Virus record (IMG/VR): IMGVR_UViG_3300009413_000010
Span: 1 to 51,539 of that record
DNA: 51,539 nucleotides
Direction: 5' to 3' (one strand)
Source: a virus
The notes beneath the pieces were generated by a model, which was given only the letters and a program-made list of their open reading frames with translations, had not been told where the DNA came from and did no database searches. The position numbers and the translations under genes are program-made. The stretch's first letter is position 1; every line of letters starts with the position of its first letter. Below, one piece after another: positions 1-51,539 of the stretch.

Positions 1-3000
1 AAATCGAATACCCGACCCTACGGTATTAGTATCGTTATTGAGTATGATAAATCCAGAGTCAATCGTTACAGATTTATTATTACCGGTACTCCCAGTAGAA
101 TTAAGAAAACTTCCACTGGTAGCAGTAATAGCTCCAGTAAGAGTTACATCTGTGGCAGTTATTAATCCAGTGCCAGCGGCAATATTTAATTTCACAGTAC
201 CATCTGCTGCATACCCCACAATACCTCCTGCACTACTGATTATAAGACCGTTTTGGTCTGTACCACTACCGTCATTAACTGTAGGACTAGTTTTAATCAG
301 ACCATCACTACCTGTTAAAGTTATTGTATGTGAGTTTAATGAACCGGTTTTAATAGCCTCAGCAGTTATAGCATTAGCTGCAATAACATCAGCAGTAATA
401 TTCTGTCCTTTACCGTGGAATGCTTGAATAGCTATTTCATCCAGTTCAGATACATCACCAGTACTACAAATAGCTAATAGTCCTCTAGAATCAGAGGTAG
501 CATCACTATAAGTAGTAGTACGTTCTATTTCAGCAGCATCAACATCAGTAAAATCCGACGTTTCAGTATTACCTGAATTAACTAATTTATAATATATATA
601 ATAAACAGTATTATCTACCGTACCTAAATCAAGTGAATTATTATATTCTAGAGCAATAGTCGTATTATCAGCAAAACTAATGGTTCCGCTTGTACTAGTC
701 CCAGCAACACCAGCAGTCGCATGAATATATCTTTGTTTATTAGCTGCAGAACTATTACCCACAAAAAGATTCATATTGGTTGTATATGGTTGTAAACTCT
801 TCTTAAATAAGGCTGCGGAAAAAGCATCCTCACCAGTTCCACTTTTACCACCAAACATTCCTGTGCCTGTACCATCAAAAATTAGGGTTGCCAAACCAGT
901 AGAAGTTTTCGCTGCCCTACAATGGCCTAAGATTATATAATCCATATCAGGATAAAAAGTAGTTACTCCAGATGTAACACCAGCTTGCTCTGTAAATACT
1001 TCAAATGTAAAAGCTCCATTAGAATCTGGTGTTTGATCTGGATCAAAAACAATTTTATGGAGATATGGAAAAGTTGTATTAGAATCCTCTGTGGTAACCA
1101 GACCACCACTATTACCGGCAACTATTTTATACCTCTTCATTCCTCCAATAATAAACTCCCCACCTGTCCATGCAATGGTAATTCTATCCGTAGGTGAGAA
1201 GGATGCTGTATCAGTAGTAGAAGTGGGTCTAAACGTCCAGCCCAACCCTCCCATAGGCACATTCGTAATTCTAGGATATTTCTGTGCCTCTCCTTCAATA
1301 GCGGTTACTATTGAATAGGTAGTACCAATCCCTATAGAATTAGTTCCAGCAGTATTAACTCCTGTACCTTTATACATAGTTAATTGCGCCCCAGCTTGTT
1401 CTGTATAGGTTATTTCCTGAACAAACATATATCCTTCAAAATTAACTAATATGTTGTTAACCCGTATATAATGTCCTGCTCTAACAGGAATATAAACTCT
1501 AATATCTCCGTCATAACCTGACCAACTTCCAGTATTTAATCCCCGTGCTGTCGTAACAGTTGCCCCACTAATAGTTGTTATATAACCATAAGCTGTTACA
1601 ACACCAGCAGAATTTACCTTAGCTATTGTCATTCCTATTCGTGCCCCATATAAATATGCATTATCATCCAATACTACAACAGTACCAGAAGTGATAGAAG
1701 CAACGCCAGTGGCAAGATAGGTAAACGGAGGAGGTAGCGTACTTACTACGCATTCAGTCCGTGTCAATTTAACTCTAGATAAAGATGACGCTATTCGTTC
1801 TCGTGCAGCATCCACATTTTTAATATCATTACCGGTAATTCTTAAAGGTCTATTTATTCCGTAGTTTACCTTGGGTCTACCAGTAGATGGAGTAAAGTCA
1901 AAATGTTGATTACCATTCGTTAAAGTAATCTCACTACTCCCGGTAGCAATGCTCTCAAACTCTTTTTTCTGTGTATTAATCGAAACATCACTAACTGTAT
2001 CTCTTTCAAAAGAAATAAGAATATACCCAGCACCAGAATTTGTGCTTTGATATTGTAGCCTACCTACTATAGGATGTCTATATATAGTATCATCGTCATC
2101 ATGTGCCACTGCTACTGAATAATCAGAATGAGTACTTCCCCATCCTCTAATAACTTCTATTTCAGTATTACTATTTACAGCAGTAACATACATATTTTCT
2201 GAGTTGCCGCCAGTAGTTATCATTATTATTTGACCAGTTTTAAAGGCAGCATCACCAGCAGTCCCGGTTTCCTCAATAGTTAGTGTTGTAACACTGTCAT
2301 TAATAGCACCATTTAGATTTGCAGTTGTATCTGTGTTCACCCCTAATTTCCATAGATAATCAGCGAACTTAAGGGCAGGAGTAGATACATCTCCAACTCG
2401 TGCGAATTTTTTCCCTTCCCATGCAGATGTACTAATAGTAGGATCGGCATGAATAAAAGCAGCACTAGGTGTACCTTCTAGAACCTCGAATTCAAGAGCA
2501 GTGTTATGATCAAAGGTTGCTCCATCAGCATCTTTAATATCACTTCTCAAAACTACAATTGCGCCGGTATACATATCGCTTGAGGGTTTATTAAAATCAT
2601 AATCTGGAAGCATGGGTACTTTAATACCTGTTTTTGTAAAAGCAACTACTGGATATTCAATTGTTAATCCTTTAAAATTAGATGCAGTACTTTCAAAAGT
2701 TGTTCTAGTCCCTCGTTTAAAATAGTTAAAGTCTGCTGCTGGATTATCTGATCCACCTGGATATTCAAATTGAGTATCTACATAATAATCATATCCAAAA
2801 TCTTTCACAGGACTAGAAGTTTCATGTGCATCATTGTTAGCTATTTCAGCTATAACTTTTAAGCCCTGTTTTCCCATAGAAGAAACATCAAATTTTGTTC
2901 CTGTAGATAATGTTTTTCCACTAGTCTCAAATTTTTGTGTGTCATTGGTAAGAATATTAGCTGTACTAATCATTAATGAAGAACTGTGTGGATCAGAAGC

Positions 3001-3441
3001 TGAATCACGGATTATTTTCTGAATCATTTCGCTTCTTGTATTAACAGTACTATCACTACTTATAAACTTCGTTTTATCGTCTGTAGGTATATCCGCTAAT
3101 TCAGCAAGATTATCCCTAGCATAGACTTTAATAACCTGTCCAAAAGCTTTATCATACTCTTGGTTAGATGAATATACTTTACCAGCAAAAAGCACTACTT
3201 TAGAATTACTTTCAATAATTCTTACAGGAGTAAAATCTGAAAACACGCCAGTTAATGGGCCATATCTATCAGAACCAGAACCAAAAGGCTCGGCAGATGG
3301 ATTCATTAACGTAATATTCGCAACTCTTGGATTGCCTAACTTATCAACAATATCTACTCTAATAGTCGCACTTACACTAGCATTAGTGTTTGCTTGTTCC
3401 CAAGAATCACCATCCCAATACTCAACTATAGATACTGCCAT
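1..3441 (-). CDS. tail-tip/baseplate protein with fibre-like C-terminus (3' end outside window)
   Basis: An open frame of 1,147 codons reads leftward from an ATG at 3441 to the window edge with no stop, so the C-terminus is missing. The first ~150 residues (start MAVSIVEYWDGDSW; later VYARDNLAELADI) resemble tail-hub or tail-associated lysin-type proteins that join tail tube to tip. The middle is beta-rich with many Thr/Ser/Gly. The last part (AITAEAIKTGSLNS, then LTGAITATSGSF) looks like the stalk of phage tail fibres. It follows the tape measure and the 191-aa tail protein, the usual place for the tail-tip protein of siphophages. The general role is fairly secure; the exact type (Tal, gpJ-like or hub plus fibre) is inference. 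Confidence 0.75.
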   Translation of the reverse strand, partial: MAVSIVEYWDGDSWEQANTNASVSATIRVDIVDKLGNPRVANITLMNPSAEPFGSGSDRYGPLTGVFSDFTPVRIIESNSKVVLFAGKVYSSNQEYDKAFGQVIKVYARDNLAELADIPTDDKTKFISSDSTVNTRSEMIQKIIRDSASDPHSSSLMISTANILTNDTQKFETSGKTLSTGTKFDVSSMGKQGLKVIAEIANNDAHETSSPVKDFGYDYYVDTQFEYPGGSDNPAADFNYFKRGTRTTFESTASNFKGLTIEYPVVAFTKTGIKVPMLPDYDFNKPSSDMYTGAIVVLRSDIKDADGATFDHNTALEFEVLEGTPSAAFIHADPTISTSAWEGKKFARVGDVSTPALKFADYLWKLGVNTDTTANLNGAINDSVTTLTIEETGTAGDAAFKTGQIIMITTGGNSENMYVTAVNSNTEIEVIRGWGSTHSDYSVAVAHDDDDTIYRHPIVGRLQYQSTNSGAGYILISFERDTVSDVSINTQKKEFESIATGSSEITLTNGNQHFDFTPSTGRPKVNYGINRPLRITGNDIKNVDAARERIASSLSRVKLTRTECVVSTLPPPFTYLATGVASITSGTVVVLDDNAYLYGARIGMTIAKVNSAGVVTAYGYITTISGATVTTARGLNTGSWSGYDGDIRVYIPVRAGHYIRVNNILVNFEGYMFVQEITYTEQAGAQLTMYKGTGVNTAGTNSIGIGTTYSIVTAIEGEAQKYPRITNVPMGGLGWTFRPTSTTDTASFSPTDRITIAWTGGEFIIGGMKRYKIVAGNSGGLVTTEDSNTTFPYLHKIVFDPDQTPDSNGAFTFEVFTEQAGVTSGVTTFYPDMDYIILGHCRAAKTSTGLATLIFDGTGTGMFGGKSGTGEDAFSAALFKKSLQPYTTNMNLFVGNSSAANKQRYIHATAGVAGTSTSGTISFADNTTIALEYNNSLDLGTVDNTVYYIYYKLVNSGNTETSDFTDVDAAEIERTTTYSDATSDSRGLLAICSTGDVSELDEIAIQAFHGKGQNITADVIAANAITAEAIKTGSLNSHTITLTGSDGLIKTSPTVNDGSGTDQNGLIISSAGGIVGYAADGTVKLNIAAGTGLITATDVTLTGAITATSGSFLNSTGSTGNNKSVTIDSGFIILNNDTNTVGSGIRF

Positions 3442-3443
3442 GA

Positions 3444-4019
3444 TTAACTATCCTTTCGGCTCGTCACAACAAACTGCATACTAAAAGTATATCTATCTTC
3501 TTTTGTTGCATCAACCTGTAATCTACACTGTTGTAATGCTACTTCATATACTGCTCCCCCTGTTGAATGGGTTGAAGACGCATAAACAGGAAAGGAAGCA
3601 TCTCCCCATTCTAACTCTAAGGGACTTTCCTCACTGTATATCTTTCCTGTTACAAAATCCTCTATCTTATTTTTATATGGTATAAAATATTTTTTAGCAG
3701 GAGTATCACTCTGAGTTCCATAACCTGATACTCTAGTATACGTGAATGAAGACATTCCTTCAAAACCCGAAGTAGTCTCAGAGGTATTTCCACCGATAGT
3801 ATCTATCACACCAGATAAACTGACAGATGGTCTATATACCCCAATATCAATCAATTGTGGTGATGATTGAGGGATAGGAATTTGAATAGGCGTTTTCGCA
3901 TAGCTAATAGACACATTGTCACATTTCAAAGCATATCCAAATAGAGTAGTAGTAGGAGTACTAGGTATATCTTCATGACTACATGTTCTTAATAATACTG
4001 AAATTTCTGGTTCGGCCAT
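3444..4019 (-). CDS. putative distal tail / minor tail protein (191 aa)
   Basis: A beta-rich protein lying between the tape measure and the tail-tip protein, where many siphophages encode the distal tail protein. Visible segments include a hydrophobic beta-strand-like middle (IDIGVYRPSVSLSGVID) and an acidic patch near LELEWGDASFPVY. The stop is two bases from the start of the next gene, so the two are co-transcribed. I recognise no diagnostic domain; the assignment rests on gene order and composition. Confidence 0.6.
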   Translation of the reverse strand: MAEPEISVLLRTCSHEDIPSTPTTTLFGYALKCDNVSISYAKTPIQIPIPQSSPQLIDIGVYRPSVSLSGVIDTIGGNTSETTSGFEGMSSFTYTRVSGYGTQSDTPAKKYFIPYKNKIEDFVTGKIYSEESPLELEWGDASFPVYASSTHSTGGAVYEVALQQCRLQVDATKEDRYTFSMQFVVTSRKDS

Positions 4020-4029
4020 TTCTTATCTC

Positions 4030-5553
4030 CTAAAGTTCATTGCCAAATTCATTTTCGATTCTTGCCCCTTCCGCAACCTTCACCTTCAGGTCATGAGTTA
4101 CTTGCTCTTGGGTAACCCCCGCAGCACTATTGTTATTTATAGTCAAGGCTACTGTAAGGTCTCCTCCAGCTACGGGGGGAGAGCCTGGAAGACCACCCCC
4201 ATTAATAGCTTGTACGGCTCCATTAGTTTTCTTACCTATCTGACTCGCTGCCAGAGTTCCTATAACATCTGTTGCTAACCCTAACCCAGACAAGCCAACA
4301 CCTGTTAATCCTGTAGCGATTACCGTCTTAGTTGCTAGTGCCCCTGCTTTTGCATATTCACCAGAAGCAACTGCTTTACTAACTTCATACGCTCCAAATC
4401 CTGCTGTAGCCACGGCTCCTACTACTGGAATAGCTTTAGTCAGTTTAGCAACTCCCCCTAGTGCAGTAAGAAGTTTACCTCCACCCAATACTTTACCTAT
4501 AGAACTTGCTAATACTTTAGGATTTTTAGCAGCAGTAACTAGTTTCGAGACACCACCAAGCATCTTTTCAAGTTTACCACCAATAAAGGGTAGTTTTCCT
4601 AATACTCCACCTAGACCCTTCATTATCAGCGAAATTAAACTTAAGGCTCCCTTATAAATAAGTTCCGGAAGTTTCTTTATAGGAGTTATTATCCTTCCAC
4701 CAAGACTCGTAAAGAAACCACTTACCGCCCCAATAGCTCTTACAAATATACCACCAAAAAAAGGAAACATCATTTTGATTAGCCCACTTGTCATCTTAAC
4801 TAAGAAACCCGGTATCTTAAATAGTAGTTTAAGCAAAAAGACCGGCAGCGTCACCAACCATTTTAATAATCTACCAGTTTGAGTAATAAAGAATGCTATA
4901 ATCCATCCTTTAACTCTTGTATCAGTTCCTTTAAACCACTCCCATATATCGACTATTTTTTGTCCTATAGAATCCCTTACATCTATAAGTGTCTCTCCAA
5001 GCCACGGAGAAGCCGTACTCTTCCACCAATCCCTAAACTTATCTGTTAAACCACCTATACCTTCTGGCCCAAGAAGCATCTCTAGACTTCCATCCCACGT
5101 AGACAAAAAGCCGTCGACCCACGCCCACACTGACTTCAGTACCTCAGAAATACCCGTTATTAGGGGAACAATCCAGTTCTGCATAAGCCGCTGCATTAAT
5201 GGAATTCCCTTAGCTAACCAACGTATTAGAGGCATAACCATAGGAAGCAAGGGAGCTAACATAACGTCAATTAATGCGCCAAGTAGCTGGAAGATAACAC
5301 CAATTGTGCTAGTGAATATCTGAGACTGCTTAAGCAAGGCTCCAACACCAAAGTTTAATCCTAGTTGACCTTTAACAAACTTCCCGACACCACCAAGCAG
5401 TTTCTTGAATATGGGAGTATCGACAGATGGTTTTTCTCCCTTGTCAGTATCTTTGGCAGCAGGTTTAGAACCGGTACCGGATGCGTCTGGGCCAGACCTG
5501 CCCCCGCCACCGTTCCATTTTAATAAAACGTCTACTTGTGTTGCTGCTGGCAT
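4030..5553 (-). CDS. tail tape measure protein (507 aa)
   Basis: It follows directly after the two tail-assembly chaperone frames, the standard position of the tape measure gene. The N-terminal ~50 residues are polar and glycine-rich. Residues ~50-450 are long amphipathic and hydrophobic helices rich in Leu, Gly and Lys (for example FKKLLGGVGKF and MLAPLLPMVMPLIRWLAKG), with TM-like stretches around residues 215-290. The family sets tail length at roughly 1.5 angstrom per residue, which would give a short tail of ~75 nm. That is short for the family; the 2,443-aa protein elsewhere in the window is the alternative candidate but lies far from the chaperones. Confidence 0.8.
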   Translation of the reverse strand: MPAATQVDVLLKWNGGGGRSGPDASGTGSKPAAKDTDKGEKPSVDTPIFKKLLGGVGKFVKGQLGLNFGVGALLKQSQIFTSTIGVIFQLLGALIDVMLAPLLPMVMPLIRWLAKGIPLMQRLMQNWIVPLITGISEVLKSVWAWVDGFLSTWDGSLEMLLGPEGIGGLTDKFRDWWKSTASPWLGETLIDVRDSIGQKIVDIWEWFKGTDTRVKGWIIAFFITQTGRLLKWLVTLPVFLLKLLFKIPGFLVKMTSGLIKMMFPFFGGIFVRAIGAVSGFFTSLGGRIITPIKKLPELIYKGALSLISLIMKGLGGVLGKLPFIGGKLEKMLGGVSKLVTAAKNPKVLASSIGKVLGGGKLLTALGGVAKLTKAIPVVGAVATAGFGAYEVSKAVASGEYAKAGALATKTVIATGLTGVGLSGLGLATDVIGTLAASQIGKKTNGAVQAINGGGLPGSPPVAGGDLTVALTINNNSAAGVTQEQVTHDLKVKVAEGARIENEFGNEL

Positions 5554-5565
5554 AATTTACTCCTT

Positions 5566-5784
5566 TTAATGGGCTGCAGCCATGGCTCTCTGTTGATCTT
5601 CTTCGTCCTTTTGACTAAATGCCGCAAGCACCCCCAAAAGAAAAATAATCTCTTCTTCAGAAAATTTTTGTATAGCCTCCCACGGAATCCCCTGTTTTAA
5701 TAATTGTACTACAACTATCCAATATGAAAACACCAGGGCTTCTGTTGGATCATGAGGGTTCGCCACTCCCCTCAAATATGTCAT
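5566..5784 (-). CDS. tail assembly chaperone, downstream (GT-type) frame
   Basis: A 72-codon frame overlapping the end of the 131-aa chaperone gene by four bases and lying in its -1 frame. It has only a weak ribosome site of its own. It is better read as the T-like extension made by -1 slippage on the A-rich heptamer at 5796-5790; the fusion would be about 203 aa. Content (residues 10-60: LVFSYWIVVVQLLKQG, then acidic helices) suits the helical chaperone tails that bind tape measure proteins. Confidence 0.75.
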   Translation of the reverse strand: MTYLRGVANPHDPTEALVFSYWIVVVQLLKQGIPWEAIQKFSEEEIIFLLGVLAAFSQKDEEDQQRAMAAAH

Positions 5785-6176
5785 TGCTCTTTTTTTATTA
5801 CTCCTGAGTCTATTGTATCATCCACACCTTCACCAAAAGCTTTAGGAACGAGAGTTTCTAAAGCCGTTCCCAACCGATCATCAAAAGAAAGAAGAAGAGT
5901 TTCCGTGGTTCGTCCCCATGGAGCCTCTACTATAATCTCCTTCAAACAATCTCTTACATAACCATCAGCACTAAAACTTGTATTTCCTGTACTATCCCAA
6001 TGAAGATTCTTAGAAATTATCTGATTTCGTTTACTCCACGAAATTTGTTTTACTGACACTTCAAAGGATTCGCCAGTTCCGGAAATTTCAAGAGTTCGTA
6101 TTTCTGGATCATGTGATATTAAATATTTGTTATAATCAAATACCGCCTTTACTTTACTTTCACTACTTACTGTCAT
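5781..6176 (-). CDS. tail assembly chaperone, upstream (G-type) frame (131 aa)
   Basis: Lies between tail tube and tape measure, the conserved position of lambda gpG analogues. It is a soluble alpha/beta protein with basic and aromatic segments (QISWSKRNQIISKNL) typical of this family. Ends IKKEQ-stop, with the last two Lys codons forming the slippery site. Expected to bind the tape measure during tail assembly and to be absent from the virion. Function is inferred from position, size and the frameshift arrangement. Confidence 0.75.
   Translation of the reverse strand: MTVSSESKVKAVFDYNKYLISHDPEIRTLEISGTGESFEVSVKQISWSKRNQIISKNLHWDSTGNTSFSADGYVRDCLKEIIVEAPWGRTTETLLLSFDDRLGTALETLVPKAFGEGVDDTIDSGVIKKEQ
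5790..5796 (-). promoter_or_regulatory. probable -1 ribosomal frameshift site (A AAA AAA)
   Basis: Read on the minus strand the zero-frame codons are ATA AAA AAA GAG CAA TGA. The heptamer A-AAA-AAA fits the X-XXY-YYZ slippery pattern in the correct frame. After slipping back one base the ribosome reads AGA GCA ATG ACA and continues through the 72-codon downstream frame. The zero-frame stop is only two codons after the site. Confidence 0.75.
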
Positions 6177-6187
6177 ATGTCCTCCTT

Positions 6188-8041
6188 CTATGGATATATC
6201 GGTTCGTAATCCCTAATGTCTATTTTCATACTCCTAAATACAATATCCGCATCTGCCGAAATTGGATTTGTATCACCTAAATGATGTGGAGCAGTTCTGA
6301 TAAACGCTCCTTGTTCGTTTCCTCCTTGGGCAGCCGTACCATCATTTGGTATAGTAATCTTGATATAATCTTTTTCTGTGGATTCATTAAGAGTAGCTAA
6401 GTCTCGTATAAATGTTAATTCTATACCAAAGCCTTTAAAGGCAGTACCACCTCGATAATCACCAGCCAATAACAACTCTCTAAATAGATCAGCAACATCT
6501 TCAGTGCCCTTATTAACAGAATCATTGGTTGCTAGAGTAGCAGACATAGTATACTCTCGGTTTCCTTCAAACTGCTCTTTAGGTGCCCTTCTACCGTCAT
6601 ATTGTGCCCCTACATAATATTTAGGTTCAGGACTATTACTAATAGATAAATTAAAGCTTTGTAATCTAGCCAGTGCTGTTCCACTAGCAGCGGCTACATT
6701 AAACATCCTTATTTCTCCCTGCGAGAAATAATATGGTGCCGTGGAAGGTCTGTCAAATGTCCCACTACTATTATATTTTCCTACTTTACTAGACGTAATA
6801 CTTTGCATTGATGTATATCTAGGCATTGGTTGGTTTGCTGGCAATGATGGATGAGATTTTACATTATGTACCATATCTAGGAAGTTCACTCCGTCCCAAC
6901 CGCCTGTTAAAAGTCCTCCGGCCTCAGCCGATAGAGTCATACTACCAATCTTCCCACCTACATATCTTCGTTGCCATATATTAGTATTGGCATCATCTAC
7001 AATAGATACGTTCCAAGTAACAGGAGTCAATGCGACCTGTTCATAAATCGAATGTAAGAACTCTGTAGAAGCACTTACCGTAACAGCATATACATCCTCG
7101 TCATCTACATGATCATATGTTAGTGGGGGCCAAATATGCAGAGTAGCGTCAGCAGAACTACTAATTGCAGTTACAACCTGTTTAATTTCATACACTACTT
7201 TGTCACCCGCAGCAACGCCAAACGTCGTACCCGAATGAATACCGTTAGCTCCAGCTTGATCATGGGAACTTCCACTAGGTGCTGTTTTACCATCGGGAAC
7301 ACCAAGCAATACATAACTCCCTGCCGCTATAGAAGCGGCTCCAGCCCCTCGATCAACATGTATAAAAGTATCTCCAGCTTTAGCAGCCCCGTCTAGCTGA
7401 AATCCTGTGTCAGAACCTCCGGTTACAGGAGTTGTTACAACTCTACCAACAGGAAACCGTAGAGGAAAACCATTGAGCATTATCATTCCACCAATAGACC
7501 CAGACAGAGTTTCCTGTCCTGCATACATCTGGTAGAAGTTTCGATTCGTTAGATTTCCTAGAATATAACGCGGCTCAAAGGCTTGTTCTGGGTCAGGGCA
7601 ATCAACTGACTCGTAGACACCCGGTAGCCACGTAATAAATTTACCTTTATCGTCAGTCGTAACAGTGTCTGCTGTAGCATCGGCTGCAGTATTCAGATAT
7701 TCGACCAAGTTCGCTGCAGCACTAATTGCTGGATGGGGGAAACCAAATGGAGTATCCACAGTTACTGTAGCCGTGTTAAATCCTGCAACGACTCGACGCA
7801 TCTCTTTAGGGCCACTGAGATAAGTATCGTTTCCTATTATTATAAATGTTTTAAGATTGGCTCCGCTGCTTGGATTAAACGCACCAGTTAAAGTAACTGT
7901 CCTGTCTCCAGGCTTTACTGCCGTAGAAATGCCAAGACCAGTACTTGCAAACGAAGCAGAGTCTCCCGCTTCCATATAGCCACCCTGCCCCACTTCTGGT
8001 GCAAAGGTGACTGTTGCCTGATCAGACCTATAAATTGCCAT
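6188..8041 (-). CDS. major tail tube protein (617 aa)
   Basis: A long beta-rich protein just upstream of the chaperones. Starts MAIYRSDQATVTFAPEVGQGG, a form common in tail tube proteins. The central region (~230-330) has glycine-rich loops (TAPSGSSHDQAGANG) that may be an added surface domain. The C-terminal third (MSATLATNDSVNKG, then ITIPNDGTAAQGGNEQGAF) again matches tail tube folds. At 617 aa it is longer than common tube proteins (200-350 aa), so an insertion is likely. A late-type promoter at 8074-8079 precedes it, as expected for an abundant protein. Confidence 0.75.
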   Translation of the reverse strand: MAIYRSDQATVTFAPEVGQGGYMEAGDSASFASTGLGISTAVKPGDRTVTLTGAFNPSSGANLKTFIIIGNDTYLSGPKEMRRVVAGFNTATVTVDTPFGFPHPAISAAANLVEYLNTAADATADTVTTDDKGKFITWLPGVYESVDCPDPEQAFEPRYILGNLTNRNFYQMYAGQETLSGSIGGMIMLNGFPLRFPVGRVVTTPVTGGSDTGFQLDGAAKAGDTFIHVDRGAGAASIAAGSYVLLGVPDGKTAPSGSSHDQAGANGIHSGTTFGVAAGDKVVYEIKQVVTAISSSADATLHIWPPLTYDHVDDEDVYAVTVSASTEFLHSIYEQVALTPVTWNVSIVDDANTNIWQRRYVGGKIGSMTLSAEAGGLLTGGWDGVNFLDMVHNVKSHPSLPANQPMPRYTSMQSITSSKVGKYNSSGTFDRPSTAPYYFSQGEIRMFNVAAASGTALARLQSFNLSISNSPEPKYYVGAQYDGRRAPKEQFEGNREYTMSATLATNDSVNKGTEDVADLFRELLLAGDYRGGTAFKGFGIELTFIRDLATLNESTEKDYIKITIPNDGTAAQGGNEQGAFIRTAPHHLGDTNPISADADIVFRSMKIDIRDYEPIYP

Positions 8042-8064
8042 GATTGCCCTCCCTCATAAAGACC

Positions 8065-8085
8065 TTCTTATATATTATACTATTA
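8065..8085 (-). promoter_or_regulatory. late-type promoter (GTATAATATA) for tail tube operon
   Basis: The minus strand shows TAGTATAATATATAAG with the TATAAT at 8079-8074. No TTGACA-like box lies 17 bases upstream. It sits about 35 bases before the tail tube ATG, which follows GAGGGAGGG. The same core precedes other late genes. Confidence 0.55.
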
Positions 8086-8090
8086 AACAA

Positions 8091-8540
8091 CTAAGTTTCT
8101 AATAAAATCGCATTATTTTCTAATGTTACAGTTATGGTTCCTGCCCAGACATTAGCTTGTTCCTGTGTTAATTCTTGAAAATTGACAAACCTTTGCCGTT
8201 GAAAATTAGTCAAAGAATGTATTCTACTATGACAAATACGGCGTAATTCTCTTACTAAATCATACAGTCTCTGTCTACTAGTTAATGTATACACCTCTAT
8301 ATCTAAATTATATGTTCTATTCCCATATTTCCAGTTTCCTATAGGCTCTTCCTCTATTGCTGGACTTCCGGCCCTACCCACAAAATGATCATTATAATTT
8401 AAATCAAATCTCATAGGTTCACTAGCACCTGTAACTTCTACAAAAGCCGGTTTTGCAGAGGTGCCAGAAACATTTGAGTATGTCCACTGATCTTCCAATT
8501 CTACAATAAATTCATTTATAGGAACTGGCTCAGTAGGCAT
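8091..8540 (-). CDS. putative tail terminator / completion protein (149 aa)
   Basis: Sits between the head-tail adaptor gene and the tail tube gene, the usual place of the tail terminator. The protein has alternating beta strands and a helical middle (SRQRLYDLVRELRRICHSR) and ends ITVTLENNAILLET, similar in style to terminator proteins that end in a beta strand. It ends one base before the 375-aa gene, so coupling is likely. Family assignment is by position and shape, not a recognised motif. Confidence 0.55.
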   Translation of the reverse strand: MPTEPVPINEFIVELEDQWTYSNVSGTSAKPAFVEVTGASEPMRFDLNYNDHFVGRAGSPAIEEEPIGNWKYGNRTYNLDIEVYTLTSRQRLYDLVRELRRICHSRIHSLTNFQRQRFVNFQELTQEQANVWAGTITVTLENNAILLET

Positions 8541-9668
8541 TTAAAATACCTCAAACGCTGTCAAGAAGTCCAATCTATCCTCAATTTCTTCCTGCCAGCC
8601 TTGAATTCTAGATTCCATACTAACTCTATCCATACCACTAACAACTGTGTTTCCGAAATCTGCATTTCGCATCACATCTATAGCAACCATCTTTTTACAG
8701 ACTTCCTGAATTATACCAGCCTGTACAATATCTGTATTAATATCTCGTCCAGCTAAATACGTTACTTTAACCGGCATTGTAAATTCTCCCCCACCCCATC
8801 TCCACACTGGTGCATTGTAACTTGTAAATCTAGCTGGTAAAAGAAAGTACCGACTAAATTGAACCATTCCTGTAGTTGGTACTAAGAAAAAATCTTTCGC
8901 TCTTCCTTGTTCTTTTGCGTCCCAACTTGCTCCATTCCAAACTTTTACACTTAGAACACGTTGAGCATTTGGCATCTCAAGTTTAAATCCATTCAAATTA
9001 AATTCGTGATACTCATCATAGACTATATTTGGTCTCCACGATTTGCGAGTATTCATATCAATATAAGCTTGCGATTCATTGATAAAGAAATCTACTGTTT
9101 CTTTAGAAGGAATCGTACTAGTTGTAAAATCCGTAGTTCCTGTTACATTTTTTAATTGCAATAATTCAAAGACAAGTTTACTCGTAGTATATATCGCAAA
9201 AGGTCTACATTGAATTCTTTTAATTGTAGGTGCAGTTGACACACTAGCTGCTGTAACTCTAATCCAATATATGTTTGAACTATTTATAGTTAATGTTGCC
9301 CAATCCTCTAACAAATTCATTGGAAATATTTCAGCCCCATCTTTATCGAATGCGTATTGCGTACCCTCATTATCATCTGGGTCTATAGCAAATCTAGCTG
9401 AGGCTGGTATAAATTCTGTGAAATTACTACCATTACTATATTCCCATGTTAAGGCACCCAAACTTCCAGCCGTATCTACATCAAACATAGCCATATCAAA
9501 TTTTTGGCTATGTCCTAAATAGAGATAATGGGCACTACTATTAAAAAGTGTAAAGGGTGTTCCTGCTGGAGTTTGTGCCTCGAAAGTTACATCAGTATAA
9601 TCACTACTAGATGTGCCTACGCCATCCCAATTAAATATTTTTTTAAATTCCCAGCCTATTCCTGCCAT
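8541..9668 (-). CDS. head-tail adaptor with extra N-terminal virion domain (375 aa)
   Basis: Two parts are visible. Residues ~1-155 form a beta domain of a type repeated in many virion surface proteins (LYLGHSQKFDMAMFDVD, then WEYSNGSNFTEF). Residues ~165-375 are mostly helical and resemble head-tail connector/adaptor proteins (ESQAYIDMNTRKSWRP; end EEIEDRLDFLTAFEVF). Such adaptors sit under the portal. The fusion is unusual in that adaptors are normally 100-200 aa. The role of the first domain is unknown; it may decorate the neck. Confidence 0.5.
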   Translation of the reverse strand: MAGIGWEFKKIFNWDGVGTSSSDYTDVTFEAQTPAGTPFTLFNSSAHYLYLGHSQKFDMAMFDVDTAGSLGALTWEYSNGSNFTEFIPASARFAIDPDDNEGTQYAFDKDGAEIFPMNLLEDWATLTINSSNIYWIRVTAASVSTAPTIKRIQCRPFAIYTTSKLVFELLQLKNVTGTTDFTTSTIPSKETVDFFINESQAYIDMNTRKSWRPNIVYDEYHEFNLNGFKLEMPNAQRVLSVKVWNGASWDAKEQGRAKDFFLVPTTGMVQFSRYFLLPARFTSYNAPVWRWGGGEFTMPVKVTYLAGRDINTDIVQAGIIQEVCKKMVAIDVMRNADFGNTVVSGMDRVSMESRIQGWQEEIEDRLDFLTAFEVF

Positions 9669-9684
9669 TTATATTCTCCATTAC

Positions 9685-9942
9685 TTAAGGATATTCAACT
9701 TTTCGAGTAATGTTATCCTCTTCCACACTAGTATCTTTAACAGAGGTCTCTACCTCCGCAACACCTTGTTTTTGTTGTTCTTGGGGAAGTTTTCCTCTTA
9801 GATACATAGCTACACCATTTATATTTTGAATCTGTTGAATCATTTGATCCCTAGTCACTGTTATTTTATTTAGTTCCTCCACCATCTTTGTTATTTGATC
9901 ATTTATTATATTCAAATCGGCTTGTATATCCACCTCTACCAT
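9685..9942 (-). CDS. small coiled-coil protein (85 aa)
   Basis: Residues 1-55 form a heptad-rich helix (LNIINDQITKMVEELNKITV); the tail is acidic and Gln-rich. Preceded by AAGGAGGAAAGT and by a late-type promoter ~45 bases upstream. Probably a small virion or assembly factor. No family recognised. Confidence 0.6.
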   Translation of the reverse strand: MVEVDIQADLNIINDQITKMVEELNKITVTRDQMIQQIQNINGVAMYLRGKLPQEQQKQGVAEVETSVKDTSVEEDNITRKVEYP

Positions 9943-9977
9943 ACTTTCCTCCTTAACTATACTTAGTCTTACTTTGA

Positions 9978-10000
9978 GCCCTCTATATTATACCACATTT
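9978..10000 (-). promoter_or_regulatory. late-type promoter before the 85-aa coiled-coil gene
   Basis: The minus strand reads GTGGTATAATATAGAG with TATAAT at 9992-9987; no -35 box is seen. It lies in the only gap between the fibre cassette and the adaptor genes and would restart transcription after the GC-rich fibre region. Confidence 0.5.
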
Positions 10001-10057
10001 TGTACATTTCTAAATATTTCAGCCAGACCAACACCTATCAATAGTTGTTCGGCCATA

Positions 10058-10327
10058 CTAATCCAATCCAGTTTCCACGTTGATTTGAGCGTTGGTCACA
10101 CTGGCAAAAACACCATCGATCACGTTCGCCCCGACCGTGAACCACCGTTGCCCTGTGGATGACGCAATTGCTTGGTTCTTGCTCAAGCCAGTACTGACGA
10201 GCCATTGGATTACAAAGTGACGCAGTTCACGGGCTGAATACGAGGTGCCCGTGCGCCCAAGAGCCGCAAGAGCCGCCTTCGCATCGACTTTCATAGCGGT
10301 CGTTAGTGGAGCCGTAATACCTGCCAT
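10058..10327 (-). CDS. small protein carried with the GC-rich fibre cassette (89 aa)
   Basis: Alanine-rich, mostly helical (KVDAKAALAALGRTG), with a predicted globular C-terminal half. Its base composition is clearly more GC-rich than its left-hand neighbours and matches the distal half of the fibre gene. Its start overlaps the fibre stop. Such genes downstream of fibres can encode fibre chaperones or tip proteins, but no motif shows this. Confidence 0.6.
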   Translation of the reverse strand: MAGITAPLTTAMKVDAKAALAALGRTGTSYSARELRHFVIQWLVSTGLSKNQAIASSTGQRWFTVGANVIDGVFASVTNAQINVETGLD

Positions 10328-13300
10328 TATGCTACTCCCAGGGCTGCAAGCTTCCGCTCTGCAATTTCAAGCTTTGCCCCTAACTCCGCAAGATATTCTG
10401 CCTGTTGCCGAACTGCGCCGATGACCAGCATGTTGGTGCGACTCCAGTTAATGAAATGATGGCCGTCATCGTTAAAGGTGACGAGCTTATGCTCCTCCAG
10501 AAACTCTCGGTGATCATCGAGCAACTGGCCGAACTGGGCACGAATAGGATCAACTTCTTGGCTGACCCCTGCAGCCAACGCGTGGAGTAGACCAACGTCA
10601 TCGTAGTCATCGAAATTTGTCCAGGCCGTCCCAACATCCTGATGGCTGTCCCCCTCAGCATCGAATAGAAACCTAGTCGTACCGTTGTTCCTGATAGCCA
10701 CGATATTGGCATCGCTAGGCAAATCCCCTCTAGTATTACCGTCCAGATAAGCACCGCTGAGAACAATCGGGCCGAACCTAGATATGGATTTCGAGGTATC
10801 TTCGCTGGTAACCGATCCGCGGATATGCACCGCGTCCCGGGCACCAACCTCAGTGAATCCATCAATGAGGATGCCGCCCTCGGCTGCGTTTGCCTTAGTA
10901 ATGATCCCTGCGGTATCGGCTTCTACTAAATCGGTGAACGCATGGTTGATATCGGAAGACTTAAAGACGAGCATCCCATCGTCGGCGCTTGCCTGGTTGA
11001 TGCAGATACCGGTGGTTACGTCTGCTGTGGCTGTATCGTTAAGTAGCAGGACACCGCCGTTGTCGAGACGCATCCGCTCGGTGACTCCCTGCTGCCCATC
11101 CGAAGTTGTGCGGAAAAGTATACGTCCAGGGGTGTCATTCTCCCCTGGCGTCCCGTCTATCTCAGCCAGAATGTCCGCTACGGTAGAGCCAAAATCGGTG
11201 CCATCATCAGCGAGGAAGGCGATTTGCCCACAATCGTCACCATCAACTACGATGGCAAAGGAGCCGTCGGCGATTGCTGGGTCACGGCTCTTCAAGAACC
11301 GCAACTGTGGGCCTGATGCGTTGGCACTCCACCTGCCTATCTGCAAGGAGGAGTCCGGCCCAGCCGTGCCCAGGATCTGCACCTCTGGAGCGTCCCCACC
11401 GCCACCACTAGAAACCTGCGCCGTGTGACCGACCACAACGCCCGTGCCGTTGGCAACATGCACATCGCTCGTGGCAGTCAGGTTCAACTTGGCCCCTGAC
11501 GCTATCGTGAAATCGGTGCCATCGCTCTCAATTTTCTGGCCGTCGTCCGCGAAGGTTAGGCCAACAGCCGAAGGAACATTGATGTCATCGGTGGCCTCTA
11601 GTTCAATGTCCGCCGCTGAGTCCAGCGTGACCGTTGTCCCAGCTAGTTCCGCCGTACCGTCAGCAGTGATCTGGATGTTTCCAGCGGCTCCTCCTGCATC
11701 TGTAGTGACTATCGAAAGAGTGCCGTTCGTTCCAGCAGTAAACACAACGGTATCACTAGTATCACCTGTCATCGTAATGACTTTGCCGTCAACAACTACA
11801 TCATCAACGGTTAGGGCTGTTAGCGTACCCAGCGAGGTGATATTACCTTGGGCTGCATCCACTGTAATTGTGAGGTCATAGGGGTCACCATCACTACCAG
11901 TACTGGTATCTGTCCAGTTAATAGTTACACCAGACCCTATTATTTTCATCTCTTTATTTTCAGTTATAGTAACTTCTGTTCCATCATCGTCTTCAATTAC
12001 AAAGCCGTCTCCCATAGTTTGAGCAGAACCGTCAACATAGGCTTTTACAGACTGTTGTGTAGGTATAAGAGTAGCTGAATTAGAACTCATATCATCTTCA
12101 TCTACCCACGCCGTCACTGAAATAGACCCGTCAGACAAATTTCCGTATGTAATTGTACCAGTTGTGGTGATATTGCTAGACCCAGTATTAATTGCCCCAA
12201 ATCCTGAAGTAATTGAGCCAGCATCTAATGCTCCAGTTGTGACAATATTAGTACCGCCAACGCTATGGCTTGCAAAATACGTAGAAACAGTATCTACGTT
12301 GGTCATATTCATTGTGCCACCATCGTTAATCACAATACCATCGCCACTAGCAACAGCAGTCGTTCCTCTAACTGTACCACCATCAAGTAAGTTAAGCTCT
12401 GCTCCAGTAGCGGTTATGGCGGTTCCAGCATAATTTAAATTACCGGCCGCTATATTTACTTCACCACTTCCATCTGGAGTTAATGTAATATCACCATTAC
12501 TGTCTGTGCTAATAATAGTATTCCCATTAATATTAATATTATCGATAGTAAGAGTTGTCAGCGTTCCAAGAGAAGTTACATTTCCCTGCGCTGCGGTTGA
12601 TAACGTTCCAACAAATGCTGTAGATGTAATAGAAGTTGCTCCAGTAATTACTCCAGCATCTACACTTATAGTACCGTCCAATAAGATAGCTGATCCTGCT
12701 GCCGGCTCTAGATTTATTGCGGCACCAGAATCAAGAGTTAAGACTCCTACAGAATCTATGTCAACTGTTCCATCAGCAGTTATCTGTAAATTAGCTGCGG
12801 CTGCGGCTGTGTCCGTAGTGACTATAGAAAGAGTTCCATTAGTCCCAACTGTAAATACCGCAGTATCTCCAGAAGAACCTGTCATAGTTACTACTTTACC
12901 ATCCACACTAACATCATCAACGGTAAGGGCTGTCAAGGTTCCCAGAGAAGTCACATTTCCTTGTGCCGCCGTAGTTAAAGTTCCTGCTATATTAGCAGCT
13001 TGAAAATTTGCATAGCTGGAAATAGTAACGTTACCTGCAGTTGATCCTGTCTCAGCGGTATTTATAATAACAAATTCATCTGCTGATTCATCCCACATAA
13101 AACCGACATTAGCTGACGTACCTCTTTCAACCACAAACCCAGCATCTTGTGATGGAGTTCCAGTTTCGTCCGTATTTAGTGCATACAGCGAATCAGCTAT
13201 ATTTAAGGTTGTCGTATTAACAGTCGTAGTTGTTCCTGAAACAGTTAGATTGCCGGCAATAATAACAGTTGTACCGCCAGCACCTATTGTAAGACTATTA

Positions 13301-13629
13301 GAACCAATAGTATCTAAAATAGTTTTATCACCAGAGGTCATATCAAAGTCGGTTACGCCTGTAAATGCTTTATTAGTTATCGTTTGAGTAGCTGTAAGAA
13401 AGACAAATGTATCAGCAGCACCTAATGCTGGAATAGACAAAATTCTATCCGCACCACTTGGTTGTGTCCAAGCAATCGTATAGCTATTCTCGCCATCCTT
13501 CTCAAGAACAATAGAACCAGTAACGGTTGCAGTTATAACTTCGATGGCAGGAGTATTTAATTCTTTATCAAATAGGGTTCCACGAGCTAAGCCAGAACCC
13601 GGCATTCGGTCTAACCCAGTAATAGGCAT
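10327..13629 (-). CDS. tail fibre protein, mosaic (1,100 aa)
   Basis: A repetitive Thr/Gly/Asp-rich beta-helical stalk. The motif AAQGNVTSLGTLTALTVDD occurs three times (one copy TTLTIDN). The C-terminus has a segment seen often in environmental phage fibres (FDAEGDSHQDVGTAWTNF) and ends in a helical region (~1030-1100) that could trimerise. Residues 1 to ~585 are encoded by AT-rich DNA like the rest of the phage, residues ~585 to 1100 by markedly GC-rich DNA; the change falls at the third repeat. It probably binds the host surface and sets host range. Confidence 0.8.
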   Translation of the reverse strand: MPITGLDRMPGSGLARGTLFDKELNTPAIEVITATVTGSIVLEKDGENSYTIAWTQPSGADRILSIPALGAADTFVFLTATQTITNKAFTGVTDFDMTSGDKTILDTIGSNSLTIGAGGTTVIIAGNLTVSGTTTTVNTTTLNIADSLYALNTDETGTPSQDAGFVVERGTSANVGFMWDESADEFVIINTAETGSTAGNVTISSYANFQAANIAGTLTTAAQGNVTSLGTLTALTVDDVSVDGKVVTMTGSSGDTAVFTVGTNGTLSIVTTDTAAAAANLQITADGTVDIDSVGVLTLDSGAAINLEPAAGSAILLDGTISVDAGVITGATSITSTAFVGTLSTAAQGNVTSLGTLTTLTIDNININGNTIISTDSNGDITLTPDGSGEVNIAAGNLNYAGTAITATGAELNLLDGGTVRGTTAVASGDGIVINDGGTMNMTNVDTVSTYFASHSVGGTNIVTTGALDAGSITSGFGAINTGSSNITTTGTITYGNLSDGSISVTAWVDEDDMSSNSATLIPTQQSVKAYVDGSAQTMGDGFVIEDDDGTEVTITENKEMKIIGSGVTINWTDTSTGSDGDPYDLTITVDAAQGNITSLGTLTALTVDDVVVDGKVITMTGDTSDTVVFTAGTNGTLSIVTTDAGGAAGNIQITADGTAELAGTTVTLDSAADIELEATDDINVPSAVGLTFADDGQKIESDGTDFTIASGAKLNLTATSDVHVANGTGVVVGHTAQVSSGGGGDAPEVQILGTAGPDSSLQIGRWSANASGPQLRFLKSRDPAIADGSFAIVVDGDDCGQIAFLADDGTDFGSTVADILAEIDGTPGENDTPGRILFRTTSDGQQGVTERMRLDNGGVLLLNDTATADVTTGICINQASADDGMLVFKSSDINHAFTDLVEADTAGIITKANAAEGGILIDGFTEVGARDAVHIRGSVTSEDTSKSISRFGPIVLSGAYLDGNTRGDLPSDANIVAIRNNGTTRFLFDAEGDSHQDVGTAWTNFDDYDDVGLLHALAAGVSQEVDPIRAQFGQLLDDHREFLEEHKLVTFNDDGHHFINWSRTNMLVIGAVRQQAEYLAELGAKLEIAERKLAALGVA

Positions 13630-13633
13630 TTAG

Positions 13634-13957
13634 TTACCTCCCCCAAATAATTCCTCGAATTCGAGCATTCGTACTACCAGAACGAATAATACTTATTTTT
13701 GATCCTACATAAACAGAATCATCAAAATACCCTTCGTTAGCAGGAATTAACATAGATGATGTTGTAGCATCTCCATCAAATTCGATGTAAGCATCCGCTG
13801 TTTCCACAATAAAAGATACTTTGTTACATTCTTCCATTGACGCTGAAACATCTACAGCAGTTTCAGCACTTGAACTACTAGTTGTATATGTAAATGTCTT
13901 ATGTCTTGGATAATTCTGTAACAATTCTATCTCTTGTCTCCACGGTCTAGTTGTCAT
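13634..13957 (-). CDS. small beta-rich virion protein (107 aa)
   Basis: Thr/Ser/Val-rich beta strands (SFIVETADAYIEFDGDATT) ending GIIWGR. Its start overlaps the end of the coiled-coil gene by 11 bases and the fibre gene starts five bases after its stop, so the three are one operon. A fibre-attachment or decoration role is plausible but unproven. Confidence 0.6.
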   Translation of the reverse strand: MTTRPWRQEIELLQNYPRHKTFTYTTSSSSAETAVDVSASMEECNKVSFIVETADAYIEFDGDATTSSMLIPANEGYFDDSVYVGSKISIIRSGSTNARIRGIIWGR

Positions 13958-14963
13958 TTCCGTCCTCCTTTACTTTAAACTTCAATAATGTAGGGGAAGA
14001 AGTACCCAAAAATTGTTTTCTTATATTGTCCTTTCCAAAAGGCATCTTAAATCCTTCCTTCTGAGCTATAGAACTCATAGATAAATATCGAGGTTTTGCT
14101 GCTTCTTTACGCAAAGAAGAAACCAAACTCAATAAATACCTATTTTTAAAAGTTAAATGTTCTAATGCTTCAGTCACAACAGTTAATTGTCCCTGTAGTT
14201 TTTCTACTGCACCTTTTTGTATCTTAGTTATACCTTTTTGTTGAGTTCTTTCCACTTTAACATCTTTTTGCAATTGTTGTAATATCGCACTTGTCTGTTC
14301 TAAATCATCATTTTCAGCTTGCACGGTTTCTGAAACCCTTCTCCAATATTCCGCAACCGTATTAAGTTTACTGTAATCAGTCTTTAGGTTAACATAATTT
14401 TCTGTAACCTCACTTAATTTTACTTCACTTGCCGAAAACCTGCTCTGAGTTTCTTGAAGTTCGTGTTTATTCGCTGCTGATCCCTGAATAGTTTCTTCCA
14501 ATCCTCGTATTAAACCTCTTTCTATCTGTGAACTTTCCTCAACTTGCTCTGTTAATACACCAACTCGATTATTTAATTCTAGATTATTATGTGCAGCTTG
14601 TTCTAAATAACTTTCTTTGATACCAAGTTGTCCTTTAATATCTCTTAACTCATTTTCCAACTCGTAGTTTCTAGTTTTTAAAACTCCCCCTTGTTTAACT
14701 TCCTCCTCTAATAAAGTTTTATGCGCTTGTCCAACGATCTCTCGTTCCAGTGTCTCATGAAGTTGAATCTCTGCGGCTTGCATTCTCTGGTTAAAAAGAG
14801 ATCGTTCTTCATCCACAGTCTTTAATCTATCTAATTCATCTTGTAATCTTTGTACTTCAGCCCTCCAAGCATTGTTTTGAGTTTCATTAACAAACGAAAT
14901 TACTTTAGAATTAGACTTATTTTGTTTATTAGACTTATTAAAAAAATTATTCAGTTTCATCAA
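13947..14963 (-). CDS. long coiled-coil protein (338 aa)
   Basis: Residues ~25-290 are almost continuous heptad helix rich in Glu, Gln, Leu and Lys (VQRLQDELDRLKTVDEER). The N-terminus is Asn/Lys-rich and the C-terminal 50 residues are basic. Overlaps the 134-aa gene by 17 bases and the 107-aa gene by 11. Placed before the fibre genes in a late operon, it may be a structural or scaffolding rod. No family recognised. Confidence 0.6.
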   Translation of the reverse strand: MMKLNNFFNKSNKQNKSNSKVISFVNETQNNAWRAEVQRLQDELDRLKTVDEERSLFNQRMQAAEIQLHETLEREIVGQAHKTLLEEEVKQGGVLKTRNYELENELRDIKGQLGIKESYLEQAAHNNLELNNRVGVLTEQVEESSQIERGLIRGLEETIQGSAANKHELQETQSRFSASEVKLSEVTENYVNLKTDYSKLNTVAEYWRRVSETVQAENDDLEQTSAILQQLQKDVKVERTQQKGITKIQKGAVEKLQGQLTVVTEALEHLTFKNRYLLSLVSSLRKEAAKPRYLSMSSIAQKEGFKMPFGKDNIRKQFLGTSSPTLLKFKVKEDGNDN

Positions 14964-15351
14964 CTATCTCCATATACGAAGTAGCATAAAAACCATAACC
15001 CAAGGCTGCTTTTGGAACATTCTTAACCCATTCTTTTGGAGCTTCATTACGAGAAACGAACACTCCATTAGATAAAGCTAAATCTCCTTTCAACAAATCT
15101 TCAATTTCTGAAGAATAATTATTATGTAGACTCTCTATTATGATATCTTGTTTAACATCAGACCAATAAAGGGTACCAACAACCTCATCGAAACGAACAT
15201 CGCTAGGCTGTATCTTTTTCCAAACCTGTATATAATATCGTTTAGGTATATCGCTATTCTTTTCAATAGGTTTTTCATTAAAAACTTCTACAGGCTGTTG
15301 CGCCATCTTCTTTTTTACTGTCTTTGTAGTTGTTACGGCTTTTCTAACCAT
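14947..15351 (-). CDS. hypothetical late protein (134 aa)
   Basis: Begins with a Lys/Thr-rich basic segment, followed by a globular alpha/beta body (RYYIQVWKKIQPSDVRFDEV) and ends YMEIVDETE. Preceded by a GGAGG-type site. Co-transcribed with the neighbouring virion genes. Function not recognised. Confidence 0.55.
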   Translation of the reverse strand: MVRKAVTTTKTVKKKMAQQPVEVFNEKPIEKNSDIPKRYYIQVWKKIQPSDVRFDEVVGTLYWSDVKQDIIIESLHNNYSSEIEDLLKGDLALSNGVFVSRNEAPKEWVKNVPKAALGYGFYATSYMEIVDETE

Positions 15352-15361
15352 TACATCCTCC

Positions 15362-16414
15362 TTACCTCTTTCTCGGCTTTATATACTTAGATGTTCCTTT
15401 ACTCTCATGTGGTCTAATGACACCGGCATCTGAGGCTCCCTTAAACCGTCGTCCAAATTCCACTCGCCGTACTTTTCCTGATCCATGACCACCCACAGTT
15501 CTCTCGTGTGCCCCTGTACCTGTCCCTCGTATACGTTTCTTACCCTGAACTTCAATAACTGTATGGCCTATATTTTCAGGTCGTGTCCATCTGTGTTTTA
15601 CAGCATCCCACTGTAAACCCTGTCGTGGAGGAATAGTAGAATGGTCTTTCTCTAACATATTAATTAGAGGAGTTCTTTTAATATAAGTATCTGTAGAATC
15701 CTCATAACGAGACTGTAAGGACTCAAATGCATCTTTATTTAAAGATGTATCTGCAGATTTCCTCCGCATTTTACTTCTTAAGGTTCGTTCTAAATTTCTC
15801 CTTTCCGCAGCAGATAAGGTTCTTTCCCATTCACTAGTTTGTTCGGGAGTCATTTGACCTACTCTACCAACATCACTACTTAATGCCCATCCTGCAGCAG
15901 CAGACATTAAAGAAGCTAATTCTGGAGGAAAAGCCTTCAACATACTTTGTATAGCTTTTTCTTTTTTACCTTTACCAGAGTCTTTTCCTTCATCATATTT
16001 CCAATTAGCTGTACCGGGGTAACTTCCCGGCCCATGTTTAGCATCTATAGCAGCAGCAATAGTATCACGTACTCTAGCTCCTCGTCCTACCGCTTTACCA
16101 GTTTTCTTATTCCCAGTGCTAAAATCAGTCTCTCCCTGTCGTTGAGCAATAGCGGTAGCTACAGCCGCTGTATCTCTTCGTGCATAAGTTCCTTTTTCAA
16201 TAGACTCTTCAAATTTCTCATCTAAAGCCTCAGTATAAGATTCTTTGCGTTGAATAGCTTCCATAATCTTTCTGGCACGACGCATTCCTGAAGCTTTATC
16301 ATCAGAGAAATCATCAAAGCCCTCTTCACGAGCTTCTCGTTCAGCCTTCTCTTCAATAGAAACTTCTTTTAAAAGTCGTTGCTTATAATATTGTTGTATG
16401 TCAACTAAACCCAT
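15362..16414 (-). CDS. hypothetical basic late protein (350 aa)
   Basis: Highly charged; N-terminal half is helical with many Arg/Glu pairs, C-terminal 90 residues are basic and glycine-rich (RIRGTGTGAHERTVGGHG). The C-terminal stretch resembles tails of unnamed phage structural proteins. Basic tails of this type can bind packaged DNA. It is the first gene after a late-type promoter at 16452-16447. Confidence 0.55.
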   Translation of the reverse strand: MGLVDIQQYYKQRLLKEVSIEEKAEREAREEGFDDFSDDKASGMRRARKIMEAIQRKESYTEALDEKFEESIEKGTYARRDTAAVATAIAQRQGETDFSTGNKKTGKAVGRGARVRDTIAAAIDAKHGPGSYPGTANWKYDEGKDSGKGKKEKAIQSMLKAFPPELASLMSAAAGWALSSDVGRVGQMTPEQTSEWERTLSAAERRNLERTLRSKMRRKSADTSLNKDAFESLQSRYEDSTDTYIKRTPLINMLEKDHSTIPPRQGLQWDAVKHRWTRPENIGHTVIEVQGKKRIRGTGTGAHERTVGGHGSGKVRRVEFGRRFKGASDAGVIRPHESKGTSKYIKPRKR

Positions 16415-16437
16415 ATTGATTCTCCAGAAATGAATCC

Positions 16438-16462
16438 TTATATATTATTATACTATTTAGAA
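16438..16462 (-). promoter_or_regulatory. late-type promoter before the 350-aa gene
   Basis: The minus strand reads AAATAGTATAATAATATAAG-like sequence with TATAAT at 16452-16447 and no -35 box. It lies ~35 bases upstream of the ATG, which is preceded by CTGGAG. Confidence 0.5.
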
Positions 16463-16476
16463 AAATTAAAATCAAA

Positions 16477-19400
16477 CTACATTTTTGGTCTAGATTCTAT
16501 CTCGCTATGTATTCCTTTGCTCCATTCCCTCCATTGATCCATAGAACTTTTTCGTTCGTTTCTATCTTCTATATCCCTTATATGATCAAGTTGTCTTGCA
16601 TGTTCTTGATTTCTTAGGCTATATATCTCTCTAAGAAAGCCTGGTAGTCTACGCCATAGCTCTACTTTTGCTTTTGCCTGGCGTTCATTTTTAGGCGCGA
16701 ATCCCCCGGAATAAACTCCACCCAGTGCCTTTCTACCTCTTTGTCTAGCTCCTCTTAGTGCATTTGCGACATGTTGTCCTATGTCACCTCCATCACCACT
16801 TCCCATTCGGGATGCAAACTGTTGAACAGCAGATTGTCGTTGTCCTTGTTCTCCACGTAAACTATTTACATAATCCAAAGCACCCGTAAATTTTCTTCCA
16901 ACTGCTTTGGCTGCTTGTCCATATGCAGCAAATTCTCCAGTTCCTGCCCTTCGTTGGGCTTCTACTCCACCAAACTGTCTTCCAATTTTTTCTCTTTTAC
17001 TTTCAGGATCACGGGCCTGTCCCTTACCTTTACCAGCAGCTTCAGCCATACCCCGTAGACCCACAGAATCAAGGTCTACCTCAAATGGTGCGCCATTTGC
17101 TGTAAAGTTTTCGTGATCAGTTATACCGGGCTGATTACCTAAATGGCTGCCCATAACACCTTCATGATCTAATTCATCATCATGTAATCCTGCGTCAGGA
17201 TGATCAGGAGTGTGGATGGAGAACATGTTTGCACCATGTCCAGCCATTGGTGGTGACATTGGCCTATAATCCTCATCACCTTCTTGTCCATGACCTGCAT
17301 CAAAGTGGCCTTGAGGATAAATAACCAGTTTATTATTTTTAGCTGCAGCAGCATTCTGACCATGAGAGGCCCTATAGGTATCTTCGTCTACCCAACCTTT
17401 ACCTCTACCTGGAATCCAATACTGCTTTTTCATCTCCTCTGTTTTGGGGTCTTTAACCATACGAGTTTTTTCTGGCTTCTTATCTTCACCCTTAGCATCT
17501 TTTTCGCCAGTTGGCCCTGAGCCAGCCTCTTCATGGGCTTGCTGAACTTTATCCTGATGCTCTCCTAGCTGAGGATTCTTTTTAATAGCCGCTAATTTCT
17601 CTGGATCATCCTTTAAATATTCGTCTAATGTGGCATGTGCCCTCTCTTTTCTCTCTAAAGCGGCTTGATCTGAGACTTTTTTATCTGTACCAAGTCGTTT
17701 CTTCTGAACATTAAAATTCTTTTTAGCGTCTCGTTTAAGCTTACCATGTAAATTATCTATCTTATCTCTGAGTATTTCAAAGTCATTAGTAACATACAGA
17801 TTTTCTCGTTGTCTACGTACTATATGACCTTCACGTTCCTTTTCAAACTCTTCATTGGATGCATCTCCAGCCCTAGTCGCTTGGGCAAACATTTTTCCTT
17901 GTTCACTCTTAAAACCACGCCGTTTACTTTCAACATAATCTCCATGGTCGGTTTGAATTTGCTCACGAATAATCGCTGAGTCTGTCTCATGAGAACTTTG
18001 CTCTTGTCTCATTTGATCTGCGAATCTTGTAGCGTCACCATCGTCTTCTATAAAAGCTTCAAGTCCAGCCGCATCCGCAACTTCTTGCAATGATTTGTTA
18101 CGAATGTCTCTAGACTGATTAATAGCATCGTTCTCAGTTTTTCGTGCTGTAGCGTCCGTATGTGCTACGGCAGCATCTATACGTTCCATCCTAGCATGAC
18201 CATCATCTGTTAACTTCTGTCTCTCTTCAGCCTGGTTAAGAAGAAGATCAGTTCCTGCTTGAGTCCACTCCTTACCTTCTTGACCAAGATTGTTAGCATG
18301 TTTTTCTATTTCAGTTTGATGACTCTGATGTAAATCTGCTACCTGTTGCTGCGAACCCCGATCAAATTCAGCAGCTTCTTGTTTATGTTGCTGCGTCAAA
18401 TTACCTAAATACTCCGGACTAGCCCCCCTAGCTGCAGCAACATTCGAATCATCTTGCTGCTTCTGATAGAATTGTTCCGAAGTTTTTGATAGCTTATTCC
18501 TTAAGTTTGCAAGTTGACCTGTCTGCTGTTTTGCCAAATCAGCGAAACTAGCGTCTGCATTAACAACTATGTCCATACCTTGCTGGTTATGCTGTTCAAC
18601 TTCTTCATTATGTTGTTTTATCTGCTCGGCTAGTATCGAATTAAGTTGATCGTTAGCTGTAGACCTCGCTTTTTTAGCTTTTTGTTCTGCCTCATAAATA
18701 GCATTCATCCTATCTGCAGAAGCGTCACCAACATTTTTTTTATGCTGTTTATTTGCTTTATCAATATCTTGATGATAAGCATTATATTCATCTTGTTTCT
18801 TTTTTATCTTGCCATCGTGTTGCGCCAACTGACGCTCATGAGCATCAACAGCTTCATTTATAAGCTTCTTATGATTATCTAGTAATACTTTCTGTCTGTC
18901 CCCTTCACCACTTACTCGTGCATAATTCGCATCACGCTGACGTTGATGTGAATTCTCTATATCAGCATCAAATTTAGCGTCATTCTCATCATAGTTCCGA
19001 TCTCGTCCAGCAGTATTTGCAGTATGAGCATCTGTAGTTTTTTTATGTTCATCCACTTTAGCTGCCTCATGGGCCGCACGTAAACTACTTTCCGCTTCAT
19101 GATGTTCTCTATCACCTTTAGGTATAGCTAATTCAGCGTCATGTATTTCATTAACTAGTTGTTGTAATTTATCATCAGGATACCCATTTTCATCCACAGC
19201 ATGAACTAATGGAGCTTTAGCATCTTCATGCTTTATCTCTGAGGTATCATGTTCAGGATCACCATTATGATCTAGCCCACGATGCCCATCATTACCATCT
19301 TTATCATAACCTCTAGAGAAATTACCATTCTCTAAGGCATGGGCAAGTTTTTCATTTTTATGATTAGCCTTAGCAAAAGCGGTTCTTTCGTCACGTTCCA

Positions 19401-22400
19401 CAGTCTCCTTTAATTCTTTAGCATGAGCTAGAAATTCATCTGACCCTAAGTCAATACCATTACGTTGTGCTGACTTAATTTCCTCGGCAATCTCTCTAGC
19501 AGCCGAAGGATTCAGATTAGCATACTCATGTACTCGCTCTCTTAAAGCTTTAAAATTTTCTGGGTCTCCGGATTTCGGGTCGAAATGCTGGAAATTTTCT
19601 TTTCGATGTTGAAAGTCTATTAACTCTCTAAAATGTTCTTTAGCCATTTCAGGACTCATTTTTTCACCATCATGTTCCTTAGCCCACTTATCTGGGTCTG
19701 GAAAGTTGTCCTCGAACTCAGCGACAGCCCTTATTTGATCGACTCCTCTAGCCCTATTCTGTTTTTCTTGCTTTTGTTGAGCTTCTTGGTTAGCTACTAA
19801 ATTAGTTTGAGCTTTTACAGCATCTGTAATATCTTTAAGAGTAAAGCCAACGGACGGATCATAATGCCTCTCAAGTTTTGTAGTGGCTCTGGTCATTGCA
19901 TCCTGATCAAGAACCTCGTCATCATCACCAATCAAATCAGGATTCTGTAATCGAGCTAATCGTTCCAAAGCCGCAGTACGATTCGGTTTATCTTTTTCTG
20001 TAGGCTTTGCTCCTGCAGATGCTGAGGAAGCAGTCCGAGCTTTCGGATCACGTACCTCTTTATTCCACATCTCCTTTATTTCTTTATCTGACATATCATC
20101 AGGATTATCTAGATGTTCATGGAAGTCTCCATGCATAACGTTCTTTAAGTCTTCTACCTGACGTTTTCGTGGTGAAAGATTTTTCCTTCTATATCTCTCG
20201 TGTATTTTCTGTGTAGCTTCTGCTGCTCTATCTGGTATCTTTCCCCAATCTTCGACCTCGGCACCAAAACCCGGTAGTCCTGCATGAGCTAGTCTAGGGT
20301 CTTCTTCTTCCGCTTGCTCCATTGCAACATGTGCCTGAACGAACTGATTCCTAACCTCCTCATTCTCCTTAAGAGCTATCTCCAGTTCACCAAATTTATC
20401 TGGGTCTGTCAAGACTTCTCTAAATGTGTTCATAACATCACTTGATGTCATTGCATCTACGTCATGTCCTAGATGAGCTAAAAGCGGTTTTATTTGATCA
20501 CTAACTTTACTAGGAATATGGATTTCCTCATCCAAATTGGCTCTTCGTTGCCTAGCTTTTACTCCTTTCTTTGCCACAGCGTCAGCCGCAGAAGTAGGTT
20601 CAGGTGTAGACATAGGCTCAAAACCCATATCTTCAAACAGAGGTAGCTGTTTCCCATAATCTGGAGGAGTTTCAGCAATGTCTGGATAATCAGTTGCTAC
20701 AGTTTCATTTATTGAGTTATGAATTTTTTCGCCAGCGTCAGCAACCTTAATCTCATCAGATTCTATACCACTCTTAACCTCCTTAAGTTTTTCTTCGGTA
20801 ATTTTCTTTGCTGTATCAGGATTCATTCCTTTATTTTCAAGTATGCTTTGTTCAATTTGTTGTATACCACCAAGTCCTGCAATAAACTCTCCGTGGTCGC
20901 TCGAAAAATCATTACCAATTCGACTAGTAAGAAGTCTATTCCTAACCATCTCTCCATTTACTACAGAAAGATCGGGTGCTTGATTAGGCTCTACAGGAAC
21001 TCCATTATCTGTCAGAGCTTCTCCAGTACGATCATTATGCGTTTTTTCTAATGTAGGAAGACCTTTCGCTACAGCAACCTTATTCATGTCATCTATTAGA
21101 TGATTAAGGAACGTACCACTGTTACCTATACCTACAATATTACCCTCTTTATCTCTGAAGTTCATTCCACGACGCCTATTAAACTTTGTAGCAATCGTGT
21201 CTTTATGTTTTTCAAAATGATCAACTGCTTCGTTAACCATTGGCCCAATTTGTTCAAAGAAGGCTTTACCCATTTCTGTAGGATTACCATCTTTATCTGT
21301 CAGCCCACGCTCACAAGCCACTCTTTTTGCAAAACCACTTTTCAACAGCGTTTTAGCTATGGCCTCTACCTCTGGAGAGATATTTTCTGCTGCTTCTAAC
21401 ACTTCTGGTTCTGGTGTGTCGCCTGACTCTTCTGCCTTTTTTGCATCAGCATCTGCTTCAGGAGTTTCTACAACAGGAGTTTCAACCACAGGAGTTTCTA
21501 CAACAAGTGGTTTATTTATTACAGTACCAAGCTCTGGTTCCATTATGTCTATATGTTGCCCGACTTTTTCTCCAGTAGGTTTACCATCCTTATCAAGGAT
21601 ATCCATATTTCTTATTTCACTAAAATGTTCATGATGTGGATGACCTGACTCTTTAAGATGCGTTATATAGTCCTGAGCTTGCGCCACAGTGCCTACATAT
21701 TCACCATCTTTCGGTTCGTTTCCTTGCGAGTCAATGTATTTGCCTTTTATCTTACTATATTCATTTCCATCCCTATCTACCCACGTACCTTTTATGACCT
21801 TACCTTTGTCATTCTTCTTACTTTCAAGCATGGGCGTTCCCATAGGGTCAAAAAGTTGCTCCCTACCTTTTCCAAGTTTACCTAAAAGAGCTTCTAAACC
21901 AGTATCAGAAATCGTTCTAGAAAGCTCTTCTTTAGCCTTGTCTGACAGTTGTTTCTTTGGGTCTTCTGGCTCAAGTGGGCCTTCAATAGTAGCTGGTGTC
22001 TTTTCCCCTGCAGATGATTCAGCCGCAGCGGCCCTCTCTGCATCCGCAGCGGCCCCCTCTGCAGCCGCAGCGACCCCCTCTCTCTTAATGGCAGCATCAA
22101 TGTCGCCTCTTTTCCAAGTTGGGTTTTCATCAAGGTGATTAAGCAGCGTATTTTTCATATTATCTGACATTTCAGTTATATTTTCTTGAGTATATCCAGC
22201 AGCCCTAAGCCGCCTGTCTCCACTTTTTTGTCGGCTGACCACCTGTTCAATGTCATTTCTGCTATGAGAAATATCTTCCGAACTTATCTTAACCCTAGCT
22301 ACTAACTCATCATCAGACATACCCTCTAACTCGGAAAGTCTATACCCACCTCCATACAAGCTGCTCAATCTGGTTATAACCGTTGCTTTATTATAGGCAG

Positions 22401-23808
22401 GGTCAATCTCTTTTAATCTAGCATCAAGAGCAGATTCAGGTTTAGCCTCAGTTACCACTGCTTCTTCTGCTTCTTCTTGTGCTGTTTTAACAGTTTTTGC
22501 AAGTGTTTCCTGTAAATATTGCCTATATTTCTCTTGGTCAAGCAAGCCATCCGTTTGAAGCCCTTTCATCTTTGCTATTTTACCGATTTGATTTCTATCA
22601 AACCCTTTAGCTACCAGTGCAGCCTCTAATTGAGTGGTATTAAGCTCCGCAATCTCCTCCAAAGTCTGGATTTGAGGAAGTGTAATATCTGCCTCCTCTT
22701 CATCCTCAGTCCCCTCTTGTCCACTAGCCACATCTAGAGGCTCAATATCCGTTGACTCTGATGTCGTGTGGTCAACAAGTTCTTCCGTAGCAGATTTAGG
22801 TTTAGCTTTCGTTGGTGTTTTCTTAGCATCCGTTCTCGGTTTAGTCTTTTTCTTAGGCGTAACTTCAGGTTGAGTAGACTCCTGCTCTGTAGGGGATGTG
22901 TCCGTATCCACCCTAGCTTGAGTTCCTACATCTAATAAATCATTATGATTATCTATATTTCCTATTTTATGAGGATAATAGAAAGGGTCTCCTTGTTTAC
23001 GGACAGAAGGGTCTACATTAATAGTAATATTACTCGTTGATCCTCTGGATTGGCCCTTCTCATTAATGCCATCAAGTTCTACATTATAACCATTGAGACG
23101 ATTTACTTTAAATAAGTCACCTTGTTCATTTCGTACAAGGCTTCCAAGCTTCAAATCAGTATTATACTTATTACCACTTTCCCATTTTATTGGGAATATA
23201 CTTTTTACCCCATCTTTTTTCTTAGATGTAACTTTCTCTGGAACATCAGATGTGGCGGTCTTAGGCTTAGCCGCAGGTTTAAACATGGCTGGATGCGATT
23301 TAGCCGTAGGTCGCTCCTCTCCAGCTATTCGTGCATCGTCACTTACTGCCATCCTATCTGGGATAATACTTGCTATATCCTTAAGACTTATTTCCAGAAT
23401 AGGTTTACCCGAAGAAGTCGCCATAGGTGGATGATCTTTACGAAGTTGCTCTATAACTGCGTTTGAATAGTTCCTGTCTAGAAGATATTGTAAAGCATCC
23501 TCGTGGAAATGTTGTGGTTCTTTCGCCTTTTCCAATAATATATCTGTATCAGGCGAAGCCTCCGGCAGGTTCACAAAAGCGGCAAGCTTATTTACAGCAG
23601 ACTGAGAGCCACCATTGTTGGAATATCCATTAGAAAAATGACCATTAGTCTTAACAAAACCCATCTCCAACGCTTCAGCATTATTTTCACTCTGTTGAAT
23701 ACGTTGTCGAGCCATATTCAAAACATATTCATCTTTGGATATTTTAGCTGGTGGAACGATATCTGGATCATCCATAAGACTATTATAAATGTCTGTAAGT
23801 CGCGACAT
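16477..23808 (-). CDS. giant hydrophilic coiled-coil protein (2,443 aa)
   Basis: One of the largest genes in the window (7.3 kb). The longer frame begins at 23853, but TTTAGGAGATACT just before ATG-TCG-CGA at 23808 marks the likely start (MSRLTDIYN). Almost no hydrophobic segments. Residues ~60-450 are low-complexity with Lys/Thr/Glu linkers; VVETP is repeated three times near residue ~790; from ~1,550 to ~2,090 there are long Gln/Glu/Lys/Ala helices. The C-terminus is basic and Arg-rich. It could be a virion-internal or ejected protein, or a very long tape-measure-like rod (~365 nm if fully helical at 1.5 angstrom per residue), yet it lies far from the tail chaperones. Function unknown. Confidence 0.8.
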   Translation of the reverse strand: MSRLTDIYNSLMDDPDIVPPAKISKDEYVLNMARQRIQQSENNAEALEMGFVKTNGHFSNGYSNNGGSQSAVNKLAAFVNLPEASPDTDILLEKAKEPQHFHEDALQYLLDRNYSNAVIEQLRKDHPPMATSSGKPILEISLKDIASIIPDRMAVSDDARIAGEERPTAKSHPAMFKPAAKPKTATSDVPEKVTSKKKDGVKSIFPIKWESGNKYNTDLKLGSLVRNEQGDLFKVNRLNGYNVELDGINEKGQSRGSTSNITINVDPSVRKQGDPFYYPHKIGNIDNHNDLLDVGTQARVDTDTSPTEQESTQPEVTPKKKTKPRTDAKKTPTKAKPKSATEELVDHTTSESTDIEPLDVASGQEGTEDEEEADITLPQIQTLEEIAELNTTQLEAALVAKGFDRNQIGKIAKMKGLQTDGLLDQEKYRQYLQETLAKTVKTAQEEAEEAVVTEAKPESALDARLKEIDPAYNKATVITRLSSLYGGGYRLSELEGMSDDELVARVKISSEDISHSRNDIEQVVSRQKSGDRRLRAAGYTQENITEMSDNMKNTLLNHLDENPTWKRGDIDAAIKREGVAAAAEGAAADAERAAAAESSAGEKTPATIEGPLEPEDPKKQLSDKAKEELSRTISDTGLEALLGKLGKGREQLFDPMGTPMLESKKNDKGKVIKGTWVDRDGNEYSKIKGKYIDSQGNEPKDGEYVGTVAQAQDYITHLKESGHPHHEHFSEIRNMDILDKDGKPTGEKVGQHIDIMEPELGTVINKPLVVETPVVETPVVETPEADADAKKAEESGDTPEPEVLEAAENISPEVEAIAKTLLKSGFAKRVACERGLTDKDGNPTEMGKAFFEQIGPMVNEAVDHFEKHKDTIATKFNRRRGMNFRDKEGNIVGIGNSGTFLNHLIDDMNKVAVAKGLPTLEKTHNDRTGEALTDNGVPVEPNQAPDLSVVNGEMVRNRLLTSRIGNDFSSDHGEFIAGLGGIQQIEQSILENKGMNPDTAKKITEEKLKEVKSGIESDEIKVADAGEKIHNSINETVATDYPDIAETPPDYGKQLPLFEDMGFEPMSTPEPTSAADAVAKKGVKARQRRANLDEEIHIPSKVSDQIKPLLAHLGHDVDAMTSSDVMNTFREVLTDPDKFGELEIALKENEEVRNQFVQAHVAMEQAEEEDPRLAHAGLPGFGAEVEDWGKIPDRAAEATQKIHERYRRKNLSPRKRQVEDLKNVMHGDFHEHLDNPDDMSDKEIKEMWNKEVRDPKARTASSASAGAKPTEKDKPNRTAALERLARLQNPDLIGDDDEVLDQDAMTRATTKLERHYDPSVGFTLKDITDAVKAQTNLVANQEAQQKQEKQNRARGVDQIRAVAEFEDNFPDPDKWAKEHDGEKMSPEMAKEHFRELIDFQHRKENFQHFDPKSGDPENFKALRERVHEYANLNPSAAREIAEEIKSAQRNGIDLGSDEFLAHAKELKETVERDERTAFAKANHKNEKLAHALENGNFSRGYDKDGNDGHRGLDHNGDPEHDTSEIKHEDAKAPLVHAVDENGYPDDKLQQLVNEIHDAELAIPKGDREHHEAESSLRAAHEAAKVDEHKKTTDAHTANTAGRDRNYDENDAKFDADIENSHQRQRDANYARVSGEGDRQKVLLDNHKKLINEAVDAHERQLAQHDGKIKKKQDEYNAYHQDIDKANKQHKKNVGDASADRMNAIYEAEQKAKKARSTANDQLNSILAEQIKQHNEEVEQHNQQGMDIVVNADASFADLAKQQTGQLANLRNKLSKTSEQFYQKQQDDSNVAAARGASPEYLGNLTQQHKQEAAEFDRGSQQQVADLHQSHQTEIEKHANNLGQEGKEWTQAGTDLLLNQAEERQKLTDDGHARMERIDAAVAHTDATARKTENDAINQSRDIRNKSLQEVADAAGLEAFIEDDGDATRFADQMRQEQSSHETDSAIIREQIQTDHGDYVESKRRGFKSEQGKMFAQATRAGDASNEEFEKEREGHIVRRQRENLYVTNDFEILRDKIDNLHGKLKRDAKKNFNVQKKRLGTDKKVSDQAALERKERAHATLDEYLKDDPEKLAAIKKNPQLGEHQDKVQQAHEEAGSGPTGEKDAKGEDKKPEKTRMVKDPKTEEMKKQYWIPGRGKGWVDEDTYRASHGQNAAAAKNNKLVIYPQGHFDAGHGQEGDEDYRPMSPPMAGHGANMFSIHTPDHPDAGLHDDELDHEGVMGSHLGNQPGITDHENFTANGAPFEVDLDSVGLRGMAEAAGKGKGQARDPESKREKIGRQFGGVEAQRRAGTGEFAAYGQAAKAVGRKFTGALDYVNSLRGEQGQRQSAVQQFASRMGSGDGGDIGQHVANALRGARQRGRKALGGVYSGGFAPKNERQAKAKVELWRRLPGFLREIYSLRNQEHARQLDHIRDIEDRNERKSSMDQWREWSKGIHSEIESRPKM

Positions 23809-23850
23809 AGTATCTCCTAAACATAGATCAGCTATATGCTGAATCAACAG

Positions 23851-23872
23851 CACTACTATATTATACTACTTT
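23851..23872 (-). promoter_or_regulatory. late-type promoter before the giant gene
   Basis: The minus strand reads AGTAGTATAATATAGTAG with TATAAT at 23865-23860, ~50 bases upstream of the chosen ATG at 23808. If the start were at 23853 it would fall inside the promoter, which supports the downstream start. Confidence 0.55.
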
Positions 23873-24158
23873 AATTAGGTATTTTATTAAGAACTTTTAT
23901 CGCCTTATCCCGTGTATCGAGGCGTGAACCCATGGTATTTTTTAACCAATCAGCGGGAGGAACCTTCTTGTTCATTAAGGCGTGGTACATCTTGATGTTT
24001 GTACAACCATCCCAATAACCAATATCATACCCCTTTTCATAACCCTGCTCAATTAAAACCCTATGTAAAAAGTAAGCTTTACCCAATAATAAACGAAGTA
24101 AAATATTTGCAACCATTGATCCCGCAAAAAAGATTAGAAACCATTCCCATGTACTCAT
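23871..24158 (-). CDS. small membrane-anchored protein (95 aa)
   Basis: Residues 5-26 (EWFLIFFAGSMVANILLRLL) form one N-terminal membrane segment, followed by a soluble region with EQGYEKGYDIGYWDG. Preceded by AAGGAGG. It could be a holin-like or superinfection factor but has no recognised family. Confidence 0.55.
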   Translation of the reverse strand: MSTWEWFLIFFAGSMVANILLRLLLGKAYFLHRVLIEQGYEKGYDIGYWDGCTNIKMYHALMNKKVPPADWLKNTMGSRLDTRDKAIKVLNKIPN

Positions 24159-24170
24159 ATATAACCTCCT

Positions 24171-24449
24171 TTAAACGCCAGTGTCATCAATAATTAATGG
24201 ATGATAGGAATCATAAGAAACTATACCTTTATATACATGAGAATCAGCGTATTCTACTGCGTCCTCTTCTGACAGCCCCTTATTATTAATAAGAAGTTCT
24301 GTATACTTAACATACGAGTATATTCCTAATGATGCCCCATATTGAGTTCTATAAATGCCGATTAAAGCATCATCCATATCCTCATACAGAATACCACCAT
24401 TTTCCTCGTCTGTCAAAACTTCTCTGATCCTACTACCTTTACTCATCAT
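24171..24449 (-). CDS. hypothetical protein (92 aa), first gene of the leftward late block
   Basis: Acidic alpha/beta protein (REVLTDEENGGILYEDMDDA). Preceded by AAAGGATAGATT and a late-type promoter at 24484-24479. Two ATG codons are adjacent, so the start could be three bases downstream. No family recognised. Confidence 0.55.
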   Translation of the reverse strand: MMSKGSRIREVLTDEENGGILYEDMDDALIGIYRTQYGASLGIYSYVKYTELLINNKGLSEEDAVEYADSHVYKGIVSYDSYHPLIIDDTGV

Positions 24450-24469
24450 AATCTATCCTTTCGCAAGAT

Positions 24470-24492
24470 TCTTACTACATTATACTCTTCAA
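24470..24492 (-). promoter_or_regulatory. late-type promoter opening the leftward late block
   Basis: The minus strand reads GAGTATAATGTAGTAAG with TATAAT at 24484-24479. It lies 30-35 bases before the ATG at 24449, at the edge of the divergent non-coding region. Confidence 0.5.
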
Positions 24493-24606
24493 ATAGGGTT
24501 TTATTTTATAATTACAAAAATTTAGCTAGGACGTTTTGAAAAAATAGTCTTGGTAAATAGTACCCTAGATTAATGGTTACCTACAAGGAAACATAATAGT
24601 ATAACC

Positions 24607-24652
24607 GGGGGGTCTATATAAAGGAACAAGCTAACTTTTTAAGACACCCCCC
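24607..24652. other. G-tract/C-tract inverted repeat
   Basis: GGGGGGTCT at 24607 and AGACACCCCCC ending at 24652 can pair with a two-base bulge, with a ~27-base A/T-rich loop between. It could be a terminator-like or barrier structure between the late block and the repeat array. There is no clear U-run. Confidence 0.4.
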
Positions 24653-24679
24653 TTCATCGTAATAGATTATAATATATTA

Positions 24680-24795
24680 TTAAACGAATAAGTTTTTTAG
24701 TTATTTAATTAGTTACTTACTTATTATTAATTAGTTAGTTATTAGTTAGAAAGAAATAATTATTAGTTGAAACTATAACTAGTTAAAGTTATTTA
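24680..24795. repeat. AT-rich TTAGTTA short-repeat tract
   Basis: About 110 bases almost free of G and C, built from irregular repeats of TTAGTTA, TTAATTAG and TTATTAG. Such tracts often mark DNA-unwinding elements at replication origins; here it adjoins the tandem array in the divergent region. The origin role is inference. Confidence 0.45.
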
Positions 24796-24845
24796 ATCGT
24801 CTAGACCCACGGGGGTATATTTACAGGCTTGAGTCAGTTTTAGAG

Positions 24846-26245
24846 GTTGACTTGAAACCAGTTCACCCCCACCCCCTTCAAGAGGGTGTTGTGGACAGGG
24901 AGCCTGTGGAGGGTCAGGGCCAGCTAGAGAGCCTAGCCTAGAGGTGCTGCTGGCAGAGTGAGGGCTGACTAGCCTGTCAGGTAGAGGTGTCAGGCAGGTA
25001 GCTAGGCTGCTGTGGGTGTGCTGTGTAGGGTGTGTAGGCAGTGTGTAGAGCATGTAGACAGAGTGTAGAGCCTTGAGTGCAGAGTGTGGTGTGTAGAGGT
25101 GTCTGTGAGGCTGCTGAGAGGCAGGGCAGTGAAACCGAAATAGCTAAGATAAGACGAGTCTAGGCCAAGTTGACAAGAGCTAGGAGCTTGGTGTACACTG
25201 TAGAGATTAAGCTATGTCAGCTACAAGTAAGTAGGCTAGTGACTAGTGGACACAGGAGATGTGGGTGTAGGCGTGTACATCTACAGCAGGGTCACGGTCA
25301 CAGACATCAGGGTCTCAGTGTGTAGAGACTGAGGCTGACTGTCTAGCTAGGTGGACACAGAGGCTAGCTGTCAGGTGGTCAGGCATGGTCGTCTAGAGCG
25401 TCAACTTGAAACCGAAATAGAGTTAGTAAAGATAAGAACAGCCCAGCGTAGGACTAGCTACAGGAGGGTACAGGAGCCTGAGAGCTATCTACAGATAGCC
25501 TAGAGAGTGGCTAGGACGAGCTACAGAGACTACAGAGATCGGTGGGAGCTAGACAGATAGCCAGAGGTCACTAGAGAGTCTAGGCACAGGAGGTAGAGAG
25601 TCTAGAGCCTAGCAAGCTAGATAGCTAGAGAGTCTAGGAGCATGGTGACCAGAGTGTACAAGAGATGTCAGCTAGAGTGACTGACTTGAAATGAAATAGG
25701 ATTAACTAGCTATGTATATAAGGTAAGGTAATAGATAAGTTAAGTAAAGTCTAGGCTAGATAACTAGTTATAGAGACTAGAGACAGACTAGGATAAGATG
25801 TAGAGACCACAGGGATCAGAGAATAAGTATGTACATAGACAGAATTTTACTAGAGTATATAAGTAAGAGGTGTGGAGAGTGTAGACTAAGCAGCTAGACA
25901 AGTAGCTAAGAGACTAGACACACCATGTCCAGTAAGCATGGTGGTGGTGCTGAGAGGGCTGGACTTGAAACGAAATGAGATTAACTATCTATATATATAA
26001 GTTAAAGTAATAAGTAAACTACGTAAAATCTAGACTATAGAACTAGTTATAAAGATTCGTAAAAGCTTAGTACAGGCTACAGAAGTTGCAGGAATCAGAA
26101 GAGTTAAACAGGTTAGTAAAATCTATTAGAAGGTTTAAGTAAGAGCAACACAAAGATGTAGGATGCAGCAGCTAAATAAGTAAACTACATCTAGAAATAT
26201 ACTAATCTGTGTGATCAGACAGGCTCAGTTAGAGAGGTTGATTTG
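24846..26245. repeat. diverged tandem array, about five units of ~275 bp
   Basis: A motif close to TTGAAACCGAAATAG recurs near 24850, 25132, 25405, 25685, 25965 and (partial) 26233, a spacing of about 270-285 bp. The units at 25685 and 25965 align along much of their length (shared GATTAACTA, TATATATAAG, CTAGTTATA, GGAATCAG). Earlier units share mainly the head motif. All frames are closed by frequent TAG codons, so the array is non-coding. GC content falls strongly from the first unit to the last, and CTAG and TAG are extremely frequent. Function unknown: origin iterons, packaging site or repeated RNA are all possible. Confidence 0.65.
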
Positions 26246-26271
26246 AAACGGTATAAAGAAAGGATACCCTG

Positions 26272-26604
26272 ATGACAACTGATATATCTAAACAGGATAG
26301 AGACGCTACAGCCAGCGCTGTATACTGTATAGAAACTAACAAAAATATAGATCGTTTAGTACATGACATGCTACATTCATGTAAAACAGTAGAAGAATAT
26401 ACTGAAAAACTTAGTGGCTTACTTAAAATATTTTGGGGAAAAACTACGCCAGAAAAAAAGAATCTGGATGATGTAAACTGGCTAGAAGTAATGGTACAGA
26501 TAATACCAACAAAATGCTTGATATCTATATTTAAACAATCTATATTAAAACTAGAAGGAAAGGAAAACGACAATGAAGAAACAGAAAACCCATGTGGCAG
26601 ATAA
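26272..26604 (+). CDS. hypothetical early protein (110 aa)
   Basis: First rightward gene after the array, preceded by AAAGGATACCCTG. Predicted mostly helical; NWLEVMVQIIPTKCLISIF is hydrophobic. Its last 32 bases overlap the next gene. AT-rich like the following genes. Function not recognised. Confidence 0.6.
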   Translation: MTTDISKQDRDATASAVYCIETNKNIDRLVHDMLHSCKTVEEYTEKLSGLLKIFWGKTTPEKKNLDDVNWLEVMVQIIPTKCLISIFKQSILKLEGKENDNEETENPCGR

Positions 26605-26863
26605 AAAACAATATAAATATTATTTAATTAATGAAATAGAAAGTTTACAAAATGAAAACACTAAACTATTAAAACAACTAAATATCTTACAAACAAAATA
26701 TAACAAAATTATAGAGGTACAAGAAACAGAAGATTGTTATACATGTGTATGTGGACAAGTAGCGCAATGTAATTGTAAACATTTAGGATATTTAAAACAG
26801 AGGCTAATTCTAATTGATACAGAAAAACTTGATAGTATGTGGAGCATTGAAAATGAAATGTAA
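26573..26863 (+). CDS. hypothetical coiled-coil protein with Cys cluster (96 aa)
   Basis: Basic start, then a heptad helix (INEIESLQNENTKLLKQL), followed by a Cys cluster (CYTCVCGQVAQCNCKH) that may bind metal. Ribosome site AAGGAAAACGAC. Overlaps both neighbours by tens of bases, so translation is coupled. No family recognised. Confidence 0.6.
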   Translation: MKKQKTHVADKKQYKYYLINEIESLQNENTKLLKQLNILQTKYNKIIEVQETEDCYTCVCGQVAQCNCKHLGYLKQRLILIDTEKLDSMWSIENEM

Positions 26864-27041
26864 TAAATGTAATGAAGAAATATTAAACAATTGGGCGATA
26901 ACTTTAAAACGAGTTTTTAATTCAAATGGAACAGAAGATTTTATAGCTTATCATTCAATATGCAACCCGAAAAATACAGCAAAACCAAATTGGTTAAAAC
27001 AACTATATTTTTTGATACGTTACGGTGGAGATTTGAAATAG
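26853..27041 (+). CDS. small zinc-ribbon-like protein (62 aa)
   Basis: The ATG at 26853 overlaps the previous gene's end and gives MKCNKCNEEILNNW, with an N-terminal CxxC and a later HSIC. This is the usual form of short phage zinc-binding proteins, so I prefer it to an upstream ATG at 26814. Function unknown. Confidence 0.55.
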   Translation: MKCNKCNEEILNNWAITLKRVFNSNGTEDFIAYHSICNPKNTAKPNWLKQLYFLIRYGGDLK

Positions 27042-27043
27042 TA

Positions 27044-27106
27044 ATGAAAGCTGAAAATTTAGTAAAAGAAATAACAAAAATAGTATTAAAAGCTGGGCTG
27101 GAGTGA
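27044..27106 (+). CDS. possible 20-aa peptide
   Basis: MKAENLVKEITKIVLKAGLE, a short amphipathic helix, starts three bases after the preceding stop with no clear ribosome site of its own. It could be translated by reinitiation. Weakly supported. Confidence 0.25.
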   Translation: MKAENLVKEITKIVLKAGLE

Positions 27107-27112
27107 AATAAA

Positions 27113-27187
27113 ATGGTAGAAATATTATTAACAGGAATCTTTATTGGATCAATAGGATTAATAGTTTGGAGTATACTAACAGACTGA
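27113..27187 (+). CDS. possible 24-aa single-span membrane peptide
   Basis: MVEILLTGIFIGSIGLIVW followed by SILTD would span a membrane once. It continues the same compact rightward series, six bases after the previous small frame. TGGAGTGAAATAAA upstream offers a plausible ribosome site. Small toxins or lysis regulators look like this, but no family is recognised. Confidence 0.35.
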   Translation: MVEILLTGIFIGSIGLIVWSILTD

Positions 27188-27245
27188 AATGAAATAACCT
27201 AGTCAGAAACGGTTAGAATATTTTATATACTTATTTATATATATT

Positions 27246-27268
27246 TAGACATAATAATTATCAACTCC
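27246..27268. promoter_or_regulatory. operator-like palindromic site (single)
   Basis: TTAGACATAATAATTATCAA followed by CTCC lies ~20 bases upstream of the first rightward promoter of this region. It matches the right-hand element of the cassettes at 27.9, 28.4 and 29.0 kb. Confidence 0.55.
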
Positions 27269-27288
27269 CAAAATCTTCATAGAGGCTA

Positions 27289-27316
27289 TTGACACTACAT
27301 GTCATTCTGCTATACT
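27289..27316 (+). promoter_or_regulatory. sigma70-type promoter (TTGACA, 16 nt, TATACT)
   Basis: TTGACA at 27289-27294 and TATACT at 27311-27316. An operator-like site lies just upstream. Transcription would start near 27324. Confidence 0.7.
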
Positions 27317-27354
27317 CCTTGTGTAGGGGATGACACCTCTAACATTACAAAGGA

Positions 27355-27368
27355 CAGCCGAAAGGCTG
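27355..27368 (+). other. leader hairpin with GAAA tetraloop
   Basis: CAGCC-GAAA-GGCTG forms a five-bp stem with a GNRA loop ~30 bases after the transcription start and 12 bases before the chosen ATG. Its position in the leader supports the start at 27381. It may protect the 5' end of the mRNA. Confidence 0.5.
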
Positions 27369-27380
27369 AGAGTGAACAAA

Positions 27381-27725
27381 ATGGGATTTTGGGATAACAT
27401 CACCCTCCTGCGAGCTAACGTCGTCGAAGGAAAAAGTGCAATAGCTAACGATAGCGCTGACCAAGTAGATCGAAATGTCGATAAGACTCAGGACGATATC
27501 ATTAGGGCGGAATTTGAAGCATCAGTCAGGAATCTACCCAAAGATAAAATCTCGGATTCAAACGGAAATTGCGAAACTTGTGGCTCATATGCTGAGGGAT
27601 TAGGAAATGGAATTTGTGCCAAGTGTTGGGATTATGTGGTAAACTTCTCATCCGCTAACAGCAAAATTTGGCCTGATGCCACCCAGTACGAAACCATTTA
27701 CCAAGCGAGGTTAAACCTAGGCTAG
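27381..27725 (+). CDS. early zinc-ribbon protein (114 aa)
   Basis: The frame is open from 27330, but the promoter and the GAAA hairpin put that ATG in the leader; MGFWDNITLLRANV at 27381 is the likelier start. Residues ~65-85 carry CETC, then CAKC (CxxC, 12 residues, CxxC), a zinc ribbon. The N-terminal FWDNI resembles the 157-aa protein read leftward from 30357 (MSSFWDNILKS). Single-gene unit with its own promoter. Function unknown. Confidence 0.65.
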   Translation: MGFWDNITLLRANVVEGKSAIANDSADQVDRNVDKTQDDIIRAEFEASVRNLPKDKISDSNGNCETCGSYAEGLGNGICAKCWDYVVNFSSANSKIWPDATQYETIYQARLNLG

Positions 27726-27738
27726 TCATAAAACACCT

Positions 27739-27759
27739 GAGCAAGTGTATAAACTGCTC
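27739..27759 (+). other. bulged hairpin, family member 1
   Basis: GAGCA, bulged A, GT, six-base loop GTATAA, AC, TGCTC. It begins 14 bases after a stop codon. See the copies at 28322, 28829, 36738 and 42567. Confidence 0.6.
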
Positions 27760-27762
27760 AAA

Positions 27763-27905
27763 GGGATTGACAAAAAACTAGACTTGATAGAATTATCAAC
27801 TCTCGTTCCTTCCACGTTCCTTTCCTTCCACGTTCCTTTCCTTCCACCTTCCTTTCCCTTTCCTGCTCTCTCTATATATTAGACATAATAATTATCAACT
27901 CCCGT
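27763..27905. promoter_or_regulatory. regulatory cassette 1: palindrome, TTCC tract, palindrome
   Basis: CTTGATAGAATTATCAACTC at ~27783 is followed by ~75 bases of pyrimidine-rich TTCC repeats (27803-27875) with a repeated TTCCACGTTCC, and then by TTAGACATAATAATTATCAA at ~27886. A TTGACA promoter follows 30 bases later. This order recurs three more times. Confidence 0.6.
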
Positions 27906-27933
27906 TTTTTTGGTTTTCACTATAGTCATAAAT

Positions 27934-27962
27934 TTGACAAGGGGGTACGACTGTGCTACTAT
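27934..27962 (+). promoter_or_regulatory. sigma70-type promoter (TTGACA, 17 nt, TACTAT)
   Basis: TTGACA at 27934-27939 and TACTAT at 27957-27962, for the 66-aa gene. The leader contains a GGGAG/CTCCC hairpin (27972-27989). Confidence 0.7.
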
Positions 27963-28022
27963 ATTGATGTTGGGAGAAGTACCACTCCCGACAAAATATT
28001 TAGAATAAGGAGCGTGTGAATT

Positions 28023-28223
28023 ATGGTTAACAAGGCACTCAGAGAAGCGATGTACATTGAAGATGGCTTTGTGGTTATCGTCAAGAAGATTGCGCCTCGG
28101 CCCGCGAAATCCGGCAAGTCTGTGTTGCTTGCCACAACCTCGGGAACCGAGTCATTCATTCATGAAGACAAGAACGTTCAAGTCAATTTGAACGTCTACG
28201 TTCCTCATGTAGCGAAAGGTTAA
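28023..28223 (+). CDS. small early protein (66 aa), paralogue of the 76-aa protein at 29057
   Basis: Residues 28-62 (GKSVLLATTSGTESF and VQVNLNVYVP) align with GISMLLATTRGAETF and IKANVNLYVP in the leftward gene at 29057-29287. Ribosome site AAGGAGCGTGTGAATT. The short beta-rich pattern is common among small phage proteins and might form an OB- or SH3-like barrel. Function unknown. Confidence 0.65.
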   Translation: MVNKALREAMYIEDGFVVIVKKIAPRPAKSGKSVLLATTSGTESFIHEDKNVQVNLNVYVPHVAKG

Positions 28224-28229
28224 GGCACA

Positions 28230-28269
28230 GGGGGTAGCAAGTAGCTTGGTACACTACGAAAGCTACCCC
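28230..28269 (+). terminator. hairpin after the 66-aa gene
   Basis: GGGGTAGC at 28231 pairs with GCTACCCC ending at 28269 (eight bp); an inner GTAG/CTAC pair lies in the loop. It has no U-run after it, so it may be an RNA-stability or attenuation structure rather than an intrinsic terminator. Confidence 0.45.
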
Positions 28270-28297
28270 ACCAAATTCAAAGCATAGGAGTTAGCAT

Positions 28298-28318
28298 ATG
28301 CCGCCCCCGATTCTATGA
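28298..28318 (+). CDS. possible six-codon leader peptide MPPPIL
   Basis: AGGAG lies seven bases before ATG CCG CCC CCG ATT CTA TGA. The spacing is ideal and the next structured element (bulged hairpin 2) starts four bases after the stop. Three consecutive prolines are known to slow ribosomes, so this could be a sensing leader. No gene follows in frame. Speculative. Confidence 0.35.
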   Translation: MPPPIL

Positions 28319-28321
28319 CCT

Positions 28322-28342
28322 GAGCAAGTCATTAAACTGCTC
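28322..28342 (+). other. bulged hairpin, family member 2
   Basis: GAGCA, bulged A, GT, loop CATTAA, AC, TGCTC, then TTTAGTTTT. Same geometry as member 1 with a different loop sequence. Confidence 0.6.
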
Positions 28343-28354
28343 TTTAGTTTTGCC

Positions 28355-28467
28355 ATTTTTCGATTTGATAAATAGATTTGATAAGAGTCTTTCCGTTCCT
28401 TCCATTCCCTATTCCCTGTTCCTTCCTTGTGTCCCCTCTTTTTTAGACATGGTAATTATCAAGTCCT
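28355..28467. promoter_or_regulatory. regulatory cassette 2
   Basis: TTTGATAAATAGATTTGATAA (28357 on), then a TTCC-rich tract (28388-28438), then TTAGACATGGTAATTATCAA (28442 on). A TTGACA promoter follows at 28475. The left element here is a direct rather than inverted arrangement. Confidence 0.55.
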
Positions 28468-28474
28468 GTTTTAT

Positions 28475-28502
28475 TTGACAATACCTCTAAATGTGGTACT
28501 AT
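28475..28502 (+). promoter_or_regulatory. sigma70-type promoter (TTGACA, 16 nt, TACTAT)
   Basis: TTGACA at 28475-28480 and TACTAT at 28497-28502. The leader holds TCAAGG-GAAA-CCTTGA (28510-28525), a six-bp GNRA hairpin like that at 27355. Confidence 0.7.
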
Positions 28503-28546
28503 AGAGAAGTCAAGGGAAACCTTGAACACTCTATCGGGAGGCTCGA

Positions 28547-28816
28547 ATGATTACCTACGCCCCTACCTATGTGCCTAGTGATCGAAAGTATCGAGTCGAA
28601 GTACGGGAAATTACGTGGAATGATTCTTCTCCTAGCGTTGTATACCCTTCTGATAGGATTCGCTATAGTCACTGGGATGCGGTACGCAAAGCGGTAGAAT
28701 TTATTTCGGGTTTGTCGTGTTTCTCTATTACCGCTATGCGTGAGGAATTGGGTTGGTATTGTGAATCCGATCATGGCGACTTACTTACAGTCGAAATTGT
28801 AGAAAGTGAGGTGTAG
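28547..28816 (+). CDS. hypothetical early protein (89 aa)
   Basis: Preceded by CGGGAGGCTCGA. Alpha/beta, with aromatic residues (TWNDSSPSVVYPSDRIRY) and an acidic C-terminus. Single-gene unit with its own operator and promoter. No family recognised. Confidence 0.6.
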   Translation: MITYAPTYVPSDRKYRVEVREITWNDSSPSVVYPSDRIRYSHWDAVRKAVEFISGLSCFSITAMREELGWYCESDHGDLLTVEIVESEV

Positions 28817-28828
28817 CTTTGGCGACCT

Positions 28829-28849
28829 GGGCAGGTCGAAAAACTGCCC
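28829..28849 (+). other. bulged hairpin, family member 3 (compensated pair)
   Basis: GGGCA, bulged G, GT, loop CGAAAA, AC, TGCCC. Relative to members 1 and 2 the A-T pair at the second stem position is replaced by G-C on both sides, which supports a conserved RNA stem. Confidence 0.65.
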
Positions 28850-28855
28850 ACCGCT

Positions 28856-29000
28856 CACTTGACAAAAGTGAGTTGATAAACTTATCAAGTCTCTTTCCAT
28901 TCCTGATTCCCTTCCTTCCTTTCCTGTTCCCTTCCTCTATGGGAGAGGAGGGTAGACATGATAAGAATATATCCCTCTCTATATAAAAGCTATCATGTCT
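28856..29000. promoter_or_regulatory. regulatory cassette 3
   Basis: GAGTTGATAA-AC-TTATCAAGTC (28870 on) is a nearly perfect inverted repeat. It is followed by a TTCC-rich tract (28893-28935), then AGACATGATA (28953 on) and, 29 bases later, TATCATGTCT. The gap between the last two halves is larger than in the other cassettes. No rightward promoter or gene follows; the next gene is convergent. Confidence 0.55.
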
Positions 29001-29019
29001 AATTTTGGGCAAAGAAATA

Positions 29020-29042
29020 GGGCAGGTGTGCCAAACCTGCCC
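29020..29042 (-). terminator. hairpin after the leftward 76-aa gene
   Basis: GGGCAGGT and ACCTGCCC form an eight-bp stem with a seven-base loop, 15 bases after the leftward stop at 29057. The minus strand then reads TATTTCTTT. Similar to the bulged family but without a bulge. Confidence 0.5.
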
Positions 29043-29056
29043 GATTCCTAGCTAGC

Positions 29057-29287
29057 CTATTTCTTGGATTTCTTGGCCTTAGCTTCCCATTCCTCAATAG
29101 GAACATAGAGATTGACATTGGCCTTTATCTCCATGCCTTCATAGGTGAAGGTTTCGGCACCCCTAGTAGTAGCTAGAAGCATTGAAATCCCTTTCTTACT
29201 GAGCGTAGGCAGTATCGGAAAGCGCATTACAATTTCGCCATTCTCAACTGTATACTTATCGGCTGGGTTTTTGGGCTGATTAGCCAT
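29057..29287 (-). CDS. small protein (76 aa), paralogue of the 66-aa protein at 28023
   Basis: Residues 33-64 match the 66-aa protein (LLATT-G-E-F, then NVNLYVP). The C-terminus is lysine-rich. Ribosome site AGGATGGTGACTA. Transcribed from the promoter at 29378-29350. The family looks like small barrel proteins found in many phages; function unknown. Confidence 0.65.
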   Translation of the reverse strand: MANQPKNPADKYTVENGEIVMRFPILPTLSKKGISMLLATTRGAETFTYEGMEIKANVNLYVPIEEWEAKAKKSKK

Positions 29288-29349
29288 TAGTCACCATCCT
29301 GTACTATAGTGTACGGTTTCAGCGGAGCCGTCTCGCTTGGCACATGACC

Positions 29350-29378
29350 AGACTATCACCGTTCGCAACTGTTGTCAA
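29350..29378 (-). promoter_or_regulatory. early promoter (TTGACA, 17 nt, TAGTCT)
   Basis: TTGACA at 29378-29373 and TAGTCT at 29355-29350 on the minus strand, preceded by AAAT as in the other early promoters. Confidence 0.65.
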
Positions 29379-29428
29379 ATTTGTGCCTAACACTAGCTAC
29401 TCTATAGAGAATCTATAAAAAAAATGGG

Positions 29429-29580
29429 GACATGATAACTCTACTCTGCCCTACACTCTGTAGAGTACTGCAGGTATCTGCCCTGCCCTATAGTATAGGG
29501 ATTGTTTTTCCTTTCCCTTTCCTATCCTTTCCGCTTCCGACCTTGTTCCTATTCGACATGATAAAAAATTATCATGTCAC
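29429..29580. promoter_or_regulatory. regulatory cassette 4 with perfect palindrome
   Basis: GACATGATAACTC (29429 on), short hairpins around CTCTGTAGAGT, a pyrimidine tract (29501-29550), then GACATGATAA-AAAA-TTATCATGTC at 29555-29578, a perfect 10-bp inverted repeat. No gene is seen from 29288 to 29676 apart from this and the promoter. Confidence 0.6.
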
Positions 29581-29676
29581 AAAAAACAGGAACAAACTCA
29601 GGGAGTCTGTCCTGCTCTGTGATGCTCTACAGTGTAGAGCTATGCAGTGTATTGCATTATTCTGTAGGGTATTGGC

Positions 29677-29883
29677 CTACTCTGTTATACTCTGTACCCA
29701 CCTTATCAGTTCTGCAGGTAGAGGCATTGCTCTCTCCTGTACTGCTATGGTTCTTCCCTTCACATGCTCTTTCAAGACTGTCTTCCAAGTCTTTACTGCT
29801 TTTCTGTTACTCTTTCTCACAATATTTACATACTCTCCTGTCTGTGCTAGTCTAGGTCTATCAGATACTATATAGCGTTTCAT
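29677..29883 (-). CDS. small basic protein (68 aa)
   Basis: Basic (KSNRKAVKTWKTVLKEHVKG), ends WVQSITE. Start abuts the stop of the 157-aa gene. A CTGT/CTCT-rich composition runs through this region on the plus strand, which is unlike the neighbouring genes. Function unknown. Confidence 0.5.
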   Translation of the reverse strand: MKRYIVSDRPRLAQTGEYVNIVRKSNRKAVKTWKTVLKEHVKGRTIAVQERAMPLPAELIRWVQSITE

Positions 29884-30357
29884 TTATTCGCTCTCCTCTA
29901 TACTGTCCTGTGTTGCATTGTAGACTGTCGTAATATCTCGAATGTCTGCGTCCTCTGCAATAGAGTCTGTCTGTACTGTGGGTGGGACTAGAGTAGCATT
30001 GAAGATACTCTGCTCATCCCATCTGTTACTGAACCACTTTTCTCCACTACAGTTCTTGCATACACCTATAGCCCATGCAGTCTCTGAAGGTATTATCCAG
30101 TAGTGCGTACAGTCTTCTGCAGGTACTACCAATCCCTCTATAGTCTCGTATACTCTCTCAGCCTGTGCTACTGCTTTGCTCTTCTTAGCAGTCTTCTTCA
30201 CTGCCTTAGGCTTGCTCTGCTTTACAGGCTTAGTCTCTACACCTAATCCTATACTCGCCCAGAAGTCCGATGTAATTACGACAGCGCAACCATTCACCAC
30301 TATAGTATCTGTTACTGTCTCGTAAGACTTGAGAATGTTATCCCAAAAGCTACTCAT
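29884..30357 (-). CDS. early protein with FWDNI N-terminus (157 aa)
   Basis: Begins MSSFWDNILKSYE, like the 114-aa protein at 27381. A Lys/Ala-rich linker (residues ~45-70) leads to a folded region with CTHYW and VCKNCSGEKWF that may bind zinc. Acidic C-terminus. Ribosome site AAGGAGTACAAC, promoter at 30428-30400. Function unknown. Confidence 0.65.
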   Translation of the reverse strand: MSSFWDNILKSYETVTDTIVVNGCAVVITSDFWASIGLGVETKPVKQSKPKAVKKTAKKSKAVAQAERVYETIEGLVVPAEDCTHYWIIPSETAWAIGVCKNCSGEKWFSNRWDEQSIFNATLVPPTVQTDSIAEDADIRDITTVYNATQDSIEESE

Positions 30358-30399
30358 GTTGTACTCCTTCTATGCTTGGCGTTTTCTCGACTTGCCAAA

Positions 30400-30428
30400 A
30401 GTATAACATCGTTAAAACCAAATAGCAA
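30400..30428 (-). promoter_or_regulatory. early promoter (TTGCTA, 17 nt, TATACT)
   Basis: TTGCTA at 30428-30423, TATACT at 30405-30400, followed by TTTTGGCAAGTCGAG, the conserved start of early transcripts in this phage. Confidence 0.65.
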
Positions 30429-30552
30429 ATTTCCTAGAGCATTTACAGACTGTCTTACTCTGTGTGTGATAGTTATATACTATACTCTTTTATCTTTGTA
30501 AATCTCTAGTAGCTATTTCTACTGTACTGTTATACTCTGTTCTGTTCTGCTA

Positions 30553-30714
30553 TTACTCTTTCCTGTCTTGATTATAATATAACTTCTTCCTTCTGATTTC
30601 CTGTTCATCTATATACTTTAGGTCTTTCCTAATGTACTTCCTTGCTTCCTTTATAGTCTCTAAGTCATAGAACTTTTGATACTCTATTATGAATGCTTTC
30701 AGTTCAGATATCAT
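30553..30714 (-). CDS. small charged helical protein (53 aa)
   Basis: MISELKAFIIEYQKFYDLET and a Lys/Arg-rich C-terminus ending NQDRKE. The ATG overlaps the previous stop in ATGA, so it is coupled to the 50-aa gene. Codon pattern and good coupling support it. From 30429 to 30552 I see no gene. Confidence 0.6.
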   Translation of the reverse strand: MISELKAFIIEYQKFYDLETIKEARKYIRKDLKYIDEQEIRRKKLYYNQDRKE

Positions 30715-30863
30715 TCTTTTCTCCACCCCTTCAGTAGGGCATGAATAAGTTTCGCTTCCTTGCTTCCTATAGTCTTATCTCTATCAATCGCTTTCTGTAC
30801 TGACTTTGCATTGTACTTGGCTGTAGCAATTCCACCTGTAGAGTCATTGTATATGTTTACCAT
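30711..30863 (-). CDS. small basic protein (50 aa)
   Basis: MVNIYNDSTGGIATAKYNAK, then a basic helix (KAIDRDKTIGSKEAKLIHAL). Starts in TAATG with the upstream mini zinc-finger frame and ends in ATGA with the next. Ribosome site within AGAAGGGGGGG. Function unknown. Confidence 0.6.
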   Translation of the reverse strand: MVNIYNDSTGGIATAKYNAKSVQKAIDRDKTIGSKEAKLIHALLKGWRKE

Positions 30864-30949
30864 TACCCCCCCTTCTGACTAGGACAGTCTTGCTTATGGA
30901 ATTGGATTCTGAAATAGAAGGAGTAGGCCATCCCACATGAGTTACACAT
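30863..30949 (-). CDS. mini zinc-finger protein (28 aa)
   Basis: MCNSCGMAYSFYFRIQFHKQ then DC: C-x2-C, twelve residues, H-x3-C, a full single zinc-finger pattern. AAGGAGATACTGAT precedes the ATG, and the early promoter at 31020-30991 lies just upstream. It is the first gene of a three-gene operon of tiny frames. Confidence 0.6.
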   Translation of the reverse strand: MCNSCGMAYSFYFRIQFHKQDCPSQKGG

Positions 30950-30990
30950 ATCAGTATCTCCTTGGTGATTCGTTTTTCCTCACTTCAAAT

Positions 30991-31020
30991 AGTATAACAC
31001 GAAAACAAAACTTGTGTCAA
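30991..31020 (-). promoter_or_regulatory. early promoter (TTGACA, 18 nt, TATACT)
   Basis: GGGATTTGACA with TATACT at 30996-30991; the transcript start region reads ATTTGAAGTGAGGAAAAACG. Confidence 0.75.
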
Positions 31021-31026
31021 ATCCCT

Positions 31027-31212
31027 CTATACTTGTAGGACTCTATCCAATGCTTTGAACACTCTTACACTAGGTACTGTAAAATACCGACTAGAGTATC
31101 GCTCTGCTGTCCAAAGCATTCTGTCATACCTACTGACTTTGAATGCTCTACTCATATGCCAATACTCTAGCAGTTCCCCCTCATCAATATCACTACCATT
31201 CACATACAGCAT
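31027..31212 (-). CDS. small hypothetical protein (61 aa)
   Basis: Acidic start (GSDIDEGELLEYW), then a basic, aromatic C-terminal half. Preceded by GAAGGAGTTGTT and the promoter at 31273-31244. Single-gene unit. Function unknown. Confidence 0.55.
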   Translation of the reverse strand: MLYVNGSDIDEGELLEYWHMSRAFKVSRYDRMLWTAERYSSRYFTVPSVRVFKALDRVLQV

Positions 31213-31243
31213 AACAACTCCTTCGTTTTTTCACTTCCTCAAA

Positions 31244-31273
31244 AGTATAACATGAAAACGAAACTATTGTCAA
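31244..31273 (-). promoter_or_regulatory. early promoter (TTGACA, 18 nt, TATACT)
   Basis: GGGATTTGACA with TATACT at 31249-31244, followed by TTTGAGGAAGTGAAAAAACG. Confidence 0.75.
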
Positions 31274-31283
31274 ATCCCCTGCA

Positions 31284-31604
31284 CTAAACAGGAACTAATA
31301 CTTTTGCACCATTTGAATCATCAAAGTAACGATTGTACAGTAGTGTAGTGTACTGTCCTAAATCATCATTATCGTCTACTCCATATTCCTCAGCAGTATG
31401 AACCCATCTTTGAACATACTCTATAGAATAGTTAGGGTTAGTGTTGTACCTTGCCAAGTAGTGCATTACTGTTGCTACTGCATTGGCAGGTCTTTCATCT
31501 GTTCCCTCTACTACATACTTGCTTCCAAACTTAAACTTCCAGTAGTTAGCACCTTCCGCTTCCCCATAGTTCTCCATGTATTGTGTATATACGGATATGC
31601 TCAT
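31284..31604 (-). CDS. conserved small phage protein (106 aa)
   Basis: Begins MSISVYTQYMENYGEAEG and has WKFKFGSKYVVEG; this YTQYMENYG opening is common among unnamed phage early proteins. GAGGT lies six bases before the second ATG (31604) but directly against the first (31610), so I chose the second. Function unknown. Confidence 0.65.
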   Translation of the reverse strand: MSISVYTQYMENYGEAEGANYWKFKFGSKYVVEGTDERPANAVATVMHYLARYNTNPNYSIEYVQRWVHTAEEYGVDDNDDLGQYTTLLYNRYFDDSNGAKVLVPV

Positions 31605-31635
31605 TTTCATACCTCACTTGTTTCGACTTAGCTAA

Positions 31636-31664
31636 AGCATAACACAAAACAAATCGCTTGGCAA
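31636..31664 (-). promoter_or_regulatory. early promoter (TTGCCA, 17 nt, TATGCT)
   Basis: GGGATTTGCCA with TATGCT at 31641-31636 and then TTAGCTAAGTCGAAACA. Confidence 0.7.
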
Positions 31665-31671
31665 ATCCCTA

Positions 31672-31881
31672 CTACAGATACCATGAAAGATTCTTTTCTG
31701 TAATCTCTGATTCTGCTGTACTCTCCTCACTATCATAGTAAACATCAATCGTATAAGCAAAATCACCAGTAGTAGTTACATTTACCTGTTCCCGTAAAGC
31801 ATTTAGTATTGCAAATTCTACATCTTCTCTCTCATCATGAGAGAACAGTTCCTGTAATCCTTGATACTGTACTCTTGCCAT
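31672..31881 (-). CDS. small acidic protein (69 aa)
   Basis: Helical start (LQELFSHDEREDVEFAIL), then an acidic beta region (YTIDVYYDSEESTAESE). Last gene of the operon from 32925; GGAGAG precedes the ATG. Function unknown. Confidence 0.55.
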   Translation of the reverse strand: MARVQYQGLQELFSHDEREDVEFAILNALREQVNVTTTGDFAYTIDVYYDSEESTAESEITEKNLSWYL

Positions 31882-31884
31882 TAG

Positions 31885-32106
31885 TTACTCTCCTCCGTAG
31901 ATAGGTCTATCAAAGTCTATAATTACTTCATTACACTTCACACACTCAACAGCTACAGTTTCACCATTGCCATAATTAGCAATCTCTATTGCACTACTCT
32001 GAATAGTTGACTCTAATTCTATAGTACATTCAGAATGTGTCAGCAGTTTGTTATACATAACGTATACATAACTAGGTCGATTATACATACTTTCTTTAGT
32101 ACTCAT
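31885..32106 (-). CDS. small hypothetical protein (73 aa)
   Basis: GGGAGGAACA immediately precedes the ATG at 32106 (MSTKESMYNRP), so the upstream in-frame ATG at 32118 lies in the ribosome site and is not the start. Contains one CVKC. Overlaps the 204-aa gene's end by four bases. Function unknown. Confidence 0.6.
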   Translation of the reverse strand: MSTKESMYNRPSYVYVMYNKLLTHSECTIELESTIQSSAIEIANYGNGETVAVECVKCNEVIIDFDRPIYGGE

Positions 32107-32717
32107 TGTTCCTCCCATGCTCTCACTTTAGTATAGCCTTTATTTTTCCTATGCTGTACCCATGTCACTGCTTGTACTACATTGTAGTGTACACCAAGTT
32201 TCTTGCTTGCTAGTTTATAGGAAGTCTGCATCCTTCTCATTACTTTAGGACTACTAAAGGCTCTGCTTTTGTCACGCTTAGAAACAGGCTTCCCATAATA
32301 TATAGTCTGAGCATGGCTGTCTACTACAGGTAGATAGTTTCCATAAGGCTCTACTATTGCATGGTAGAAAGGAACAACTTTGTTTCCACCCAATACAGTG
32401 TCAGGGTCTTCCCCTTCACTAATCCTCTTAGCCTTTGCATTGTTTGCACTGGTCTGCTTTGTACTGTAGCCTAGTGAAGTAAACTTCAATGCTTCAGCTA
32501 CATTATCTCCCCAATCTGTCTGAGGCGATAAGGCTGCTAAGATACCTGCACCTACTCGTATATCTTCAGTGCCTAGCAGTTTACTTACTTGCATTGCTAT
32601 GTTATTAGCATCCGTGTACCAGTATTGCCCTTCAACTAAACTATCCGCTGAAGCCCTGTTATAAGCCTCTACTATATTCTGGTAAGAACCCTTGACTACA
32701 TTCTCTGCTTTAGCCAT
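32103..32717 (-). CDS. conserved phage protein with ALSPQT motif (204 aa)
   Basis: Helical protein with GILAALSPQTDWGDNV (~59-74), then VLGGNKVVPFY and PVVDSHAQTIYYG (~130-142) and a basic C-terminus. This motif order is familiar from unnamed proteins in actinobacteriophages and looks like a helix-hairpin-helix, DNA-glycosylase-like fold. DNA binding is inferred only. It overlaps both neighbours, in an operon from the promoter at 32990. Confidence 0.6.
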   Translation of the reverse strand: MAKAENVVKGSYQNIVEAYNRASADSLVEGQYWYTDANNIAMQVSKLLGTEDIRVGAGILAALSPQTDWGDNVAEALKFTSLGYSTKQTSANNAKAKRISEGEDPDTVLGGNKVVPFYHAIVEPYGNYLPVVDSHAQTIYYGKPVSKRDKSRAFSSPKVMRRMQTSYKLASKKLGVHYNVVQAVTWVQHRKNKGYTKVRAWEEQ

Positions 32718-32925
32718 TAGATATACCTACCTTTGCTAATCCAACATGGCAACTAGTTGTTTGAGATGTGAACCCCAACCCTCTACTAGTATAATCATAT
32801 ACTTCCCTACCCTGTCCAATCAACAGAGCATAGGAATAAAGATTATAACCATCAGTAGATAAGTGCCTAGCTTTGGTGACTCTCCCAGAGAGCCATGCTT
32901 GGATAACGTCGCTGTTCGATACCAT
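32710..32925 (-). CDS. conserved small phage protein (71 aa)
   Basis: STDGYNLYSYALLIG (~23-37) and TSQTTSCHVGLA near the end match a widespread class of unnamed small phage proteins with a conserved STTS-H-type ending. First gene after the promoter at 32990-32962; AAAGGAGTGTACT precedes the ATG. Function unknown. Confidence 0.65.
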   Translation of the reverse strand: MVSNSDVIQAWLSGRVTKARHLSTDGYNLYSYALLIGQGREVYDYTSRGLGFTSQTTSCHVGLAKVGISNG

Positions 32926-32961
32926 AGTACACTCCTTTGCTTCGTTTTCCGACTTGCTTAA

Positions 32962-32990
32962 AGTTTACCACGGCGACAAGTTGGTGTCAA
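32962..32990 (-). promoter_or_regulatory. early promoter (TTGACA, 17 nt, TAAACT)
   Basis: GGGATTTGACA, TAAACT at 32967-32962, then TTAAGCAAGTCGGAAAACG: the clearest copy of the early promoter and its conserved transcript start. Confidence 0.8.
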
Positions 32991-33016
32991 ATCCCTAGTG
33001 CAGTTATACTGTCATC

Positions 33017-33460
33017 TTACAGAACAACCCTATAGAGGGCTGATTCTACATTGGTCTGCTCTGTTTCTTGTTCAGCCATAAAACGTATTCTATCGGCAGC
33101 CTTTTCATGAACTAATCTAGCCAAATTTTTAGTCCATTTTCTATTATCCATTACAGTAGCATTAGTCAATAAACCTATATGATTTTGTACTTCCTGTAGA
33201 AAAGGCATCCTACTTTCCCTTTTCCCATCTACAAAATAATCAAGCATACCATACCCTACAATAATTTCAAACTCTATTAGTCTACGATAAAAGTCTTTAT
33301 AATTCTTTCCTGTGATCTTATTGAAACCTATAAGCATTGTAGCCCATATCAATGTGTGGGTTACAGGATGAAGTTCTACCTTTTCCGATTCCTCTTCAGA
33401 GGAAAACCAACATAATTCTTTAGTATTTTGTACTGCTGTTATATCCCAATTTAATGACAT
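33017..33460 (-). CDS. conserved small phage protein (147 aa)
   Basis: Starts MSLNWDITAVQNTKELCW, has HPVTHTLIWATMLIGFNKIT and ends with a helical region containing HIGLLTNATVMDNRKW. This is a common unnamed early protein of phages infecting many bacteria. Its start overlaps the 114-aa gene's stop. Function unknown. Confidence 0.65.
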   Translation of the reverse strand: MSLNWDITAVQNTKELCWFSSEEESEKVELHPVTHTLIWATMLIGFNKITGKNYKDFYRRLIEFEIIVGYGMLDYFVDGKRESRMPFLQEVQNHIGLLTNATVMDNRKWTKNLARLVHEKAADRIRFMAEQETEQTNVESALYRVVL

Positions 33461-33804
33461 TACTTAACTCCGTTAGATAAAAACTCAAAGGTTCCTGAGA
33501 AGAAGCCAAGCATAGAAGGAGCAACAGGTAAGCTATTCACTGTTGTCATATGCTTTATAAGATACTGCTCTACATCCTCTGTAGTATTAATTCCTAAGTC
33601 TATGCAATAGATACCTTTAGGGTCTTTAGCTGAAGTTCGTTCAAAGCATCCAAAATCTATGGCTTCCAATAGTCCTAAACACCTCCTCTGGTCACCATCT
33701 AACTGTCCAAGCATATCCTGAGTATACGCTCCAATATTTATAGAATGGTGTCCACTAACTACAAGAGCTTGGTCTAGCACATTTCTGCTCAACTCTGTTG
33801 CCAT
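33460..33804 (-). CDS. hypothetical protein (114 aa)
   Basis: Alpha/beta, ends FFSGTFEFLSNGVK. Overlaps the 68-aa gene by 16 bases; GGAGACATGG-type site at its start. Central gene of the operon from 33995. Function unknown. Confidence 0.55.
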   Translation of the reverse strand: MATELSRNVLDQALVVSGHHSINIGAYTQDMLGQLDGDQRRCLGLLEAIDFGCFERTSAKDPKGIYCIDLGINTTEDVEQYLIKHMTTVNSLPVAPSMLGFFSGTFEFLSNGVK

Positions 33805-33995
33805 GTCTCCTTCTCCTTTTGCTCTCTAGCTTTTTGTATTCTTTTAGCTTCTTCCCCTGATTTTTTCAGGAGCCATCGTACACTTCTTCTATTGTCAGGA
33901 GTAAACCGTTTCTTAGTGATCTTCTTAGAGTCTCGTCTACTCCATTTTGAATCTTTCTCTAGATGATACTCAGGCATTAAAACAACGTACTTCAT
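33789..33995 (-). CDS. small strongly basic protein (68 aa)
   Basis: About a third Lys/Arg (SKWSRRDSKKITKKRF), likely nucleic-acid binding. TAGGAGTATATA precedes the ATG, and the promoter at 34081-34053 lies just upstream. Its leader contains GACCTGAGCA, a half copy of the bulged hairpin motif. Function unknown. Confidence 0.6.
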   Translation of the reverse strand: MKYVVLMPEYHLEKDSKWSRRDSKKITKKRFTPDNRRSVRWLLKKSGEEAKRIQKAREQKEKETWQQS

Positions 33996-34048
33996 TATAT
34001 ACTCCTAATGCAATTACTGCTCAGGTCACGAGTTATTTTTCGACTCGC

Positions 34049-34324
34049 TTAAAGTCTATCACTTTTTTGCGATAAGCGCAAATCTTCTAGTGTACTTTTA
34101 GTCCGAGGGTACGCAGCCTTTCTAGGTGCTAGTACCTCTACAGGAAAATTAAATACAGTCTCTTTTAGATAATGCATATCGTCTATATCAGATACTTCTT
34201 TATGCACCCCCTCAACCTTTTCGAGTTCCTGTATACCGTAGTGTAATGCCTTGGCTATAATAAACCTTCCTCTCATAGAGGAAGCAAACTCTCCAGCTAT
34301 TTCCAAATTCTCTTCTTTAGTCAT
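34049..34324 (-). CDS. hypothetical helical protein (91 aa)
   Basis: MTKEENLEIAGEFASSMRGR and HYLKETVFNFPVEVLAP; ends LRLSQKSDRL. Its last ~10 codons contain the promoter of the next operon, so this end of the protein is shaped by the promoter. GGAGAGGTAT precedes the ATG. Function unknown. Confidence 0.55.
   Translation of the reverse strand: MTKEENLEIAGEFASSMRGRFIIAKALHYGIQELEKVEGVHKEVSDIDDMHYLKETVFNFPVEVLAPRKAAYPRTKSTLEDLRLSQKSDRL
34053..34081 (-). promoter_or_regulatory. early promoter inside the end of the upstream gene (TTGCGC, 17 nt, TAGACT)
   Basis: TTGCGC at 34081-34076 and TAGACT at 34058-34053, then TTAAGCGAGTCGAAAAA. It lies within the last codons of the 91-aa gene. Confidence 0.65.
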
Positions 34325-34366
34325 AGTATACCTCTCCTAATAATTATACTTTCCAACATCATCAAC

Positions 34367-34651
34367 TTAACCATAAGCACACACTCCGCACTTCAGACCA
34401 CCTTCTACTCTAGCATCTTCATATCTATACTCTTCACATTCCCCACAGAGCAACCATCCATTATCTTCGTTTTCACATTCGTCACAAGTTTCATCCCATA
34501 CCTTTACCTTATGACGATTACAATAACCTACATGGATACCGTGGTCTTCTGCCCATTGGTCATGCTCCATACCATAACCAGTTCTTTGGTCTATCCACTT
34601 ACGAATAGTTTGATTAGAATCTGTCCATAATATGTTAGATGGATTAATCAT
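34367..34651 (-). CDS. zinc-binding protein (94 aa)
   Basis: Four Cys pairs or near pairs in the C-terminal half: CNRHK, CDEC, CGEC and CGVC. This makes a double zinc-ribbon (rubredoxin-like knuckles) after a helical N-terminus. Overlaps the neighbouring Cys-containing 69-aa gene by eight bases. Likely protein or nucleic-acid binding; no family named. Confidence 0.6.
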   Translation of the reverse strand: MINPSNILWTDSNQTIRKWIDQRTGYGMEHDQWAEDHGIHVGYCNRHKVKVWDETCDECENEDNGWLLCGECEEYRYEDARVEGGLKCGVCAYG

Positions 34652-34853
34652 AATTATGATTTATAACTGGCGTAAAGGATTTTGTAGAAACATCATCATC
34701 CCAAGGGGAATGGCCTTCATCATAAAAAGGCACATAGTCATGACAGCTACTACAAACACCAAATGCGCCACTCTCATCAAAATCTATTTCTGTGCCATAA
34801 ATTACTCCATAATAACAACAGCTACTCAAGTAGTTACATTCGTGCTTTGCCAT
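34644..34853 (-). CDS. Cys-rich small protein (69 aa)
   Basis: MAKHECNYLSSCCYYGVIYG followed by CSSCHDYVPFYDEG: paired Cys motifs suggest a small zinc site. GGAGAGTGAGAT precedes the ATG. Upstream lies a shortened copy of the early promoter (34893-34866). Function unknown. Confidence 0.6.
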   Translation of the reverse strand: MAKHECNYLSSCCYYGVIYGTEIDFDESGAFGVCSSCHDYVPFYDEGHSPWDDDVSTKSFTPVINHNYD

Positions 34854-34865
34854 ATCTCACTCTCC

Positions 34866-34893
34866 TACTTCAACTTCTCTCGACTTAGTTCGC
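34866..34893 (-). promoter_or_regulatory. collapsed early promoter (TTGACA joined to transcript-start motif)
   Basis: The minus strand reads TTGACA-AGCG-AACTAAGTCGAGAG. Compared with intact copies, about 15 spacer bases between -35 and -10 are missing. It is probably not active as a standard promoter. Confidence 0.5.
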
Positions 34894-34896
34894 TTG

Positions 34897-35397
34897 TCAA
34901 TTAGGTAAGTATCCTGCAATTGCCATCCCCTCTTCTCTATAAAACCAAGAAAAGTGCAGATCAGGAAATAGTTTTACTAATGCTGAGTAGACTCCTACAG
35001 GAGGCAACCAAGCAGTATCAAAACTATAGTGTATTGTTGTATCAGCAAATTTGTCTACATAGACAGAAGCTGTGTCCCACTTAGTTCCCCAATTATTATT
35101 ACACCAATCGTACCAATTATCTGTCCCATACTGTTTCTTGAATCTAACACTCATCTGTTTAGTAATGGGCCTACCTTCAAAATCATATGTAGGTTGGTGT
35201 TTCCTAATCCAATCATGATATTCTTCCACTGTACATATTTGCACAGGAGAACAAGTACCTGTGAGTTCAGAAGGCATGGGCATTATACTCTGAAAAGAAA
35301 ACTCTACATCCGAACTTTTTACAAAATTTATAAAATTCTGTAATGTCCCTTTAGTATCTGCTGTTACAGTTACTTCATTCTGACACCAGTTAGGCAT
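34897..35397 (-). CDS. DUF1281 / YubB-like protein (166 aa)
   Basis: Starts MPNWCQNEVTVTAD and has NNWGTKWDTASVYVD (~103-117) and FDTAWLPPVGVYSALVKLFP (~126-145), the hallmarks of the DUF1281 (YubB ferredoxin-like) family found on plasmids and phages. Family function is unknown. Promoter at 35469-35441, ribosome site AAAGGAGATTAAC. Confidence 0.75.
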   Translation of the reverse strand: MPNWCQNEVTVTADTKGTLQNFINFVKSSDVEFSFQSIMPMPSELTGTCSPVQICTVEEYHDWIRKHQPTYDFEGRPITKQMSVRFKKQYGTDNWYDWCNNNWGTKWDTASVYVDKFADTTIHYSFDTAWLPPVGVYSALVKLFPDLHFSWFYREEGMAIAGYLPN

Positions 35398-35409
35398 AGT
35401 TAATCTCCT

Positions 35410-35598
35410 TTACAATCTAATTATTTTTCGACTTGCTTCAAGTTTAGCAGATTTTATGACATTCGTCAAATCGTCCTCTTCTAGTGGACAAATACATCCA
35501 CCCTTATGACTATTATGATCTGGATGTCTATAAGGATTGGCTCCTTCTTGACACCACTTATCCCTGATGTCACAGATATGTTCTACATTTCTAGCCAT
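35410..35598 (-). CDS. small Cys/His protein (62 aa)
   Basis: GAGGAAAGAGTA precedes the ATG at 35598 (MARNVEHICDIRDKW). C9, C16, then HPDHNSHKGGCICP make a likely zinc site. An upstream in-frame start at 35643 lies inside the previous gene and is not needed. The next operon's promoter lies in its 3' end. Function unknown. Confidence 0.6.
   Translation of the reverse strand: MARNVEHICDIRDKWCQEGANPYRHPDHNSHKGGCICPLEEDDLTNVIKSAKLEASRKIIRL
35441..35469 (-). promoter_or_regulatory. early promoter (TTGACG, 17 nt, TAAACT)
   Basis: ATTTGACG, TAAACT at 35446-35441, then TGAAGCAAGTCGAAAAA. Confidence 0.7.
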
Positions 35599-35614
35599 TA
35601 CTCTTTCCTCTTTC

Positions 35615-35869
35615 CTAATGGTATAAAATAGATTCACCAGCAAGAGTAGTAAATAAAGGACGCTTACCAGTTAGGTCGGATAATAAGGATATCATAGCCA
35701 TCTGGTGTGGAACTTTACAGACTGTTGTATTGGCCTCTTCCCAACCCCCTTGAGTACCTTTCCATGTAATATATACTGTGTAGGCACTAGACCCATCATG
35801 CTCTATAACAATGTTGTCGTGTGTCCATGTTCCCTTTGGCTGTGCAATAAATACTGCTTCAGTTTCCAT
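35615..35869 (-). CDS. hypothetical protein (84 aa)
   Basis: METEAVFIAQPKGTWTHDNI and a beta-rich middle with TWKGTQGGWEEANTT. AGAGGAAACATCAACAC precedes the ATG. It is the first coding gene after the ~490-nt untranslated region, so its expression may depend on that RNA. Function unknown. Confidence 0.55.
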   Translation of the reverse strand: METEAVFIAQPKGTWTHDNIVIEHDGSSAYTVYITWKGTQGGWEEANTTVCKVPHQMAMISLLSDLTGKRPLFTTLAGESILYH

Positions 35870-35884
35870 GTGTTGATGTTTCCT

Positions 35885-36375
35885 CTTTTATATTTTATTA
35901 GCAGGGAATGCATAGCCTGTGGTTGACAACCGCACAGGGACTGTTCATACTGGCTCTCTGGATACAGACGGATTGACGGTCAACAAGCGGTACGCAAGTA
36001 AACGTGAACCTAGAATTGCCTAAGACATTAACAGTTCTGCGTTCTAGATTTATCCGTCCTTCGTACTTTGTGATACAACGTATGCACGGTACACTGGATA
36101 CAACAGTAGTAAAATCAGTATGGATATAGGTATAATACAATCCACAAGCTATACATCCCCCTAACCTATCCCTGCACCTAAATAATATTCGATTATGCAG
36201 GGAGGCTATGCTTTCACGTATTAGCTATTAGAGAGTAAGCATTTATCCTTGCCTTCGTCAAGGTTTAGATTTTACGACTATTCTAATAACGTTCTTAGCC
36301 TAGTAGCTTATCTCTCAATACTGGTTTATTACGAATATATAATTACATCTCACACCTCCACAAAATGCCGTTTTT
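35885..36375 (-). ncRNA. candidate structured RNA / ~490-nt untranslated leader
   Basis: Transcription from the promoter at 36417-36389 runs ~490 bases before the first good gene. Inside, GAGAG(A)TAAGC and GCTTACTCTC (36317-36229) close a three-way junction with hairpins ACTA..CTAA/TTAG..TAGT and CCTTG/CAAGG. A seven-bp CCCTGCA/TGCAGGG stem lies at 36170-36202, CTAGAA/TTCTAG at 36010-36048, and CCTGTG/CACAGG at 35917-35939. An 80-codon frame (36140-35898) has no ribosome site and unconvincing content. It could be a riboregulator or a large phage RNA of the ROOL/GOLLD kind; the class is unknown. Confidence 0.5.
36343..36359 (-). promoter_or_regulatory. strong ribosome site followed by ATG-TAA (start-stop)
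   Basis: GGAGGT, five bases, then ATG TAA, ~35 bases after the transcription start. The same arrangement occurs at 38161-38144. It may protect the RNA by holding a ribosome or serve as a minimal upstream frame. Confidence 0.5.
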
Positions 36376-36388
36376 CGACCGCTTCATT

Positions 36389-36417
36389 AGTTTAGCATGT
36401 TTCGACGTTTGTGGCAA
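36389..36417 (-). promoter_or_regulatory. early promoter for the structured leader (TTGCCA, 17 nt, TAAACT)
   Basis: GGGGATTTGCCA, TAAACT at 36394-36389, then AATGAAGCGGTCGAAAAACG. Confidence 0.7.
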
Positions 36418-36429
36418 ATCCCCACTGCT

Positions 36430-36705
36430 CTAATTCGATAGAGGATGGTCGGGTATAAGATAGGGTATAGTATTCATGTGAAAAGGGTCTTCAGATATTA
36501 TTTGCTCACGTAAATGTTCTTGTTTCATGTGCAGTACTTGAAGGTGTAGGAACGTGAAGTATTGTTGTACTATCGTTTCCCATATCCAATTAGGTAACAG
36601 CACTCCCGCATAATCATACATCGCTTTAGATAATGACTGTACTGCTAAGTACGGATCATGAGGGAAAAAAGGTAACATCAATTGTTCAGCGTCCTTAGTA
36701 TCCAT
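36430..36705 (-). CDS. hypothetical protein (91 aa)
   Basis: Helical (VLLPNWIWETIVQQYFTFLH), ends in a proline-rich stretch. GCAGGAATAT precedes the ATG. Lies between bulged hairpin 4 and the leader promoter, downstream of the DUF932 gene. Function unknown. Confidence 0.55.
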   Translation of the reverse strand: MDTKDAEQLMLPFFPHDPYLAVQSLSKAMYDYAGVLLPNWIWETIVQQYFTFLHLQVLHMKQEHLREQIISEDPFHMNTIPYLIPDHPLSN

Positions 36706-36737
36706 ATATTCCTGCAGCGTTTATAGTCTATAAAATA

Positions 36738-36758
36738 GAGCAGTTTTCTGTCATGCTC
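36738..36758 (-). other. bulged hairpin, family member 4
   Basis: Minus strand: GAGCA, bulged T, GA, loop CAGAAA, AC, TGCTC, then TATTTTATAG. One inner pair is a mismatch. It lies between the DUF932 stop and the next gene. Confidence 0.5.
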
Positions 36759-36792
36759 AGGACAGCACCCTCACCTTGCTCTTTCTATTATA

Positions 36793-37851
36793 CTAACTAT
36801 TAGTTACTAATTGTCTAGCAGTTGAAAAAGCCCTAGCCTTAGCATCTGCCCTAGAGCCAAACAATGCGGTAGCAGAATTAGCGTGGCCCTTCCTATAGTC
36901 TTCTGTTTCTACAATCGCTTGCCATATAGCCCAAGGAGTACGAGCAAGATTACTAAACTCATCGTTGAAAGCAGTATAACGTTCCCTTGCTCCATTACGA
37001 ATCAATTCTATTCTCTCTACTCGTTTCTCATATTCTTCTTGCAATTCTTTCTTGTCACCAAGAAGTTTCATCCACACACCAGTAGGGACATCATCAGCAG
37101 TGATATCCTTTGAAAGAGATAATCGTCTGGGCTGAGAAGCGTCAGGATATGCAGACTTCAAAACTCTCTCCACATCTGTGTCCTCTATAGTAGTTGTATT
37201 AAGAGTGTTCATAACAGCAATAGCTTCATCCTTTGCTGAACTCATTTGATTAAACAATCCTATGTACCACTCTGTATCCGATTCAATTCTCCTAGTATGG
37301 GTAAGCCTTACTGAAATCTTAGCATTTGCCAACCCCGCCGTAAGTGTATTCTGACACACAACTCGTACAGGAGTAAAAGCAATTTGCAATGCACCCATAC
37401 CATCACGATGGTCAGTAACGAGGAAGTATAGTTTATGGTCTTCACCACAAATCTTACTATCCCCTGCATCTAAGGTCATGAAGATTTTCTCTCCATAACC
37501 TATTGCACCTATGGTTTCCACAGGATACTTTTCTGTTACAGGGTCTAACATCCTACCCAAATCCACAGCTTGAATAGGAGTCCACTCTTTTCCTACTATA
37601 GACAATACTCTATATTCATCGTCGTCTTTTACAGGTTCTCGCACAACTGCAAAATTATTAGTAGGTACAAGGTCTATAGTCTCTCCTTTATCTATCTGAA
37701 CTACTACAGGATGTTTTGCAATATGAAAATCAATACCTGCTTTACGAATAGCCTGACTCATAGACATAGGCTCTTCAAATACTTGTCCAATCCTATGCCA
37801 TGCAGGTGTGCGCCTTCCTAGAAATCTATCACCAAAAATCGATGCTGACAT
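36793..37851 (-). CDS. DUF932 phage/plasmid-like protein (352 aa)
   Basis: The N-terminal TPAWHRIGQVFEEPMSMSQA (~15-35), GAIGYGEKIFMTLDAGD (~114-130) and FTPVRVVCQNTLTAGLANA (~159-177) are typical of DUF932 (TIGR03299 'phage/plasmid-like protein'). Members are common on phages and plasmids and have no settled function. The length fits the family. AAAGGAGCTAATATA precedes the ATG. Follows the 73-aa gene in one operon from the promoter at 38224. Confidence 0.8.
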   Translation of the reverse strand: MSASIFGDRFLGRRTPAWHRIGQVFEEPMSMSQAIRKAGIDFHIAKHPVVVQIDKGETIDLVPTNNFAVVREPVKDDDEYRVLSIVGKEWTPIQAVDLGRMLDPVTEKYPVETIGAIGYGEKIFMTLDAGDSKICGEDHKLYFLVTDHRDGMGALQIAFTPVRVVCQNTLTAGLANAKISVRLTHTRRIESDTEWYIGLFNQMSSAKDEAIAVMNTLNTTTIEDTDVERVLKSAYPDASQPRRLSLSKDITADDVPTGVWMKLLGDKKELQEEYEKRVERIELIRNGARERYTAFNDEFSNLARTPWAIWQAIVETEDYRKGHANSATALFGSRADAKARAFSTARQLVTNS

Positions 37852-37869
37852 TATATTAGCTCCTTTATA

Positions 37870-38091
37870 CTAAATTATATTATTTGAGTCGTCTTCTATA
37901 CTCTCTGCTTCATATAGATTTGTTTCTATTCTATAGAGAAGTTCTATATCCTCTTGGAGAGCTTCTAGTGTGCTTACGGCTCTATCTCTTACATCCTCTG
38001 CCGTAGCCATTATATCTTCAACCTTTAGCTGTACGTCCTCTAAGTTGCTTACACTATCCTGTATGCTTTTTACTATTTCTTGTATACCCAC
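37870..38091 (-). CDS. small coiled-coil protein, GTG start (73 aa)
   Basis: AGGAGTAAATC precedes a GTG at 38091. Almost fully helical with heptads (VKSIQDSVSNLEDVQLKVED) and an acidic C-terminus. First gene after the promoter and start-stop leader. Function unknown. Confidence 0.6.
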   Translation of the reverse strand: MGIQEIVKSIQDSVSNLEDVQLKVEDIMATAEDVRDRAVSTLEALQEDIELLYRIETNLYEAESIEDDSNNII

Positions 38092-38143
38092 GATTTACTC
38101 CTTTATGTACTAAACATACTTTGATATTGAACATCCTCGATAA

Positions 38144-38161
38144 TTACATATCTACACCTCC
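38144..38161 (-). promoter_or_regulatory. second strong ribosome site with ATG-TAA
   Basis: GGAGGT, six bases, ATG TAA, ~40 bases after the transcription start and ~55 bases before the GTG of the 73-aa gene. Matches the element at 36359-36343 (shared GGAGGTGT and ATGTAATTAT). Confidence 0.5.
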
Positions 38162-38194
38162 GCAAAAGCGAATCGGTTTTTTCAACGCAACCTT

Positions 38195-38224
38195 AGTTTA
38201 ACACAAGCGTAAAACTTTTGTCAA
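38195..38224 (-). promoter_or_regulatory. early promoter (TTGACA, 18 nt, TAAACT)
   Basis: GGGATTTGACA, TAAACT at 38200-38195, then AAGGTTGCGTTGAAAAAACCG. Confidence 0.75.
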
Positions 38225-38228
38225 ATCC

Positions 38229-38471
38229 CTAGAGCAGGGAATCCCATAATCGTAGATTATATGAGAAATAACCAAAGGCTTCACCATTTCTATAGAGTAC
38301 AGGATTTGTCCAATTGCCGCCACCAACCATCCAGAAACTTTGCCACTTAGAAATCTTATCACGGACTTCATCTATTGTAATTCCCCAAAAATCTTCAGGG
38401 TCTGTGATAGGCGTATACTGTTGTTTATCTACATTCCCTACTGTTTTAACTGTTGTTGTGTAAACGTCCAT
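38229..38471 (-). CDS. hypothetical protein (80 aa)
   Basis: GGAGGGAAGGATA precedes the ATG at 38471 (MDVYTTTVKTVGN); the upstream ATG at 38486 lies in that site. Trp/Gly-rich middle (WQSFWMVGGGNWTNP). Last gene of the operon starting near 41.8 kb. Function unknown. Confidence 0.55.
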   Translation of the reverse strand: MDVYTTTVKTVGNVDKQQYTPITDPEDFWGITIDEVRDKISKWQSFWMVGGGNWTNPVLYRNGEAFGYFSYNLRLWDSLL

Positions 38472-38489
38472 TATCCTTCCCTCCATTCT

Positions 38490-38744
38490 CTATAACTTAT
38501 CTCTAACTTCTTCACTAATTTTTCGTATACGAATATTCTCATCTCTGATACATTCTGTATCTTTCCGAATAATAATAGTTTCTGCTAAGATACCTTTCGT
38601 ATCGTTCCTAATAGTAATAGTTTCCTGTAGAATAGATTTAGTTAAACCTACTAATCTAAAGGAAAGATAGGCAATATAGATATTAAGTATACCCACAATT
38701 CCCATACCTATAACCGATAGAATTATAAAATATCCCATTGTCAT
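38490..38744 (-). CDS. membrane-anchored coiled-coil protein (84 aa)
   Basis: One N-terminal membrane segment (GYFIILSVIGMGIVGILNIY) followed by a repeated helical pattern (TIRNDTKG, IIRKDTEC, RIRKISEE). The arrangement resembles small phage spanin- or holin-associated proteins, but no family is recognised. Start overlaps the previous stop by one base. Confidence 0.55.
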   Translation of the reverse strand: MTMGYFIILSVIGMGIVGILNIYIAYLSFRLVGLTKSILQETITIRNDTKGILAETIIIRKDTECIRDENIRIRKISEEVRDKL

Positions 38745-39070
38745 TAGTCTCTAGCCTCATAATCATAATCATCTAAATCTGGTTCTTCTACATAATTTTT
38801 CCACACTCTGTTCTTAGGGATTGAAGCTATTCTATTCTGTCTATATGTTTCCAAAACAGTATCCCATATTTCCTGTTCAGTTACAGTACGCCCAATTTTC
38901 TTTTCTAATCGTTTCCAAACTTTCAGAAGTTTCTTTTCCTTTCTCCTAGTTTCAAGCATATTAAATTCTCCATCACAAGCAAGATTTTCCGGCGATAATT
39001 TATTACACAACTCTTCAAACTGTGCTAGATATTTTGATTCGATAATCAACTTGTTCTTTACTGCAATCAT
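38744..39070 (-). CDS. hypothetical charged protein (108 aa)
   Basis: AAGGAG lies ~11 bases before the ATG at 39070 (MIAVKNKLIIESK). A longer frame from 39142 would overlap the Mom-like gene by over 120 bases and lacks a site. Helical, Lys/Glu-rich, acidic end (EEPDLDDYDYEARD). Function unknown. Confidence 0.55.
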   Translation of the reverse strand: MIAVKNKLIIESKYLAQFEELCNKLSPENLACDGEFNMLETRRKEKKLLKVWKRLEKKIGRTVTEQEIWDTVLETYRQNRIASIPKNRVWKNYVEEPDLDDYDYEARD

Positions 39071-39680
39071 AATACGTATACTCCTTATTATCTTTTTTAG
39101 GATAGACTTTTGGAAGCCACTTCGTTTGAAGAGTCTTGTCAAAAACTAATAAATATCTATGTTTTCTTGGTCGGTGTCTCCATTCTCCTTTACTACCTTT
39201 TACCTTGCCTCTAGTATGTTTAAGAAAAGTGCCATCCTCTTGTTCAAACCACCAATCGCTTTTAGGGTCTGTGAGTCCATAATACATAAAGTTTAAAGAT
39301 TGATATATATACCCTGCGTGGTAGCGAGAATCTGCATAGCTAAGAATAGCTCTAACGTCCAGTTCCTTACGTACCTCTTTCATAGCCATTGCTACAAATT
39401 GAGACAGTATTAAACTGCCGTTGGCAGACGGATGTTTTACTAATCGCCCAAGTTCAAGTATACCACGTTGATCGGTTCGTGTCAAACCGAAGCACCCCTT
39501 CACCAACTCAGGAACAGAAGGATTATGAAATATACAGACAGCCTGTAAAACATCATCAATGAATGCACCATAATTATAGCCTGTCCTAAAACCTTTGCTT
39601 TCCTTTGTCAAATAATGATAGGGATGAAGTAATGATTCTGCTTCCTTCTTTGTTATCTTTCTAACTATAGGCTTACACAT
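39015..39680 (-). CDS. Mom-like GNAT-fold protein, putative DNA modification (221 aa)
   Basis: Motifs in order: LGRLVKHPSANGSLILSQF (77-95), SYADSRYHAGYIYQSLNF (114-131) and RKHRYL (172-177). This pattern is that of phage GNAT-fold proteins related to Mu Mom, which modifies adenine in phage DNA to evade restriction. The Ser-Tyr-x-Asp and Arg-Lys-His-Arg segments are the typical conserved sites. No partner modification gene is seen nearby. Overlaps both neighbours. The family call is fairly good; activity is inference. Confidence 0.6.
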   Translation of the reverse strand: MCKPIVRKITKKEAESLLHPYHYLTKESKGFRTGYNYGAFIDDVLQAVCIFHNPSVPELVKGCFGLTRTDQRGILELGRLVKHPSANGSLILSQFVAMAMKEVRKELDVRAILSYADSRYHAGYIYQSLNFMYYGLTDPKSDWWFEQEDGTFLKHTRGKVKGSKGEWRHRPRKHRYLLVFDKTLQTKWLPKVYPKKDNKEYTYYDCSKEQVDYRIKISSTV

Positions 39681-39894
39681 TAGTGTTATCCCATACAGTG
39701 TAATTCATCATTAAGTCTTCTGAAAGTTCTGGCTCTTGGATATCAATCAGACTTACTGAATTGTCAGACATGAGTCCTTTACACAGTATGGTTTGAAGTA
39801 TGCCCTCTTTGTCATATCCATAACTCACTGGCTCAAGCCACTCGAACCCTAGTACCGTATCCTCTTTTCTTCTTGGGTCTAAAACAAGTCTCAT
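39673..39894 (-). CDS. hypothetical acidic protein (73 aa)
   Basis: GAGGAGAGTAAG precedes the ATG at 39894 (MRLVLDPRRKEDTV). Overlaps the Mom-like start by eight bases. The acidic C-terminus contains DIQEPELSEDLMMN. Function unknown. Confidence 0.55.
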   Translation of the reverse strand: MRLVLDPRRKEDTVLGFEWLEPVSYGYDKEGILQTILCKGLMSDNSVSLIDIQEPELSEDLMMNYTVWDNTNV

Positions 39895-39895
39895 C

Positions 39896-40093
39896 TTACT
39901 CTCCTCTTTTATAGGTTTCAACCTCATATAAGGTACTCACCGTATCTCCATGAGGATCATATTGCATAGGGCCTTCATAGTCTCCTATATGCTCTCGTAC
40001 AATTTCTTCGGCTTCTGTAACACTATCTGCTTCTATTTTAGCAATACCAGAAACATGATATCTCTTGCTCCAATATACTTTATAGTTTGGCAT
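39896..40093 (-). CDS. small protein (65 aa)
   Basis: MPNYKVYWSKRYHVSGIAKI, then AEEIVREHIGDYEG: an alpha/beta form seen in many unnamed small phage proteins (beta strand, helix with EAEE, strand). Start overlaps the previous stop. Function unknown. Confidence 0.6.
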   Translation of the reverse strand: MPNYKVYWSKRYHVSGIAKIEADSVTEAEEIVREHIGDYEGPMQYDPHGDTVSTLYEVETYKRGE

Positions 40094-40280
40094 TTAAGTA
40101 GCTCTCTAGTTGATTATAAACATTTTGTTTGCTTCCCGTAAAACCTAGTTCAGATTTAATAATTGCATAACAGCTACGTCCTTTATTAGTCATTCGTATA
40201 CCTTTTAACTCTAACTTTAAACCACTAAGCAATGTATGTAATCTAAATAAAGGAATTAGGTCACCAGTTATAATTGTCAT
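40080..40280 (-). CDS. small protein (66 aa)
   Basis: AAGGAG lies ten bases before the ATG at 40280 (MTIITGDLIPLFRLH). Contains GLKLELKGIRMTNKGRS and ends QLESYLNAKL. The upstream ATG at 40328 lies inside the previous gene. Function unknown. Confidence 0.55.
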   Translation of the reverse strand: MTIITGDLIPLFRLHTLLSGLKLELKGIRMTNKGRSCYAIIKSELGFTGSKQNVYNQLESYLNAKL

Positions 40281-40293
40281 CGTTATACTCTCC

Positions 40294-40578
40294 TTAGCGC
40301 AAATATAGAGGAGACTGAATTCCCCCAACTTTGCACCAACTATTAACTTTCTCTTTACTTCCCCAACATCCAGTTGGAGCTTCCCAGTAAATCCATTTCA
40401 CAATTTCCTGTAAACGTGGAAGGTTCTTACTATCTGCTCTGGCAAAAGCTCCCACTAAATCATTTTCAAGACAGGCCATAAGAAAGCCACCTGCCTCAAT
40501 ACCCCTTTCAACATATTGTTGCATACTGCCCTGCAAACCTTCAGGTAGTAGAGAATAATGGTAAATATCTATACTCAT
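40294..40578 (-). CDS. conserved small phage protein (94 aa)
   Basis: HYSLLPEGLQGSMQQYVERG, GFLMACLENDLVGAFARAD and PTGCWGSKEKV are shared by a widespread unnamed family of phage early proteins. GGGGGACATAGAT precedes the ATG. Function unknown. Confidence 0.7.
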   Translation of the reverse strand: MSIDIYHYSLLPEGLQGSMQQYVERGIEAGGFLMACLENDLVGAFARADSKNLPRLQEIVKWIYWEAPTGCWGSKEKVNSWCKVGGIQSPLYLR

Positions 40579-40604
40579 ATCTATGTCCCCCTTATACTTC
40601 TTTT

Positions 40605-40688
40605 TGGTGCCTCTGGAAGGAATCGAACCTTCACGCCTTTTGGCACTTGGGCTTAAACCAAGCGTGTCTACCGTTCCACCACAGAGGC
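40605..40688 (-). tRNA. tRNA-Leu (UAA anticodon)
   Basis: Acceptor GCCTCTG (40688-40682) pairs with CAGAGGC (40615-40609); discriminator A; CCA is encoded (40607-40605). The anticodon stem is CTTGG/CCAAG with loop TTTAAGC, giving anticodon TAA. T arm GTTCGATTC is intact, and the variable arm is a short GCC-AAAA-GGC stem as in class II tRNAs. It would read UUA, a codon frequent in AT-rich genes. Confidence 0.93.
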
Positions 40689-40699
40689 TTTAAAAAATA

Positions 40700-40724
40700 G
40701 GGGGGGGATTTTTATATCCCCCCC
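40700..40724. terminator. G8/C7 hairpin next to the tRNA
   Basis: GGGGGGGA and TCCCCCCC flank an eight-base A/T loop. It lies between the 174-aa gene and the tRNA and may stop transcription or mark the tRNA 5' end for processing. Confidence 0.55.
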
Positions 40725-40756
40725 ATATATATATACCTACGAATGATGTGTATTAT

Positions 40757-41266
40757 TTACTTATTTACATCTATAGTGATATCAATTTCATCCGAAATTA
40801 CCGTATCAAAATTAACTTGAACATCTTTAAGTAGGTAATCTATCTGCACATCTCTACTCTCTTGTTCAAGCTCATCAGCATACAGTAATGCACAAACTTT
40901 ACGTTTTAAATTATAGCCTACAGGTTCATCTCCAATTTTAATAAACGATGATGCTACCTCCCTAATCATAAAGAGTTCTGTAATATCTATCTCAAACGTA
41001 TACTCTTTACCTTGATTTTCCTGTTTTGTAGTATAGACCACAGCTTTACCAATCTTGTCCATTAAGTCCAATGGTACGGCTAGTCCTGCAGTCATTTGTA
41101 CAGGTCGCATAGAAAATACTCGCTGTTCATCTCCTTCTCGTTCAACCATTAAAGTCAGACTATCATCTAAAAACAATGCTTCATTTCTAGATAAACTGAA
41201 CGATAATTCTTTTTCCAGTTCTTCATAATCATGTTCCTCTAAGGGAGTATTATTTTCTTCTACCAT
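40757..41266 (-). CDS. hypothetical acidic protein (169 aa)
   Basis: AAGGAGGAGTAT precedes the ATG at 41266 (MVEENNTPLEEHDYEEL). An acidic start leads into a beta-rich body and an end rich in Asp/Ile (DEIDITIDVNK). The upstream ATG at 41281 lies within the ribosome site. Function unknown. Confidence 0.6.
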   Translation of the reverse strand: MVEENNTPLEEHDYEELEKELSFSLSRNEALFLDDSLTLMVEREGDEQRVFSMRPVQMTAGLAVPLDLMDKIGKAVVYTTKQENQGKEYTFEIDITELFMIREVASSFIKIGDEPVGYNLKRKVCALLYADELEQESRDVQIDYLLKDVQVNFDTVISDEIDITIDVNK

Positions 41267-41280
41267 ATACTCCTCCTTCA

Positions 41281-41412
41281 TTACCTTTTATAAAAGGTCT
41301 CCTGTATTTGATTACAGCGGGAACATCTAATAATATCTTTAAGTATATATACTTCTAATACATTATTTGAATGACCCCTTCGTCTACATATAAATTTCTT
41401 TAACATACGCAT
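41281..41412 (-). CDS. small zinc-ribbon protein, DUF1660-like (43 aa)
   Basis: MRMLKKFICRRRGHSNNV, then CSRCNQIQETFYKR: Cys, His and a CxxC pair, as in the short phage proteins grouped as DUF1660-like. It ends in TAATG, coupling it to the next gene. GAGGAAGT upstream. Confidence 0.55.
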   Translation of the reverse strand: MRMLKKFICRRRGHSNNVLEVYILKDIIRCSRCNQIQETFYKR

Positions 41413-41414
41413 TA

Positions 41415-41594
41415 TTAAGTTACTTCCTCAGCTTCGTAGTCTTCAAGCCTTCGCAACTTCTTTTTTAGTTTAGACCACTCACGAGATTGTTTAGAATCTT
41501 TTTGAAGGGTTTTACGAAACGGCTTACTTAAGTTTTTCAGATACCGTTTAGATGTTGTTTTTCTCTCTCGACTTGACCAATTATGATTATCCAT
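41415..41594 (-). CDS. small strongly basic protein (59 aa)
   Basis: MDNHNWSSRERKTTSKRYLK, then KPFRKTLQKD; about one third Lys/Arg, with an acidic end (EDYEAEEVT). Probably nucleic-acid binding. Its start overlaps the 57-aa gene by eight bases. Confidence 0.6.
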   Translation of the reverse strand: MDNHNWSSRERKTTSKRYLKNLSKPFRKTLQKDSKQSREWSKLKKKLRRLEDYEAEEVT

Positions 41595-41760
41595 AATTCT
41601 TTTCTTTTAGTCGAAACTCTAGTAAATCAATCTTATCTTGAATGTCTATCAATTTTTGCATTACCTCCTGATGTGTTTCATGCATGAGTCTTTCAGTACT
41701 GTCTAATCTTATATTAAACTCCTGTGTATGAATCAACATCTGTTCTGTTACGCCACTCAT
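41587..41760 (-). CDS. small coiled-coil protein (57 aa)
   Basis: MSGVTEQMLIHTQEFNIRLD with a heptad helix throughout. GGAGAGAGAA precedes the ATG, and a GTATAAT-type box lies ~10 bases further up (41775). Possibly a small holin-antiholin-type or regulator protein, but no membrane segment is seen. Confidence 0.55.
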   Translation of the reverse strand: MSGVTEQMLIHTQEFNIRLDSTERLMHETHQEVMQKLIDIQDKIDLLEFRLKEKNYG

Positions 41761-41872
41761 TTCTCTCTCCTTATTATACTATTTAAAACTGACCTACTTT
41801 ATTTTTTTCGTTTTGAAACCTTCCCTGTAACTAGTTTCCACATTGGTATACTTCAGGTTCTTTTCCCTATAA

Positions 41873-42097
41873 CTACCTCTTTCTCCAGTTTAACCAATCT
41901 TTATTTGCCACAGGCTTCCCATCATTTAATACACTTTTTATCAATAATCCATTTTTAATGGCTATCTCCAAACCTATTATATGGATCATATCATTTAGGA
42001 TATCAGCAATGTGACTAACATCAAAGTCAGCACCTAGTGTATAAATCTGTCCTGTATCTGAATCCCATACTGTTAAGCTCCATATATCTATAGTCAT
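41873..42097 (-). CDS. hypothetical protein (74 aa)
   Basis: MTIDIWSLTVWDSDTGQIYT and HIADILNDMIHIIGLEI. Start overlaps the previous stop. From 41761 to 41872 I see only a GTATAAT box and no gene. Function unknown. Confidence 0.55.
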   Translation of the reverse strand: MTIDIWSLTVWDSDTGQIYTLGADFDVSHIADILNDMIHIIGLEIAIKNGLLIKSVLNDGKPVANKDWLNWRKR

Positions 42098-42339
42098 TAA
42101 AATAACTTTAATTGAACAGGTTCTTTCTCAACTACAGCTTCCCATTTCTTCCATGGCATATCGTTATACTTTAAGAGAGGTTGGCTAGAAAAATCTATAT
42201 TAGACATTACATCATAAAGTTCTTCTACAGTTTCTCTAAGTAACTTATTCTCTACTCTTAGTTCACCATTTAACTTTCTATGTTCTTCATTTGTTTGCAA
42301 CAATAAATCCATGTCTGTCCATTGCATTTCATGATCCAT
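42097..42339 (-). CDS. hypothetical coiled-coil protein (80 aa)
   Basis: AAGGAGG lies nine bases before the ATG at 42339 (MDHEMQWTDMDLLL). Residues 10-50 are a helix with heptads (HRKLNGELRVENKLLRETV). An upstream start at 42387 would run into the previous gene. Function unknown. Confidence 0.55.
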   Translation of the reverse strand: MDHEMQWTDMDLLLQTNEEHRKLNGELRVENKLLRETVEELYDVMSNIDFSSQPLLKYNDMPWKKWEAVVEKEPVQLKLF

Positions 42340-42353
42340 GCGTATTGTCCTCC

Positions 42354-42539
42354 TTATTGATAGTCTGATGCAAGACAATCCCAACATAGGGTTACTGCAT
42401 CATTCAGATTAGTGCCATTACATTCTGGACAGTGAGGTAGCTCATATTCATATTCGTCCCCAAACTTTTCGGACAACCACCTATCAACTTTAGTTGCCTC
42501 CAAAGCCTCTTCTAGAGAAACGATTTCAAAGATTGGCAT
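42354..42539 (-). CDS. small zinc-ribbon protein (61 aa)
   Basis: Helical start, then HCPECNGTNLNDAVTLCWDC: C-x2-C, twelve residues, C-x2-C. AAGGATGTGAATA precedes the ATG. Possibly a regulator. Function unknown. Confidence 0.6.
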   Translation of the reverse strand: MPIFEIVSLEEALEATKVDRWLSEKFGDEYEYELPHCPECNGTNLNDAVTLCWDCLASDYQ

Positions 42540-42566
42540 TATTCACATCCTTACATAATAAAAATT

Positions 42567-42587
42567 GAGCAGTTTAAAGACATGCTC
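42567..42587 (-). terminator. bulged hairpin, family member 5, with U-run
   Basis: Minus strand: GAGCA, bulged T, GT, loop CTTTAA, AC, TGCTC, then AATTTTTATT. The U-run after it suits an intrinsic terminator. It lies 29 bases after the stop at 42616. Confidence 0.6.
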
Positions 42588-42615
42588 AGGTCTACTTCAG
42601 TGTAGGTTTATTCTA

Positions 42616-42903
42616 TTATACTAACTTAGCTAGGTCTTTGTAAGCCCTAAGTAAGTCATAATATCGAATCTGTGTATCTTGTTCACGCTCAGTATCAGTA
42701 ATGTATACTCGCATAGAAGTAGCATTCTCTTTACGAGTAGACGCTTGGGGAGTACCCTTTGGACGCTTACCAGAATAACGAACTCGTATATCATAAGTAT
42801 TCTTATTAAGATGCTTCTTCAAACTCTTAATAAACTGATTACCCTTGAAAGTATTCTCCACCCTCAACACAAACTTCTCTTTGGATTCATTCTGTATCTG
42901 CAT
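42616..42903 (-). CDS. small basic protein (95 aa)
   Basis: AGGAGGTTACATATT precedes the ATG at 42903 (MQIQNESKEKFVLR). An upstream ATG at 42954 overlaps the promoter. Contains SGKRPKGTPQASTRKENATS, rich in Lys/Arg/Ser. Nucleic-acid binding is plausible. Promoter at 42974-42945. Confidence 0.6.
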   Translation of the reverse strand: MQIQNESKEKFVLRVENTFKGNQFIKSLKKHLNKNTYDIRVRYSGKRPKGTPQASTRKENATSMRVYITDTEREQDTQIRYYDLLRAYKDLAKLV

Positions 42904-42944
42904 AATATGTAACCTCCTAAAATGTAGCGTTTTCGCTTGATTCA

Positions 42945-42974
42945 AGTTTACCACAAAACTTGATACTTTGTCAA
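42945..42974 (-). promoter_or_regulatory. early promoter (TTGACA, 18 nt, TAAACT)
   Basis: AAATTTGACA, TAAACT at 42950-42945, then TGAATCAAGCGAAAACG. Confidence 0.75.
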
Positions 42975-42981
42975 ATTTTCT

Positions 42982-43266
42982 CTATACTACTTGAGCTATA
43001 GAGTATTCATGACCTTTCATATTCAATTTGTACAGAGTTTCTGTATTTAACATTCTATATTGTTTCTTGTGCATATCATACACAGTCATAAGTTGTTTAC
43101 TTTCAGGGTCATATCTTAGTCCTTCACCAGTAACACTTTTAGAAACTCCTAGCCTTGCTGACATGTTTCTTATATCTCCTGTGGTACGCTTTACAAAGGT
43201 CACTCCAAAAATCTTTCCTTTACTATATTTAATCATTTGAATAGCCGTTTCTTTATCTATTAGCAC
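42982..43266 (-). CDS. conserved small phage protein, GTG start (94 aa)
   Basis: AGAGGAGGAAAG sits directly before a GTG at 43266. The longer frame starts with TTG at 43344 and has no good site. GVTFVKRTTGDIRNMSARLG and YDPESKQLMTVYDMHKKQYR match a widespread family of small phage proteins, probably an SH3-like barrel. Function unknown. Confidence 0.65.
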   Translation of the reverse strand: MLIDKETAIQMIKYSKGKIFGVTFVKRTTGDIRNMSARLGVSKSVTGEGLRYDPESKQLMTVYDMHKKQYRMLNTETLYKLNMKGHEYSIAQVV

Positions 43267-43289
43267 CTTTCCTCCTCTCTCTAAACTAA

Positions 43290-43370
43290 TCACATTCCGC
43301 AAAATGCCATTGAAAACATACCTCCCACCATCAAAAATAACCAAAACTTTATTGGGTTAACTATCATCAT
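43290..43370 (-). CDS. possible 26-aa membrane peptide
   Basis: MMIVNPIKFWLFLMVGGMFS, then MAFCGM: one hydrophobic span. AAAGGAGGCACG lies ~10-15 bases upstream. It is the first frame after the promoter at 43436 and ends 24 bases before the GTG of the next gene. The wide spacing makes it uncertain. Confidence 0.4.
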   Translation of the reverse strand: MMIVNPIKFWLFLMVGGMFSMAFCGM

Positions 43371-43407
43371 AAGCGTTTCGTGCCTCCTTTTTCGTTGGAT
43401 GTTTTCA

Positions 43408-43436
43408 AGTTTAGCACAATTTTCGTTTGGACGCAA
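43408..43436 (-). promoter_or_regulatory. early promoter, first of the leftward early block (TTGCGT, 17 nt, TAAACT)
   Basis: TTGCGT at 43436-43431 and TAAACT at 43413-43408, followed by TGAAAACATCC. Divergent from the rightward promoter at 43460. Confidence 0.65.
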
Positions 43437-43447
43437 CTCGACTTTTT

Positions 43448-43470
43448 ATCTCAATATAGTATAATAAAAT
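43448..43470 (+). promoter_or_regulatory. late-type promoter for the HNH/protease cluster
   Basis: ATATAGTATAATAAAATAGG with TATAAT at 43460-43465; no TTGACA box. It matches the GTATAATA class before the late genes, so this cluster may be expressed late. Confidence 0.5.
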
Positions 43471-43483
43471 AGGAGGTATACTT

Positions 43484-43903
43484 ATGATTCGTAAACGATT
43501 TATAGCAGAGGGTGTACGACCATTTAGAACTAAATGGGATGTTCAGAAAGCCATGAAGACTAGTGAGCTAGACATCTATCCTCAGATGTTACTGAAAACT
43601 AGAGAGATGAAAGAGTACTTGAATAATAAAGTGCCTATGCAATCAGATAAACTTAAGGTACGTCTACTAAATGAAGGTTATTTGGAACCACAATGTGCTA
43701 TTTGTTTACGTGTGTTCTGGGTAGGAGAAACCATTCCGTTACAGTTAGATCACATTAATGGAAACAATGAGGATAATAGATTAAATAATCTAAGACTCTT
43801 ATGTCCTAACTGTCATGCACAGACACCTCAATACAGATTGAAAGATGAGTTTAAGGGAGAAACTTATTCCAATAAGGATAAAGAAGACTCCAATAGAGCA
43901 TAA
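43484..43903 (+). CDS. HNH endonuclease (139 aa)
   Basis: Residues ~69-115 contain CAICLRVFW, then LQLDHINGNNEDNRLNNLRL and CPNCHAQ: the HNH nuclease core with its two CxxC pairs. The N-terminal ~65 residues are helical and basic, probably DNA binding. AGGAGGTATACTT precedes the ATG. It could be a homing-type nuclease or a packaging-associated nuclease; its free-standing place in a boundary fits the first. Confidence 0.85.
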   Translation: MIRKRFIAEGVRPFRTKWDVQKAMKTSELDIYPQMLLKTREMKEYLNNKVPMQSDKLKVRLLNEGYLEPQCAICLRVFWVGETIPLQLDHINGNNEDNRLNNLRLLCPNCHAQTPQYRLKDEFKGETYSNKDKEDSNRA

Positions 43904-43953
43904 TCCATTTCAATAAGGTTCTTATCAAGTCTAAAAGTAAGGAGAAAAAAAAC

Positions 43954-44187
43954 ATGAATCCACTGGCAATTATAAACCTAGCCATAACATTTATCCAATT
44001 AAATGCGGGACAGTCGGCTGCAGCTAAAAACATTATTAAGGAAGCCCTTGATGTGGTACAATCTCTTGGAAAAGCCATGAAAGACAAAAAAATTACTATG
44101 GCTGAAAAGAAAGCATTGGTCAAAGAACTCAAAGAGTTCAGTACTGCTACAATTAAAGCATTGGACAACCTTATCATTCCCGAATAG
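43954..44187 (+). CDS. small helical protein (77 aa)
   Basis: Hydrophobic first 18 residues (NPLAIINLAITFIQLNAG), then basic amphipathic helices (AMKDKKITMAEKKALVKE). AAGGAG precedes the ATG. The N-terminus could contact membrane, but there is no clear span. It adjoins the protease gene. Function unknown. Confidence 0.6.
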   Translation: MNPLAIINLAITFIQLNAGQSAAAKNIIKEALDVVQSLGKAMKDKKITMAEKKALVKELKEFSTATIKALDNLIIPE

Positions 44188-44197
44188 GGGGCTTGAA

Positions 44198-45034
44198 ATG
44201 AGCTTAACACAACAAGAACTACACGAACGTATTTTATATCCAGTTACAAGAGTTAGGGCTGGACAAGCAGGTGGAAGTGGAGTATTAATTTATTCTGCTC
44301 CAGACCTTAAACATGAGGGTAACTTTATAAATATTGCTCTAACCTGTGAGCATGTTATAGATGGGAATATTAAAATAATTGATGAGTGGGATGCAGTATT
44401 AAAACGTCAAGTCAAGAAAGATATTCTTGAAGAAGTTACTGTAGAAGTATTTGATTATGAAGGTTCTAAAGTAGTATCTGCAAATTCGACTACAGGAAAG
44501 ATTATTGCCTATGATAAAAATCATGATGTAGCGGCTATTAGATTAAATAATCCTAGACAGATGCCTTATGTAGCAACTCTCTATCCTAAAGGCGAACTTG
44601 AGAATTTAAAGCTGTTTGATGATGTATGGGTATCTGGATGTTCATTGCTCCATGACCCATTCTCTTCTCAAGGTTCTTTAACATATCTACGAGAGATGAT
44701 TGAGCAAAAGTCCTATCTTATGACCAACGCTCCCAGTATTTTTGGTAATTCGGGGGGTGGATTGTTCCACGGTAGTGGATATTTACTTGGGTTAACTAGC
44801 CGTATCACAGCCATTCAATTAGGTTTCGGGGTAGATGTAATGACTTGGATGGGCTTTTCTACACATCCAGAACGTATCTATGAATTTATAGACCATCAGG
44901 AATTAAAGTTCCTTTACGATGATTCAGATAATTATTATTCTGCTATGGAACGTAGGGATGCTAGACGAAAGGACGCTCTTAAATCTGTTTTGTTGGAAGG
45001 GGAAGGATTATCTCCACAGTCCGAAAATGCTTAA
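44198..45034 (+). CDS. trypsin-like serine protease (278 aa)
   Basis: A complete catalytic triad is visible: H52 in LTCEHV, D110 in NHDVAAIRL and S185 in GNSGGGLF. GGSGVLI (25-31) is the usual first strand motif. No signal peptide, so it should act in the cytoplasm or in the virion. Related proteins include bacterial and phage HtrA/V8-type proteases without a PDZ domain here. The target is unknown: host protein processing, capsid maturation or defence interference are all possible. Confidence 0.85.
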   Translation: MSLTQQELHERILYPVTRVRAGQAGGSGVLIYSAPDLKHEGNFINIALTCEHVIDGNIKIIDEWDAVLKRQVKKDILEEVTVEVFDYEGSKVVSANSTTGKIIAYDKNHDVAAIRLNNPRQMPYVATLYPKGELENLKLFDDVWVSGCSLLHDPFSSQGSLTYLREMIEQKSYLMTNAPSIFGNSGGGLFHGSGYLLGLTSRITAIQLGFGVDVMTWMGFSTHPERIYEFIDHQELKFLYDDSDNYYSAMERRDARRKDALKSVLLEGEGLSPQSENA

Positions 45035-45046
45035 ACAGCAGGAAAT

Positions 45047-45526
45047 ATGTTGATGAGAGCTATAGATAGTGATTCTATTCCAAACATCCATATAAGAGAT
45101 TTTCAAAGACAGAAAGTGTATGATGCGGAAGAACAATGTATGTTCTGGCATATACATCCTCAGACATCTCAAACAAAGGCAGAACAACTAATTCATTCTG
45201 TTTCTACATGGGCAAATATTGAGAAGCCTATTCTCTATACCGGTAACAAGAAAACCATTCCAACTAGCATTAGAAGAAGGCTTGCAAAACATATTGCTTA
45301 TGCTACCCCCACTTATGTAGCCATTCCATCTAATGTAGTAAAAAGGATTCCATTTATCTGTCATGAGATGGCTCATGTAATTAATTATCAGAAAGGCCCA
45401 GCAGATCATCATGGGCCAAATTTCACTAAAACTTATTTACAACTAGTTGGAAAGTTTATTAATGAGAAAGCGAGACAAGACCTTCAAGATTCTTTTGATA
45501 GAAAGCATGTAAAATATTATAACTAA
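45047..45526 (+). CDS. small zinc metallopeptidase-like protein (159 aa)
   Basis: HEMAH at 106-110 is a zincin HExxH motif, and HHGPNF (121-126) supplies the likely third ligand. FQRQKVYDAEEQ near the N-terminus and the HGPNF-x-TYLQLV ending resemble a small metallohydrolase family known mainly from Actinobacteria (TIGR04338-like). No signal peptide. It starts 12 bases after the protease stop and ends convergently with the SET gene. Confidence 0.7.
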   Translation: MLMRAIDSDSIPNIHIRDFQRQKVYDAEEQCMFWHIHPQTSQTKAEQLIHSVSTWANIEKPILYTGNKKTIPTSIRRRLAKHIAYATPTYVAIPSNVVKRIPFICHEMAHVINYQKGPADHHGPNFTKTYLQLVGKFINEKARQDLQDSFDRKHVKYYN

Positions 45527-45879
45527 ACTATATGCTTTAATAAAACATCAATATTCCACAAAGAATACTTACAAGTTAATTCTGTATCCGTTGGAATGTG
45601 TTCTAGTGTTACCAATATTTTGACTGCTGTATTATCTATTAATAATTTATCTGTGATAAAACAGTTAGGTTTTTCATAATGATTGTAAAATCCACCTAAC
45701 GGAGTTCTTATCCATCCATTTGGAAATAACTTATGTTTAATATGTGTTATTCCAAGCTCTATTCCTTGTGGAATGTCTTTCACAGAAAACAAACCTAAAC
45801 CATGTATCGACGAATTTTTAATTTCGACTTGATTAGGTAATGGGGAGTATGGTAAGTCGATTATTATTTCTGTAGTCAT
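45523..45879 (-). CDS. SET-domain protein (118 aa)
   Basis: HGLGLF (26-31), NHYEKPNC (66-73) and ELTCKY (100-105) are the three conserved SET elements (GxG, NHxxxPN, ExxxxY). This fold transfers methyl groups from S-adenosylmethionine to lysine. Small solo SET proteins occur in other aquatic phages. No clear ribosome site is seen before the ATG; a TATAAA lies ~10 bases upstream, so it could be leaderless. Substrate unknown. Confidence 0.75.
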   Translation of the reverse strand: MTTEIIIDLPYSPLPNQVEIKNSSIHGLGLFSVKDIPQGIELGITHIKHKLFPNGWIRTPLGGFYNHYEKPNCFITDKLLIDNTAVKILVTLEHIPTDTELTCKYSLWNIDVLLKHIV

Positions 45880-45959
45880 TTGCTATTTTTATACTAAATA
45901 AGGAGTTTTTAGGCGTTTTTCCTAATTTCTACATGTTTTGCCAAAGCTAAGGCGCTCTA

Positions 45960-45981
45960 GGAAGCCCGTAGAGGGGCTTTA
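45960..45981. terminator. hairpin in the 45,880-46,050 gap
   Basis: AAGCCC-GTAGAG-GGGCTT is a six-bp stem. It is the only clear structure in the gap between ferredoxin and SET genes; no gene is seen there. Confidence 0.45.
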
Positions 45982-46050
45982 AAGATAAAAGATGACCTAT
46001 ACCATTACCCAAGAGTTTAAAAGCCCTGTTTTGAAAGGCATAATCTCCTT

Positions 46051-46344
46051 TTATTTTACAGGAACCATTTCATTTAGTGTTGCTCTTACTGTATCTTTAT
46101 CTTTTTCAAAGTAATCATAATTGAGGGGAATATAAGCTTTTTCAGCTTCGGGTACACTATCTTCAGCAAAAATTGAATTTACTGGGCATACAGGCTCACA
46201 TGCAGCACAATCTATACATTCATCAGGAGCAATGTACACCATACGGTCTACACCCTCCTCAAGGTAAATACAGTCCACTGGACAAACATCTAAACATGCT
46301 TTATCTAATACATCTACACAAGTTGAAGTAACTATATAAGTCAT
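46051..46344 (-). CDS. fdxA: 7Fe ferredoxin, FdxA type (97 aa)
   Basis: Cys 9, 17 and 53 fit a 3Fe-4S site; Cys 21, 43, 46 and 49 fit a 4Fe-4S site, with the family's C-x7-C-x3-CPVDC and CIDCAACEPVCPV spacing. Length and the acidic C-terminal half match actinobacterial-type 7Fe ferredoxins, with no phage-specific truncation. It is an electron carrier and an auxiliary metabolic gene in a virus. AAGGA precedes the ATG. Partner unknown; it may support host reductases during infection. Confidence 0.88.
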   Translation of the reverse strand: MTYIVTSTCVDVLDKACLDVCPVDCIYLEEGVDRMVYIAPDECIDCAACEPVCPVNSIFAEDSVPEAEKAYIPLNYDYFEKDKDTVRATLNEMVPVK

Positions 46345-46381
46345 AGTGTTTTAGTCCTTAAATGACTATGGAAACCGCTCA

Positions 46382-46603
46382 TTAATCATCACCAAGTTCA
46401 TTTAAATAATTCTCTTCAGAATATTTTCCACAAGAACAATTTCCACCACAACCACAACTATTATATTCTTTGTTCTCGTTCATTATGCATAGAACACAAT
46501 CACACTCACAATCACATTCTGCTCCATAATTTTCAAGACAACTACAATTTCCTGTTTCTATACAAGAACAACTAGTTAATTCAGCTTCGTATACATATAC
46601 CAT
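46382..46603 (-). CDS. Cys-rich, metallothionein-like protein (73 aa)
   Basis: Thirteen cysteines, most in CxC pairs (CSC, CSC, CDCECDC, CGC, CSC) between residues 12 and 58, with many acidic residues. This is the composition of metallothionein-like metal binders. It lies 37 bases before the ferredoxin gene, so it may store or deliver iron or another metal. It matches no named family that I recognise. Confidence 0.65.
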   Translation of the reverse strand: MVYVYEAELTSCSCIETGNCSCLENYGAECDCECDCVLCIMNENKEYNSCGCGGNCSCGKYSEENYLNELGDD

Positions 46604-46618
46604 GAATATGATCCCCCT

Positions 46619-46768
46619 TTACTCATTTTCTAGTACTTTCATACCCAAAGCTATGATTCCACCAATTGTTGCGGTTGCAAGCTCAGGTACTCCATTCATA
46701 GCGCCTATTCCAGCTAAAATTCCTAGCACAAGAATCGCTAAAAATATTTGCGGTCTTACTTTACCCAT
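46619..46768 (-). CDS. small membrane protein (49 aa)
   Basis: Two hydrophobic segments (FLAILVLGILAGIGAM and ATATIGGIIALGM) separated by NGVPEL. AAAAGATA precedes the ATG, and the stop of the 80-aa gene overlaps it by one base. Two-span proteins of this size include holins, but no lysin is seen nearby. Confidence 0.55.
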   Translation of the reverse strand: MGKVRPQIFLAILVLGILAGIGAMNGVPELATATIGGIIALGMKVLENE

Positions 46769-47010
46769 TATCTTTTCAACCCCCTATAATTTTTTAAGGC
46801 TGTGCTGTATTTCTTAATATGCTGATTACTTATGATTTTATATTCATAAGTATAGTTTCCCCACAGGTCTTGAATCCTGAACAATTTAACAGATGGAGGA
46901 AGTTTATCAAGCTCATTTGCGTATTCTATGCGATAATAATTATCTAAAGCTCTAGTATTCTCTTCCCGATGTGCCAACGCTCTTAGAAAGTTCGATATAA
47001 AACCAAACAT
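46768..47010 (-). CDS. hypothetical protein (80 aa)
   Basis: Helical start (FISNFLRALAHREENTR), then a Tyr-rich basic region. GAGGAGGTTTAT precedes the ATG. Function unknown. Confidence 0.55.
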   Translation of the reverse strand: MFGFISNFLRALAHREENTRALDNYYRIEYANELDKLPPSVKLFRIQDLWGNYTYEYKIISNQHIKKYSTALKNYRGLKR

Positions 47011-47028
47011 ATAAACCTCCTCTAGTTC

Positions 47029-48651
47029 TTAATTTCTTTTTATTGCTTCAGCAATTTTCTTCCTTTGGGAATCCCCAACACTTCCTTCTTTAAAATTGCT
47101 ATGTCCCTGCTTTTTAGCTTGGGAAGTAGCTATCGCAAACGGATTATTCTCCGCTTTAAATAAATCCATATAGTTTAGAAATTGTTTAGTTATACTTATC
47201 TCTGGTGAATACCATGGATGATCAGATTCTGCTGCAGCCTTTCTAGCCTTAGCTGCTGCAGACTTATGATAATCAGGAGAGTCTTCATCTAACTTATCTC
47301 CTAGTTCTTGACCAGCTTCATTAACTGTCCATGGAGGTTTATGATTTATTGGTATTCCCCAATCATTAGTTTCCACTTCTACAACAGGTGTATACCTCAT
47401 TCCTTCAAGGGGTTGCTCCGAAGGAAAACCATATTCTCTTAGTAGTTGATGATGTTCCGCATCTCGTGCAGCATAGTTATGTAAGGTATTGAAAGATTTG
47501 CCATTATTCAAGGGGTCTTTATCTGCTTTAGCTAATATATCTGTAAAGACAGATATAGTATCATGACCAACTACAATACATGCACAATCCTCAGATTTTT
47601 GTAATTCCTGCCATTTACCAAATGATTTAATAAAATCTATGTTTCCTTTTTTATTTTCCATAAGTACTATCTCCAATACATTAAGTTTATTTCCTACGCT
47701 AGATGTTGGATCACCTCCTTCAGAAGATAAATTAGGACTATACAATTTACACCAATCCTCAGAATGTATATCACCCATGACCAATTCACACGTTCCAACC
47801 TCATCCTCAGCGGTTCGTATAAAATACTGACATGATTCACATTTAATACCAACCTCTAATTCTGGTGGAGTGGCTTGTCGTAATCCTGCTTCTACGGGAC
47901 TGAGTTGACCATCACGTTTCTCCAGTTTAATCAAACAACTTCCATCAATACAAGAACCTTGTGGTGTAGACAGACTCTTTAATAAGTCAAACCCAGCCCC
48001 CTGATTGACTCCCTTTTCACATACAGTTACTTCTGCAAGTTCCATTTCATCTACTTGCATATAAGGCATTAAGCCTTTCTGCATGTTTTGAGTCTTAGTG
48101 GCTGATCCAGCAATAGAATAACTTTTAAGCTTACCGTCATTTATTTGATCTATAACTCTTTGCGCTATACGAGTGTCATCTCTGATTTCACAAATAAAAT
48201 ATAGTCCTTTATCGTCTACACCAGACTTAAAAATCTGTCCACCTTTACTTATATAAGCTGGTAATGCCCAACCTACTTGAACATCACTATGGAGTACCAT
48301 AGCATTACGAGTACGAAAGTTAGCCATATAGCGTTTAAAGGCCCGTTCCAAAGCATCGGTTGTTATCATATGACCTTCTCTATCAATTAATTCTACAGAG
48401 GCTGGGCCACCGATAACTAATGGTTCAGAAATATTAAATTCTTGAGCAGCTTCTGTATATTCAGGAGCATCGGGAAAGGCACGAGAGAGTGTTAAAACCT
48501 CAGCTTTAGAAGCTATTCCAGCTTTCCACAATTTTTGATATTCCTCTAATGCACCTTGAATATCCTCAACAGTAGTTCTACCGTTTTGAGCTTTTTCTAA
48601 TAGCATTATTTCAGCATCATCTGATGCCCATGAATAGAGATCAATACTCAT
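47029..48651 (-). CDS. XkdF-like prohead protease with C-terminal extension (540 aa)
   Basis: Residues ~75-225 match the XkdF-type prohead protease fold: VELIDREGHMITTDALERAF, H121 in VLHSDVQVGW, S179 in KSYSIAG and the acidic MELAEVTVCEKGVN. H and S are the catalytic residues. Residues ~270-305 carry CESC, then C288 and C301 (WCKLYSP), a Cys cluster common in unnamed phage proteins. The last ~60 residues contain NPFAIATSQAKKQG. It lies downstream of the capsid gene, the reverse of the usual order. Confidence 0.75.
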   Translation of the reverse strand: MSIDLYSWASDDAEIMLLEKAQNGRTTVEDIQGALEEYQKLWKAGIASKAEVLTLSRAFPDAPEYTEAAQEFNISEPLVIGGPASVELIDREGHMITTDALERAFKRYMANFRTRNAMVLHSDVQVGWALPAYISKGGQIFKSGVDDKGLYFICEIRDDTRIAQRVIDQINDGKLKSYSIAGSATKTQNMQKGLMPYMQVDEMELAEVTVCEKGVNQGAGFDLLKSLSTPQGSCIDGSCLIKLEKRDGQLSPVEAGLRQATPPELEVGIKCESCQYFIRTAEDEVGTCELVMGDIHSEDWCKLYSPNLSSEGGDPTSSVGNKLNVLEIVLMENKKGNIDFIKSFGKWQELQKSEDCACIVVGHDTISVFTDILAKADKDPLNNGKSFNTLHNYAARDAEHHQLLREYGFPSEQPLEGMRYTPVVEVETNDWGIPINHKPPWTVNEAGQELGDKLDEDSPDYHKSAAAKARKAAAESDHPWYSPEISITKQFLNYMDLFKAENNPFAIATSQAKKQGHSNFKEGSVGDSQRKKIAEAIKRN

Positions 48652-48663
48652 TATATTCTCTTC

Positions 48664-49590
48664 CTAGGCGTAATGAGTTCCCCAAACAACTCCGCTAACT
48701 GTTGGAGTATTTTGGGCAGCTATTACGGTAATCTTATTAGTAAATCCTAAAGGCCAATTTGTATCTAACGTACCACCACCCAATATTGGTATGCCAGTAG
48801 TAGAAGTAGCTATTGTATCAAAAGCTACATAGACGATATCAGCCGCAGTTCCTGATTCATTCTTTAAGAATATTCCTTTAATAAGAGCTAATCCCGGTTT
48901 CTTAATTGACGTAGAAGCGTTAGCTGTTCCTGTCCACTCATAATTAATTCCGTTATCACCATCTATATAAGTAGAAACTGCTGTAGTATCTTCTCTGACC
49001 TCAAACATAATCTTATCTACATAAAAATTTATATTATGTTGAGCAGTAGTAGTTATAGATAATCTATAGGCCGCGGCTGCAGTACTGCCAGCAACTGTAT
49101 ATTGTGCTGTTAATCGTCTCCAAGAAGTTGCTAAACTATCTGTTCCTGATGTTGCAAGAACTGTACCTGACGAATCCATTAGTTCAAGAGTCACTGCTCC
49201 TGAAGCTGATGCGCCTCGATGTTCGACCTGAACTGTTAGATGTTGAGGATTAATATTGAAAGGTATTAAAGGAGAGTCCCAATAAACTCCTTCATCGGCG
49301 TCGGAGTTCGCTGGGTTCACAAGTAAAGAAGCTGTTCCTAATGAAGCTTGCCCAGTATCTCTGGATATCGCTGAACCAGTTGCCGTGAACATAGTAACAT
49401 CTGCAGCCTCAACTCTAGGATTTGTTACCCAGTTAGTAGCGGTTTCTCCTCTAGATACAGTAAATAAGGTAGATACTGTAGTTGAAGTAGCTGCTCTAAA
49501 CGGTGAGTATCTTGTATATGGATGGACAGATTGCCTAGTAGAAAAGTCTATTTCCCAACCCCTCGCATCGGTATGTCGTTCATTTGCCAT
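48664..49590 (-). CDS. virion surface protein with jelly-roll-like domain (308 aa)
   Basis: Thr/Ser/Ala-rich beta protein. Residues ~40-205 look like a carbohydrate-binding jelly roll (TNWVTNPRVEAADVTM; later NFYVDKIMFEV). The C-terminal 100 residues (IKGIFLKNESGTAADIVYVA) resemble head decoration modules. It sits between the protease and the membrane-protein genes. A head fibre or decoration role is likely. Confidence 0.6.
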   Translation of the reverse strand: MANERHTDARGWEIDFSTRQSVHPYTRYSPFRAATSTTVSTLFTVSRGETATNWVTNPRVEAADVTMFTATGSAISRDTGQASLGTASLLVNPANSDADEGVYWDSPLIPFNINPQHLTVQVEHRGASASGAVTLELMDSSGTVLATSGTDSLATSWRRLTAQYTVAGSTAAAAYRLSITTTAQHNINFYVDKIMFEVREDTTAVSTYIDGDNGINYEWTGTANASTSIKKPGLALIKGIFLKNESGTAADIVYVAFDTIATSTTGIPILGGGTLDTNWPLGFTNKITVIAAQNTPTVSGVVWGTHYA

Positions 49591-49593
49591 AAA

Positions 49594-49866
49594 TTACACT
49601 CCCCATCTTAATCGTATTATTCCTAATATCGCTCCTAAAACTACTGTAGCATGAGCGAAAAGAATTCCTGCAAATATTGCTACAGCTTTAGCGCCATACA
49701 TCTTGTTTCTCCATGACCTTAAATCGTCTAGCTCATCATTAACCTTATCTAAACTTCTACATAACGTTTCATTTAAAGTACTTTGCGTTGAAATATAAGT
49801 GTCTAATCGTTCCATATAAACTGCTAAATCTATAGAAAGAGACTCTTGTTGTTTTCTAGAGGCCAT
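49594..49866 (-). CDS. XhlA-like membrane protein (90 aa)
   Basis: A coiled-coil N-terminal half (YISTQSTLNETLCRSLDKV) followed by one C-terminal membrane span (VAIFAGILFAHATVVLGAIL). This layout is that of XhlA/haemolysin-type phage membrane proteins that work with holins. AGGAAGGTGTGTATTT precedes the ATG. The family call is tentative. Confidence 0.55.
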   Translation of the reverse strand: MASRKQQESLSIDLAVYMERLDTYISTQSTLNETLCRSLDKVNDELDDLRSWRNKMYGAKAVAIFAGILFAHATVVLGAILGIIRLRWGV

Positions 49867-49921
49867 AAATACACACCTTCCTCTAAATTTACATTATATA
49901 AACCTCGTTTCCATCATTAAA

Positions 49922-49953
49922 AGGTAGCCACCCCTATCTGAAAATGGCTACCT
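49922..49953 (-). terminator. terminator after the decoration gene
   Basis: AGGTAGCCA and TGGCTACCT form a perfect nine-bp stem seven bases after the stop at 49960; the minus strand continues TTTTAATG. Confidence 0.65.
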
Positions 49954-49959
49954 AATGAC

Positions 49960-50595
49960 TTAAGACCCATAAAGTTTAATGATAAATTTACCAGCCGTAT
50001 AAGTTGCATTTGTAGACCCACCAGAGGCGGCTAGATACAAATACTCGTTAGCAGCGGGAACAGCAGTAATTCCTTTAGGAGCTAGAATGCCTGTCCAATC
50101 TACCGCAGTAGCCAACAAAGCTGTTTCGGTCAAACCAGTGACAAGTGCTTCCTCCGTACCAGTAGCTTCGGTAGCAGAAAACAAATCAATATCAGGCTCC
50201 CCACCTGCTGGGGTTTCCACACATTGCATATAGCCGTGAGTAATGGTGCCATTCTTAGCAGCGGTAATCTGTCCAATATGACAGTTTGCCGTTGCTGCTA
50301 CACCAATAATATCACCGTCAGCATCACCTGAGTTTAGACCTGTTAAATCTATAATAATAGTTGTTTCGATGACATCCCCCATTCGCAAGACGGAACCTTT
50401 ACAAACAGTACCAGACCCAGTAGAAATACCAGTACCCGGAATCATATTTTTGACACTGAAAGCAGTTTCGTCCGTACTACCAAAAAGAAAGGTTTCATCA
50501 TCGGCCAAATAATTCCAATCGTAACCGTATGAAGATCGTGCAATAACTTTAGTATCGCCCGTTACATCGGCCATATTAAATGTATGCTTTGCCAT
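49960..50595 (-). CDS. head decoration / auxiliary capsid protein (211 aa)
   Basis: GGAGGATAACAAT precedes the ATG at 50595 (MAKHTFNMADVTGD); the upstream ATG at 50610 lies in the ribosome site. Beta-rich with glycine loops and few charges. It follows the capsid gene directly with terminators on both sides, as for abundant decoration proteins. The exact family is not recognised. Confidence 0.65.
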   Translation of the reverse strand: MAKHTFNMADVTGDTKVIARSSYGYDWNYLADDETFLFGSTDETAFSVKNMIPGTGISTGSGTVCKGSVLRMGDVIETTIIIDLTGLNSGDADGDIIGVAATANCHIGQITAAKNGTITHGYMQCVETPAGGEPDIDLFSATEATGTEEALVTGLTETALLATAVDWTGILAPKGITAVPAANEYLYLAASGGSTNATYTAGKFIIKLYGS

Positions 50596-50633
50596 ATTGT
50601 TATCCTCCATTACAAAAATTATTAAAGGTATTA

Positions 50634-50661
50634 GGGGCGTAAGATTTATAGCTTACGCCCC
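50634..50661 (-). terminator. terminator/attenuator after the capsid gene
   Basis: GGGGCGTAAG and CTTACGCCCC form a perfect ten-bp stem with an eight-base loop, 18 bases after the capsid stop. It likely reduces read-through so the capsid mRNA is most abundant. Confidence 0.7.
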
Positions 50662-50678
50662 ATTATACCTAGAGTCTA

Positions 50679-51539
50679 TTAAGTGTTCAAGTCTGCAATC
50701 TTAGCTTGAACAAAGATGTTCTTGCATCGCATTTCTGCCATGGTATATAGCAAACCACGAACCACTAGCGCATTGGCTGCGAAGTAGTCACGGTTCTCAA
50801 CATACTGAGTAGGTTGAGCAACTGCAATTTCAAGATAGTCTGTATCTAAAACATAGACGTTACTTCCCAACACCGCATCCGCAGTCGAAACCGACTTCGG
50901 CACATCAGCATCTGGAAGAATTGGAATTCCCTGATACGTAGCTAACACAAGACCAGTTCGAGTGCCGGGGAAAGTTCGCTCTGAACCGATACCTACCTGA
51001 TACTCCTCCTGTCCCATGTACCTCTGGTTAGAGTTCAAAAGCCTCTCTAGCTTAAAGTACTGGTCATGCCCAAGAAGAATCAGTTTCGGCTCTCCACCAT
51101 TCTCCCTAATCTTCTGAATAGCTGTGTCAAGTAGGTTTAGAGACAAGTCTCGTCCCGTACCTGAGTTATATGAAACACTAGCACCAGCATTCCAATCACC
51201 CGCCGTCCTGCCAGCCTGAGTTAAGTCATAAGCCCTAACGTTGGCCCCACCAGAACCACCACCCACAACCGCTCCGTCTTCCATAACGATGTCATCAATG
51301 GAAGTTAGGCCAGCCCGACTGTAGATGAATGCTACGTCACCATCGGCATAGGCAGTACCGCTAGCAACAGTTACTACACCAGTAGAAGTGTTAACTGCGG
51401 AAACAGCAGAACCAGAAGTCCTGTCGAATCCAGTACCAACGTTATTCATTCCAACTGCATCACCGATTTTAAAATGTTTTGCAATAGCTGCTGGAACGGT
51501 AAACGTTGTCGATGCACCAGCAGATACTAGATATGCGGA
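50679..51539 (-). CDS. major capsid protein, HK97 fold (5' end outside window)
   Basis: The frame is open to the window's right edge (286 codons visible, start missing). EPKLILLGHDQYFKLERLL, TYQGIPILPDADVP and VAQPTQYVENRDYFA are typical of the C-terminal half of HK97-fold capsid proteins in environmental siphophages. An N-terminal insertion with AVVGGGSGGANVRAYDL is Gly-rich. Followed by a strong terminator-like hairpin and the decoration gene. Confidence 0.82.
   Translation of the reverse strand, partial: SAYLVSAGASTTFTVPAAIAKHFKIGDAVGMNNVGTGFDRTSGSAVSAVNTSTGVVTVASGTAYADGDVAFIYSRAGLTSIDDIVMEDGAVVGGGSGGANVRAYDLTQAGRTAGDWNAGASVSYNSGTGRDLSLNLLDTAIQKIRENGGEPKLILLGHDQYFKLERLLNSNQRYMGQEEYQVGIGSERTFPGTRTGLVLATYQGIPILPDADVPKSVSTADAVLGSNVYVLDTDYLEIAVAQPTQYVENRDYFAANALVVRGLLYTMAEMRCKNIFVQAKIADLNT

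Follow-up and report, generated by a model that had tools for sequence, protein, structure and literature searches.

A CTAG-rich, satellite-like tandem array at a divergent gene junction of a marine tailed phage: a candidate replication-origin region

To our knowledge, few replication origins have been mapped outside the model phages, and sequence comparison fails on elements that turn over quickly. Satellite DNA with higher-order repeats is built from tandem units of nearly constant length. Among described phage origins, T4 oriF and oriG each pair a middle promoter with an A+T-rich element downstream of it, and R-loop formation at these sites is independent of specific sequences; the minimal origins are ~100 bp, with the middle-mode promoter upstream (PMC3016281). 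The origin of the PLE phage satellite contains iterons in a non-coding region (PMC7145576).

The locus described here shares features with each of these systems. As at T4 oriF/oriG (PMC3016281), a candidate A+T-rich unwinding element is found in a phage that encodes its own helicase and primase; unlike at those origins, the element here is followed by a 1.4-kb tandemly repeated G-rich tract, and the phage-controlled promoter that a T4-type origin requires directly upstream was not found in a sigma-70-type scan of the plus strand from 24450 to 25169 (promoters of other types may be present). As in PLE, the region is non-coding and carries several types of repeat, and in PLE it is needed for replication; however, the PLE iterons are short, semi-palindromic and bound by RepA, whereas the units of our array are ~278 bp and have no known initiator (PMC7145576 for PLE). 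With regard to DnaA-box origins, CTAG-rich repeats at a divergent junction are shared with one unrelated contig (L151, described below), whereas the array lacks a DnaA-box cluster. The likeness to higher-order satellite DNA lies in the near-constant unit length, the similarity of neighbors on the right-hand side and the internal short-word simplicity; the array differs in having only five units, in residing in a phage genome and in ending at a gene leader. It qualifies as a tandem repeat array, but we do not class it with the iteron, DnaA or T4-type origins, and it would work like the T4 or PLE origins at most by analogy.

The window, that is, the whole stretch of 51,539 nucleotides that was analyzed, is a linear IMG/VR record (IMGVR_UViG_3300009413_000010). 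The array lies between a leftward gene block that ends at 24449 and rightward small genes that start at 26272, the position that an earlier note on this DNA had given it; we infer the labels 'late' and 'early' for these blocks from their gene content. The features are as follows:

24171 to 24449, minus strand: gene that closes the leftward block, 92 aa, phrog_13182 match (E 2.3e-8)
24653 to 24803, no strand: AT-rich stretch, candidate DNA unwinding element, the least stable 150 bp of the window
24824 to 24866, plus strand: boundary element ahead of unit 1, from a repeat family search
24852 to 25128, plus strand: unit 1 (u1), 277 bp, GC 0.58, G 40%
25129 to 25405, plus strand: unit 2 (u2), 277 bp, GC 0.50
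25406 to 25685, plus strand: unit 3 (u3), 280 bp, GC 0.49, the most CTAG of the units (12)
25686 to 25964, plus strand: unit 4 (u4), 279 bp, GC 0.38
25965 to 26242, plus strand: unit 5 (u5), 278 bp, GC 0.32
26215 to 26258, plus strand: sixth boundary/head, immediately upstream of the first rightward gene (26272)
26272 to 26604, plus strand: small gene of 110 aa that opens the rightward series, with neither a PHROG match nor an above-cut-off Pfam match
47029 to 48651, strand not given: head protease
From 50679, strand not given: major capsid protein (MCP), matches SU10_MCP

The earlier note had described a head recurring every ~270–285 bp; we find six heads (starting TTGAAA or GTGAAA, 'TTGAAAC'-type) at 24852, 25129, 25406, 25686, 25965 and 26243, and the steps between them (277, 277, 280, 279 and 278 bp) bound five units. 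Shared 8-mers recur in the ~278-bp register 39 times, compared with 2.7 ± 2.2 in per-unit dinucleotide shuffles, so the recurrence holds, and the head-to-tail homologous units with a constant period of 277–280 bp are those of a satellite-like tandem array. Out-of-register 8-mer repeats are also high (167 vs 70.5 ± 13.5 in shuffles); the composition of the array is therefore due in part to the simplicity of its short words. When each head is scored with a weight matrix made from the others, three of the six outscore every other of the 103,020 sites in the window; for the remaining three, the sites scoring as high number 3 (24852), 11 (25406) and 1 (25686). The single 15-mer TTGAAACCGAAATAG at ≤3 mismatches gives four matches where 1.96 are expected, and 14 of 100 shuffles reach four, which is within chance; the significance of the array is in the wider head motif and its spacing, not in the short 15-mer. 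The two ends of the array are also alike: a 25-nt core before u1 (24834–24858) agrees with 26225–26249 at 22 of 25 positions.

Pairwise local alignment gives the highest z-scores to right-hand neighbors (u4–u5, 15.6; u3–u4, 9.1), followed by u2–u3 (4.0), u3–u5 (3.8) and u1–u3 (3.2); the weaker pairs are u2–u5 (2.3), u2–u4 (2.0), u1–u2 (0.8), u1–u4 (0.3) and u1–u5 (−0.4). The unit closest to u5 is u4, with an ungapped 147-nt block of 73% identity. Homology is therefore strong for u4–u5 and u3–u4 and weak for u2–u3, with the interior of u1 weakly similar to u3; u1 probably belongs to the array, mainly on the basis of its flanking heads and its length. The earlier proposal that the last two units align over most of their length thus stands, but its companion, that older units align only at the head, fails for u3–u4; chance heads with unrelated spacers are not what the alignments give, since homology held for u3–u5, although u1 is at best weakly like u3. 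Two further assemblies of the same virus match the segment 24451–26271 at 100% identity, so the array is not a one-off assembly error.

The array appears to be non-coding, as had been proposed: all six frames contain stops, and no gene model explains the region. The largest ORF mainly inside it (86 aa, minus strand, 24793–25053) has no Pfam match. A protein-coding model was rejected, given the stops in six frames and the lack of family matches for any ORF. Decoding TAG as an amino acid is no help, because TAA and TGA are also present in every frame. The earlier suggestion of a repeated RNA is not supported in the form of a structured RNA: a search of 24450–27400 with the covariance models of Rfam 15 gives no match at E ≤ 1, and the fold z-scores of u1–u5 against shuffles are 1.66, −2.11, −0.18, −0.31 and −0.46, that is, only u2 folds modestly better than its shuffles (3 of 200). 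A CRISPR array was also rejected: CRISPR repeats are ~21–48 bp with spacers of ~30–40 bp, whereas here ~278 bp separate one head from the next, and the intervening sequences are themselves related in u3–u5.

In composition, the array is unusual satellite-like, CTAG-rich and CpG-poor DNA for a phage. CTAG occurs 37 times in 1390 bp of array, ~8-fold more than the 4.6 expected from base content, and remains in excess against per-unit dinucleotide shuffles (20.6 ± 3.6); an excess of TAG disappears against the same shuffles (70 vs 68.2). CpG is ~5-fold poor (observed/expected 0.20, compared with 0.64 for the whole window), and u1 has none where 20 are expected. In 500-nt windows the CTAG observed/expected ratio peaks at 13.7, which tops all 753 non-coding-like control windows from 139 of 172 other loci, a set that includes loci retrieved by the CTAG pattern, one duplicate (L177 is the contig of L145) and overlapping loci. 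The next peaks (11.7, 11.2, 10.9 and 9.4) are all in contigs retrieved by the CTAG pattern; the best among contigs found otherwise is 6.3, in the relative G025. None of the 16 contigs of relatives (two of them the same virus) exceeds 17 CTAG/kb, compared with 34 here, except G001, which is the same virus and bears the array. The steep fall in GC from the first unit to the last, reported earlier, is confirmed, and purine content is nearly constant from u1 to u5 (.60,.60,.66,.66 and.62). Because polarized changes in u5 run mainly from GC to AT (33 vs 17, of 55), the gradient may be decay of the right-hand units; A-to-G hypermutation was rejected as its source, since the right-hand units look AT-drifted and the left-hand ones do not look hypermutated.

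By nearest-neighbor energies, duplex stability in the window is lowest in a 100-bp segment from 24666 and a 150-bp segment from 24653, between the leftward block and u1; on predicted stability, 24653–24803 is a candidate A+T-rich unwinding element of the T4 oriF/oriG type, and it contains a degenerate (TTAG)n run at 24697–24749. Immediately to the right, the window maximum of |G−C|/length begins at 24880 for both 300 and 500 bp and at 24882 for 1000 bp, with G over C; G reaches 0.41 in the top 300 bp, compared with 0.35 (C) and 0.33 (G) at the next two places listed. The only R-loop-forming-type sequence of the window on either strand lies at 24898 on the plus strand, with its initiation-type G cluster in u1 (QmRLFS-type rules, which score the sequence propensity for the lasting RNA–DNA hybrid that primes synthesis at a T4-type origin). 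Shuffles in 1-kb blocks yield such a sequence on the plus strand in 1 of 100 cases and on the minus strand in 4 of 100.

GC skew in the window tracks gene direction, so an origin call from cumulative skew is uninformative. The nearest plus-strand sigma-70-like match is at 25170, in u2 and past the start of the R-loop-type sequence; a sigma-70 promoter-like site also occurs at 27289. DnaA boxes (≤1 mismatch) number 64 in the window, where 66.6 are expected, with one site in the array (25713), so a DnaA-dependent origin was rejected. Nor does the array match an iteron-type origin, in which clustered short direct repeats bind an initiator next to AT-rich DNA: the unit is ~278 bp and is accompanied only by the degenerate TTAG run and short low-scoring tandem runs.

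The searches made recover the array in two other assemblies of the same virus, both near-identical, and nowhere else. A pattern of three spaced heads retrieves six viral contigs, of which two are the same virus and four have no resemblance beyond the pattern. By blastn, 24451–26271 matches 4 of 35 records, two of them the same virus and the others short and weak (G018, 29 nt at E 0.0015, and G015, 23 nt at E 0.0076), and 24450–27400 has no match in the phage collection. Searches with single proteins (24171, 26272, 16477 and 32103), a method that reaches close relatives only, return no contigs but those of the same virus; the 24171 protein has one further weak match in the 35 records (G025, E 0.003, 33%). 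No such array is described in the titles and abstract openings of the literature consulted, a narrow sample and weak evidence of absence.

A CTAG-word pattern retrieves 36 loci, two of them from this virus. In 30 of the other 34, an open frame spans 120 codons or more within a stretch of at most ~830 nt; the remaining four are L145, L151, L165 and L176. On reading, L145 and L151 prove non-coding and rich in CTAG, a richness that is not independent evidence because CTAG words retrieved them. In L151 (contig 3300029913_001436), CTAG-rich tandem repeats at 3900–4270 occupy a divergent junction, and DnaA-type boxes at 4240, 4251 and 4262 are spaced in 11-bp steps, the outer two perfect; the total of such boxes is near chance (7 vs 5.6), and the clustering alone is notable. 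This region is a possible origin of an unrelated virus. In L145 (1540–2090; L177:4400–6200, contig 3300031898_000018), the CTAG-rich non-coding DNA lies in a ~1.7-kb gap between divergent gene blocks. A separate 19-mer, GGATATATCCCCCTCCCCC, is present in two to three copies per contig in the relatives G008, G024, G025 and G026 (L096, L112, L126 and L180); its 10 exact copies, in 4 of 196 loci, are intergenic where read (G008, G024 and G025), and it may be a shared regulatory repeat. Its last 18 bases, at ≤3 mismatches, are absent from the window.

The R-loop scan was extended to 15 other contigs (600,032 bases, including G003, which is the same virus, and the overlapping pair G014/G015), where matches are confined to G014 (three neighboring places) and G009 (one); the 13 contigs with no match comprise one same-virus contig that is missing the array region and mostly fragments that may miss the region. 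The wider family loci (1,605,911 bases, overlaps counted twice) give the same two places, and a looser threshold, applied to five contigs, adds one match, on the minus strand of G008. The 64.7-kb relative G025, complete or partial, has no R-loop-forming-type sequence.

The early regions of G014 and G009 contain G-rich, apparently non-coding tracts that are unrelated in sequence to the array (no blastn match to either contig at E 0.01), and each tract is the top-ranked G-over-C 300 bp of its own contig. In G009, the top-ranked 300 bp begin inside the preceding gene; the tract holds eleven GGAAGGGG words at 31065–31271 (~210 bp; L098:11060–11280) in non-coding DNA after the last gene, and is followed by AT-rich DNA with the second least stable segment of the contig (31405). 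The same word occurs at twelve other places in the G009 contig, and also ahead of the gene at 10565. In G014, read over 80,000 of 81,555 bases, the tract is a run of G-clusters ahead of a TTGACA-bearing stretch and rightward genes. It may be coding, since it overlaps a 126-aa minus-strand ORF and one frame stays open across almost the entire 300 nt that were tested; it is also 5.7 kb from the least stable segment of that contig (16927–17077), which is near the late/early junction, where no comparable array is found.

We read 24450–26271 as the divergent control region and putative replication-origin region of a marine tailed phage, with a probability of roughly 40%. The reading starts from observed anatomy, composition and periodicity, from a region with no recognizable genes and from replication genes in the same virus. 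To the right of the candidate AT-rich unwinding element (24653–24803), a non-coding G-over-C tract would have grown and diverged as five ~278-bp tandem units that end at the leader of the first rightward gene; the repeats would be a satellite-like way to build a G-skewed tract. Rightward transcription from near the AT-rich stretch would produce a G-rich RNA prone to remain hybridized to its template as an R-loop; together with the easily melted stretch, the R-loop would open the duplex and provide the phage's DnaB-type helicase, DnaG-type primase and family A DNA polymerase with a primer or a place to load. Transcription through the array, R-loop formation, unwinding, priming and initiation are thus predicted from sequence.

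The origin is favored because the least stable segment adjoins the array, which has the top G-over-C and the only R-loop-forming-type sequence of the window, because DnaB, DnaG, DNA polymerase A and a sigma factor are among the gene products of the virus, because G014 and G009 hold R-loop-type tracts that are also the top-ranked G-over-C stretches of their contigs, in apparently non-coding DNA of the early region, and because the CTAG-rich divergent region of the unrelated L151 holds clustered DnaA-type boxes. It is weakened because the scan finds no sigma-70-like promoter upstream and no DnaA-box enrichment, because the G014 tract may be coding and is distant from the least stable segment, because G025 lacks an R-loop-type sequence and skew gives no independent origin signal, and because intergenic DNA is often AT-rich. 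The constant period and the CTAG excess are left unexplained. Of the functions that the earlier note had offered, the origin thus gains circumstantial support from stability, skew and R-loop propensity, with a replication start at this locus being a prediction.

The main and serious rival is a weakly constrained, satellite-like spacer, which we consider possible but on the doubtful side: a 278-bp segment of the early-gene leader would have multiplied by tandem duplication, and slippage during replication together with unequal exchange would have reshaped the copies, with the composition a by-product of slippage in CTAGAG, GTGTAG and AGAG. The out-of-register 8-mer excess is the cryptic simplicity that slippage would leave, right-hand neighbors are the most alike with similarity fading leftward, and the first rightward gene has the last head as its leader; furthermore, the junction of the related G014 lacks a comparable array, and more low-complexity repeats lie close by at 24697, 27806 and 28895. 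However, we know of few phage genomes that keep 1.4 kb of idle DNA, the unit length holds within 3 bp despite the divergence in sequence, and slippage alone does not predict a G-skew extreme beside a melting extreme. A long non-coding leader or early regulatory RNA, made by rightward transcription that enters the early operon and acting as a decoy or antisense RNA with no structure, is decidedly unlikely: the plus strand shares its purine richness with the rightward genes downstream, and the array runs directly into the leader of gene 26272, but the folds are no clearer than shuffles apart from the modest u2, there is neither an Rfam match nor an upstream promoter in the scans, and the palindromic CTAG points to duplex DNA and not to RNA.

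Less probable still are sites for a regulator or sigma factor, in which the TGAAAC of the heads would serve as −35-like elements ~278 bp apart in an early/late switch. A sigma-70 region 2 protein is among the products of the virus, all units have the heads in common, and the TGAAAC of the heads resembles what we take to be the −35 elements of ECF sigma factors; in u4 and u5, TATATAAG occurs ~30 bp past the head start and may be compared with ATATATAAG in the leaders of 6188 and 15362. Yet no second hexamer is conserved at a fixed distance across the six heads, and the leaders of 6188, 15362, 24171 and 43484 have AGTATAAT in common instead. A packaging, partition or recombination site would fit repeated non-coding DNA at a unique place, but is highly improbable: the identified head genes are ~21 kb or more away, a position that also tells against the packaging site that the earlier note had listed, and no partition or integrase gene was found among the proteins scanned, a set that leaves out many small ORFs; no terminase was identified.

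A broader version of the origin reading, which we regard as rather unlikely, is that some related marine phages have a non-coding, repetitive G-over-C tract in or near the early region that functions through composition, not sequence, as a transcription-opened origin. The sequence of the tract would turn over freely while G-skew and an unwinding element were kept, and the tract would take the form of a CTAG-rich, CpG-poor 278-bp satellite here, of GGAAGGGG words in G009 and of G-clusters in G014. If G-skew beside an unwinding element does mark an origin, sequence alone would suffice to predict the origins of many uncultured phages.

Overlapping contigs of the same virus are at least 99.9% identical to the window over the main overlaps and add genes for DNA polymerase A, DnaG, DnaB, dCMP deaminase, a sigma-70 region 2 protein and ThyX. 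They also encode an unusual-looking fusion of a eukaryote-type topoisomerase I, a poly(A)-polymerase/tRNA-nucleotidyltransferase and an HD domain in one ORF:

L130 (contig 3300025270_001022, same virus), 15 to 3374, plus strand: 1119-aa topoisomerase I fusion ORF

Patterns made from the MCP match viral contigs in 362 stretches, of which 353 encode a relative (80 kept), whereas a scan of species genomes gives 46 pattern matches and no relatives. In the phage collection, nine records match the MCP (27–31%); because all are viruses of archaea, an archaeal link is suggested. The sigma-70-type promoters, DnaB, DnaG, PolA and the sigma factor suggest a bacterial host, and for this deep-sea tailed phage a bacterial host appears likelier than an archaeal one.

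Several further observations concern the window itself. In the sister contig G001, 33 bp replaces 153 bp (window 22696–22848) of a 2458-aa gene. Short TTCC-type tandem repeats lie between small genes at 27806–27857 and 28895–28936, and one same-virus contig ends at window position 28892. A Mom-like DNA modification protein is encoded at 39015–39680, and GATC is depleted in the window (88 vs 154 expected).
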